Source of the DNA: a virus
DNA: 40,754 nt
Strand: one strand, 5' to 3'
IMG/VR virus record: IMGVR_UViG_3300048026_000224
Location: 1 to 40,754 of that record
Part shown: positions 1 through 40,754 of the stretch, piece by piece
How the letters are laid out: every line of letters begins with the position of its first letter
Position numbering within the stretch: the first letter of the stretch is position 1
Notes under the pieces: model-generated
Database searches by the model: none
What the model was told of the DNA's origin: nothing
Seen by the model: only the letters and a program-made list of their open reading frames with translations
Position numbers and translations under genes: made by a program

Positions 1-62
1 ACTGTTCCAAAGGAATCATTGGGTTTGTTTGCGCGGTGTCCGCGTACTTTTTGTTTTGCCAT
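1..62 (-). CDS. Partial gene at left edge, basic N-terminus
   Basis: An ATG on the minus strand at 62 follows a clear ribosome binding site (GAGG, 7 bases upstream) and opens a frame that runs off the window. The visible residues begin MAKQKVRGHR and continue with Asn, Lys and Pro, so the N-terminus is basic. It is the next gene downstream of the SleB-containing virion protein in the leftward operon, so a structural protein is likely, but 20 residues are too few to assign one. The 91 bases between it and the upstream gene hold no clear terminator. Confidence 0.6.
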   Translation of the reverse strand, partial: MAKQKVRGHRANKPNDSFGT

Positions 63-153
63 TGTTTTACCTCATGTTGCGGGGCCACATGGCTGTGGGT
101 AGCCGCTCCGGTTGTGTCAGGGCCGCGTTAGTGCGGGTAGCTGACGGATCTTT

Positions 154-2391
154 TTACGGAAGTTCTGGTGCTGCGAACGTGCGGTAAAACTCATGTCCGC
201 CCAGTTCCGTAGAAAATTCTAAATCTTTTGATTCACGCATCCACTGACTAGGAGCATCTTTGCGTGTGTAAAATACTGTGTTTGCCGGAAGACGACTTGC
301 GCCTTCAGTCTCAGGGTCGAGTACGTTCTGCGCTGCAGCGTACGCTTTTGCCAATCCTTTGTCGGCAAGACCTTTCTTAACTTCCTTTGCTCGTGCGTAC
401 AGAGTTGAAGGCTCTAGTCCAGAGAAGTGAAAGGCACCTTTGCGAGTTTGCTTCAAGAGCGCATCATCTAGGGTTTTGATATCTTTAAAGTCGTAGTAGT
501 CAGAACCGATCCGGTTTTTAACTACTTCACCAATTGCTTCCATGCTTTCTACAGGGTCTGTTGTAGACTGTGTTTCAGTCAAGAACAGTACGGTTAGCTT
601 GTCTTCGGGGGAAAGACCTTTAATAAAGCTTTTGATCTGTGTACGCTGGGGTTTCTTGGCTGCAAGCTTAGATAGCTTTGCTTTCAACTCATCGGATACA
701 GGCATATACTCCTGCATATCAACGTCGTCACCTACGTCACCGCGCTCCATACCTTGATCAGCCAAGAATCCGCCGCCCTGTGCTGCGCCGACCTTTTCGC
801 CGTACTTGGCTTGACGACGCTTGACTTCGGGTTTTCCTTCGTCGTTAATTTTGTCTAAGAAACTCTTGCCGTGCTTCTTTTCAATAGCTGCTACAACTTC
901 GGGTTCGATTAGGCGTTCACCGTCTGAGAGGGCAACGTCTACCATGTTTGCCTTACCACCCTTTTTCATTTTGGTACGCTTGGTTGCTTCGCCTACAACC
1001 TTATCTAGCATCTTTTTGTTTGCTTCATTGGCTGGTTGATTGACTACAAACGAACCGGCCTTGACTGAGGTGTAACGATTGTCTGCGATGGACATGTCGT
1101 CGGATACCGAATTTGGGTCTTTGTTGACGAAACCTTCGGTAACAGCCATGCCACCGCTTTGCATACCGATGCGTCCACCCGTCGCCCAATCTGTTCCACC
1201 ACCGGGGTCTTCACTATCAGGACCTCCTTCGGGGCCATCGTCGTCGTCGTTGCCGTGATGACCGTCGTGGCTGCCGGGATTAGCGTCGGGGTCTGGGCCA
1301 TAAGCACTATCGGGAACGCCACCTGTAGTAACGTCACCCGAATCAAATCCTGCCGGTGTGTCCCCTGTTCCAGTAACACCGGAACCAAATCCCGGATCGC
1401 TATCAGGATCAGGCCCATACCCAAAGTTTCCACCTCCCGGTTGACCACCAATTGAAGGCGAAGGTAGGCCCGATATAAATCCGGGCGGCGGATTACTGGA
1501 CATAACAGGAGTATCTATGGTTATATACCCGCCGGGTGTATCTATAGATATAGAATTTGTTACAGCAGTGTTTACGTTTGCAAAATCTGGCCCTAAAGGA
1601 TTCGCAACTGTACTTGTAACAACACCAGTAAAGTTCGAACCCATGTCGGCACCAAGCGGGTCACCAAACGTCATATCATTATATGTTCCAGTAATATCTG
1701 GGATAGCTTGGCCTTGTGCAATTTCTGCTGCGTGTGCTTCTAGTGCTGCCTGAACGTTTTGTTCGTGCTGTGCTTGTGTGATTCCAACGGGTGCTGCACC
1801 GTACATGCCGGATTGAACAGATCCAAAACCTAGCGGACCCGGAGATATACCTACAATTGAATTGTTTAACAATCCGACGCTATAGCCCTTTTTACCAGCA
1901 ATTGCTTGTTCTTGGATGTTTTCTAAATTGGCTTGGCTTGCTTTTGCTGCTAGAGACATCAAACCCATCATAGGCAGACCCATAAACATACTAAAGGCTT
2001 TTGGTACTCCTGTAGCTCTTTCCGTTTGAGTCAGGGGGTTAATCGCAGTCGGAAAACCCATGTAATCTACAATTTTTGATTCGATGTATCCTGCAATTGT
2101 ATCTGGAAAATCCTTATTAGGTCGAGGATCGGGTACTCCTACACCCTGTAACACTTGGCTTAACATATCGTTATCCGATCTGCCGTTATCATCTTCTTGT
2201 GCAGAAGAACTAGATTGTGAACCGCCACTACCACTGCCTATGCTAAACTGTAAAAACGAACGGTTTACATCGTCGTCTGCTAAAGGATTAGGAACAACAG
2301 GACGATTGCTGGCACCCGCAGTGCTATATCCAGCGAAAGCACGGTTTTTTATGTTTTCAATGTAGTTGTCTGCAATCGGGCTTGTAGCCAT
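154..2391 (-). CDS. Virion protein with C-terminal SleB-type cell wall hydrolase
   Basis: The last 130 or so residues match the SleB hydrolase family: LFLTETQSTTDP carries the likely catalytic Glu, then GEVVKNRIG, then GAFHFSG, and the closing FYTRKDAPSQW and GGHEFYRTF, which mirror the HF..W and GNHxFYR blocks of that family. Such enzymes cut peptidoglycan. The first 400 residues are low in complexity (Gly, Pro, Asp and Ser rich). A middle part around residues 480-530 has VDVALSDGERLIEP, a style of motif I recall in marine phage structural proteins. The ATG follows AAGGATATC and directly abuts the preceding stop. Its place just after the portal suggests a virion-borne lysin used at entry rather than the release endolysin, though it could serve both roles. 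Confidence 0.7.
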   Translation of the reverse strand: MATSPIADNYIENIKNRAFAGYSTAGASNRPVVPNPLADDDVNRSFLQFSIGSGSGGSQSSSSAQEDDNGRSDNDMLSQVLQGVGVPDPRPNKDFPDTIAGYIESKIVDYMGFPTAINPLTQTERATGVPKAFSMFMGLPMMGLMSLAAKASQANLENIQEQAIAGKKGYSVGLLNNSIVGISPGPLGFGSVQSGMYGAAPVGITQAQHEQNVQAALEAHAAEIAQGQAIPDITGTYNDMTFGDPLGADMGSNFTGVVTSTVANPLGPDFANVNTAVTNSISIDTPGGYITIDTPVMSSNPPPGFISGLPSPSIGGQPGGGNFGYGPDPDSDPGFGSGVTGTGDTPAGFDSGDVTTGGVPDSAYGPDPDANPGSHDGHHGNDDDDGPEGGPDSEDPGGGTDWATGGRIGMQSGGMAVTEGFVNKDPNSVSDDMSIADNRYTSVKAGSFVVNQPANEANKKMLDKVVGEATKRTKMKKGGKANMVDVALSDGERLIEPEVVAAIEKKHGKSFLDKINDEGKPEVKRRQAKYGEKVGAAQGGGFLADQGMERGDVGDDVDMQEYMPVSDELKAKLSKLAAKKPQRTQIKSFIKGLSPEDKLTVLFLTETQSTTDPVESMEAIGEVVKNRIGSDYYDFKDIKTLDDALLKQTRKGAFHFSGLEPSTLYARAKEVKKGLADKGLAKAYAAAQNVLDPETEGASRLPANTVFYTRKDAPSQWMRESKDLEFSTELGGHEFYRTFAAPELP

Positions 2392-2622
2392 TTAGATATC
2401 CTTTGCTTTTACAGCAGCTTCATAGTCGCTTCTTAAACCTTTAAGCATTTCCAGTGAAGTTATCTTCCCCTGCAAGCGGAACACTTCCAGTTCCGATCTG
2501 GCCCCCACCAACGCCCGAAGCGTCATCTGGATTTGCTCCTGCAGGTACGTCTCCAGACTGTCCCATGCTTCCTTGTTGGTCACTAGGCTGCTGACCTTCC
2601 GGGCCTGTTCCTTGTTGAGCAT
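2392..2622 (-). CDS. Small helical protein overlapping the portal gene
   Basis: This 76-residue protein is rich in charged residues and Leu with heptad-like spacing (EAWDSLETYLQEQIQ, then SELEVFRLQGKITSLEMLKG), so it is probably an all-helical or coiled-coil protein. It starts with ATG after a GGATTG site. Its first 182 bases lie inside the 3' end of the portal gene in another frame, and its stop touches the start of the next gene. The portal tail read there is a Gly/Gln/Pro/Ser-rich stretch, while this frame looks like a normal folded protein. Function is unknown; a small connector or scaffold-like part of the head is a guess from position only. Confidence 0.6.
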   Translation of the reverse strand: MLNKEQARKVSSLVTNKEAWDSLETYLQEQIQMTLRALVGARSELEVFRLQGKITSLEMLKGLRSDYEAAVKAKDI

Positions 2623-4549
2623 TCTGTGCCAATCCTTTCAACATCTCTGCAAAAATTTGCGCTTCATTTACGTCGTTTACCAAGCTATCAGGGTCGATGT
2701 CTTGAGCGATAGCTAGTTCACGCATAAGGTTAGGTATCTTAATAAACGGTGCAAGCATCGGGTTAGATACCGTCTGTAGCAAGGTTGTAAGTCTCTGGCT
2801 GCGGACTTCTTTCTGCATGACTGCAGCTACGCCGCGAGGTTTGATTTCCAAGTCACCTTCGATATCAGGGGCATCTTCGTTGAACTGCATGTTCCACTGG
2901 AAATATGATTCTCCCAAAGGTTTTAACAGTGCGTCGTCGATGTTCTTGATTACCGTCTTGAGCGACAAGCTTGCACCACCAAGAAGCATGGATAGCCCAG
3001 ATGCGGTTCGACCTGTTCCGGCTACACCAGTTTGACCGTGCATGATTGACGGAAGACCCGTTTCTTCGTCTGCAAGCTGACGGCTAATCTGATACATCTG
3101 AATGTTTTCAGGTGCCGTGTTCGGAAACTTGAGGCCGTTGATTGCTGTTCCCGTAACACCGGACTGACGACGGAAGATTTTGCCGGGAAAAATGTCCATG
3201 TTCTGACCGGGAACCAAGCTTGCTTCATCTACGTCAAATACTAGGTTGCCAGCAAGAGCTAGGTTGTCGATTGCCATCCGAACGTGACCATTCATTAGCA
3301 TCTGTGCATCTTCCATGTTTTCCGCTACGCCAACACCCCACATTTGATACGGGTTAATTTCGTACGGAAAAACCTGATATGGAATACGTGCAGGCGTAAA
3401 CGGATTTAAAACACAGCGAATTACTTCGTTACCGCAAACCCACACGTTTACCTGCACCTGATCTATTGGACCCATTGTCTGAGGCACATCTAGGCCAGCC
3501 CGATTTGCAAACTCCGCATCTAAAACGCCCCAGTATTCAAAAACCTCAAATCTAGTTTCGTTGTAGTATGCTTCAGTTTCATCTTCACGAATAGTGTCTT
3601 CGAAATACTTGTCCGTGTAGTTAGAGCCTTTTGCAATTACATCTTCAATCTTGTCCTTAAAAAAGTAAGGACTGTTGATTAGATTACGAAGCTGTTGCTT
3701 GTTCATCCGATGACGTTGAATTACGTATTCGCAATCATCGATGCTAGTTGCAGACGGATCAGGATAAAAATCCCACGCAGATACGTTTTCAATTCGAGGA
3801 ACAGTCTTTTCGTAGGGAGCGTATATACGCCCTTCCGGTGTAGTTTCCCATTTGTGAACACGCTTGTAAAAATTAAACGGTCCTTTAATAATCCCCGTAC
3901 CTAGCAAGGCTGCTTCAAATATACTACTGCGAAACTCATTCACAGCACTCGTATCTAGTAACTGATCGTGAATAACCTTTTCCATCTTTAAGGCAGCACG
4001 TTGAGCAGGAGAAATCTGCGGTTCTCCCATGAGTGCTGGTCCCGGACGGAGCGAAGCATTTTCGTATCTATCCTTAGTGCCACCCAAGTAATCCATAGAC
4101 GGACTTGCTGCCATAGCACCCGGCTCTAAGTTTCGACCGTCTCCCGGAAAACCGTAAGGGTCTTCCTGTTGAATAATGTCGTCTAAGGGGGTTTCCAAGT
4201 GAGCAAACTCCGCAATTCCTTCTGGAACCGGAGTAGACTCAACAACTAATGGAAACTTCTTATTAGCAAAAAGAATATCAATGATCTGTCCGTACGCAGC
4301 AAGAACCTTCGTTTTGGTTATCTTGATAAATACCTTAGATTTTTCAGATTCGCGATACTGTGTTGTTGAATCGTAAATACCGCGAAAATTCTTGTACGCC
4401 CTCAACCAACGCTGTTCATAGGCATAGCGTCCGTTTTCAGCGTCTTCAAACTTTTTGTTGATAAGCCCTACAAGTCCCGGAAGCTGATCTTCAACGTCGT
4501 GCAACGTTACTTGCGTGTCATCAGGTGGCTGGAGAAAATTTTCAGACAT
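2441..4549 (-). CDS. Portal (head-to-tail connector) protein
   Basis: A 702-residue protein, the size range of podovirus portals that form the dodecameric ring through which DNA is packaged and ejected. The N-terminus (RWLRAYKNFRGIYD, then KVFIKITKTKVLAAYGQ) and middle (RIENVSAWDFYPDP, then WDVLDAEF-like WGVLDAEF and QVFPYEINPYQMWGVG) are typical of portals that I recognise in marine podoviruses. The C-terminal 60 or so residues are Gly/Gln/Pro/Ser-rich and overlap the next gene in another frame. It starts with ATG; the upstream gene ends 6 bases before. It sits downstream of the terminase in the leftward packaging operon, as expected. Confidence 0.85.
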   Translation of the reverse strand: MSENFLQPPDDTQVTLHDVEDQLPGLVGLINKKFEDAENGRYAYEQRWLRAYKNFRGIYDSTTQYRESEKSKVFIKITKTKVLAAYGQIIDILFANKKFPLVVESTPVPEGIAEFAHLETPLDDIIQQEDPYGFPGDGRNLEPGAMAASPSMDYLGGTKDRYENASLRPGPALMGEPQISPAQRAALKMEKVIHDQLLDTSAVNEFRSSIFEAALLGTGIIKGPFNFYKRVHKWETTPEGRIYAPYEKTVPRIENVSAWDFYPDPSATSIDDCEYVIQRHRMNKQQLRNLINSPYFFKDKIEDVIAKGSNYTDKYFEDTIREDETEAYYNETRFEVFEYWGVLDAEFANRAGLDVPQTMGPIDQVQVNVWVCGNEVIRCVLNPFTPARIPYQVFPYEINPYQMWGVGVAENMEDAQMLMNGHVRMAIDNLALAGNLVFDVDEASLVPGQNMDIFPGKIFRRQSGVTGTAINGLKFPNTAPENIQMYQISRQLADEETGLPSIMHGQTGVAGTGRTASGLSMLLGGASLSLKTVIKNIDDALLKPLGESYFQWNMQFNEDAPDIEGDLEIKPRGVAAVMQKEVRSQRLTTLLQTVSNPMLAPFIKIPNLMRELAIAQDIDPDSLVNDVNEAQIFAEMLKGLAQNAQQGTGPEGQQPSDQQGSMGQSGDVPAGANPDDASGVGGGQIGTGSVPLAGEDNFTGNA

Positions 4550-4555
4550 TTGATT

Positions 4556-4765
4556 TTAGTAGTCGCGCTCTTCAGCCATTTTCATAACTGATGGGTCAAC
4601 GGCTTTCTTGGTCATCTTCTTTGGCATGTCTTCGGTGAGTACACCTTGCTTTGCCATTGTGTCAAACTCAAGACCTTCCCGATATAGTTTATTGCATCCG
4701 CCCATATCATCAACGCTAGTTTTGTCGCTGTTCATAATATAAGATGCACCCATATTCATGTTCAT
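4556..4765 (-). CDS. Small hypothetical protein between recombinase-like gene and portal
   Basis: A 69-residue protein starting MNMNMGASYIMNS with an excellent ribosome binding site (GGGAG, 7 bases before ATG). It is Met- and Lys-rich with a short helical basic segment (MPKKMTKKAVDPSVMKM). No family recognised. It is placed 15 bases after the recombinase-like gene and 6 bases before the portal gene, so it is co-transcribed with them and is probably a virion or assembly factor. Confidence 0.6.
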   Translation of the reverse strand: MNMNMGASYIMNSDKTSVDDMGGCNKLYREGLEFDTMAKQGVLTEDMPKKMTKKAVDPSVMKMAEERDY

Positions 4766-4780
4766 GGTTAGTCTCCCAAT

Positions 4781-6775
4781 TTATGGTGTGTAAGAAATGA
4801 AGCCGGTTGCTTCTTTGCCTTCGCGAGCGGCTCCTCTCGCTTGGCGTAATCTTTCTGGGTTAGAAAGAAAAGAGGTAGGTACGTTTTGTACGGCATCTGG
4901 TACACGTACTGGTTCTGTAATCTGTGGTTGTGCGGCAGGAGCAGCAGCGGGGGCCTGATTGAATAGCTCTGGTTGATCTGCCATCACTCGTTCGATAGGA
5001 CGGGCCGATCCGGGATCAGCTACAGGAGAAGCCATCGATCTCCCGACTTCTATAACGTCACTAGGAGAAACCGGAAGAAACTCTGTGGCTCCTGCTGCAA
5101 CTCCTAATGGGCCAGCTACAGAACTAGGAAGTCCCAATGCTTCTGCTTGCTGTGTAAATGCGCTACGAGTCATTTCTGAAGCAATAGCAGAACCGACGTA
5201 AGGAATTGCAGCAATACCCTTCTTAACGGGTCCGGGTAGCTTCTTATAGGTGTTTTTTATGAATTCGAGAGTGCTTTGATGATTCTTAACTCTATCGGCT
5301 TCTTGCTGTGCAGCTTTACCTGCCGCTACTTCCGCCGTTGCCTCTTTTATCTTCAGGTTAGCTTCTGCGACGGCGGTTGCATTTTCTCCGCGCTTGATAG
5401 TCAAGTCGTCTGCACGATAGCCTGTTTCTTGTGCAGTTAGTCTAGATTGCTCTGTTGCCTCTGCAGTCTTTGCTGCACGAAGCTGTTCCCCTTGTGCAAT
5501 TTCTTCTGGAGTAGCAGTAGTCGGTTGAACCGGTGCTTGCGACGGAGTTGCCATCGCATCGACTTCAGGGTACTGTGCGTTGAACTCTGGTGCTAAGTCT
5601 AAGCGAAGTGCTTCGCCTAATCCTTTCGCATCTGTGGCACCGACGGCATCTGCCATCATCTTTTCGTAGGCTACTAGGATTTCACCACGTTGTTGTAAAC
5701 CACTGATATCTTCTACATCAGTATAGTATCCTGTCATAACTTTGTCAAGTAAACTTTCACCAGAGCCTTTGTGACTGATGATTTCACTCGCAAGGTCAGG
5801 ACGACCAAGTTGATTGGCAATAGCAGAAGCAGTGATACGGCGAAGAGCAGTATAACCGGATGGCTTAACTAAAAGCTTATCTAGAACATTTTGCGGAATT
5901 TTTGTAAAGACGTGCTTTTCTAAAGCTGCGCTAATCTTTCCTGTAGTCATACCCGGAAAGAGTTCGCCCGTTGCCCCTGCTGCATCGTAGCGACGGTTTA
6001 GGATTTCACGAAGAACCGGTCCCGGCGGCTTGTCTGGGCCTTTTGCCTTACGACCACCGCCAGTAGCTACTTCAGGGTCACGAGCAACGCCAGCTTCCCT
6101 GTCATAAAATGGACGAACAGGTTTAGAGCGAATGGCAAGCGCACGAGACGTACGCATTCCCGAAAGGTCTTCTCCGCGATACCCTAGCAAAGCTGCCATA
6201 ACAGCGTCTCGCGTAACAGGATCAGGGATGTCACCAATGCCCTGTAAGACCGATTGGAGGACTTCAGCAGGTATAGCACCCTTTGCAAGCTTACGGGTGC
6301 CCTTAGAGGCTCCTGTGCGGGATAGCTTCAATTCTAATACGTTATCTGCCGCTACTTTAAACGGGCGGACGATATTTTTACGAACATCTTCACTAATATT
6401 GCCTAAAGGGGTCTTAGATGCCGCTTCAAACTCCGCAAACGACGAGCCTAAGTCAACACCGTTCTTTTGAAGCTTGGCAATGTTGTTGCTGATGCCTGTT
6501 GTGTTACGAGCAGGACCTACGACTTCACGTGAAAACGTTTTTTCAAACTTGCTGTAGAAATCTTTTGTCTCATCTAACTCTGCAAGGATAGGTTCGTCTG
6601 GTACACCGTCGTTGTACATCTTTGCAATGAACGAATCGGCAACAGTATGGCTTCCTGAATCGATACGAGCACGTACTTCTTCTAACGATGGAATTTCACC
6701 GTCGGAAAACAAAGTCCGCTGCAAATTCATAAAGGAATCTACAACGGTTTTTTCTTGCTTGGTTAGTTCAGCCAT
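4781..6775 (-). CDS. Large protein with tyrosine-recombinase-like domain
   Basis: A 664-residue protein. Residues about 185-352 read like the catalytic domain of tyrosine recombinases: AALLGYRGEDLSGMR (Arg200 as the first catalytic Arg), GELFPGMTTGKISAAL (the LFP block), YTALRRITASAIAN (Arg312; the usual His of HxxR is Thr309), ISHKGSG (His335) and GYY (Tyr350/351). Spacing from Arg312 to His335 is 23, as in XerD; Arg200 to Arg312 is 112. Candidate lysines lie at 218, 243 and 245. After residue 410 comes an Ala/Gln/Glu-rich helical stretch, then a short hydrophobic segment (GIAAIPYVGSAIASEM). ATG 6775 follows the terminase stop by 3 bases. It is odd to find such a domain between terminase and portal. 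It may be an active integrase, a DNA-ejection protein derived from one, or a decayed enzyme; Thr for His argues for altered chemistry. Confidence 0.6.
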   Translation of the reverse strand: MAELTKQEKTVVDSFMNLQRTLFSDGEIPSLEEVRARIDSGSHTVADSFIAKMYNDGVPDEPILAELDETKDFYSKFEKTFSREVVGPARNTTGISNNIAKLQKNGVDLGSSFAEFEAASKTPLGNISEDVRKNIVRPFKVAADNVLELKLSRTGASKGTRKLAKGAIPAEVLQSVLQGIGDIPDPVTRDAVMAALLGYRGEDLSGMRTSRALAIRSKPVRPFYDREAGVARDPEVATGGGRKAKGPDKPPGPVLREILNRRYDAAGATGELFPGMTTGKISAALEKHVFTKIPQNVLDKLLVKPSGYTALRRITASAIANQLGRPDLASEIISHKGSGESLLDKVMTGYYTDVEDISGLQQRGEILVAYEKMMADAVGATDAKGLGEALRLDLAPEFNAQYPEVDAMATPSQAPVQPTTATPEEIAQGEQLRAAKTAEATEQSRLTAQETGYRADDLTIKRGENATAVAEANLKIKEATAEVAAGKAAQQEADRVKNHQSTLEFIKNTYKKLPGPVKKGIAAIPYVGSAIASEMTRSAFTQQAEALGLPSSVAGPLGVAAGATEFLPVSPSDVIEVGRSMASPVADPGSARPIERVMADQPELFNQAPAAAPAAQPQITEPVRVPDAVQNVPTSFLSNPERLRQARGAAREGKEATGFISYTP

Positions 6776-6778
6776 TGA

Positions 6779-8458
6779 TTAGTATCCAAATACTTCGTCT
6801 TGAACCTTGTAGACGTGGTTCTTGATTGCGCCTAGTTGTTGGTGTATAGATGCGTAGCCACTCATACGTGTCATTACCATGTAACGAAGGGCATCGTAGG
6901 CGTGATCTTCTGCCTTCGTGTCCACGTCTTCGCTGTTAGTTTTTGAAAGGGGAATGCCTGCAAGTTGTTTTACTGTGTGTTGGCACGTAGAAAATATACG
7001 TAAACGGGGTTCCTGAGAGTACGGATCATCCGCAAGTCTCCGATGAACTTCCATCTTTCCTTGAATGCGGTTTCGATCTGAAGGAGTCCAACGAACGCCC
7101 TGTCTCATCATAACTTCCGCAATAGACGGCCCAAAGCCTGTCTTATTCCAGCAGGAAGAATCGAGTACGGTATAGTGAGGTAATGGGTCAAGCTCTTCTG
7201 CTTCTAATATTTTATCGGCTAATTGCTCGGCTGTCAAGTGCTTTGCATACAATTCACGATAAACCCAAATATTATTATCCCAATCAATAGCACCCCAAAG
7301 AACGCACGACGGCGACGCATAGCCGTAGTCGGCGGCACGTATACGGGGCCAGTTTGTTGGAAGTTCATAAGGTTCGACCACATGTCTCGCTCGTGTAAAT
7401 TCAGGGAAGGCCGCTCCCTCTGCCACATCCCAATCCCCTTCGAGAAGTCTCTTCCGTTCGACCTCTGGGAGCGAACGCAACATGGCTTCGTATTGTCCGT
7501 CTGCCATGAGGTGGGGATTATCTGTCAACCGTGCTGGTACAAACTTTCGGAAGAACAGCGGCTGACCTGCCTTTTCGTGACCGGCAGGCCACACAAACGG
7601 CTTCATAGTGTCTATGTCGTATGCGGGGAAGGCGATATTCTCTGTGCGAGAATCGATATACATCTTCTTTACCCACCATCCACCGACACCGCCGGGGTTG
7701 GCTGTACAACGCATATTCAAAGATTTCTGTAGTTCGGGATCGGTAGAGCGTAAGCGGGAACGTAGATAGTCCCAGACGTACGGTGTTGGATATTGGGTTA
7801 TTTCGTCGATACCTATCCAGTTGAACGCCTGTCCTTGAAAACGGGTAACGTCCTTGTCTCTGTCTAGGTAAGTAAACCAAATTGTGGCACCAGAGGGAAA
7901 TACCCAAGTGGATTTTGATTCGCGGAACTTGGCTCCGGGAAACGCCTTTGTATATAGTTGACGTGATTTATCGATTAGTTCTGTTAGTTCGTCGAGGGTA
8001 CGCCGGAGAAGAAGACCCCGATGATTGGGGTTATGGCAATACCGTAGGGGATCAGCAAGTAGAGCGAACGACTTACCACCACCAGCGGCTCCGCCGTAAA
8101 GAACGTCTTGCTCTGACGCTGCAAGAAACTCTTCTTGTGGTCCAGCGTTTGGTTGAAATACAACTTCGGCATCTCCAACAAGATCAGAAACGGGTTCGGG
8201 CAGAACGGCGAGATCTCCCATGTCAATGACGGATGATCCCTTTCCAGTGATTGCTTTTTCGACTTTTCCAATTGTTTTTTCGAGTTCACGTGCGTGGCTT
8301 CTTCGTGCTTCTGCTTGTTTCGTTGTCTTTTCGGCTTTTTTCTTTGCAGTACGCAGTCGCTTTTGCGCTGCGCGACGAGCACGTTCAGCAGTCGAAAGTT
8401 GGTAGGTACGCTTGGGTTTATCAGTCTTTTTCTGCTGATCTATTGGCTTTTCTTCCAC
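6779..8458 (-). CDS. terL: Terminase large subunit
   Basis: The packaging motor ATPase and nuclease. With GTG 8458 as start, the order is: a Lys/Arg-rich helical extension (about residues 10-75), Walker A YGGAAGGGKSF near 121-131, Walker B WIGIDEI near 214-220, the coupling motif MRCTANPGG near 249, and nuclease aspartates in RAADYGYASP (near 377), YTVLDSS (near 433) and DHAYDALRYMV near the C-terminus. GTG 8458 is preferred because GGAAGC lies 7 bases upstream; an in-frame TTG at 8479 with a poor site would add 7 residues. The gene overlaps the end of the upstream 105-residue gene by 38 bases. It works with the small subunit gene two positions upstream. Confidence 0.93.
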   Translation of the reverse strand: MEEKPIDQQKKTDKPKRTYQLSTAERARRAAQKRLRTAKKKAEKTTKQAEARRSHARELEKTIGKVEKAITGKGSSVIDMGDLAVLPEPVSDLVGDAEVVFQPNAGPQEEFLAASEQDVLYGGAAGGGKSFALLADPLRYCHNPNHRGLLLRRTLDELTELIDKSRQLYTKAFPGAKFRESKSTWVFPSGATIWFTYLDRDKDVTRFQGQAFNWIGIDEITQYPTPYVWDYLRSRLRSTDPELQKSLNMRCTANPGGVGGWWVKKMYIDSRTENIAFPAYDIDTMKPFVWPAGHEKAGQPLFFRKFVPARLTDNPHLMADGQYEAMLRSLPEVERKRLLEGDWDVAEGAAFPEFTRARHVVEPYELPTNWPRIRAADYGYASPSCVLWGAIDWDNNIWVYRELYAKHLTAEQLADKILEAEELDPLPHYTVLDSSCWNKTGFGPSIAEVMMRQGVRWTPSDRNRIQGKMEVHRRLADDPYSQEPRLRIFSTCQHTVKQLAGIPLSKTNSEDVDTKAEDHAYDALRYMVMTRMSGYASIHQQLGAIKNHVYKVQDEVFGY

Positions 8459-8738
8459 GATGCTTCCTTGCTTGTCCAATTAAAATGCTCAGTTCTTTAG
8501 AAAACTCTGTCCCTGTCATTCCTTTTGGTACGGGAATAGCGTCGCCACGACGCATAGCTACTTCAATAGCTTCTTTTTCAGATAGTTTACTCAAGCCTTC
8601 TTTTTCACGACGGATGGTCGGAGCAATGTATTCTTTGCCGTCTTGCTCGAAGCTAACGGTACGAACAGTTTCGTTTGCATAGGTTGTCGGTGTAGACGGG
8701 TCCATAGCCCGACGAAGCCATGAAGGACGTTCAGACAT
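8421..8738 (-). CDS. Conserved phage protein between terminase subunits
   Basis: A 105-residue protein. It contains DGKEYIAPTIRREKEG followed by a helix and RRGDAIPVPKGM, then TEFSKELSILIGQARK. I recall small phage proteins with this EYxxPTIR ... GD.IPVP layout near terminase and lysis genes, but no function is known to me. ATG 8738 has GAGG nine bases upstream and overlaps the end of the small terminase gene by 8 bases, and its own end overlaps the large terminase start, so translation of all three is probably coupled. Confidence 0.65.
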   Translation of the reverse strand: MSERPSWLRRAMDPSTPTTYANETVRTVSFEQDGKEYIAPTIRREKEGLSKLSEKEAIEVAMRRGDAIPVPKGMTGTEFSKELSILIGQARKHRGRKANRSAEKD

Positions 8739-9132
8739 CGATAATTACCTCTTTCTTAGGCGGTAACAAGACTACGCCGTGAACGGCAGTTACATTGTGA
8801 TTGATTTGTTCTTGCTTTGCCACTCCTACGCGATTGAGGAGCGATTCAGCAGCTTTGAGACGAAGATCGTCTCCGCGTTCTGGGGCGGGGTTGTCTATAG
8901 TAGAGATTACACGGTTAGCAGCCTTCAATGCGTTGGTTGCAAGGACCTGCTTCGTGCGTTCGATGATTTCATCGGATAGGGTAGACTTGAGCCACGCTGC
9001 AGAGCCTCTAGAGTATCCTGCGTCTATGGCTGCTGCGGTGACCTGACCACCATTTTCAAATAGCAACTCTAGGAACTGTTCCTGTTGAGGGGTCAATTCC
9101 TTCTTTTTGTGTGTCTGGGGTAGGAGATTCAT
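8731..9132 (-). CDS. terS: Terminase small subunit
   Basis: A 133-residue protein. The N-terminal half has a helix-turn-helix typical of small terminases that recognise packaging sites: LTPQQEQFLELLFENGG, then QVTAAAIDAGYSRGSAA, which resembles the Terminase_2 type start. A helical oligomerisation segment follows (RTKQVLATNALKAANRVIS, then DDLRLKAAESLLNRVG), and the C-terminus ends in a beta-like tail with PPKKEVIIDV. ATG 9132 was chosen; an in-frame GTG at 9156 would add 8 residues. The start lies inside the upstream secreted-protein gene, overlapping it by 77 bases. Confidence 0.8.
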   Translation of the reverse strand: MNLLPQTHKKKELTPQQEQFLELLFENGGQVTAAAIDAGYSRGSAAWLKSTLSDEIIERTKQVLATNALKAANRVISTIDNPAPERGDDLRLKAAESLLNRVGVAKQEQINHNVTAVHGVVLLPPKKEVIIDV

Positions 9133-9331
9133 CGCTTTGTCCCGAAACCGACGCACATTTCCACTTGATGTTGACTTCGAAGAGGTTAGTTGTACGTACG
9201 AACTCTCCCATTTCGTCTACACGAGCCTTACAGGCTTCTTTTGTCTCGTAGGGGCCGCGTGTATCTGTCAATTCATGGCATGTGTCGGGCGAAACCGACA
9301 GGCAAACAAGTAGTGCTGCTTCGTATAACAT
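9056..9331 (-). CDS. Small exported Cys-rich protein, first gene of late operon
   Basis: A 91-residue protein beginning MLYEAALLVCLSVSPDTC, a short hydrophobic start that could be a signal peptide or lipoprotein-like leader, followed by further cysteines (ETKEACKARVDEM and IKWKCASVSG), which suggests disulphides in the periplasm. The C-terminal 25 residues are Pro/Thr/Ser/Gly-rich and coincide with the overlapping terminase start. The AGGAAATCG site before ATG 9331 is strong. It is the first gene after the late promoter near 9447-9475. Export hints at a lysis or superinfection role, but this is inference only. Confidence 0.65.
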   Translation of the reverse strand: MLYEAALLVCLSVSPDTCHELTDTRGPYETKEACKARVDEMGEFVRTTNLFEVNIKWKCASVSGQSDESPTPDTQKEGIDPSTGTVPRVAI

Positions 9332-9420
9332 GTCGATTTCCTGTGAAAGTAAGTGTGGGACCGATTTTTTAGCCTACATCGCCCTGTTGTTACAAGTCAA
9401 GAGGTTAATTGTCGGGGTGC

Positions 9421-9435
9421 GCTAGATAATCTAGC
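9421..9435. promoter_or_regulatory. Perfect palindrome at late promoter start site (probable operator)
   Basis: GCTAGATAATCTAGC is a perfect inverted repeat of 7 bp arms around one central base. It sits about 5-20 bases downstream of the expected start point of the leftward promoter at 9447-9475. A dimeric repressor or activator binding here would control the late operon. Flanking GGGG and CCCC could extend it as an RNA hairpin in the leader instead. Confidence 0.5.
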
Positions 9436-9446
9436 CCCACAACACA

Positions 9447-9475
9447 AGTATAGCCACTATATCTATGTAAGTCAA
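9447..9475 (-). promoter_or_regulatory. Strong leftward sigma70-type promoter for late operon
   Basis: On the minus strand the sequence gives TTGACT, a 17-base spacer, then TATACT. It lies 116 bases upstream of the first packaging gene (start 9331). A second TTGACT occurs closer to the gene (around 9396) but lacks a good -10 partner. The lack of a phage RNA polymerase in the window fits use of host RNA polymerase. Confidence 0.65.
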
Positions 9476-9537
9476 CATGAAATGCAAGTATCGGATACCT
9501 TTTTTGGATAAAAAAATAAAATTGAGTCGGTTTATTC

Positions 9538-9566
9538 TTGACAAATCGTGATTTGGACGGTACAAT
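9538..9566 (+). promoter_or_regulatory. Strong rightward sigma70-type promoter
   Basis: TTGACA, exactly 17 bases, then TACAAT: one mismatch to the full consensus. It points away from the late promoter and into a region with no protein gene on its strand; the next element is a terminator hairpin about 65 bases after the expected start. It therefore most probably drives a small RNA. Confidence 0.65.
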
Positions 9567-9572
9567 GGGTCT

Positions 9573-9665
9573 AAGGCCCACAGGGAAATATACCCCATAC
9601 CCACTGGGGGCCTACTATACGTCGGTTTTGTACCCCACTGGGAGATCCCTTTGGGGTCTTTTTTT
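9573..9665 (+). ncRNA. Predicted small structured RNA
   Basis: The interval between the promoter at 9538-9566 and the T-run ending near 9665 would give a transcript of about 90 bases. Its 5' half can fold with AGGCCC (9574-9579) pairing to GGGCCT (9608-9613) around a small GGG/CCC hairpin; its 3' half is the terminator hairpin. The two halves share an ACCC(C)ACTGGG element (near 9597 and 9632). The only open frame on this strand overlaps the promoter itself and has no ribosome binding site. Target or function is unknown. Confidence 0.45.
9632..9665 (+). terminator. Rho-independent terminator of predicted small RNA
   Basis: ACCCCA (9632-9637) pairs with TGGGGT (9652-9657), with an inner GGG/CCC pairing (9640-9642 with 9647-9649), followed by CTTTTTTT. 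This is a strong intrinsic terminator on the plus strand. Confidence 0.7.
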
Positions 9666-10041
9666 GTCTAATTGCTGGGAGCACCCCCCAACACGTCGGT
9701 TTTATTCCCGTATCGATAACCCTACAGGATAAAATTGCTGGCGACATTGCATACAGGTACCGGTACCCCCCCAGTGGCCCTTGCCACCCCTATAGAGGCT
9801 CCCGCATTGCCAAGCCCGAGGTTTCCAGCCTGACACCTAACCCTGAGTAAAGCCCTGCCGGATATCCCCGCGCCTATATCGCGTCAATGCGTGTGTTTTT
9901 TTGCCCTGCCTGACAGATTATCCATGCCGGTTATTCTTTAGGGGAGATGTTGAGAGCAATATTCCTAGCAATCCCCTACATAACCCCCGCCCGATTTATC
10001 CCGCAATTACAAGCGCAACGATATAGTTCTATGGTATAGGC
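9666..10041. other. GC-rich noncoding stretch
   Basis: No convincing gene on either strand. It contains a perfect 12-bp palindrome GGTACCGGTACC (9756-9767), several C-runs, one GTCGGTTT copy at 9695-9702, and a TTATCCATG (9919-9927) that only loosely resembles a DnaA box. It lies between the small RNA and the end of the early leftward block, and could hold an origin, a packaging site or an attachment site, but nothing in it proves any of these. Confidence 0.4.
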
Positions 10042-10074
10042 AAAAAAAGAACCCGCCGGACTAGCCAAGCGGGT
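10042..10074 (-). terminator. Rho-independent terminator closing the early leftward block
   Basis: On the minus strand ACCCGC and GCGGGT (plus-strand positions 10069-10074 and 10051-10056) form a stem with a 12-base loop, followed by TCTTTTTTT (10048-10042). It lies just downstream of the 76-residue gene at 10101-10331 and shields the late control region. Confidence 0.8.
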
Positions 10075-10100
10075 CAAGGTTAGGGAGGAATGCGCGTCGG

Positions 10101-10331
10101 TTACTCGTCGGTTTTGATTACCTTCAACTGTTCAGCGTATGCTTTAACGGTGTTGTTTCGATCCAAATCCCAGTCGGGGATGCCTAGCAAATCGGCTGTT
10201 TGTTTGAGGTGGTTCATCATCGTATTGAGATGCTGCAACTGCTTTGCAAACATGACTAGCTGTTTACGATCCAAAACAACAAGATCATCAGCGTTGGTCT
10301 CAGGGGTGATATTCAAAGCTTTATTAGCCAT
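10101..10331 (-). CDS. Small helical hypothetical protein
   Basis: A 76-residue protein starting MANKALNITPETNADD. The middle is amphipathic helix (QLVMFAKQLQHLNTMMNHLK), the rest is acidic. No family recognised. AAGGAA lies nine bases before ATG 10331. It has its own promoter (10388-10416) and ends just before a terminator, so it can be expressed as a single-gene unit. The 3' end contains a GTCGGTTT copy. Confidence 0.6.
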   Translation of the reverse strand: MANKALNITPETNADDLVVLDRKQLVMFAKQLQHLNTMMNHLKQTADLLGIPDWDLDRNNTVKAYAEQLKVIKTDE

Positions 10332-10387
10332 CGGATTAAGTTCCTTCTCTGTTGGTTTAGGCGAGGCAACCGCTGCCCCGCCCTTAT

Positions 10388-10416
10388 GTTATAGCCGCTG
10401 CCGGATTAGCTGGCAA
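10388..10416 (-). promoter_or_regulatory. Leftward sigma70-type promoter
   Basis: On the minus strand TTGCCA, 17 bases, TATAAC, located 57 bases before the start of the 76-residue gene and overlapping the 3' end of the winged-helix gene. Confidence 0.5.
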
Positions 10417-10837
10417 GCTTATATCTGCGCTTGAGACCATGACCAGCTACAGTCTGGATATCATAGCCTTTGCGGCGCAAGGTCTGGATTCCCTTGTAAA
10501 CAGACAGCGGAGTCATGCCAGATTCACGGCAAAGCGTGTTCTTTGTTACCGCATAAGAACGATAGGCAAGGCACCGGTACAACTTGCCAAGCTTGCTATC
10601 GGCATGAAACCCTCGCCGCTGCCGGAGCTTTTTCGCCGCCGAATCCCCCAGATTTAGCCCAGAGGTTTCGCCGTTACGATCAGCAAAGATAGCCGCAAGG
10701 AATCGCTGCGCTGCCTCTTGCTGGCGTTCGTTTATCTCTCGCAAAACAATTGCCCGTTCATCATCACGGACAGCCTGCTCGATCCGGTTTGTAAGGGTTG
10801 CAAAATCATTGATCAGGTTTGTAGGTATCTTGTTCAT
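10406..10837 (-). CDS. Winged-helix-like DNA-binding protein
   Basis: A 143-residue protein from ATG 10837 (an upstream in-frame ATG would run back into the neighbouring genes). The N-terminal half is helical (NDFATLTNRIEQAVRDDERA, then QQEAAQRFLAAIF). The C-terminal 60 residues look like a winged helix: YRSYAVTKNTLCRESGMTPL, then SVYKGIQTLRRKGYDIQT and a basic wing HGLKRRYKLAS. It may regulate the early genes or bind a replication site; both are inference. It lies between a 25-residue membrane peptide and the 76-residue gene in the early leftward block. Confidence 0.6.
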   Translation of the reverse strand: MNKIPTNLINDFATLTNRIEQAVRDDERAIVLREINERQQEAAQRFLAAIFADRNGETSGLNLGDSAAKKLRQRRGFHADSKLGKLYRCLAYRSYAVTKNTLCRESGMTPLSVYKGIQTLRRKGYDIQTVAGHGLKRRYKLAS

Positions 10838-10872
10838 TGGTTGGTTTCTTTCTGCCCCTCGGGGCGTTGGTT

Positions 10873-10950
10873 TTAAAAGATCGTTAGAAAAACGACTACA
10901 AGAAGCACGATCCAAACTACCTTGTAGAGATTTGCAATAAACTCGCCCAT
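10873..10950 (-). CDS. 25-residue membrane peptide
   Basis: ATG 10950 opens a 25-codon frame ending in TAA: it begins MGEFIANLYK and then has a run of 15 hydrophobic residues (VVWIVLLVVVFLTIF), a clear single membrane segment reaching the C-terminus. It starts 2 bases after the DUF932-like gene ends. The ribosome binding site is weak (GCGG). The purely hydrophobic end makes a real small membrane protein plausible; what it does is unknown. Confidence 0.4.
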   Translation of the reverse strand: MGEFIANLYKVVWIVLLVVVFLTIF

Positions 10951-10952
10951 GA

Positions 10953-11954
10953 TTAAGCCGCAACCATTCCAGCATAGTTCAACCATGCGTCCGACTGGAC
11001 TAGATCACGAACGGCAATCGATTTATCGAGACGTTTCTTTTCATCCCTGCCACCCTTGTTGGCATCGGGGAGATGCGTTGACCAATGGGTTAGGGCATTA
11101 AATGCCGCCCACATTGTTTCGCCCAGTTCGCGCGTTTCCTTGCTATACAGATCAAGCAAGGTGGCAAGCTTCTTTTGGTTTACCTTCAATTCATCGTTAT
11201 TTTCGGCAACTTTTCCCGCCTTGTCGATCAAACCGCTATCAATCAACAAGTCGTTAAATTGCTTTTCAGTCATGCCGATTTCGCGATAAGCTTGCATCGT
11301 TTCCCGCTGGCTATCCCACATTTCTAGACCTAAAACGCCCTTTGTTATTAGTGCGCCGCTATTCATATTCTTGGTATGTTTGGCCTTCTGGTGATACGCC
11401 TTCTCGCCACCGAAAACCAACGTATTGCGGCAAAGGTCACGATACGCCCCGCTAAATATTTGCAACGTCCATGATTTATCTACGCTGTTAAAGATATCCA
11501 AACGGCACCGGCTGTCGTCTTGCTGGCCTGATCTCGTCCGGCTGCGGTCGATTAGATCGTGGAAATAAATCGTCCGGTGAACCCGCAAACCCTCTTCATA
11601 GATACGGTCGCAAACTTCAACATTCCCCAAATAATCCCGTAGCCCGGAGTCGTTTAAAATGTGAGATTGTTCCCGCATCAATTCGGCATGGGGTGTCAGG
11701 TTGTAGGTTTCCAGATTGAACGGAACCACATCAACAACGCGGTTCGTTCGGGTATTACGCAAGGCATGATATGGCATGCGCTGCGGCTCAACAATGCCAT
11801 CAGCATCAGTGACAACGGCCTCGACTGGCACCGGCTCGAAACTGGCAAACTGCTCGTAAACTGCACAGTCAAATATGTCATGATGCACAGATGAAAGGTC
11901 GCTGCCTTTCGCCCTTGCATTATCGACAGATTGCGTTGGAATTAAATCAAACAT
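10953..11954 (-). CDS. DUF932-like phage/plasmid protein
   Basis: A 333-residue protein from ATG 11954, chosen because GGAAC lies 10 bases upstream; the longer frame from 11987 includes that site as codons. The core FNSVDKSWTLQIFSGAYRDL followed by CRNTLVFGG resembles the DUF932 family, in which an NSHDGS-like strand is followed by a VCxNG(L/T) block. These proteins are common on plasmids and phages; their biochemical role is not established. It leads a unit with its own likely promoter (12013-12042) behind a terminator. Confidence 0.65.
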   Translation of the reverse strand: MFDLIPTQSVDNARAKGSDLSSVHHDIFDCAVYEQFASFEPVPVEAVVTDADGIVEPQRMPYHALRNTRTNRVVDVVPFNLETYNLTPHAELMREQSHILNDSGLRDYLGNVEVCDRIYEEGLRVHRTIYFHDLIDRSRTRSGQQDDSRCRLDIFNSVDKSWTLQIFSGAYRDLCRNTLVFGGEKAYHQKAKHTKNMNSGALITKGVLGLEMWDSQRETMQAYREIGMTEKQFNDLLIDSGLIDKAGKVAENNDELKVNQKKLATLLDLYSKETRELGETMWAAFNALTHWSTHLPDANKGGRDEKKRLDKSIAVRDLVQSDAWLNYAGMVAA

Positions 11955-12012
11955 GGTTAAAAGTTCCTTCTCTTTGGTTGTTGGCATGGTACTTGCTACC
12001 AGCCTTGATTTG

Positions 12013-12042
12013 TTTATGCCATGCCGCCGCCGAATCGGTCAA
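12013..12042 (-). promoter_or_regulatory. Probable leftward promoter before DUF932-like gene
   Basis: On the minus strand TTGACC, 18 bases, CATAAA, lying between an intrinsic terminator and the DUF932-like start. The match is moderate, but the position right after a terminator supports it. Confidence 0.35.
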
Positions 12043-12057
12043 CAACAAAATTCAGAT

Positions 12058-12085
12058 AAAAAACGAGGCGGGAAAAAATCCCGCC
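12058..12085 (-). terminator. Rho-independent terminator after GP88-like gene
   Basis: A 7-bp perfect stem, GGCGGGA (12067-12073) with TCCCGCC (12079-12085) around a 5-base loop. On the minus strand it is followed by TCG and TTTTTT (12063-12058). It ends the transcript of the GP88-like gene. The remaining bases up to 12237 contain two copies of the CTGACAAAAT element (near 12191 and 12225) and no gene. Confidence 0.8.
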
Positions 12086-12237
12086 CCGCCCCATTTGGGC
12101 AAGCCCCGCTGCTCAACTTGCCCGATGCTATCCCCGCCAGTGGTAACCAACAACCAAACCGGCAAGATAGCCCAAGAAAAAGGATATAGGCTGACAAAAT
12201 ATTACGTTGGTTTTTAAGCATGGCCTGACAAAATTTC

Positions 12238-12924
12238 CTAGTGTGTAACAAACAAGATTTGTTTTTCCGGTGCAGACCAGCAAAGGGTGCAGGTCGCGCA
12301 CGATTCCGCTGCCCCAGTCTGTTCAGGACAAACAATTGATTTGTTCTTTTCCGGTTTGTATAGGTCGGCACTGTTCGCGCTAAACTGCCAATCCGGTGCG
12401 TTACTAAAACGGACGTTGAACCGGTCACCAAACCCGCCCCGAACGGCACGAAGGGCAAGCCCTATATCGCTGTTTGGCGCATAGCCGGTAAAGCCCCAGA
12501 CCGCCAAGTTATCAAATTTAGATAGAAGATGCTGCCAGACTGCTACATAATCAACAGAATAGAAATCACCCAAGACATGAAGCCGGACAATCACCCCCCT
12601 ATAAGTCCCGCACAGTTCTTCTATCTCTTCTTTGATGCGCTGTTCTAATTCGCTGCCATGCTGCAGCCGGTGCGCGAACATCATATTGTTACCGTAACAA
12701 TTGTCCCAGTGATAACAAGAACGCGGACAAGTGGCTCGTTCTTCTAAAGTTAAGGTGTAAATTACATAGCCTTTAAACTTGCCCTTTTTAATTACAGGCA
12801 ATCTATCTTTAGATAACTTACCATTCTTGGATCGCTTCAAGACCGAATGTGGATAATCAGATAATAGTTTAACTGATTTGGGATACATGGTCACGGCTGG
12901 CTTGTTTATATCTGCTTTTTTCAT
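12238..12924 (-). CDS. GP88-like Cys-rich phage protein
   Basis: A 228-residue protein. The cysteine pattern CPRSCYHWDNCYGN near residue 65 and the strand RLHVLGDFYSVDYVAVW near 115 match what I recall of the phage gene product 88 family; a second cluster (CPEQTG, then CATCTLCW) lies near the C-terminus. These cysteines could bind metal or an iron-sulphur centre. No reaction is established for the family. ATG 12924 follows AAGGAATCC. It sits at the end of the early small-gene cluster and is followed by a terminator. Confidence 0.65.
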   Translation of the reverse strand: MKKADINKPAVTMYPKSVKLLSDYPHSVLKRSKNGKLSKDRLPVIKKGKFKGYVIYTLTLEERATCPRSCYHWDNCYGNNMMFAHRLQHGSELEQRIKEEIEELCGTYRGVIVRLHVLGDFYSVDYVAVWQHLLSKFDNLAVWGFTGYAPNSDIGLALRAVRGGFGDRFNVRFSNAPDWQFSANSADLYKPEKNKSIVCPEQTGAAESCATCTLCWSAPEKQILFVTH

Positions 12925-12962
12925 TGGTTTGGATTCCTTCGTTGGTTGTTGGTTCGGAAACC

Positions 12963-13169
12963 CTACGGATAAAAACCGGCATGGTCAAGCGGTAAAATTC
13001 GCTGCCCCTGTTTTTTTAGATAACATTTAGGACAGGAAAGAAAACCGGCCTCTCTGACCATCGCCGGTTCCCCGCAGGTATCGCAACGATAGGCAGGGTT
13101 TAAGGTAGTTTTCTTAGATACCCTGCTGACAATATTACCGTTGACAATATTTTGGCTGACAAAATCCAT
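12963..13169 (-). CDS. Small zinc-ribbon protein
   Basis: A 68-residue protein. CDTCGEPAMVREAGFLSCPKC is a four-cysteine zinc ribbon (CxxC, 12 residues, CxxC) at about residues 29-47. GGGAG upstream of ATG 13169 supports the start. The first 16 residues (FVSQNIVNGNIVSR) are encoded by 15-base repeats of the TGACA array, so the N-terminus may simply follow a DNA-level constraint. Likely a nucleic-acid or protein adaptor; no specific role is visible. Confidence 0.6.
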   Translation of the reverse strand: MDFVSQNIVNGNIVSRVSKKTTLNPAYRCDTCGEPAMVREAGFLSCPKCYLKKQGQRILPLDHAGFYP

Positions 13170-13336
13170 GTTGACAAAACTCCCAACTAAAACTTAGGCA
13201 GATAAAACTTACCATCCTGCAATGCGGCTGACAAAATTTTAAGCTGACATTTCTGTACGCTGACATTTTTGCCATTCCATTCACCGTCGCTGACAATCTT
13301 TCGCAATGCTATTCGTTCATCATTGACATTAATTAG
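13125..13336. repeat. Iteron-like array of GCTGACAAAAT elements
   Basis: TGACA occurs at 13127, 13142, 13157 and 13172 (exactly 15 bases apart), then at 13229, 13245 and 13261 (16 apart), 13291 and 13324. Each is usually preceded by GC or GT and followed by A/T-rich bases; a degenerate copy lies near 13198. The consensus is about GCTGACAAWATT. The array lies within two small genes and the 17 bases between them. Related copies occur near 12191, 12225 and 16120. Confidence 0.6.
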
Positions 13337-13429
13337 GCGTGGGTCGCTTGCCGCGTTAGGGTATCGTGGCGTGATTGCGCTTGGCGAAGCATATGCCAGC
13401 GTATGGCGGCACTCATAAGCGGTTCTCAT
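13187..13429 (-). CDS. Small hypothetical protein in early cluster
   Basis: An 80-residue protein starting MRTAYECRHTLAYAS. ATG 13429 overlaps the stop of the previous gene (ATGA) and has GGAG nine bases upstream. The N-terminal 30 residues look unstructured; the rest mixes strands and basic residues (NDERIALRKIVSDGEWNGK). Its 3' half carries five copies of the TGACA element. No family recognised. Confidence 0.5.
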   Translation of the reverse strand: MRTAYECRHTLAYASPSAITPRYPNAASDPRLINVNDERIALRKIVSDGEWNGKNVSVQKCQLKILSAALQDGKFYLPKF

Positions 13430-13629
13430 ATGTACTTACTCCAGTAGTTGTCCCAAGCTTCACGCAACATCTCAGCATATTCTTTGTCGTTGTGCAAGCC
13501 CAAGAAATCGCGGTGGGGTTCCATCTCTTGCATAAACTCGCCAAAGTATTCACAGTTGCCTATCTTACTGTTGGCAAGATACCAGAAGTCTTCTTCTAGC
13601 TGCATTGCCCAAGCCTTTACCTTACCCAT
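13426..13629 (-). CDS. Small hypothetical protein in early cluster
   Basis: A 67-residue acidic protein from ATG 13629, selected because GAGGAG lies 7 bases upstream; the frame is also open to a TTG six bases earlier. It is rich in aromatic residues (EEDFWYLANS, EYFGEFMQEM, AWDNYWSKYI), with a mixed helical look. The start overlaps the previous gene and the stop overlaps the next start. Unknown function. Confidence 0.6.
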   Translation of the reverse strand: MGKVKAWAMQLEEDFWYLANSKIGNCEYFGEFMQEMEPHRDFLGLHNDKEYAEMLREAWDNYWSKYI

Positions 13630-13804
13630 CGTCAATCTCCTCTTCGAACTTACAACGCATTGTGTGATAAGCCATCAGCGTTGCAGCTAAAATTGGGTAA
13701 AATTCCCAGTCCGGCTTACCAGACCTAAATTGATAATCAATCTCGCTGTCAACTGCTACCAATACGGCGTTGACTTGTTTCTTTGGTAGGTTAAACGTTA
13801 TCAT
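13622..13804 (-). CDS. Small hypothetical protein in early cluster
   Basis: A 60-residue protein from ATG 13804 (AGGGAG 7 bases upstream; the ATG at 13819 has no such site). It begins MITFNLPKKQVNAVLVAVDS and has a central PDWEFYPILAATLMAYHTM helix and an acidic tail. The layout resembles small phage proteins with one strand and two helices, but I cannot name it. Overlaps both neighbours by a few bases, indicating coupled translation. Confidence 0.6.
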   Translation of the reverse strand: MITFNLPKKQVNAVLVAVDSEIDYQFRSGKPDWEFYPILAATLMAYHTMRCKFEEEIDDG

Positions 13805-14018
13805 AATCGTCTCCCTCATCGCGCAATTCTAATTCATTTGTATCTACGCCATCGCAAGCGTAAGAATAATCGTAGTTTGAAATATTAAACAAGGCAATCG
13901 TTCCATCGGGATTACGGACAGGCTCGTCTGTTTCGTCATCTACAACATAGACTGGCATATCCCACACACCGATTGAATACGTTTTGTTGGGGTCGAGTAG
14001 TTTGTTTGGTTGGCTCAT
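13791..14018 (-). CDS. Small acidic hypothetical protein in early cluster
   Basis: A 75-residue strongly acidic protein (many Asp and Glu: DDETDEPVRNPDG, DTNELELRDEGDDYDNV). ATG 14018 forms an ATGA overlap with the previous stop and has GGAG nine bases upstream. Its charge resembles DNA-mimic proteins, but that is only a surface likeness and no family is recognised. Confidence 0.6.
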   Translation of the reverse strand: MSQPNKLLDPNKTYSIGVWDMPVYVVDDETDEPVRNPDGTIALFNISNYDYSYACDGVDTNELELRDEGDDYDNV

Positions 14019-14341
14019 CGGTCATCTCCATCGTAACCATGAAATTTAATGTAATCACGCATCTTATCTTTCGCTTCTTTAACGTGACCATATATGTCAT
14101 CCAACGTGCTGTCAACTATGTCTGCATTCTCTAAGATTTTAGCTGATTCATTTAAGAACGCCAAGATATCCAAGCTGGTAAATTCAGATAGAACGTGCAA
14201 GTCACCTTCACCGTCACAAACATCACACTTACCATAGGTGCTTGATATCCAGCCGCCGTTCGCAAAGTCTGTGACAGATTTGTCGTATTCGGCAATGCCG
14301 CCACCGTTGCAGGCGAGACAGGTTCTAGTTATCGTTGTCAT
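14015..14341 (-). CDS. Small protein with DnaJ-like CxxCxGxG zinc motif
   Basis: A 108-residue protein. CLACNGGG at residues 8-15 and CDVCDGEG at about 40-47 are the paired CxxCxGxG motifs of DnaJ-type zinc fingers. The C-terminal half is helical (FTSLDILAFLNESAKILE, then IYGHVKEAKDKMRDYIKFHG). There is no J domain, so it is not a DnaJ. ATG 14341 has AGGAG 8 bases upstream. The same kind of zinc finger occurs inside this phage's DNA polymerase. Confidence 0.65.
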   Translation of the reverse strand: MTTITRTCLACNGGGIAEYDKSVTDFANGGWISSTYGKCDVCDGEGDLHVLSEFTSLDILAFLNESAKILENADIVDSTLDDIYGHVKEAKDKMRDYIKFHGYDGDDR

Positions 14342-14504
14342 CGGTTATCTCCTGCACCCTCAAAACTTTGGTATTTTCACCACCGACTAAGCCCACCATA
14401 TCTATCTGGGCTTTTATCTGTGCCTCGTATTCTGTGTTAGCGCGGACAATAACTTCACGAGTTGTCGTTGCTTCTACCTTAACTTCCCAAGTTCGTTCAG
14501 TCAC
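14325..14504 (-). CDS. Small hypothetical protein with GTG start
   Basis: A 59-residue protein. GTG 14504 has GGAG eight bases upstream and overlaps the previous stop; the stop overlaps the next gene. The sequence begins MTERTWEVKVEATTTREVIV and continues with a helix (TEYEAQIKAQIDMVG) and a strand (TKVLRVQEIT), a compact beta-alpha-beta layout seen in several small phage proteins. Function unknown. Confidence 0.6.
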   Translation of the reverse strand: MTERTWEVKVEATTTREVIVRANTEYEAQIKAQIDMVGLVGGENTKVLRVQEITDDNDN

Positions 14505-14751
14505 GGCTCATCTCCAATCCCATCAGGTTCATAACGTCAATCGTTAGCTGGTCAATCAACTCATAGACATCGTTAACATCCCAATATTCGAAGGGTTGCC
14601 AATGATTGTCACTGAGAAAGTTATCTAACTTCTCTTCTTCCCATGTGTCCCAGTCACTGGGTAAGGGTGTAGCTAGAAAGTTTGCTGACATGCGAGCAAA
14701 TATCTCTGTGTGTTTAGCTGCATATTCTGCGTGGGTTAGTTTCTTAGCCAT
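14497..14751 (-). CDS. Small hypothetical protein in early cluster
   Basis: An 84-residue acidic protein, MAKKLTHAEYAAKHTEIFAR, rich in Trp and Asp (SDWDTWEEEKLDNF, HWQPFEYWDVNDVYEL), with a C-terminal helix. ATG 14751 has GGAG seven bases upstream and overlaps the previous gene by 8 bases. Unknown function. Confidence 0.6.
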   Translation of the reverse strand: MAKKLTHAEYAAKHTEIFARMSANFLATPLPSDWDTWEEEKLDNFLSDNHWQPFEYWDVNDVYELIDQLTIDVMNLMGLEMSRD

Positions 14752-15022
14752 GATGCTTCTCCAAGCCTAAAATTCTACGTGATGTTTCTGCCTCATCCCT
14801 GAGATGTTGCAAATCAAACGCCGATAAATACCTGACACCACCCTCATGTAACGCTGTTTCTATAACAGGGTCTACAGCATTTAACAGGTCAATGATTGTA
14901 TTCTTCATGTCTATAGGTAGGGACTCAAATATCTTGGTACGCTCTATTCTTTGTTTATTGCGTTCCTTTTCCCAATGGGCAATGCGTTCGTCTGTTGTCA
15001 TGTTTTCAAGTTTCTTAGCCAT
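14744..15022 (-). CDS. Small helical hypothetical protein, first of its unit
   Basis: A 92-residue protein from ATG 15022 (AGGAG upstream; the longer TTG frame to 15070 overlaps the promoter). It is mostly helical: NMTTDERIAHWEKERNKQR, then DMKNTIIDLLNAVDPVIET, and a final coil. It is the first gene after the promoter at 15055-15083 and heads a chain of overlapping small genes down to about 12963. Confidence 0.6.
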   Translation of the reverse strand: MAKKLENMTTDERIAHWEKERNKQRIERTKIFESLPIDMKNTIIDLLNAVDPVIETALHEGGVRYLSAFDLQHLRDEAETSRRILGLEKHHG

Positions 15023-15054
15023 CTCGTTTCTCCTATCTGGCAGTTGATTAGTAA

Positions 15055-15083
15055 CCAATATCGGAAACAAAATACCCTGTCAA
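15055..15083 (-). promoter_or_regulatory. Leftward promoter after terminator
   Basis: On the minus strand TTGACA, 17 bases, TATTGG. It lies immediately downstream of the terminator at 15084-15120 and 33 bases before the next gene start, forming a terminator/promoter boundary between two early units. Confidence 0.5.
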
Positions 15084-15120
15084 CAAAAAAAGAACGAGGC
15101 CAGAAATTAATCTGACCTCG
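15084..15120 (-). terminator. Rho-independent terminator in early block
   Basis: CGAGGCCAGA (15095-15104) pairs with TCTGACCTCG (15111-15120) with one mismatch. On the minus strand this is followed by TTCTTTTTTT. It ends the first early unit (15731 to 15178). Confidence 0.8.
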
Positions 15121-15177
15121 CTCCCAACCAACCAAAGGAAACAACAAAGGGTAACCAGCCCCTTGCGTTACACCGTA

Positions 15178-15423
15178 TTAAGCTACTTCGTACAGTGTCC
15201 CTATTTTTAGCACAGTCTTTTCGTGTTCGTCAAGCCACTTTTTACATTCCCAACGACTTTTTCCAATAAAGATTGCAACGTGCCGCAGATAATCAACGCA
15301 ATCCTTTTTCTTTACCAATTCACGATCAGTCTCCCCTATACGAACAGACGACACCGGAACACATAGCATCCATTTGTAGTCACTGCGTTCTAAGATTTCT
15401 ATCTCAAGTTTTTCAGTTTTCAT
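15178..15423 (-). CDS. Small hypothetical protein, early unit 1
   Basis: An 81-residue protein beginning MKTEKLEIEILERSDYKWML. It alternates strands and helices (VSSVRIGETDRELVKKKDCV, then GKSRWECKKWLDEHEKTVLK). GAGG lies six bases before ATG 15423, which overlaps the previous gene by 11 bases. Unknown function; last gene before a terminator. Confidence 0.6.
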   Translation of the reverse strand: MKTEKLEIEILERSDYKWMLCVPVSSVRIGETDRELVKKKDCVDYLRHVAIFIGKSRWECKKWLDEHEKTVLKIGTLYEVA

Positions 15424-15607
15424 CTTCTTCCTCGTAAGCTTCGATGTAAATATCCATAGACTCCCTGATCAAGTCAGCAACGGATACCTGTTCTAAGGAT
15501 GTCTTTTGCAAAGTTTTAGCTATGTTTGCCATCTTGTTGTACTGTCCAACCTTTAACAGGATGTTATATTGTTTAGTCGGTTCCAAAATCTTGTTTGGTC
15601 TTGGCAT
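15413..15607 (-). CDS. Small protein, possible ribbon-helix-helix regulator
   Basis: A 64-residue protein: basic N-terminus (MPRPNKILEPTKQYN), a short strand (ILLKVGQYN), helix (KMANIAKTLQK), then VSVADLIRESMDIYIEAYEE. The strand-helix-helix order resembles ribbon-helix-helix DNA-binding proteins such as Arc or CopG, and the size fits, but I do not see a certain match. AAGGAA upstream supports ATG 15607, which lies inside the previous gene (35-base overlap). Confidence 0.55.
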   Translation of the reverse strand: MPRPNKILEPTKQYNILLKVGQYNKMANIAKTLQKTSLEQVSVADLIRESMDIYIEAYEEEDEN

Positions 15608-15731
15608 CCTTAATTTCCTTTTCAGATAGTTTATCTAGTTTCTTTTGCTTCTTATCCCCAATAACTTTATAACCGTATTTCTTATCCCTTAGTAGTTTAG
15701 CTATAGGGTTAATTTTATTATTAATATTCAT
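15573..15731 (-). CDS. Small basic protein, first gene of early unit 1
   Basis: A 52-residue, very Lys-rich protein (LLRDKKYGYKVIGDKKQKK), starting at ATG 15731 with GGGAG nine bases upstream. It is the first gene behind the divergent early promoter. The charge suggests nucleic-acid contact; no family recognised. Confidence 0.55.
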   Translation of the reverse strand: MNINNKINPIAKLLRDKKYGYKVIGDKKQKKLDKLSEKEIKDAKTKQDFGTD

Positions 15732-15755
15732 TGTATGTTTCTCCCAATGGGATGG

Positions 15756-15783
15756 TTAATAATTAAGTAGCACATCCTGTCAA
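15756..15783 (-). promoter_or_regulatory. Leftward early promoter in divergent control region
   Basis: On the minus strand TTGACA, 16 bases, TATTAA, 25 bases before the first early gene. A second TTGACA lies 10 bases further upstream. Both this and the promoter at 15055-15083 share TTGACAGG at the -35. Confidence 0.6.
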
Positions 15784-15807
15784 GCGTTGTCAATCAAAAA
15801 AATACGG

Positions 15808-15836
15808 TTGACATGATTTTTGTGCGGTGGTATCTG
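15808..15836 (+). promoter_or_regulatory. Rightward promoter of replication operon
   Basis: TTGACA, 17 bases, TATCTG, located 37 bases before the primase start. The -35 is perfect and the -10 weak, as in promoters that need an activator. It faces the leftward early promoter across about 24 bases. Confidence 0.45.
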
Positions 15837-15873
15837 TCTGACATAGTTTGTAACTAAGAAAAAGGAAACCGAC

Positions 15874-16671
15874 ATGAAATCACCAAGTTGGTTACAAGGA
15901 TATGTTGAATCGCTCGACATACAACCGATGGGTCGGTATCGATCCGACTGCCCAGTGTGTGGCAAGAAAAATACGTTTAGCGTAAACGATGACGGAATGC
16001 AACGTCTTTGGTTTTGTTTTCATGCCGACTGTAACGTGTCAGGACGGACAGGAATATCCTTGACACGAGACTTTGCAAAGCTTGCAATGAAAAAACACGA
16101 GTCTAAAATTTCAAAAGATACGCTGACAAAATTTGAGTTACCTAACACTTTTGTTAGCCTTTCTCGTAACTTAGATGCTGAACTTTATGTAAAATCTGTA
16201 AATGCGTATGATGCGTATCTGTCTGGTCGCGCTGACATTCGTTACGATTTTAAGCGTAACAGGGTGGCGTACGTGGTAAAAAACGGAAACAATGTTGTCG
16301 ATGCTGCCGGACGAGCTATCGATGGACGCAACCCAAAGTGGTATAGATATGGAAATTCTAGTTTACCTTTTAGTTGCGGATCCAGTGATACAGCTATTGT
16401 CCTCGAAGATTGCGCCAGTGCTTGTTCAGTTTCTGAATTAGCAACAGGGGTTGCCTTGTTAGGTACAAATCTGCTAGAACCACATATAGAAGTGTTGCGT
16501 AAGTATGAGCGTGTGTTTGTTGCGCTTGACAAAGATGCAACTGACAAAGCCGTCAGCATGGTAAAGGTACTGTGCCGACAAGTTCCAACCAAACTCATGG
16601 TCTTGAGCCGTGATTTAAAAAACTTAGCAAAGGAAGAGCTAAATGACTTCTTACGATCCCACCTCGATTGA
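15874..16671 (+). CDS. DNA primase (zinc finger and TOPRIM)
   Basis: A 265-residue primase that makes RNA primers at the fork. Cys26/Cys29 (CPVCG) and Cys48/Cys53 (CFHADC) form the zinc-binding domain. The TOPRIM core is AIVLEDCASA (Glu178) and VFVALDKDATDKA (Asp219, Asp221). In T7 the primase and helicase are one protein; here the helicase is the next gene, overlapping by 29 bases. ATG 15874 has AAGGA 8 bases upstream. An AAACCGAC copy ends at the base before the ATG. First gene of the rightward operon. Confidence 0.85.
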   Translation: MKSPSWLQGYVESLDIQPMGRYRSDCPVCGKKNTFSVNDDGMQRLWFCFHADCNVSGRTGISLTRDFAKLAMKKHESKISKDTLTKFELPNTFVSLSRNLDAELYVKSVNAYDAYLSGRADIRYDFKRNRVAYVVKNGNNVVDAAGRAIDGRNPKWYRYGNSSLPFSCGSSDTAIVLEDCASACSVSELATGVALLGTNLLEPHIEVLRKYERVFVALDKDATDKAVSMVKVLCRQVPTKLMVLSRDLKNLAKEELNDFLRSHLD

Positions 16672-17872
16672 TCGACAGATACTTGGCTTTTGTCTCAACG
16701 CCGACTTCTTTGGTCGCGTAAAGAACATTGTTGATCGGACGATGTTCGAAAAAGAGATGCGTGACATTTTTGACACACTTACATACTCACACACCAAATA
16801 CGGAAAAGACTTAACTATCAGTGAGTTAGCCAGTCTCTTTAATGATCGTAACCCTGCTATGCCAGAAGCCGCACGGAACAAGGTACACGAAACCATAGCA
16901 AAGCTAGATGTTGGCAACGCCGACAATCACGACTTGCACCTAGACTTGGTACACAACTTCTGGTTGCGTGATCGTGCGCGGGTCATTGGGGAGAAGGCAA
17001 TTGAAATCTTTACTGGTGACAGTGAGGAGTTTGGTGAGTTGCGCCGCCTCATTGAAACAGTAGAAGACGGACGCATCAGCGACAAAACAACCTACACTAA
17101 GGTCGAACATGATTTCGAACAACTACTAGAGGATGAAGCTGGTGATCCTGATTTCCCTTTTACATACGATCTGATCGGTGAGAATGTTGGCGGATTGGAT
17201 CGTGGTAACTTAGGCATCCTATTTGCCAGACCAGAAGTAGGCAAGACAACCTTCTGTTGTTTCCTTGCAGCATCGTACATCAAACAGGGATTCAAGGTAA
17301 CTTACTGGGCTAACGAAGAACCAGCCCCAAAGATTAAGTTGCGTATCATCCAGTCGTACTTTTCGATGACGCGGCAGGGAATGATCGATAACAAAACCGA
17401 CTTGGGTAGACGCTATCAAGACGAGATAGCCCCGCTGCTCACCATCATGGATTCGGTTGGCACGTCGGTTGAAGAGATCGATGAGTACGCCAAGCTAAAC
17501 AAACCTGACGTTATGTTCTGTGATCAGCTAGATAAGTTTCGTATCTCTGGTGAGTACAATCGCGGGGATGAACGCTTGAAGGAAACCTACGTGGTTGCTC
17601 GTGAGATTGCCAAACGAAACCGACTTCTTATGTGGGCTGTCAGTCAAGCAAGCTATGAAGCGCACGACAGACAGTGGATTGACTACTCGATGCTTGACAA
17701 CTCACGGACAGGCAAGGCAGGTGAAGCTGACATTATCATTGGGATCGGCAAGACAGGTTCGAGTGAGGTGGAGAATACTGTGCGCCACATTTGCATATCC
17801 AAGAACAAGCTAAACGGCTGGCACGGTATGATCAACGGGCAGATTGATATCGAACGTGGTATATATTACTGA
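16643..17872 (+). CDS. Replicative DNA helicase (DnaB/RecA-like)
   Basis: A 409-residue hexameric-type helicase. The N-terminal 140 residues are helical and resemble a DnaB N-domain that contacts primase (SIDRQILGFCLNADFFGRV). The motor has Walker A ARPEVGKTT (residues 195-203), a following YWANEEPAPK (the Glu block), and Walker B DVMFCDQLDKF (Asp294), then a motif 3/4-like region (LLMWAVSQASYEA, and an Arg finger-like DNSRTGKAGEAD). AAGGAAGAG precedes ATG 16643. It overlaps the primase gene, in line with their partnership at the fork. Confidence 0.85.
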   Translation: MTSYDPTSIDRQILGFCLNADFFGRVKNIVDRTMFEKEMRDIFDTLTYSHTKYGKDLTISELASLFNDRNPAMPEAARNKVHETIAKLDVGNADNHDLHLDLVHNFWLRDRARVIGEKAIEIFTGDSEEFGELRRLIETVEDGRISDKTTYTKVEHDFEQLLEDEAGDPDFPFTYDLIGENVGGLDRGNLGILFARPEVGKTTFCCFLAASYIKQGFKVTYWANEEPAPKIKLRIIQSYFSMTRQGMIDNKTDLGRRYQDEIAPLLTIMDSVGTSVEEIDEYAKLNKPDVMFCDQLDKFRISGEYNRGDERLKETYVVAREIAKRNRLLMWAVSQASYEAHDRQWIDYSMLDNSRTGKAGEADIIIGIGKTGSSEVENTVRHICISKNKLNGWHGMINGQIDIERGIYY

Positions 17873-18117
17873 TGGGAACCAAGCCACGCAGAAGGCATTG
17901 GCTCGATAAATACAAGTGCAGTAAGGGCTGTGAAATTTGTGGCTACAGTGAACAACCTGTTGCTTTACACTTCGATCACAAATACCCTAGCGAAAAAAGA
18001 CGAGCCATAGCACACATGATGGATTACAAATTAACTAACTTGATAAGTGAAGTCAGAAAGTGTAGAATCCTCTGTGCAAACTGTCACTATATTGAAACAG
18101 ATAAGGAAAGAAGATGA
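17872..18117 (+). CDS. HNH endonuclease-like protein
   Basis: An 81-residue HNH domain: CSKGCEICGYSEQPVALHFD gives the first Cys pair and start of the HH motif (HFDHKYP), and CRILCANCHYIETD carries the second Cys pair with the closing His. These small nucleases nick or cut DNA; in phages they may be homing enzymes or replication and packaging helpers. The start overlaps the helicase stop by 1 base and the stop overlaps the next start by 4, so it is integrated in the operon rather than a recent insertion. Confidence 0.75.
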   Translation: MGTKPRRRHWLDKYKCSKGCEICGYSEQPVALHFDHKYPSEKRRAIAHMMDYKLTNLISEVRKCRILCANCHYIETDKERR

Positions 18118-18278
18118 GCAAGAAGAAAAGAGAAGTAGTAGACAGACACTTGGGATGTCCTAGTTGGCCTAACTGCGATTTAGCCCCTTTAGGTTGTATC
18201 CTAGAGATGGGTAGAGATGTAGAGTGGTATGGTTATAAAGACCCAAAACCAACTAAAAAGAAAGAAGAAGACGAATGA
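18114..18278 (+). CDS. 54-residue Cys-containing protein in replication operon
   Basis: ATG 18114 overlaps the HNH stop (ATGA) and its TGA overlaps the exonuclease start (ATGA), which strongly supports translation. The protein begins MSKKKREVVDRHLGCPSWPN and continues CDLAPLGC: three cysteines spaced 6 and 7 apart, then a Lys/Glu-rich tail. It may bind metal but is too small to classify. Confidence 0.6.
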   Translation: MSKKKREVVDRHLGCPSWPNCDLAPLGCILEMGRDVEWYGYKDPKPTKKKEEDE

Positions 18279-18856
18279 ACATTCTGACCTTCGACGTGGA
18301 AACAACCCACATACACAAGGATAGCGGCGGCACAACTGCCCTACCATACTTTGGAAACAGACTGGTTTCTATCGGGTACAAGTGGCTGGGCTGTACCGTC
18401 CATTATCAGTGTTACTCCCACGCAGACAGGGAAGCAACCGACTCCGCCGCAGCAACATTTCAGCGGGAACTTGACACGGCTGACGTTGTTGTGGGACAAA
18501 ACATAAAGTTTGATCTATCGTGGATCAGAGAGTGCGGATTCAAGTATGAAGGATACGTCTATGATACGATGGTTGCGGAATATATTTTATCGAAAGCCCA
18601 GCGTTGGCCTCTTGGACTTGCTGCTCTTGCAGAAAAGTATGACGTTACCCGCAAGGAGAAAGACCTCGTTGCGCCGTATCTCAAAGACGGCAAGACCTTT
18701 TACGACATACCGTGGGAGATAGTAGCAGAGTACGGTAAAGCTGACGTACTTGCTACTGAAGAGATTGCACTTAAACAGCTAGAAGCCTTTGGCACTACCT
18801 TTGAGGAACTATTCAATGACCAACAACTTAATACCGACGTTAAGGCTTTCGCTTGA
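18275..18856 (+). CDS. 3'-5' exonuclease half of a split family A DNA polymerase
   Basis: A 193-residue DnaQ-fold exonuclease with all catalytic motifs: FDVETT (Asp7, Glu9), GQNIKFD (Asn76, Asp80) and YGKAD (Tyr153, Asp157). In family A polymerases of T7 type this is the N-terminal proofreading domain. Here it stops 41 bases after the polymerase start. The homologous part seems to end near residue 181 (FEELF); the last 12 residues (NDQQLNTDVKAFA) are out-of-frame reading of the polymerase N-terminus. Either a natural split or a +1 frameshift (real or a sequencing error). Confidence 0.8.
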   Translation: MNILTFDVETTHIHKDSGGTTALPYFGNRLVSIGYKWLGCTVHYQCYSHADREATDSAAATFQRELDTADVVVGQNIKFDLSWIRECGFKYEGYVYDTMVAEYILSKAQRWPLGLAALAEKYDVTRKEKDLVAPYLKDGKTFYDIPWEIVAEYGKADVLATEEIALKQLEAFGTTFEELFNDQQLNTDVKAFA

Positions 18857-20357
18857 GATGACTGACTCGCTTGCTCGTATAGAGCAAAACGGATTGAAGA
18901 TAAATCTAGAAACCCTAGACGAGATTGAACGAGAGTACCAAGAAGAAATGGATACCCTAGAGGTTCGCCTAAACCAATTGGCAAGGGAAGCTATGGGCGA
19001 CACGCCAGTTAACCTGTCTAGTCCAGATGATCGTAGTGTTCTTCTGTACTCACGCCGCGTTAAAGATAAACCAACGTGGTCACGGATATTTAACTTGGGT
19101 CACGAAAAGCGCGGAACTACTATGAAGCCGAAGCTTCGCACCCGCATGAAACGCGGCGAGTTCAACTCTGCGGTTCGTAACATGACAGAAGTAGTACAGA
19201 AGACACGAGGTCACCAGTGTACCGACTGTCGTGGTGAAGGGCGTGTCAGTCCTCGTAAGAAAGATGGCACACTGGGCAAAGCAATCCGTATCTGCAAGCC
19301 GTGCAGCGGAACAGGAGTTATCTACGTTCCTACCGGCGAGGTTGCTGGCTTCAAGCTGGTTCCACGAGACCCGATGGACACGGCATCCGCTGGTTTTAAA
19401 ACCGACAAGGTTACCTTAGAAAACCGACAGACCGACTTGTCTGGTGATGCTTACGAGTTTGTTGTTGCCTACGTGCGTTACAATGCGCTTCGTACTTACC
19501 TATCAACATTTGTAGAAGGGATGAAAAATAATGTTGACGAGAATGGTTTTATCCACCCAGAATTTATGCAATGCGTTACGGCGACAGGTCGCCTTTCGAG
19601 TCGCAATCCTAACTTTCAGAATATGCCACGTGGAAATACCTTCGCTATACGGAAGGTTGTCGAGAGTCGCTTTGAGGGTGGTTCGATACTTGAGGGGGAT
19701 TACTCCCAGCTAGAGTTTAGGGTAGCAGGGTTTCTTGCAAAGGATGGTCAAGCGTACATAGATGTGGAGAAAGGTACGGATGTTCACAGTTATACTGCCA
19801 GTATTATCGGGTGCAGCCGACAAGAAGCAAAGGCACATACCTTCAAACCGCTATACGGCGGTGTCACCGGAACCGACTCTCAACAACGCTACTACAGAGC
19901 CTTTAAGGAAAAGTATGAAGGTGTCACCGCTTGGCACGAACAACTCCAGCGAGAGGCCGTCCAGAAGCGATTAATCACCCTTCCAAGTGGTAGGCAGTAT
20001 GCCTTCCCAGATGCACGTTGGACTAAGTGGGGTACGGCTACAAATCGTACCGCAATATGTAACTATCCGGTGCAGGGATTTGCTACTGCTGACCTGCTTC
20101 CGATTGCTCTTGTCAAGCTGCAAAATCTATTCCTTGACAGAAAACTTATTTCCGTGATATGCAATACGGTACACGACTCTATCGTGGTTGATGTACACCC
20201 TAGCGAAAAAGATATTTGTATCAAACTGATGACAGAAGCAATGATGTCGTTGCCTGAAGAAACAATCAAAAGATATAATGTGGCCTATGACATGCCGGTA
20301 GGAATAGAATTAAAAATAGGAAAAAACTGGCTTGACTTAACAGAGGTAGACCTGTAG
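18816..20357 (+). CDS. Family A DNA polymerase, polymerase part, with DnaJ-like zinc insert
   Basis: A 513-residue polymerase from ATG 18816 (GAGG nine bases upstream; the frame is open 27 bases earlier). Motif A is EGDYSQLEFRVAGF (Asp295 region), motif B is RQEAKAHTFKPLYGG (Arg335, Lys339, Phe343, Tyr347), motif C is NTVHDSIVVDV (His453, Asp454). Phe343 is the equivalent of E. coli Phe762. Residues about 135-167 carry two CxxCxGxG motifs (CTDCRGEG and CKPCSGTG), a DnaJ-like zinc finger before the palm. I recall this feature in phage HMO-2011. The N-terminus (LIPTLRLSLEMTD) matches the exonuclease-to-polymerase junction of fused enzymes. Confidence 0.9.
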   Translation: MTNNLIPTLRLSLEMTDSLARIEQNGLKINLETLDEIEREYQEEMDTLEVRLNQLAREAMGDTPVNLSSPDDRSVLLYSRRVKDKPTWSRIFNLGHEKRGTTMKPKLRTRMKRGEFNSAVRNMTEVVQKTRGHQCTDCRGEGRVSPRKKDGTLGKAIRICKPCSGTGVIYVPTGEVAGFKLVPRDPMDTASAGFKTDKVTLENRQTDLSGDAYEFVVAYVRYNALRTYLSTFVEGMKNNVDENGFIHPEFMQCVTATGRLSSRNPNFQNMPRGNTFAIRKVVESRFEGGSILEGDYSQLEFRVAGFLAKDGQAYIDVEKGTDVHSYTASIIGCSRQEAKAHTFKPLYGGVTGTDSQQRYYRAFKEKYEGVTAWHEQLQREAVQKRLITLPSGRQYAFPDARWTKWGTATNRTAICNYPVQGFATADLLPIALVKLQNLFLDRKLISVICNTVHDSIVVDVHPSEKDICIKLMTEAMMSLPEETIKRYNVAYDMPVGIELKIGKNWLDLTEVDL

Positions 20358-20396
20358 TATCAGTCTACAACCCTAACAACAGGAGCATGAAAAATC

Positions 20397-21260
20397 ATGG
20401 ATACAGGGACAGAAATAATGAATATGGACGATATGGACGCAATTGTAGCAGCTATGAATGCAGATAATGATGAAGCATTGATGGCAGCAAGTGGTCAGAA
20501 TGTAAAGCAGACTGGTCAAAAAGGACTACCAAGAATTAATATCAACTACGATGCAGAGACAGAGGATGGCAAGAGCCTGCCTCGTGGGTCGTGGAAGATG
20601 TACATGGATGGTCGGTTTATCTACGCAGATGAGGTAGTGATTCGCCCAATTCTTCGCACATTTGAATACAGCGTGTGGGATCAGGAAAGCGGTTCTTTCG
20701 CATCGAAGTCAGTACAGAAGACCGTACTGTCTGGCATGTTTCCTGATACAGTTGGTGGCAACAAGTGTGGTCGCTTAACTCGTGATGAGGAAGATCGTCT
20801 GTCAAAAGATGACGTTGCTTACCTCAACTCCCGTGCATCTAGCTGCAACCAAATCCTTTACTCTAAGGTCTCTGGTACGTTCCACGATGCGGACGGTAAC
20901 GAAGTTGTTTTAGAAAATGAGCCAGTCGTTGCGTACTTTAAGCGTTCTGGCTTCATTCCGATGAACGACTTTATCAACAACTTGAGCAAGCAGAACAAGG
21001 TCATGCAAAAGTGTGAAATCTTGTTGGGTACAAGCCGCCACAAGAAAGGCAGCGTAACCTACTGGACACCTAATCCGACTTTGAAGGGTGTGGTTTCAGA
21101 GATCAGTGCCGACGATAAAGACTTGATGGCTAAGTTTGTTGAGACTGTGAAAGGTCACAATGAGACTGTTATGAACCAACATCGTGAGGCAGCAAAGCTT
21201 CTCGCTGACGATGACGATATCGATCTAGCAGCGGACTTCGACAATGCTAACGCTGCTTAA
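20397..21260 (+). CDS. Putative single-stranded DNA-binding protein
   Basis: A 287-residue protein. A beta-rich core (RGSWKMYMDGRFIYADEVVI, then FEYSVWDQESGSF) is followed by helices and a very acidic C-terminal tail (DDDDIDLAADFDNANAA), the kind of tail by which phage and bacterial SSBs bind partners. Position right after the polymerase supports this. The ATG at 20397 has GGAG 12 bases upstream; ATGs at 20418 and 20424 are alternatives. No OB-fold signature is certain by eye. Confidence 0.5.
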   Translation: MDTGTEIMNMDDMDAIVAAMNADNDEALMAASGQNVKQTGQKGLPRININYDAETEDGKSLPRGSWKMYMDGRFIYADEVVIRPILRTFEYSVWDQESGSFASKSVQKTVLSGMFPDTVGGNKCGRLTRDEEDRLSKDDVAYLNSRASSCNQILYSKVSGTFHDADGNEVVLENEPVVAYFKRSGFIPMNDFINNLSKQNKVMQKCEILLGTSRHKKGSVTYWTPNPTLKGVVSEISADDKDLMAKFVETVKGHNETVMNQHREAAKLLADDDDIDLAADFDNANAA

Positions 21261-22140
21261 AATACAGGACTACATGTCTAAGGCTCTCAGGGGGGAAGTT
21301 TCTGTCTCCCCTGAGACTATTGAAACATTTAAAAAAGACTGTTCAGATTCTATTATAAAGCAGCTTAGTCCAGATAGTAGAGGCGGTTATCGCGTTCGTA
21401 TGTCAGGATTAGGTCGTCCACTTTGCCAGCAGGTATTGGATAAGCAGGGTATCAAAGAGGATATGGAATATAATACTCTGTTTCGTTTTATGTTTGGAGA
21501 TTTAACTGAATCTATTTTGATGGCAATTATGCAAGAAGCTGGCGTTGAGATCGTAGACTATCAGAAACAGGTCGAACTAGAGATTGCCGGTAAGAAAATA
21601 AAAGGAACACTCGACGTTATTCTGCGAGACGAGACTGGTCAGGATAAGGTCTGGGATATCAAGTCTGCAAGTGACTGGGCGTTTAATTACAAGTTTACTG
21701 GCATGGGTGGATACGATAAACTAAAAGAGGATGATCCTTTCGGATATCTCATGCAGGGATTTCTGTACAGTGAAGCGGTAGGTTTGCCGTTTGGTGGATG
21801 GATAGTTGTCAACAAGTCTAGTGGAATGGTTGCTGTTGTAGATGTACCTGATTGGTCGCAGGAAGATAAAGCAGACTACTTGAAGGATGCTGCAGAGCGG
21901 ATCAAGTTTCTTGACAACCCTGACGTTAAGCCGTTTAAGCCATACAGTCCAATCCCAGAGACATACAAGAACAAAGGTGAGTTGGTTTCGACAGGAAACA
22001 AACTGCTACCTCGTGAATGTAATCTGTGTGGATATCGACACCACTGTTGGCCTAAAGCTATCCTGCACAGTAGAGTAACTTCACGAGCAAAGTCACCGCC
22101 ACAGGTGTGGTATTCTACCTTGAAGAAAAAGGAACTGTAA
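21244..22140 (+). CDS. PD-(D/E)XK exonuclease with probable 4Fe-4S cluster (Cas4/RecB-like)
   Basis: A 298-residue nuclease. The active site reads GDLTES (Glu89), GTLDVIL (Asp124) and VWDIKSASDW (Asp138, Lys140). Cys61 together with Cys259, Cys262 and Cys268 (CNLCGYRHHC) gives the one-plus-three cysteine pattern of Cas4 and AddB nucleases that hold a 4Fe-4S cluster. Likely a recombination or DNA-degradation exonuclease. ATG 21244 overlaps the previous gene by 17 bases; ATG 21274 with AGGA close by is an alternative. Confidence 0.75.
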   Translation: MLTLLKIQDYMSKALRGEVSVSPETIETFKKDCSDSIIKQLSPDSRGGYRVRMSGLGRPLCQQVLDKQGIKEDMEYNTLFRFMFGDLTESILMAIMQEAGVEIVDYQKQVELEIAGKKIKGTLDVILRDETGQDKVWDIKSASDWAFNYKFTGMGGYDKLKEDDPFGYLMQGFLYSEAVGLPFGGWIVVNKSSGMVAVVDVPDWSQEDKADYLKDAAERIKFLDNPDVKPFKPYSPIPETYKNKGELVSTGNKLLPRECNLCGYRHHCWPKAILHSRVTSRAKSPPQVWYSTLKKKEL

Positions 22141-22520
22141 TGCCGTTTTTATTCGTGAAGAACTACGAGGTAGAATTGATGCACATGAATAAAAGCTTGT
22201 ATCATATCTACATCGAGTCTGCCAAGAAGAGTGGGGGAGAAAGGCGGGTCTGTCAGATGCGTATACATCAGAACGGCCTACCTCTCACACTTGTCAACAA
22301 CTACAGCAAAGAAGGGTCTTTACATGCGGACACTGAGGTTCGAGACATAAAAACTGTAGAAGAAGAATTACAAAAGATAAGCAGAACCTCTCATGCTGGA
22401 GCCTATGTATGTGTGCCGATGCACCCTTTAACAACAGAACTTACAAACATCGAAAGACTATCCCCCAAACTGGCAGGGTATCTGATAAAAAGATTTCAAT
22501 CGATTGGATTAGAGTTTTGA
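22140..22520 (+). CDS. Hypothetical protein in replication operon
   Basis: A 126-residue protein, MPFLFVKNYEVELMHMNKSL, with alternating strands and basic residues and a helical C-terminus (SPKLAGYLIKRFQSIG). ATG 22140 shares one base with the upstream stop and has AAGGA 6 bases upstream; the longer frame to 22107 lies inside the exonuclease gene. The end overlaps the endonuclease start. No family recognised. Confidence 0.6.
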   Translation: MPFLFVKNYEVELMHMNKSLYHIYIESAKKSGGERRVCQMRIHQNGLPLTLVNNYSKEGSLHADTEVRDIKTVEEELQKISRTSHAGAYVCVPMHPLTTELTNIERLSPKLAGYLIKRFQSIGLEF

Positions 22521-22897
22521 AAAAATCAAGGTATAGGTCGCAATTTGAACTGAACTTGGCACGAACATTGACCGACAACAGAGTACCGTTCAAGTATGAA
22601 GAAACAAAGTTTCAGTACATACCCGAACCACGCAACTATACTCCAGACTTTTATCTGGAAGCATCGGAAATCTACGTTGAGGCGAAGGGTCACCTGACTA
22701 AAGACGACAGAGTTAAGATGCTGCTCGTAAAAAAACAGCACCCCAAGCTAGATATTCGATTTGTATTTCTCAGGGCATCGAACAAGATTTACAAAGGCAG
22801 TAAGACAACATATTCTGCTTGGTGCGAACGACACGGTTTCATATGGGCTGAAGGCTCTATTCCTACAGATTGGTACAAAAAAAATGGCAAACGATAA
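22517..22897 (+). CDS. Endonuclease I, Holliday junction resolvase (T7 gp3-like)
   Basis: A 126-residue resolvase of the T7 endonuclease I family, which cuts branched DNA before packaging and degrades host DNA. Catalytic residues are in SQFELNLARTL (Glu11), YTPDFYL (Asp44) and IYVEAKG (Glu55, Lys57), matching T7 Glu20, Asp55, Glu65 and Lys67. TTG 22517 forms a TTGA overlap with the previous stop; an earlier start at 22409 would lie deep in the upstream gene and add residues with no likeness to the family. The length is close to T7 (149). Confidence 0.85.
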   Translation: MKKSRYRSQFELNLARTLTDNRVPFKYEETKFQYIPEPRNYTPDFYLEASEIYVEAKGHLTKDDRVKMLLVKKQHPKLDIRFVFLRASNKIYKGSKTTYSAWCERHGFIWAEGSIPTDWYKKNGKR

Positions 22898-23237
22898 CGA
22901 CATTCAACAGAGCATGGAAGCCTTGTCACTTTTACCTGACAGGTACTACATCATTCTTCGGTCTACCGGAGACGGGGAATTTACTCTTTCTGCCTATGAT
23001 ACTACAAGCAAAATGTACGAAGACGATGAAGACTTTAATTCGGCTATGATTATCCAAGAAGGTGTTCTCGATATGATTCGTATGCACACTGAGGAGATTT
23101 ACGACAGGGGTGTCGCTGCAATACAGTTCAGGCTGGTTGGTCAGGAAATGATTGAAGAAGCAGAGATCACTGACCCTAAAGCTATCAAAGCAGTTGAAGG
23201 TAACGTAGTTAAAGTAGACTTTGGGACGAAACAATGA
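22884..23237 (+). CDS. Hypothetical acidic protein
   Basis: A 117-residue protein from ATG 22884 (MANDNDIQQSMEALSLLPD), which overlaps the endonuclease gene by 14 bases; the longer frame from 22761 lies within that gene. It is acidic, with strand pairs (YYIILRSTGDGEFTLSAYD) followed by helices (SAMIIQEGVLDMIRMHTEE) and a C-terminal strand (GNVVKVDFG). Weak ribosome binding site, so translational coupling is likely. Function unknown. Confidence 0.6.
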   Translation: MANDNDIQQSMEALSLLPDRYYIILRSTGDGEFTLSAYDTTSKMYEDDEDFNSAMIIQEGVLDMIRMHTEEIYDRGVAAIQFRLVGQEMIEEAEITDPKAIKAVEGNVVKVDFGTKQ

Positions 23238-23554
23238 AGCTAGATGAATACCAAATGAGGGCAGAATCTACTGCTATCTATCCAGATGAATACCGCATTC
23301 TATACCCAACGCTGGGTTTGAGTGGGGAAGCCGGTGAAGTTGCAGACAAGGTAAAGAAGATTGTTCGTGACGGGGAACCCCACCTTTTTTACAAGAATGA
23401 TATTGCCAAAGAGCTTGGTGATGTGCTATGGTACGTTGCAATTTTAGCACGAGACTTGGGCTATACCTTAGAAGAGATTGCACAGACAAACTTAGATAAG
23501 CTAGAAGACCGTAAGAACCGCAACATGTTAAAGGGCAGCGGAGACGACAGATGA
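23234..23554 (+). CDS. mazG: MazG-like nucleotide pyrophosphohydrolase
   Basis: A 106-residue protein with the MazG metal-binding helices: GLSGEAGEVADKV (Glu32, Glu35) and KELGDVLWYVAIL (Glu60, Asp63), separated by a loop. Members cleave NTPs or dNTPs to monophosphates; phage versions are thought to adjust nucleotide pools or alarmone signals during infection. It overlaps both neighbours by ATGA, and stands among nucleotide-metabolism genes, just before the ribonucleotide reductase. Confidence 0.85.
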   Translation: MKLDEYQMRAESTAIYPDEYRILYPTLGLSGEAGEVADKVKKIVRDGEPHLFYKNDIAKELGDVLWYVAILARDLGYTLEEIAQTNLDKLEDRKNRNMLKGSGDDR

Positions 23555-23829
23555 GGCACGAAGAACGCATGAAGTATTTGGAAGAGATGGAACAGGCCGG
23601 TAAGATGGCTTATGGAGGAGTAGATCTTGTCAACAATCCGCCACACTACAATCAAACAGGTATCGAATGCGTTGAAGCAATCGCGGCGGCGACAGACGAT
23701 GGATTCGAATACTACTTACAAGGTAACATACTTAAATACCTCTGGAGATACCGATACAAAAACGGAATCGAAGACCTTAAAAAAGCACAGTGGTACTTGA
23801 ACAAACTAATCGAAATCAAGGGAGAATAA
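23551..23829 (+). CDS. DUF3310-type small protein
   Basis: A 92-residue protein. VNNPPHYNQTGIECVEAI followed by YYLQGNILKYLWRYRYKNG and EDLKKAQWYLNKLIE is the familiar pattern of DUF3310 proteins, which are often found near phage nucleotide-metabolism genes and are sometimes called nucleotide kinase-like. The biochemical role is unproven. ATGA overlap with MazG; the ribonucleotide reductase starts 4 bases later. Confidence 0.8.
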   Translation: MRHEERMKYLEEMEQAGKMAYGGVDLVNNPPHYNQTGIECVEAIAAATDDGFEYYLQGNILKYLWRYRYKNGIEDLKKAQWYLNKLIEIKGE

Positions 23830-23833
23830 AACT

Positions 23834-25762
23834 ATGAGCAATATGCTGCCTACACCGTACCAACAATTTATTCACAAGTCACGTTACGCTCGTTGGATTG
23901 ACGACGAGCAGCGCAGGGAGAATTGGGATGAGACTGTATCCCGATACATTTCTTTTATGGATTCTTACGTGCACGATAAGCACGATTATAAGTTGGATAG
24001 TTCACTGAGGAACGAACTAGAAGAGGCTATTCTAAACTTGCGTGTCATGCCTTCTATGAGGGCTATGATGACTGCTGGTCAAGCCTTAGAGCGAGATGCA
24101 GTGTGCGGCTACAACTGTAGCTACATTCCTGTAGATAGCCCTCGTGCGTTTGATGAATGTATGTACATCCTGATGTGCGGCACAGGCGTCGGTTTCTCTG
24201 TAGAACGCGAGAACGTCGATAAGCTACCTGTAGTTTCAGATAACTTTAACACGTCTGATACTGTAATCAAGGTAGGCGACAGCAAGCCGGGGTGGGCAAA
24301 GGCGTTGCGTGAATTGATTGCGTTGTTATACGCAGGACAGATTCCTTCGTGGGATATGTCTGGAGTTCGTGAGGCCGGTGCTCGTTTGAAGGTCATGGGC
24401 GGCAGAGCAAGTGGTCCGCAGCCACTAGCAGACCTGTTTAACTTTACTGTTGAAATTTTTAAGAAGGCAAAGGGTCGGCGTCTGTTTCCGATTGAGTGTC
24501 ACGATCTTATGTGTAAGATTGGGGAGATTGTTGTAGTCGGCGGTGTGCGCCGCTCTGCTCTGATTAGCTTATCTAATTTGAATGATGATCAGATGGCTCA
24601 TGCCAAGTCTGGTATGTGGTGGGAATCTGAGCCGCAACGTGCACTGGCAAACAACTCAGTTTCTTACAAGACTAAGCCTGAGATGGGTACGTTTATGCGT
24701 GAGTGGCTTGCCTTGTACGACAGTAAGTCTGGTGAACGTGGTATGTTCAACCGTGAAGCAGCCGACAAGCAGGTTGCTCGTAACGGACGGCGCGAAACAG
24801 GGCACATGTGGGGAACAAACCCGTGTTCAGAAATCATCTTACGGGGATATCAGTTCTGTAACTTGTCTGAGGTTGTTGTTCGTGAAACCGACTCACTAGA
24901 AAACCTTAAAGATAAGGTACGTTTGGCAACGATCTTAGGAACTTTGCAGTCTACCTTGACGGACTTCAAGTATCTTCGTAACATCTGGAAGAAGAATACA
25001 GAAGAAGAGCGTCTGCTAGGAGTGTCTTTGACAGGCATTATGGATCACCCAGTTCTATCTAAGAATGTAGATAGCAAACGATGGTTAGAAGAGATGCGGG
25101 AAACTGCTGTTGAAACAAACCGACAGATTGCTGAAGAGATCGGTATACCAGTCAGTGCAGCCATCACTTGCGTCAAGCCGTCAGGTACTGTTTCACAGCT
25201 TACAGACTCTGCCAGCGGAATCCACGCACGACACAACGATTACTTTATTCGCACTGTTCGCGGCGACAACAAAGACCCCTTAACACAGTTCTTGATTGAG
25301 TCTGGGGTACACAACGAACGTGACATGATGAAGCCAGACTCTACAACAGTCTTTTCGTTTCCGATGAAGTCACCGGATGGTGCAGTAACACGGACACAGA
25401 TGACAGCCATTGAGCAGCTAGAACTGTGGAAGACCTATGCTATACATTGGTCTGAACACAAACCATCTGTTACCATCACGGTAAAGGAACACGAATGGAT
25501 GGAAGTCGGTGCGTGGGTGTATGAGAACTTTGACGTTGCGTCAGGTGTTTCGTTCCTTCCTCACAGTGATCACACCTATCAGCAGGCTCCGTATCAGGAC
25601 ATCGATGTAGATGAGTACAACGAATGGATGCAGACCTACAAGGATGTCAAGATCGACTGGGAAAAGTTGACTGACTTTGAAAAAGAAGATAATACTAGCG
25701 GATCACGTGAACTGGCATGTACTGCAGGGGTCTGTGAAGTAGTGGACTTGAACGCAGCATGA
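23834..25762 (+). CDS. nrdJ: Class II (B12-dependent) ribonucleoside-triphosphate reductase
   Basis: A 642-residue monomeric reductase that turns ribonucleotides into deoxyribonucleotides using adenosylcobalamin. Key residues: Cys91 (AVCGYNCS), the finger-loop NPCSEI (Cys331, thiyl radical; Glu334), the partner Cys342 (QFCNLSE), and the C-terminal redox pair Cys629 and Cys634 (CTAGVC). The N-terminus (KSRYARW, then WDETVSRYISFM) is that of the Lactobacillus leichmannii type, which is about 100 residues longer. GGGAG 8 bases before ATG 23834. It implies a host that has or makes cobalamin, and works with any form of oxygen supply. Confidence 0.9.
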   Translation: MSNMLPTPYQQFIHKSRYARWIDDEQRRENWDETVSRYISFMDSYVHDKHDYKLDSSLRNELEEAILNLRVMPSMRAMMTAGQALERDAVCGYNCSYIPVDSPRAFDECMYILMCGTGVGFSVERENVDKLPVVSDNFNTSDTVIKVGDSKPGWAKALRELIALLYAGQIPSWDMSGVREAGARLKVMGGRASGPQPLADLFNFTVEIFKKAKGRRLFPIECHDLMCKIGEIVVVGGVRRSALISLSNLNDDQMAHAKSGMWWESEPQRALANNSVSYKTKPEMGTFMREWLALYDSKSGERGMFNREAADKQVARNGRRETGHMWGTNPCSEIILRGYQFCNLSEVVVRETDSLENLKDKVRLATILGTLQSTLTDFKYLRNIWKKNTEEERLLGVSLTGIMDHPVLSKNVDSKRWLEEMRETAVETNRQIAEEIGIPVSAAITCVKPSGTVSQLTDSASGIHARHNDYFIRTVRGDNKDPLTQFLIESGVHNERDMMKPDSTTVFSFPMKSPDGAVTRTQMTAIEQLELWKTYAIHWSEHKPSVTITVKEHEWMEVGAWVYENFDVASGVSFLPHSDHTYQQAPYQDIDVDEYNEWMQTYKDVKIDWEKLTDFEKEDNTSGSRELACTAGVCEVVDLNAA

Positions 25763-25875
25763 GTAAGTTAGTCTGGAAGCGGGGTGACGGTTGGGTTCAG
25801 TACAGCCCACCCCGCAGCCACCCTAGTTATGAGGAATGGCAGAAGCTAAAAGAAAAAGAAGGAGAAGGCAAGTGA
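25759..25875 (+). CDS. 38-residue protein after ribonucleotide reductase
   Basis: ATG 25759 overlaps the reductase stop (ATGA) and its TGA overlaps the next GTG start. The protein begins MSKLVWKRGDGWVQYSPPRS and ends in a Lys/Glu-rich helix. The double overlap is the main evidence for expression. Function unknown. Confidence 0.5.
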   Translation: MSKLVWKRGDGWVQYSPPRSHPSYEEWQKLKEKEGEGK

Positions 25876-26030
25876 ATTGCTGGTACTGTAGAGGCGAAAT
25901 GATTTGGAATAGTGATGTTGACTTAGATGATAACAATCACTATTCTATGATTACGTTTCTGGAATGCAAAGAATGTGGTTCAGAAGCAGAGTTCTGGTTA
26001 CCTAGAGAAAAGGAAGAAATAAATGGCTGA
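25872..26030 (+). CDS. Small zinc-ribbon protein
   Basis: A 52-residue protein from GTG 25872, chosen because GGAGAAGG lies just upstream and the start makes a GTGA overlap; the frame is open to an ATG at 25836 without a proper site. CWYCRGEM and LECKECGSE form two CxxC knuckles about 30 residues apart, a zinc ribbon. Similar small proteins are common in phages; role unknown. Sits downstream of the reductase. Confidence 0.6.
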   Translation: MNCWYCRGEMIWNSDVDLDDNNHYSMITFLECKECGSEAEFWLPREKEEING

Positions 26031-26253
26031 AGAGCAAAAAGACATCATTACAATTGAAGGTATAGAATACGAGTTTGACACCTTAGAGGACAAGCAAAAG
26101 TACATCGTCAATCAAATCCGTGACTTGAACGTTAAAGTTGCACAAGCACAATTTAGCATAGATCAACTTCGTACTGCACAAGACGCATTTACTAACATGC
26201 TAGTTTCGTCTGTAAAGGAAGAGTCTGTTGATACAAATCAAGATAACGCCTGA
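26023..26253 (+). CDS. Small coiled-coil protein
   Basis: A 76-residue acidic protein: a short beta start (ITIEGIEYEFDTLEDKQK) and a long helix with repeated hydrophobic residues (YIVNQIRDLNVKVAQAQFSI). I recall similar small proteins in marine phages (DUF6447-like), but the match is by memory only. AGGAAG precedes ATG 26023, which overlaps the previous gene by 8 bases. Confidence 0.6.
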   Translation: MAEEQKDIITIEGIEYEFDTLEDKQKYIVNQIRDLNVKVAQAQFSIDQLRTAQDAFTNMLVSSVKEESVDTNQDNA

Positions 26254-26722
26254 TATTATTGCTCGTGCTAAAAAGAAAGCTGCCTCTGTAGGTAATCTAC
26301 AGGGCAGCATCACGGGCAGTCTTAGTAATGTGGTAGGGGCAATCGGGGAAATAATTGTCGAAGAGTACGTTGGCGGTGAGCCTGTCAACAACAAGGACTT
26401 TGACCTTTTGGTAGGAAACCGACGTGTCGACGTAAAGACAAAGCGGTGTAATACCACGCCTTCACCTAACTACGACTGCTCTGTTGCAGCACATGGATCT
26501 AAGCAAGACTGCGACAGCTACGTGTTTGTTCGTATATTGACCGACCATAGCAAGGCTTGGATTCTTGGAGAGGTATCAAAGGATAACTTCTATAAGAAAG
26601 CTACACGATACAACAGAGGGGATGTCGATCCGGCTAACGGTTTCACATTTAGAGCCGACTGTTATAACCTAGCAATACAAGAACTAGAGAACGTCAATGG
26701 CAAAGAAGCAGCACAAAGCTAA
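26228..26722 (+). CDS. PD-(D/E)XK nuclease-like protein
   Basis: A 164-residue protein. VVGAIGEIIVEEYVG (Glu41), NKDFDLLVG (Asp59) and RRVDVKTKRC (Asp68, Lys70) fit the order of a PD-(D/E)XK nuclease core. TTG 26228 has GGAAGAG 7 bases upstream and overlaps the previous gene by 26 bases. It may be a DNA-processing or host-degradation nuclease; the substrate cannot be told from sequence. Confidence 0.6.
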   Translation: MIQIKITPDIIARAKKKAASVGNLQGSITGSLSNVVGAIGEIIVEEYVGGEPVNNKDFDLLVGNRRVDVKTKRCNTTPSPNYDCSVAAHGSKQDCDSYVFVRILTDHSKAWILGEVSKDNFYKKATRYNRGDVDPANGFTFRADCYNLAIQELENVNGKEAAQS

Positions 26723-26921
26723 CCTATTTCAATTCACTGTTTATATGAAACAGGATGGTAATGTTGAGTTGGGGTACGACGGTGTACCGCCTGATTTATT
26801 CGAATCTACAATGAACAAAGGGATGCCAGAGTATGAAGGTGCACACTCAATAGCATCCCTGTTGAGGTATCTGCGAAGTAACGCAGATGATGTCATGGAG
26901 AAATCCAGACAGTTTATTTAG
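26697..26921 (+). CDS. Small hypothetical protein, last of replication operon
   Basis: A 74-residue protein: MAKKQHKANLFQFTVYMKQD, then a helical half (HSIASLLRYLRSNADDVMEK). ATG 26697 overlaps the nuclease gene by 26 bases. Its last 8 bases overlap, tail to tail, the end of the leftward gene at 26914. No family recognised. Confidence 0.6.
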   Translation: MAKKQHKANLFQFTVYMKQDGNVELGYDGVPPDLFESTMNKGMPEYEGAHSIASLLRYLRSNADDVMEKSRQFI

Positions 26922-27078
26922 TTTTACTGTGCACCTTTTCTACTTGAAATCTTGCACGAATTGATGACCCCTTGTGCCGCTTGTAACCGGTCGAGGGGTT
27001 TTTCATTAACTTGTACTCCCCGCTTCGCTGTTTCATCCAGTGGTAGCCTTTGGGGGCATTGACGTACTTAGTAGCCAC
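26914..27078 (-). CDS. Small basic protein at end of late operon
   Basis: A 54-residue protein read from GTG 27078 (GGAAAGG upstream; the start overlaps the stop of the preceding gene by 11 bases). It begins MATKYVNAPKGYHWMKQ and has YKLMKNPSTGYKRHKGSS, then a strand (RFQVEKVHSKTK). I recall this KGYHWMK ... KGYK.HKG layout from small proteins of marine phages, with no known role. The basic charge suggests DNA or RNA contact. Its 3' end crosses the end of the replication operon. Confidence 0.6.
   Translation of the reverse strand: MATKYVNAPKGYHWMKQRSGEYKLMKNPSTGYKRHKGSSIRARFQVEKVHSKTK
26967..27003 (+). terminator. Possible terminator of the rightward replication operon
   Basis: ACCCCT (26967-26972) pairs with AGGGGT (26994-26999), with an inner CCG/CGG, followed by TTTTTC on the plus strand. 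It lies 46 bases after the last rightward gene but also inside a small leftward gene, so the likeness may partly be chance. Confidence 0.45.
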
Positions 27079-27394
27079 TTTTCTTTGCCTTTCCGCCGTA
27101 CATCATTTTAACACCACGACCTTTCAAGATGTCCTTCTTGGTAACCTTGCCATCGCCTGTCAGATCAGGGAAGGTCTTACCACCTTCTGCCATACGTTGC
27201 ATATTCATGGGCTGCATAGGCATGGTGTTCATACCGGCAGCTTGTTGGTTTTGCTGCTTCGGAGTCGTGGTCATCATGCCACCCATCTGTGCTTTTTTGC
27301 GAGGCTTCTTTGCCATACCACCGTACATCATCGGTTTACGAGGATTTCCGCCGTACATCATTCCCTTGCGAGGTCCGTTGTTGTATTGTTTCAT
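27068..27394 (-). CDS. Met/Gly-rich protein with single EF-hand/dockerin-like loop
   Basis: A 108-residue basic protein with repeated MMYGG (residues 12-16, 22-26, again near 97) and short KKPRK stretches. FPDLTGDGKVTKKDILKGRG near residues 75-94 has the Asp-x-Thr-x-Asp-Gly spacing of a dockerin or EF-hand calcium loop. I recall this loop next to MMYGG motifs in many marine phage proteins. AAGGA lies ten bases before ATG 27394. Likely a virion or assembly part; calcium binding is inferred. Confidence 0.65.
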   Translation of the reverse strand: MKQYNNGPRKGMMYGGNPRKPMMYGGMAKKPRKKAQMGGMMTTTPKQQNQQAAGMNTMPMQPMNMQRMAEGGKTFPDLTGDGKVTKKDILKGRGVKMMYGGKAKKSGY

Positions 27395-27406
27395 CTTGAT
27401 ATATCC

Positions 27407-30400
27407 TTATGGTGAGAGTCCAAAGTAATTCATTGTGGGGTTGTAAACAAATTCATGCCCAAAGTCACTGGTAACTTTTACAGGGTCTTTAGCTGTTTCG
27501 CGATAGTTATCGAAACGTTCTGTAGCGATAACCAGCAATTCAAGTAGCTGACGATCCTTGTCCATAGGTAGCGGCTTTCCTGTATCTATCATCTCCATCA
27601 ACAGGGAGCCTACCTTCGGATCGGTCAGGGCTGCAGTCAAAAGCGACATGTTCTTCTGCCTCATCTGCTGCAAGACTGCTTCTGTACCAACGTACCTAAA
27701 GCTAACCACACCACGATTGACAGCGTAAAAGCGACTGATGTAGCTCTCTACAGAGAATTTGCGAGGGATGCCCGATATGTTCGTGCGTCCTGCAGACTCT
27801 GCAGCTTCGTTCGCTGTGAAGCTTATGATGCTTCTGTAGGTATCGTAGGTTTTATCTCCAAGTACTTCTCTTACAACTTCTGCTGTACTAGGGTCGTTGA
27901 ATCCCATGAATTGCTTCAGGGATTCAATATCCAAGTCCACATTCGGAACCATCACGGTTGGATCAGACGGGTCTATGGTGTATCGGCCTGTAGGGTTGAA
28001 AGCCTTACGATCAATCTCTTGGACCAGAAGTGATTTGATTATTTCGTTGGTTTCTTCTTCGCTTCGCTTTAAGGACTTGAGATGCTTCTTTAGGTCGTTC
28101 AAGCGTCCTACGCCACCGGATATCAAAACCGACCCGACACTACCGGAGTCTAACACCCCTTGAGAGTATTGTCTTAGGAACTGTTTGCTTTCGCTAATAC
28201 CCTGCTGTATCTTCTTGGCTTCTCGTACGACACGAGCCTTTTCCCCCTTTGAAGCATTCTGTAGCTTTTTCATTCCCGCTTCAAAGTACTCAGGATCGAC
28301 GCTGTTCTTTCCAAAGTCAGGAAACACATCTGTCATAACCCTATCTAAGTCTAGGAGACGCACCTCAGTACCCTCGTCGGTTACGGCTATGAAGGTATCT
28401 TGTAGGCTGTTCATTTTTCTGCGAAGGTCGTTGAAGTCGATAGGCTTTCCGCTCGTCACAGTTTCGGTGAGCCATTCGCGACTACGTGCCTCTAGGATTG
28501 CACGAGTAGCCTGACCATTTTCACTGTTCAATTGTATGCGATAGTTTCCGTTTGCATCTGCGTCACCTATTGTTTCGGAAAGGGAGCGTGTAAACTTTGT
28601 TTTGTCTACGTCCTTCATGTCGGCAATTTTATTAAAGTCTAACCAGCCTACAGGAGCATTTTTACCATAGTCTATACCTAACGGATAGTCTGAAGAAACA
28701 CCGGTAGGTAAGCGAGCGTCCTTATTTTTCCACCCCAGCCAATTACTTACATTTTCATCGTTGTAGAACCGACGCTTGTACTCTGTCCAACGAGCCTTTC
28801 CTTCGGTTAGGACAGTTTGGGTAGAACTTAATTTTGTTCCGTCAGGTAAAACTTTATCTACGCGAGTGACTTGATCCGATGGATCTAAGGCAATAAACAA
28901 CTGACCTACAGAAACTCGTTGACCTGTTTCTAGCTGAACTTCAAAGGAATCCATGAGTCCTTCTGCAATGTTTTGAACGTTGTCTATTCTCATTTTTGCT
29001 GTAGAGTCTTGGGTCTTGAAGCTTATTTGATTCAAGGCATCAGACATCTCTTTAGCTTGCTGGAAGGAGATAGGAAGAACCCCGATATCATCTCCAGTCG
29101 ATTGCAGATCTTTTCTGAGTAGCTGTGTAACTAACAAATCTCGTGGGATACGTCTGTCATTTATCAGTTTCATCGTAGCGGGATCGTTTGCTTGACGGGC
29201 AGCAGCCAACGCACCATCAACAATCTCAACTGCATCTTTTCCTGATCGTTGGGCAATATCCAAGATAAAGGCTCCTGCCGCTTCATCCAAGAATGCAAAC
29301 ATCTTGCCGCTTGTTGAGCGAGACATCGTTTTACCAGACATCTCTAGAAGCAAGGTAGTTCCTTCTGCAGTGCCCAGTACATCAAACATGCTATCTAGCA
29401 CGGGACCGGCATCTGTCGTAGCTTCGCCTACAACTACTGACCCGTCTGCCGTACGGAACAAAGCGTTGTCTAGCTGACGAAACGGTGCAGCAGCAATTTC
29501 TCGCTCGCGTACGTTTCTACTTTCAAGTAACGCTGCAAGAGCATCCCCTGATGTTTGAATGTCACGTGCTTTTGCTGGTTCACGTCCCGGACGGATAATT
29601 GTTCCATCAGGAAGAATCTTGTTAACCTGCTTGTTTACGTCGCCCTGCGTCGGAAGAATACGAGCAATCTGAGTTGCTTTATCTTTGATGGCTCCGGCTA
29701 TACCATCTTGTGTTCTAACAACTTCGTTTTGAATTGCTAAAACACTACCTGCATTTATCCTAGAAATATTGTGCTTTGTAAGACTGTCGAGTGCACTACT
29801 TAGTTCAGTTGCAGACGCTTCATCTAAATGATCGTATATGTCGTCTGACCCTAGAATCATGCCCTTTACGCTGGTTTCGTAGCTTCTTCCGATAACTTCT
29901 AAGTCATCTGCTAGTTGAGCGGTTGTGCCATCTGCATAGGTTACGGCAGCTTCGACGGTATCGTACAGTTTCTTTATGGCGTTTCCTTCGATGTCCACGC
30001 CTTCCGTACGGGCAAGAGTTTGCATAACAGTACGAAGTTCAGAAACAAACTTCTGTTGAGTGAGTAGGTTTGTATGTAAAGCTCGAGTTTTAGGGCTAAA
30101 CGATGCAACTTGAGGGCCGTGTAAGTCGATTGCAGAACCTTCTTCTAGGGTTTGTAGAAGGGACAAGCCTAGTATTCGAGACACAGGACGATCTAAAACC
30201 TCTGGATTCACACCAGCCGCTACAAGCTCTTGCTTGAGTCCGTTGAAGTACTTTACTCTCGTCCGCAGTGCTTCTTGAAAGTCTGGGTCAAAGTTTTTCA
30301 TGTTGGTGAGAACGAGATCAGCAAGGTCCAAGTCTTTTCCTGTTATGTTTTCAAGGTCAAACTTTTTTAATAGCTTTTTTGCATCTTTGCCGCCTTTGAC

Positions 30401-32245
30401 AAGACCGTACGCGATTCCGCCTAGTGCTCCTATAAACTCTCCCATCATAGGATCGCCACCGTAGATTTCAAAGGCTTGATTGGCTGTTGCAGCACCAATT
30501 ATAACGTAGGCATCTTGGACGTTCGACTCTCTGATAAATTTAGGTGTTTCAGACCTCACCACAGTCTTTCGGAGGTCTGCCTTTGTAACCTCAATTTTTC
30601 TAGCTACTTCATCCAAACGTCTTGCTTCATCTGGGTTCAAGTCCCTGCCTGCTAGTTTTGCACGATTGATAATACCATTCTTCTGATTGTGCAGGTTTTT
30701 GTAGTACTGAGACATGTTACGCACTTCGATGCGATTAGATGCAATCTGTGCCGCATCTGTTAGTTCCATACCGTTCTTGAACCGACTAGATGTACGGATA
30801 CCGTTGACTGATGCGTATATCTTTGCTGGGATGTTTAGTGGCGTAGAGCCAAGAAGCTTGATATCCTTTGCTTTGGTTAAATCAACGGGAAAGCTGTACG
30901 TCCCAATACCGACGTTAACAGTATTCTTTCTCATTTTTTGAAACGCTACGATTAACTCTTCCTCGTTTGCATCAGGAAACTTCTTGCGATACCGTGCTTC
31001 GAAATCACCGAAGTATTCCATCTCCTTTTTACCAGCCTGTACCTTTCTCAAGGTAGCAAGCTTGGTAGGTCCGGCTACCTCGATTGCAGTCGCTGCAGCT
31101 TGGGTTCCAAAGCCGGAAAACCGACGTGAAATAGATTCCGCTACGTGGTATGGCACATCCAAGTTTAACTGCGTGTATCTGTCCTGAATCAAAGCAGGCA
31201 TACTAGGAATGAAGGTGCTCAACCACTTCTCACGATCAGTTGAGTCTGATAGGTTGTAGTCACCGACTTTCAAGCCCTCTGATAGTGCTCCGAAGGCTTC
31301 GCCTACGAGGTATGCTCCAGCCATGAGAGGAAATTTAGCAACTTCATTGGTGATACCGACGAGTTTGGACGGATCACCAAAACCGACTCCCCCGAACTGA
31401 GGAAGGTTTACGCTGTGTAAGATGATGCCTGCACGAGTACGTTGACTTTTCACACCTTGATTGATAAGGAAGTTATCGAACTGTTTGGCAAAGATAGCAC
31501 GGTTAGTATCCGCATCGTAACCCATATTTAACATGTAGCGTGATCTAGCTTCGTCACTTACAAACGGAATACCGACGAGCTTCTTGTCGATGTCTTCCAA
31601 GACCTTTTCGTACTTTTCATCGTACACGGCGGTCATGTAGCGTATGTCAACCTCTTGCCTTGCGTCATCGTCAACGTAGTACCCTAGTTTTGTTCCTTGA
31701 ATTTCATCCACCAGTTTTTGACGTGCTTCGAGGGTATCTTCTCCTTCTAAAAAGGCACTGAAAGCAAACGTTTCAGGATTACCACTTTCAGTTAAGCGTT
31801 TAGTCGTTACGTAGTCGGCACTCATCAGGTCTTCATCAGCTAAGTCAGAATCTTTGACAGAAATGATTGGCGTTAGTAATTCGGGATTTTCGATTATGCG
31901 ACGACGCTTAGTGATGGCTTGTGCACCTAGAAATGGATCGCCATATTCTATCTCTACTTTCGATGGGTCCATAGTCAAGGCAGGCTCTGGGGAAAGATAC
32001 CTTCCCGATTTTCCAAGCATAGGCGGACGTTCAAACCCCTCTGGTCCGTAACCACCAAGCACATTCACGATGGGAAAATCCTCGACCACCCCTTCTGGAA
32101 GCTTTTTTCCAATGCCTGTTGCTTCTGTCTGCGTATTTGTCATGCTCATAGGACTCAACGCTGCAGCAGCAGGCGAAAGTATTGTTTCAGCGAGACCAAG
32201 CGTTGACTTGGGTAGCTTATCGAAAATAGAGTATCCTTCAGCCAT
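27407..32245 (-). CDS. Very large virion protein (1612 residues), probable ejection protein
   Basis: No catalytic domain recognised. The protein is mostly helical with long charged stretches, and a hydrophobic patch around residues 290-320 (KFPLMAGAYLVGEAFGAL). Size, position and helical nature resemble the internal virion proteins that T7-like phages eject to form a channel through the envelope (T7 gp16 is 1318 residues). It pairs with the 966-residue gene directly upstream (1 base gap). Evidence is positional and by size only. The window contains no obvious transglycosylase motif in it. Confidence 0.55.
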   Translation of the reverse strand: MAEGYSIFDKLPKSTLGLAETILSPAAAALSPMSMTNTQTEATGIGKKLPEGVVEDFPIVNVLGGYGPEGFERPPMLGKSGRYLSPEPALTMDPSKVEIEYGDPFLGAQAITKRRRIIENPELLTPIISVKDSDLADEDLMSADYVTTKRLTESGNPETFAFSAFLEGEDTLEARQKLVDEIQGTKLGYYVDDDARQEVDIRYMTAVYDEKYEKVLEDIDKKLVGIPFVSDEARSRYMLNMGYDADTNRAIFAKQFDNFLINQGVKSQRTRAGIILHSVNLPQFGGVGFGDPSKLVGITNEVAKFPLMAGAYLVGEAFGALSEGLKVGDYNLSDSTDREKWLSTFIPSMPALIQDRYTQLNLDVPYHVAESISRRFSGFGTQAAATAIEVAGPTKLATLRKVQAGKKEMEYFGDFEARYRKKFPDANEEELIVAFQKMRKNTVNVGIGTYSFPVDLTKAKDIKLLGSTPLNIPAKIYASVNGIRTSSRFKNGMELTDAAQIASNRIEVRNMSQYYKNLHNQKNGIINRAKLAGRDLNPDEARRLDEVARKIEVTKADLRKTVVRSETPKFIRESNVQDAYVIIGAATANQAFEIYGGDPMMGEFIGALGGIAYGLVKGGKDAKKLLKKFDLENITGKDLDLADLVLTNMKNFDPDFQEALRTRVKYFNGLKQELVAAGVNPEVLDRPVSRILGLSLLQTLEEGSAIDLHGPQVASFSPKTRALHTNLLTQQKFVSELRTVMQTLARTEGVDIEGNAIKKLYDTVEAAVTYADGTTAQLADDLEVIGRSYETSVKGMILGSDDIYDHLDEASATELSSALDSLTKHNISRINAGSVLAIQNEVVRTQDGIAGAIKDKATQIARILPTQGDVNKQVNKILPDGTIIRPGREPAKARDIQTSGDALAALLESRNVREREIAAAPFRQLDNALFRTADGSVVVGEATTDAGPVLDSMFDVLGTAEGTTLLLEMSGKTMSRSTSGKMFAFLDEAAGAFILDIAQRSGKDAVEIVDGALAAARQANDPATMKLINDRRIPRDLLVTQLLRKDLQSTGDDIGVLPISFQQAKEMSDALNQISFKTQDSTAKMRIDNVQNIAEGLMDSFEVQLETGQRVSVGQLFIALDPSDQVTRVDKVLPDGTKLSSTQTVLTEGKARWTEYKRRFYNDENVSNWLGWKNKDARLPTGVSSDYPLGIDYGKNAPVGWLDFNKIADMKDVDKTKFTRSLSETIGDADANGNYRIQLNSENGQATRAILEARSREWLTETVTSGKPIDFNDLRRKMNSLQDTFIAVTDEGTEVRLLDLDRVMTDVFPDFGKNSVDPEYFEAGMKKLQNASKGEKARVVREAKKIQQGISESKQFLRQYSQGVLDSGSVGSVLISGGVGRLNDLKKHLKSLKRSEEETNEIIKSLLVQEIDRKAFNPTGRYTIDPSDPTVMVPNVDLDIESLKQFMGFNDPSTAEVVREVLGDKTYDTYRSIISFTANEAAESAGRTNISGIPRKFSVESYISRFYAVNRGVVSFRYVGTEAVLQQMRQKNMSLLTAALTDPKVGSLLMEMIDTGKPLPMDKDRQLLELLVIATERFDNYRETAKDPVKVTSDFGHEFVYNPTMNYFGLSP

Positions 32246-32246
32246 G

Positions 32247-35147
32247 TTACGAACTCTGTCCCTTTTTCAAAGATTTAAGCAGTTGTTGATATGCTGGTGA
32301 ATTTTTGTCGATAGGATCACCCTCTTTTAGTTTTTCTCCTGCAGGCAAGTTTCTATTCATTAGCATAATAATTTGCCTATCAGACATACCTTTTACTTTA
32401 TCTTCCGCACTGAAGCCGGTTCCGCCCAACTGTGATCGTAGCTCATTAGCTGCAGACGCTGGGGTAATAACAACATCTGAAGTAGCAAGCATGTCGTCTG
32501 CAATAGCAATCGCAGCATTATCCAAGAAGTCAGTGCTACTCAAGTATTTTGCACGGATTCTGATATCATCTAGCATGTCCTTTGCTGCCATGAGGGATGC
32601 TCGTTGTGCGTCGGGGCTGTCGAATGCTCCCTGACGTAAGGCAGACAGGATCAACTGAACGTCTTGGTCAGAAATGGTTCTTCCGCCTGTTCCACCCTGA
32701 ATAGCAGCAGATAACTCGTAAGCAAGGACAGTGATGTGGAAGTTACGAGTAGCAAGCATACGTTTTTTCATATCATCACCTGCCGCTTGCATTTGTGCAG
32801 TAACCTTTTTGGCATCTTGGATTAGCAACTGTCGTGCAGACTCTGTTATGTTTATGTCGTTATCAGTAGATCCTTTAGCTATAATAGAATCAATCAAAGA
32901 TTCAGCAGCAGTATCCAAGTCTGCTCCAACTGCACCACCAGAGAGTTTACTCAAAAACTGTGCGCCTCTTTCACCAAATTCTCTAGCTAAGTACTGCAAG
33001 CCATCTATTGTCAAATCAAAGTTGGCTACGGCAGTAGACCCTAGAGGTGCACCGGTGCTGGAATCAAAGTAGGAACCTAGCGCAGACTTAGCAGCCCTTG
33101 TGCCTCTGACAGCAGAGTCTTTTTGCGTACGAAATGCGTAACGTCTTTGCTTTCCCTGTGCGCTTCCGTCAAGTCCGTATTGTCGAGCCAAAAGGTTTTG
33201 AGCTTCAACTCCCGCTACGCTGATTAAGCCTCGAACTGTCAACACACCGGCTTGTAAATCCCCGTTAACCATTTTAGCAAACTTGTTTGATATTCTCTGT
33301 CGAGTCTTTGAGTCGGCTGCAGCTAGAACACTACTGGTTGCGGGATCAGTAGAGTTTATCATTGCAAAGAATACGTCTAACTCACTAACGGGTGCGCGAG
33401 TATCACTACCAGCAGCAATAATGCTAGTTGACATGGACATCAACCCGTCTAACGGAAGTTGATTGTTAGCAGGTACAGGGCCATGACCATCCGGTCGTTG
33501 GACTAGATTGCCCACGGCATCCGTCTTATCTGCAATCAAGGCAGACAGTAAATCATTTGCTGTTTTTGGATTGTTTGTAGCAGCGAGAAGTCTAGGATAC
33601 AACGTGTTTTTAATAAACGGTGCGTACTTTTCTGATGCAACTTTTCCGTAGATTATATTAGCAAGAGAGTCGGTTTCGCCTTCTTTAATCACAGGCTCAA
33701 CTACTACAACAACCGCTCCATTGGGGTTTTCGGTAGACAAGGTTTGCTGGATACTTGCAGCCATGTCTGCATTTCCCTTCATATCCAAGCTCAAGAGGAA
33801 CTGCTCCATGCCTTTTACTTGTAACACATTTGCAAAACCTGCTCTAACCATCTGCTCTTTATGGGATAAAACTATACCTGATGGAAGATCGGATCTTAAT
33901 GCTTTCAAGTTTGGGTCGGTGTCTAAGCGTTGCTTGAATGTAGGTCCAAATTTTGATACGAACTCCGCAGCCTTACCCTCTGTACTGTTAATTTCGTTTA
34001 GGTTATCTATTACAGCACCGTTTAACGAATTTGCTTTTTCGAAAATGCTGTGAGAGTCTTTTGCCCCGATAATAGTGTCTGTCCCTAGTGTTATATAGTT
34101 TGAATACTTGGACAATTCCGCAGCCCGTGCAGTAGCGGCAGTATCTTTGGGAGTTCTTGACGTTGAACCAGCAAGAGCCTTAACCGACTTTCCGTCTGGG
34201 CTGATTTCTACGCGAGTTTCTCTGACTGCGTTTTTTCTGTCTGCGTCTGTAAAATCAGAGTCTGTACTGAGTTTTGTAGAGCCATCTTCCATCTCGTATT
34301 GTATTGCGGAAGAAACACTTGCCGATCTCAAGGGTTGACTTACAAGCCGGTCACCAACAAATTTTCCTTGCTGAATGTCAGAGCTATCATACCCATTATC
34401 TATAAACGATTGTTCGTTTTTTCGTCTGAGGGTCATTCCGTTATCTAGGGTAACAAAATAATAGTCTTCTCCCGGAGTTTTTCCCGGCTCTTCGTAGTTT
34501 TGTTCAGACTGGCTAACCAACTGCCCGTTTTCATATTTTTTCATAACGTGACGAATCGGATCGCCAGTTTTTTTGTTTATTTCAATTGCTTCTGCTTCGT
34601 CCGCTACCTTTTTTCCGCCGATGTAAAACTCATCCTTGTTGGTGATTTTTGCCGGACCTTTCATAGCTTTTATAAAACCTGTGTCGAATGGCATGAGTTT
34701 TCCATCAACAACATTACCCACGACAGGATGAAGTTTGTCAATGTCTGTCATGCCATAGCGCGGACCGTAGATATTTCGCAACTGTGATTCGGGAACAGGT
34801 GAACCGTTGTAGTTACGAAGGTTTTCAATCTTGGATTCGCCTGTGTAAGCTTGCCAACCATTTTTGATTGTTCCTGTTTTTACTACTTTTGCACCCTTTG
34901 GAAGCATTCGAGGGCTTCCTATCATGTGCTCTCCCCACACACCGTCTGGAGTCTTGTATATCAAGCGAGGAGCATTTTCGTCACGACGTACCCGCTCTGC
35001 TTCTGCAGCTTCACGTACTTTTTCTGCAGCAGCAGCTTGGTCTAGGGCAATTTGTTTTGCTTCCTCTTTACGGAGCTTGGTTTCGTCCTTGTCTTTCTTG
35101 TACATTGCGCTTCCGGCAAGCAGCAACAGTTTTCCAAAGTCTGCCAT
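32247..35147 (-). CDS. Large virion protein (966 residues)
   Basis: The N-terminus has a short hydrophobic start (MADFGKLLLLAGSAMYKK) and a long Glu/Lys/Ala helix, then repeated beta-like segments (YKTPDGVWGEHMIGS; YYFVTLDNGMTLRRKNEQS), and the last 500 residues are helical. No family recognised. It may be an internal or tail protein acting with the 1612-residue neighbour. ATG 35147 shares a base with the preceding stop. Confidence 0.5.
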   Translation of the reverse strand: MADFGKLLLLAGSAMYKKDKDETKLRKEEAKQIALDQAAAAEKVREAAEAERVRRDENAPRLIYKTPDGVWGEHMIGSPRMLPKGAKVVKTGTIKNGWQAYTGESKIENLRNYNGSPVPESQLRNIYGPRYGMTDIDKLHPVVGNVVDGKLMPFDTGFIKAMKGPAKITNKDEFYIGGKKVADEAEAIEINKKTGDPIRHVMKKYENGQLVSQSEQNYEEPGKTPGEDYYFVTLDNGMTLRRKNEQSFIDNGYDSSDIQQGKFVGDRLVSQPLRSASVSSAIQYEMEDGSTKLSTDSDFTDADRKNAVRETRVEISPDGKSVKALAGSTSRTPKDTAATARAAELSKYSNYITLGTDTIIGAKDSHSIFEKANSLNGAVIDNLNEINSTEGKAAEFVSKFGPTFKQRLDTDPNLKALRSDLPSGIVLSHKEQMVRAGFANVLQVKGMEQFLLSLDMKGNADMAASIQQTLSTENPNGAVVVVVEPVIKEGETDSLANIIYGKVASEKYAPFIKNTLYPRLLAATNNPKTANDLLSALIADKTDAVGNLVQRPDGHGPVPANNQLPLDGLMSMSTSIIAAGSDTRAPVSELDVFFAMINSTDPATSSVLAAADSKTRQRISNKFAKMVNGDLQAGVLTVRGLISVAGVEAQNLLARQYGLDGSAQGKQRRYAFRTQKDSAVRGTRAAKSALGSYFDSSTGAPLGSTAVANFDLTIDGLQYLAREFGERGAQFLSKLSGGAVGADLDTAAESLIDSIIAKGSTDNDINITESARQLLIQDAKKVTAQMQAAGDDMKKRMLATRNFHITVLAYELSAAIQGGTGGRTISDQDVQLILSALRQGAFDSPDAQRASLMAAKDMLDDIRIRAKYLSSTDFLDNAAIAIADDMLATSDVVITPASAANELRSQLGGTGFSAEDKVKGMSDRQIIMLMNRNLPAGEKLKEGDPIDKNSPAYQQLLKSLKKGQSS

Positions 35148-35695
35148 TATTTTGACTCCTCAGTTGTTAAGAACGAAACCGACGCTTCTTTAGGCTGCTC
35201 GACTGGACCGTACGCACTTTCAATAAAGTCATCCGCTTCCATGCGCTGCTGTCTATTAATTTCTTCGTTCATTTTGAGGTACAACTCTGGGTTGCGTTGC
35301 TTTAGAATGTTAAAGAAGGCAACGTCATCTACCTCTTCTTCGTCTTCTTTTTCAACGAACATCTTCGGTTCGAAACCTTCTTCGAGAGCCATGTTGTACA
35401 AAAAGATACCGACTGCAGGCTTAATTAATTCTGCTACGTCAGGAGTGTAATATCCCTTCATAAATCCTTTGAATGATACCTGATTAACCAACTCTTCAAC
35501 GGTGATACCAGCAAGAAGCATCTTTAAGATTCCTTCCCGTTGTTGCGGGTTGTCATCGATTGCTTCTGTTACATAATCGACTGCATCGTCTGGATCTGCG
35601 TAGATAGGTGGTTGTTCCCAAGCCCACTTCCCCGGTTCGTCAGTCAGGGAGTGTCCCGGAGGTGCAGAAAGAGCGTTAATTTTATCAAAAGCCAT
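35147..35695 (-). CDS. Hypothetical acidic virion-cassette protein
   Basis: A 182-residue acidic protein from ATG 35695 (AGG nine bases upstream; an in-frame ATG at 35716 lies in the upstream gene). PPIYADPDDAVDYVTEAID, then helices (REGILKMLLAGITVEELVN), and a C-terminal charged coil (KEDEEEVDDVAFFNILKQR). I recall proteins of this shape with long acidic stretches next to internal virion genes, but no family is named. The end shares a base with the 966-residue gene. Confidence 0.6.
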   Translation of the reverse strand: MAFDKINALSAPPGHSLTDEPGKWAWEQPPIYADPDDAVDYVTEAIDDNPQQREGILKMLLAGITVEELVNQVSFKGFMKGYYTPDVAELIKPAVGIFLYNMALEEGFEPKMFVEKEDEEEVDDVAFFNILKQRNPELYLKMNEEINRQQRMEADDFIESAYGPVEQPKEASVSFLTTEESK

Positions 35696-35699
35696 GTTT

Positions 35700-36308
35700 C
35701 TAACCTGTCCTTGCATCTTTACTATAGGAAGGAGTTCGTGTTGCAGTACGCTTCACGCTGACTCTACCTAATGTTGTACTTCCTGTTGATCTGGTTTGAG
35801 CAAGAATACGCTGGGGGATCTTGGTTGCTCGTACGTGCTGCGCTAGATAAGCTTGCATCTTCGGCGATTGCAAGGCGTTACCAACTCTTCCATTTTTACC
35901 TAGTGGTATCTGTCCAGCCTGTCCTGCTTGGAAGTTGGTATCTGATCTAATGGATCTAGCTTGGGTAGTCCTTTTTCCCGACGGCATCTGACCCGTGTCT
36001 CCGAACATATTCAGGAACGAGGCCGATGCCTGTTTAACGTTATCACTTGAAATGTTGTCTTGTAACCAGTCTGGAACATAGTCATCGTAGAATCCCTTAA
36101 CAGCGGAACCGATGGCGGTGTTTCCAAAGGGAGTAACACCAAAGTAATTCAATCCTTTTGCAGCTAGGTTGTCTCCTGTAAAATACGAGGTTTCTTCTCC
36201 GCCTGAGAATCCAAAGCCGCTATCTCCAAACAAGTATTCCCCAGCAACGTTCGCGCCAACCAAAGCAACGCCTGTCTTAAACCACTTCTGTTCCCAAAAT
36301 TTAGCCAT
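35700..36308 (-). CDS. Hypothetical virion-cassette protein
   Basis: A 202-residue protein, MAKFWEQKWFKTGVALVGAN, with a moderately hydrophobic N-terminal segment (TGVALVGANVAGEYLFG) and a basic, Thr/Arg/Ser-rich C-terminus (SVKRTATRTPSYSKDARTG). It may associate with membrane at entry. Not recognised. It lies between the 568-residue protein and the acidic 182-residue protein. Confidence 0.55.
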   Translation of the reverse strand: MAKFWEQKWFKTGVALVGANVAGEYLFGDSGFGFSGGEETSYFTGDNLAAKGLNYFGVTPFGNTAIGSAVKGFYDDYVPDWLQDNISSDNVKQASASFLNMFGDTGQMPSGKRTTQARSIRSDTNFQAGQAGQIPLGKNGRVGNALQSPKMQAYLAQHVRATKIPQRILAQTRSTGSTTLGRVSVKRTATRTPSYSKDARTG

Positions 36309-36322
36309 GAATTGTTACTTTC

Positions 36323-38029
36323 TTATCCAAATATGTTATCGATAATTTCACTTTTTAAATAGTCATCGTACTTGGTATCGTACATATCTTTATCTGCCGC
36401 AATTGCTGCTGCTTGCATAGCGGCGTTGTGCGCTCTATCCTTTGCGTTTTCAGACGCTTTCATGTTCCAAGACGCCTGATCTCGATACGCTTGCCAGATA
36501 TTGTTCATTGCATTTTGTTGAATACCAAGAAGGTTTAAGACATTTAGTCGGTTTGCTTCGTTTTTTGCGGCAGTGTTTGCAGTGTTTACCTGCCTGCGCC
36601 AGTTCACATTACTCTGATCAACTTGCATACGCATGTTTGCGTTGAACTGATCGCGGGTGGTTTGCATTTGGGCGTTGAACTCATCTACGGCAGTCTTTTG
36701 ACTTACGTTGAATTGTTCTAGGGAAGCTTTGCGATTCAAGGTAGCGTTGGTAATTGTAGCACCCAGTTCCGCAAAGAACATATCAACTTCGTTCTGTGAC
36801 TTTGCGTTGAATTGTTTTGCCGCGTTGTCTGCAGCAGCATCTGACATCAAGGCTGCAACCTTACTTTGAAATGTAATTACATTGGATTGTTGTTCATTAG
36901 AGAGATTTTGCAAATCCATAGACAAAAAGGTCTTGGCGTTTTGTGATGCAGCTTGCTGTCTATTGTTTAGGTTTGCCATATCCATAGCAGCGTAGGCCGC
37001 AGCATTTTGTAAAGCAGCCTGTTGCTCGTTGTTTAGGTTTTGAAGCTGAATAGTTGCATACTTACTTGCATCATTTGCCGCAATTGGAATTCCAGACTCC
37101 ATAACAGACTGAACCATAGCTGCAGCAGCCATAGAACTCGACCCCAACCCCCGTTGTGCCATCAGGGATGACACGGCTCGTACTTGTGGAGCAGCCCAAG
37201 CAGGAAGAGGCTTACCATCCTCGATGGTTGCCATGAGTTGGGCCATTTGGAACTGAGTAGTTGCTCTAGGGTCTAGGTCTGCAGTCGCAGCCTTTGCCAG
37301 ACTGTCAGGAGAAACCGACCCCTGTTGAGCCTGCATCAGGGCGTTATTAGATACTGTTCCCTGCGCAGCTTGTGCAGCACCTACCTTGTCTGCAGTAGTG
37401 GTTGGTAGATACCCCGCTGCAGGACCAGTTGCTGTAGGAGCAGTCTGATCGTATGCTGCTACATCAATTTCTTTAGGTGCGTCAACGGTAGGGGCATAAA
37501 TTTGTTTGCCCGTTGTATCTATAGTTTCTCCCGCCTCAACTTTTTTGTCAACGGGTTTAAACGTCAGTTCGTCATCAAGCTTCTTTTGTTCAGCTTGATC
37601 GAGCATCTTTTTCCTAATTTTTTCTTCGTCAGTGTCTGCCACGTTCGTGTCACTCCCTGTGTCGCCACCGTCTCCTGTGTCGCCACCGTCTCCTGTGTCG
37701 CCACCGTCTCCTGTGTCGCCACCGTCTCCAGTGTCATCGTCACCGCTATCCGGCGGCAGATCTTTTGTTTCATCGTCATCCGGCGGCGGTGAGGATGGTG
37801 GACTTGGATTAACGGGTCGATAAAAATTCGGGCCATCACCGTCATAAACATTAGGATTAGAGTAGGAGGCATCGTCACCATACTCAAACGCAGGTATACC
37901 CATTGGACCCGGTTTACCTGAACCGCCATGTGCCTTTAGCAACTTAGCTTCTTCCGGCGTAATGTAGGCAAGAATATGGTCCTGTCCTTTAATTACCGTC
38001 TTACGAGGTGGTGATTTTCTGCTTGCCAT
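36323..38029 (-). CDS. Long helical virion protein with low-complexity N-terminus
   Basis: A 568-residue protein. Residues about 35-60 (HGGSGKPGPMGIPAFEYGDD) are a motif I recall in marine phage structural proteins. A Pro/Asp/Gly region with TGDGGD repeats follows (residues about 100-125). From about residue 320 on come repeated helical units containing QNLNNEQQAALQNAAAYAAM, then LNNRQQAASQNAKTF, then LSNEQQSNVITFQSK, and later NVSQKTAVDEFNAQMQ-like Asn/Gln repeats, suggesting a long coiled coil. The ATG follows AGGA. Probably a tail or internal rod protein. Confidence 0.6.
   Translation of the reverse strand: MASRKSPPRKTVIKGQDHILAYITPEEAKLLKAHGGSGKPGPMGIPAFEYGDDASYSNPNVYDGDGPNFYRPVNPSPPSSPPPDDDETKDLPPDSGDDDTGDGGDTGDGGDTGDGGDTGDGGDTGSDTNVADTDEEKIRKKMLDQAEQKKLDDELTFKPVDKKVEAGETIDTTGKQIYAPTVDAPKEIDVAAYDQTAPTATGPAAGYLPTTTADKVGAAQAAQGTVSNNALMQAQQGSVSPDSLAKAATADLDPRATTQFQMAQLMATIEDGKPLPAWAAPQVRAVSSLMAQRGLGSSSMAAAAMVQSVMESGIPIAANDASKYATIQLQNLNNEQQAALQNAAAYAAMDMANLNNRQQAASQNAKTFLSMDLQNLSNEQQSNVITFQSKVAALMSDAAADNAAKQFNAKSQNEVDMFFAELGATITNATLNRKASLEQFNVSQKTAVDEFNAQMQTTRDQFNANMRMQVDQSNVNWRRQVNTANTAAKNEANRLNVLNLLGIQQNAMNNIWQAYRDQASWNMKASENAKDRAHNAAMQAAAIAADKDMYDTKYDDYLKSEIIDNIFG
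37658..37729. repeat. Four tandem copies of an 18-bp repeat
   Basis: The unit TGTGTCGCCACCGTCTCC is repeated four times without change and encodes a six-residue unit (TGDGGD) in the 568-residue protein. Exact repeats suggest recent expansion and possible length variation. Confidence 0.85.
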
Positions 38030-38032
38030 ATC

Positions 38033-38257
38033 CTAGTCCCTCTGCAACACTCTATCTAACTTATCCTCAACACGATGCAACGCTTCCATAACCTGACGTA
38101 CATCGCTGCGAACATCTTCACGGGTTGCGTATTCTTCCCGCGTTTTGTTCAAGAGGATTTCTAGTCGCTTCTGTTCGCGGGTCATACCACTAGCCCACCA
38201 CGCACCACCAGCCACGATTAAGGCCAAAAGCATATCTATGAGGCTGGTCATATCCAC
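38033..38257 (-). CDS. Small membrane protein with coiled coil, holin- or spanin-like
   Basis: A 74-residue protein from GTG 38257 (AGGGG seven bases upstream; ATG 38251 is an alternative). Residues about 6-20 (LIDMLLALIVAGGAWWASGM) form one membrane segment, followed by a charged coil (REQKRLEILLNKTREE; VRQVMEALHRVEDKLDRV). The shape fits small phage membrane proteins of lysis cassettes, but the class is uncertain. It lies between the 80-residue gene and the 568-residue gene. Confidence 0.5.
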   Translation of the reverse strand: MDMTSLIDMLLALIVAGGAWWASGMTREQKRLEILLNKTREEYATREDVRSDVRQVMEALHRVEDKLDRVLQRD

Positions 38258-38267
38258 TGGTCAACCC

Positions 38268-38510
38268 CTACGCTGTGTAGGAGTTGCCAGCCGTGATTGC
38301 GGCGTTGGCTGCTGTCATGTCTTCTGTAGTCCAGAAGTCTTTAGCAACCATGATTTCCAGATGCTCAACATTCCTGTTTACACAGTCCTGCTTATCTGCT
38401 GCTTCATCGTCTGCCATAGCTGTGCCAGCAATAATAGCATCGATGAGGTCAACGCTGTGACCCATTGCTGTGTAGTGCTGTGCGATTTGTTCTGCTGTTA
38501 GTTCGTCCAT
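38268..38510 (-). CDS. Small acidic protein next to tail fibre
   Basis: An 80-residue acidic protein, MDELTAEQIAQHYTAMGHSV, with Ala/Asp-rich helices. AGGAG lies eight bases before ATG 38510, and the tail fibre gene ends 12 bases upstream. Small helical proteins beside fibre genes are often chaperones or fibre attachment factors; here it is inference from position. Confidence 0.55.
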   Translation of the reverse strand: MDELTAEQIAQHYTAMGHSVDLIDAIIAGTAMADDEAADKQDCVNRNVEHLEIMVAKDFWTTEDMTAANAAITAGNSYTA

Positions 38511-38522
38511 TTTAATACTCCT

Positions 38523-40754
38523 TTAGCAAGCCATTAAGACACAAGGCACAAGATATGACCCATCGTCATACGTGTGCGATACATTTGTTGATGTTACCTT
38601 TGCGATTGTTTTGCTGCGAACAATATCGTCACCTTGCGGCTTTGCAGTGCCATCGCCAGCACTCATTAGCAAGTCACCTCTGGCTACAGTTGTGCCTTGA
38701 GCAATGCGGATGACCATATCGCCTGTCATTGCAACATTCATATCATTCCAGTCATCATCGTTATCCCAGTTGACAAAGACACCAGCAACATTGGCATCAC
38801 CCTCTACGGATGATACAGCCATTTTGTTTAGCTGTTCGTTATCTTCATCACCCCATTCAACCATCTCATCAAGGTTGGTCATCACCGTGCCTTTGACGAT
38901 GCTTGCGTCTTTGCTATTGTCAAGCAGTCTAGACCAACGACCCAAGTGACCACCGTTGAAGGTGACGGTTGTACCTGATACAGAAATATTACCTTCCGTA
39001 GTACCATTTTGTGTAATGTTAACTACAGCTCCATCATCAGAGGTTCTGTTAAAGTTAGCGCAATTTCCACCAGACCTTGCAGAACTAAAAAGACCATCTT
39101 CTCTCGCACTGACGCCACCACCAGAAGTATAAAGATAAACAGCAGGTTGGTCAGCATCTGATAGATTGAAACCCCAAAATCTACTGCCACTATACAGTAT
39201 ATACATTGCTCTAGGATTACCATCGCCATCTGACAGCACGATGTTGTTGCTGGATGTGCGGATGTCTAGGCCGCCCACATTGCCGTTGTAGCGACCAAGA
39301 ATGGTGTTGCTGGAGCCAGTCGTCATAGATATTCCAGCACTATCACCAATATAAGTGTTAGCCGCACCTGTAGTGTTGGCATATCCTGAGTTGCGACCCA
39401 CAAACACGTTTACGTTACCAGTAGTATTTAAATACCCCGCTGTATATCCAACTGCCGTGTTGTAGGATGCGGTGGTGTTGTTAAACAATGCTTGGTCACC
39501 TATAGCGGTATTAACAGAACCTGTTGTGTTGTAATATAAAGGCCGGTAACGACCTACAGCAGTATTTGCTGTTCCGGTAGTGTTTGAAAATCCGGCTTGA
39601 TATCCAACCGCACAAATGTTTCCTGTTGTGGTACTATAAGCAGCAGTTCTCCCTACAGCAGTAACATAAGTAGATGTTGAGCTATACGCAGCTTCAGCAC
39701 CTATTGCCACATTGCTACTAGCAGTTTGGTTACTATAAAGAGCCAGATATCCCACAGCAGTGTTGTTGGTTCCAGTGGTGTTGGAACGTAACGCCTGCCG
39801 AGCAACTGCTACGTTATTTGTGCCAGTGGTATTTAATGACATAGTTGCATAGCCTATAGCCGTGTTACTATGGCCAGTGCTAGCACCTAAAGAAGAATAC
39901 CCTACAGCAGTGTTGTAAGATGCGGTGGTGTTGTTTTCTAAAGCAGACCGACCAATAGCCGTGTTGTAATTGCCAGTGGTATTGTCGTAAAGCGCACCTT
40001 CTCCCATCGCCGTATTATGACCGCCGCTTGTCGTGCTATAAGCCGCAGCAAGGCCAACATAAGTATTATGTGCGCCTGTAGTGTTTGACAACCCCGCTTG
40101 ATAGCCAATTGCAGTTAGTGAACCTGTAGTATTATAATATCCAGCCTGATAACCAACGGCAGTGTTGTTGGATGCGGTGGTGTTTGCAGATAATGCCTGC
40201 ATACCTAGACCAACATTATAGCTGCCTGAAGTATTACTAAGAAGTGAGTTAACACCAATAGCTGTGTTTCTTAAGCCTGTGCTGTTAGTGCCTAGCGATG
40301 AAGCACCAAAAGATGAATTATATTCCCCTGTAGTGTTTGCAGTGGCAGAGTTATACCCCACAGCTGTGTTGTTGCTTGCGGTGGTGTTGGAGCGTAATGC
40401 GTCATTACCAAACGCCGTGTTGCTTGCCCCTGTAGTATTTAGGAAAAGTGACTGATAACCAGTTGCTGTATTGTAAGAAGCCGTAGTATTAGAGGCTAAC
40501 GCATCCTTGCCAAGACCAACGTTTTCTGAGCCAGTAGTGTTTGCATACATAGCGTCTTTGCCAACGGCAGTGTTAAGGGAGGCGGTGTTAAACCGCAGTG
40601 CATCAGTGCCTACCGCAGTGCCACTACCTCCGCTAACATTGTCAGCCAATGCCCCCTTGCCTATAGCTACATTTCCACCGCCCGTGGTGTTATCTCGCAG
40701 AGCTTCGTTTCCTACTGCGGTATTGGGTGTGCCTGTAGTATTGCTATACCCAGC
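38523..40754 (-). CDS. Tail fibre with 17-residue repeats (5' end outside window)
   Basis: The frame is open to the right edge, so the true start lies beyond 40754; a TTG at 40649 is not needed. The first 480 visible residues are about 29 units of a 17-residue repeat of the type NTTASxNTAVGYxAL, resembling the beta-roll repeats of trimeric adhesins. Then follow GLDIRTSSNNIVLSDGDGNP and a C-terminal half (VTSTNVSHTYDDGSYLVPC near the end) with MAVSSVEGDANVAGVFVNW, resembling the chaperone-like ends of phage tail spikes. Trimer formation is likely. A few units deviate in length (AVGRYRPLYYNTTG). Confidence 0.8.
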   Translation of the reverse strand, partial: AGYSNTTGTPNTAVGNEALRDNTTGGGNVAIGKGALADNVSGGSGTAVGTDALRFNTASLNTAVGKDAMYANTTGSENVGLGKDALASNTTASYNTATGYQSLFLNTTGASNTAFGNDALRSNTTASNNTAVGYNSATANTTGEYNSSFGASSLGTNSTGLRNTAIGVNSLLSNTSGSYNVGLGMQALSANTTASNNTAVGYQAGYYNTTGSLTAIGYQAGLSNTTGAHNTYVGLAAAYSTTSGGHNTAMGEGALYDNTTGNYNTAIGRSALENNTTASYNTAVGYSSLGASTGHSNTAIGYATMSLNTTGTNNVAVARQALRSNTTGTNNTAVGYLALYSNQTASSNVAIGAEAAYSSTSTYVTAVGRTAAYSTTTGNICAVGYQAGFSNTTGTANTAVGRYRPLYYNTTGSVNTAIGDQALFNNTTASYNTAVGYTAGYLNTTGNVNVFVGRNSGYANTTGAANTYIGDSAGISMTTGSSNTILGRYNGNVGGLDIRTSSNNIVLSDGDGNPRAMYILYSGSRFWGFNLSDADQPAVYLYTSGGGVSAREDGLFSSARSGGNCANFNRTSDDGAVVNITQNGTTEGNISVSGTTVTFNGGHLGRWSRLLDNSKDASIVKGTVMTNLDEMVEWGDEDNEQLNKMAVSSVEGDANVAGVFVNWDNDDDWNDMNVAMTGDMVIRIAQGTTVARGDLLMSAGDGTAKPQGDDIVRSKTIAKVTSTNVSHTYDDGSYLVPCVLMAC
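39306..40754. repeat. About 29 degenerate 51-bp repeats in tail fibre gene
   Basis: Each repeat unit is 17 codons. Some stretches are nearly identical at DNA level, for example GATGCGGTGGTGTT near 39465, 39925 and 40175 and a variant near 40375, while other units have drifted. The pattern is compatible with unequal recombination between units. Confidence 0.75.

Follow-up and report, generated by a model that had tools for sequence, protein, structure and literature searches.

A divergent tyrosine recombinase encoded between the terminase and portal genes of HMO-2011-type marine podoviruses, and its possible carriage in the virion

A 664-aa protein encoded between the terminase and portal genes of a marine podovirus contains a divergent tyrosine recombinase, the catalytic part of which is exchanged between near-identical phages. 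The fold, the catalytic set, the purifying selection, the gene order (terminase large subunit (TerL), recombinase, 69-aa ORF, portal) and the cassette exchange are established by the data presented below. The best reading of them is that the protein is a domesticated recombinase, which is probably delivered together with the DNA. The full proposal, to which we give somewhat less than an even chance, is that a divergent recombinase is made late, docked through its tail and carried in the particle, and acts on the incoming DNA in place of an early integrase. The original prediction had left the choice between a virion-carried recombinase, a structural protein recruited from an integrase, and a remnant; the first of these is favoured, on the indirect evidence of genomic context, shared tails and a common C-terminal motif.

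The window, i.e. the whole stretch of 40,754 nucleotides that was analysed, is assigned from its genes to the HMO-2011-type marine podovirus lineage. Its PolA (ORF 18789–20357) carries two CxxCxGxG motifs (CTDCRGEG...CKPCSGTG) in a partial DnaJ insert, as in HMO-2011, and a PolA with this insert, together with HMO-2011-like TerL and portal, is the definition of the group used here (PMC6918029). The exonuclease part of PolA is a separate ORF (18275–18856). TerL and portal are 54% and 49% identical, respectively, to those of HMO-2011. The genes relevant to this study are all on the minus strand, and consist of the terminase small subunit (8731–9156, from a profile search), TerL (6779–8479, from profile searches and homology), the recombinase gene (4781–6775, from the ORF and its structure match), a conserved 69-aa ORF (4556–4765) which served as the anchor of our survey, an SU10-type portal protein (2441–4549, from profile searches) and a late protein with a C-terminal cell-wall-hydrolase match (154–2391, from a profile search). 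The interval between TerL and the 69-aa ORF that precedes the portal is hereafter called the slot. The slot gene of the window is a complete ORF of 664 aa with an ATG start, its start codon lying 3 nt past the TerL stop, and 15 nt separate its end from the 69-aa ORF, which is followed by the portal gene. Elsewhere in the window, two large late proteins (27407–32245, 1612 aa, and 32247–35147, 966 aa) are candidate ejection proteins; neither gave a credible match in Pfam, nor did the 1612-aa protein in PHROGs, which were searched with that protein only. The ORF at 38523–40649 codes for a tail-fibre-like 708-aa protein made of short repeats (NTTxxYNTAxGxxAL).

In the AlphaFold2 model, the slot protein starts with an all-helical N-terminal region (residues 1–150; 6326–6775), a candidate core-binding (CB)-like domain into which part of the PDB alignments reach, from residue ~28–49 (6en2, 1z1g, 2a3v). 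The catalytic domain of predicted tyrosine-recombinase fold (residues 160–360; 5696–6298; VIA-align match to 5vfz) is referred to as the core. A long helix, likely a coiled coil (residues 423–510; 5246–5509), joins the core to the C-terminal extension, or tail (residues 511–664; 4784–5245), which contains a hydrophobic Gly/Ala-rich segment and ends in ...GFISYTP.

The presence of recombinase boxes around Arg200, Arg312, His335 and the pair Tyr350/351 was part of the original prediction, and a check of the codons places them at exactly these residues: R200 within LGYRGEDLSGMR, R312 within YTALRRITASA, H335 within IISHKG and Y350/Y351 within TGYYTDVE. K243 and D203 had been missed and are added here. 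Box I (6167–6178) holds R200 (6176–6178) and D203 (6167–6169), the latter being the Asp/Glu position three residues after Arg I. K243 (6047–6049) is the candidate catalytic lysine of the beta2-beta3 loop, box II (5840–5851) has T309 in place of His along with R312 (5840–5842), H335 (5771–5773) is the third catalytic basic position, and Y351 (5723–5725) is the candidate nucleophile. When the window protein was aligned with 46 homologues (core identity 34–94%), R200 and K243 were invariant in 46/46 sequences and R312, H335 and Y351 in 47/47, while D203 was kept in 45/46. As few as 20 of the 201 columns in residues 160–360 are invariant, yet the catalytic residues all are, and the motif set is therefore not a matter of chance. 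As for the tyrosine pair, only its second member held up: Y350 varies (Tyr in 26, Phe in 19 and His in 2 sequences) and Y351 is fixed, which makes Y351 the nucleophile candidate. The predicted replacement of the HxxR histidine by threonine was confirmed as a property of the family (Thr in 45 and Ser in 2 of 47 sequences); among the catalytic positions of tyrosine recombinases, this one tolerates the most variation. The His-to-Tyr gap is indeed long, with 16 residues. Purifying selection on the core is strong (dN/dS 0.07–0.10), and the tail is less constrained (0.24–0.55). The window protein is likely to be catalytically active.

The PF00589 profile matched neither the window protein nor any of 17 close homologues, and direct comparison of the window protein with Pfam, PHROG and PDB profiles gave nothing credible. 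For the window protein taken alone this profile check is negative, but the structural match and the slot homologues weigh more. An AlphaFold2 model of residues 1–405 was built from 42 sequences (mean pLDDT 80, pTM 0.70), and the core model was compared with the PDB using VIA-align. All 34 entries with Z≥5 have the tyrosine-recombinase/TopoIB fold, the best being 5vfz, the integrase of phage Brujita (Z 9.0, rmsd 3.6, 156 aa aligned), with 3nkh (7.8), XerA 5hxy (7.5), the Tn1549 integrase (7.3), lambda Int (6.8) and two structures of SroF (9rgl, 6.9; 9rd5, 6.3) among the others. Below the fold matches, Z falls to 3.3 (CBF3) and then to noise. A Z of up to 9 is weak by itself, and the fold call is drawn from the uniformity of the match list and the drop that follows it. 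The same kind of proteins head the PDB list when the whole-protein model is aligned separately. Foldseek returned no significant hit with either model (none at E≤0.001 for the core model), although recombinases were top-ranked for the core model; the poor performance of the full-length model is due to its disordered tail. The tyrosine segment (342–357) and the K loop (237–245) are modelled with low confidence, so the predicted active-site geometry is tentative. According to the model, it is near certain that residues ~160–360 have the tyrosine-recombinase fold, and the domain represents a new branch within this known superfamily.

Loci were gathered from IMG/VR using the slot protein and the neighbouring 69-aa ORF as queries. 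Each of the 216 loci that contain both TerL and the 69-aa ORF has its slot filled by one ORF of 450–800 aa, which in nearly all cases begins 2–7 nt from the last TerL codon; as some of these loci are overlapping cuts from a single contig, the 147 distinct slot proteins are the safer count. They sort into seven core types that do not resemble one another but all have tyrosine-recombinase motifs; CL0 is that of the window. Relatives in the slot do match known profiles. For CL1 (the L042/L043 type), 22/36 members match PF00589 at E≤1 (best 3e-5), and matches were also obtained to PHROG_216 (4.5e-6) and to the 3nkh integrase (E 7e-5). For CL2 to CL5, 7/21 members match PF00589 (best 6e-6) and 6/21 match PHROG_1 (best 4e-9), while CL6, with textbook-like boxes (TGLRNPD / RDLR / LGHS / YY), matches PF00589 with an E of 1e-3; the PF00589 matches of CL1, CL3 (L186), CL4 and CL6 are graded as sub-threshold. 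Profile comparison ties CL0 to CL1 (76.6% probability, E 2e-5), CL1 to CL3 (87.8%), and CL2, CL4 and CL5 to one another (96–98%), with decoys reaching at most 1.3%. Together with the fold and the motif conservation, these profile matches and links between families bear out the original prediction of a tyrosine-recombinase-like domain in the late packaging operon.

The core types differ in what they retain of the active site, with counts that depend on the alignments. Arg I, Arg II, His and Tyr are all present in CL0, CL4, CL5 and CL6; CL2 has all of these except a correctly spaced Tyr, and CL3 has Arg at the His position. CL1 is degenerate, with Arg II gone in 14/50 members, His replaced in all of them and Tyr gone in 19/50. 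The HxxR position varies in other slot types too, and the 16-residue His-to-Tyr spacing is also found in CL1 (where Arg replaces His) and CL5. In the slot proteins of six loci (L162, L166, L167, L173, L176 and L180), box I is retained and Arg II, His and Tyr are all lost, and this subtype is apparently non-catalytic. Since part of CL1 lacks catalytic residues and is still found in the slot, activity is not required in every lineage: the slot looks to demand a recombinase fold in all of them, and catalysis in most but not all. A structural protein recruited from an integrase, as had been suggested, would fit the one slot subtype which lost its catalytic residues.

That the slot gene is a decaying remnant, or an assembly accident without function, has next to no chance of being right. 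The missing Pfam match of the window protein and the degenerate subtype could be read in this way, but the ORF is intact in 216/216 loci, and for the window lineage the low dN/dS of the core and the fixed catalytic positions refute the remnant reading of the original prediction. More weight is due to the possibility, unlikely in our opinion, that the protein binds DNA through a recombinase fold and does not recombine it, acting either as a regulator (as do MrpR and SroF) or as an internal organiser of the DNA, with its catalytic residues retained for DNA binding. The structural matches to SroF (9rgl, 9rd5), the precedent of MrpR (PMC10516654) and the persistence in the slot of some CL1 proteins without Arg II, His and Tyr agree with this. 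However, the catalytic positions of the window type are all fixed over the range of 34–94% core identity, while MrpR keeps 3/7, and CL4, CL5 and CL6 likewise retain the R/R/H/Y set.

Phages with ~97–99% identical flanks can hold unrelated cores. Between loci L025 (CL0) and L040 (CL2), the tail is 98%, the portal 97% and the core 23% identical; between L170 (CL1) and L169 (CL4), the portal is 99%, the 69-aa ORF 100% and the core 2% identical. In 6/6 such pairs the DNA homology breaks off only a few bases from the start codon of the slot gene, returning inside the tail or near its end, and the flanks are 95–98.5% identical right to the edge of the cassette. The core is exchanged as a cassette while the flanks and part of the tail stay. 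The same tail types turn up behind different cores (ATGFISYTP in CL0 and CL3, SFLN in CL0 and CL2, GFLSR in CL1 and CL5), and the correlation between tail and portal across all pairs is moderate (0.42). The majority of slot proteins (105/147) terminate in [GDNSE]-[FY]-[LIMV]-[STN] plus up to four residues, a motif that is found elsewhere in 5/78 homologues of the late hydrolase protein and in 0/546 other ORFs; having been defined after looking, the motif gives a distribution which is to be taken as a lead. The late protein at 154–2391, the C-terminal end of which is the cell-wall-hydrolase match in the window, and its homologues (L083, L184, L208, L214 and L222) have a conserved middle and differing C-terminal ends, some of which end in a GGFI[SN]/SFLN motif like that of the slot proteins.

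The exchange also bears on the alternative of an active recombinase linked to packaging, which would resolve multimers or concatemers or process genome ends inside the producing cell and not be carried in the virion. The own site of such an enzyme should be swapped with the core, yet the flanks are near-identical up to the cassette, and relatives with adjacent TerL and portal package their genome without a slot protein. We regard this alternative as rather unlikely, while recognising that the tight coupling of the gene to TerL (3 nt here) and portal, the intact catalytic set and the Xer-type enzymes among the best structural matches are in its favour.

Upstream of their replication genes, HMO-2011-type isolates typically encode a canonical integrase (PMC6918029, PMC8528129), and that of CRP-3 has been shown to integrate into tRNA-Met (PMC6918029). 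In HMO-2011, CRP-1, CRP-2, CRP-3, CRP-212, CRP-235 and CRP-738, the early integrase is present and TerL adjoins portal; none of the integrase-positive relatives sampled (8/8) has a slot recombinase. Phage ctYwJ313 (L274) has an integrase, and its TerL-portal slot is filled by an HNH-like 219-aa ORF (6029–6688). In 15 slot contigs (39.6–54 kb), PF00589 gave no match elsewhere than in the slot. The mutual exclusion gives a Fisher value of 2e-6 with kinship ignored, which overstates the evidence as many slot contigs are incomplete and the phages are related. HTVC103P, HTVC115P, HTVC033P and CRP-13 have neither gene. The slot recombinase seems to stand in for the early integrase of typical HMO-2011-type phages. 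Two other candidates for the same place were discarded: the large ORF of Rhizobium phage RHph_N3_19 shows no recombinase motifs by eye, and phage phiM6 has an SGNH hydrolase there. No relative was found among isolated phages by tblastn with the slot types tried. Searches that reach close relatives only gave no prophage relative in 84,980 genomes, and neither a slot protein nor a TerL relative in bacterial genomes. In line with the original prediction, no attachment site or attP candidate lies beside the slot gene, whose flanking gaps are 3 nt and 15 nt, and an Rfam/tRNA scan of the window gave no tRNA or att-like tRNA piece. The same window holds a sub-threshold Rfam match to the suhB/mmgR sRNA (10036–10102, minus strand; 28.4 bits, gathering 41).

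An ordinary integrase that was relocated among the late genes and works only once the cell expresses it, with a tail unrelated to virions, would account for the apparent mutual exclusion with the early integrase. Swapping the core would then redirect integration to another site, as happens when temperate phages exchange integrases, and flanks that are not co-swapped are expected with a host target site. Late expression would however mean that the enzyme is made when integration is useless, the gene has no attP candidate beside it, the window lacks a tRNA, and the searches reaching close relatives turned up no prophage. A long tail, shared though the core is swapped, has to our knowledge no precedent among integrases. 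We consider a relocated integrase quite improbable.

In the virion-carried scenario that we favour, the slot recombinase would be made late, from the operon of terminase and portal, and its C-terminal tail would dock onto a conserved component (portal, terminase or capsid), a step suggested by the sharing of tails and by synteny. It would then exit with the particle and enter the new cell with the DNA. There, ahead of any phage gene expression, cleavage by Tyr351 could serve to circularise the arriving genome or to join it to the host chromosome. Because flanks are unchanged during core swaps, the enzyme's target would lie in the host or within the cassette itself. Speaking against the scenario are the weaker constraint on the tail than on the core, the only moderate tail-portal correlation, the CL1 members without catalytic residues, and the failure to find an attachment site beside the gene or, in searches reaching close relatives, a prophage. 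The most specific version of it, in which a widespread group of marine phages packages an active, cassette-swapped recombinase, holds it by the tail at the portal or packaging apparatus and injects it instead of using a post-entry integrase, is put forward tentatively and is on balance doubtful. In that version, diversifying replacement of the core (at least seven types) would give new DNA specificities or an escape from host interference, with the docking tail left in place.

If virion carriage is true, some abundant marine phages bring a DNA-joining enzyme along rather than express it after infection, and the choice between lysis and lysogeny, or genome circularisation, would have to be understood differently in HMO-2011-type phages. 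Even without it, the slot is a natural experiment in which a recombinase turns into a structural or regulatory part: the recombinase fold is always there, in active and apparently dead versions, and is swapped between near-identical phages. The slot also yields at least seven families of divergent recombinases, mostly missed by standard Pfam annotation, that can serve as a test set. The open-licence PMC literature gave no description of a recombinase at the TerL-portal position or in virions. An architecture of recombinase, coiled coil and tail was not found described there, nor was the combination of a fixed place in the packaging operon, core exchange and apparent replacement of the early integrase.

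With the known tyrosine recombinases (PF00589; Xer, lambda Int, Brujita Int, Tn1549 Int), the window protein shares the fold of residues ~160–360, the R, D, K, R, H and Y at the expected places and a helical N-terminal region. It differs from the canonical ones in having Thr/Ser for the box II His and in being undetected by PF00589, and from usual integrases in its extension of ~260 residues (coiled coil and tail) and in its location between TerL and portal. In lambda Int, the nucleophile of which we take to be Y342, the His-Tyr gap is 9 against 16 in the window protein. The third basic residue of lambda Int is H333 (PMC10516654). The early integrases of HMO-2011-type phages belong to the same superfamily and phage group as the slot recombinase; unlike it, they are 292–375 aa long, have a canonical box II / GH and lie upstream of the replication genes, and profile comparison gave no link between them and the window type. 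Polyvalent proteins (Iyer et al. 2017, PMC5512222) are large, multi-part proteins encoded among virion genes, and are presumed to be packaged and then injected. Those of phages with a terminase and portal resemble the slot protein in size, multi-part build and gene location, although the words "recombinase" and "integrase" do not occur in the text of PMC5512222 and no polyvalent-protein domain was detected in the slot protein. MrpR and SroF, from SPbeta-group phages, are the precedent for a recombinase fold in a phage role other than that of an integrase, and SroF is among the structural matches of the window protein. MrpR can no longer recombine DNA, yet its Tyr is still required for DNA binding (PMC10516654). 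It keeps 3/7 catalytic residues and is a lysogeny repressor, whereas the window protein keeps 6/7 and is encoded in the late operon.
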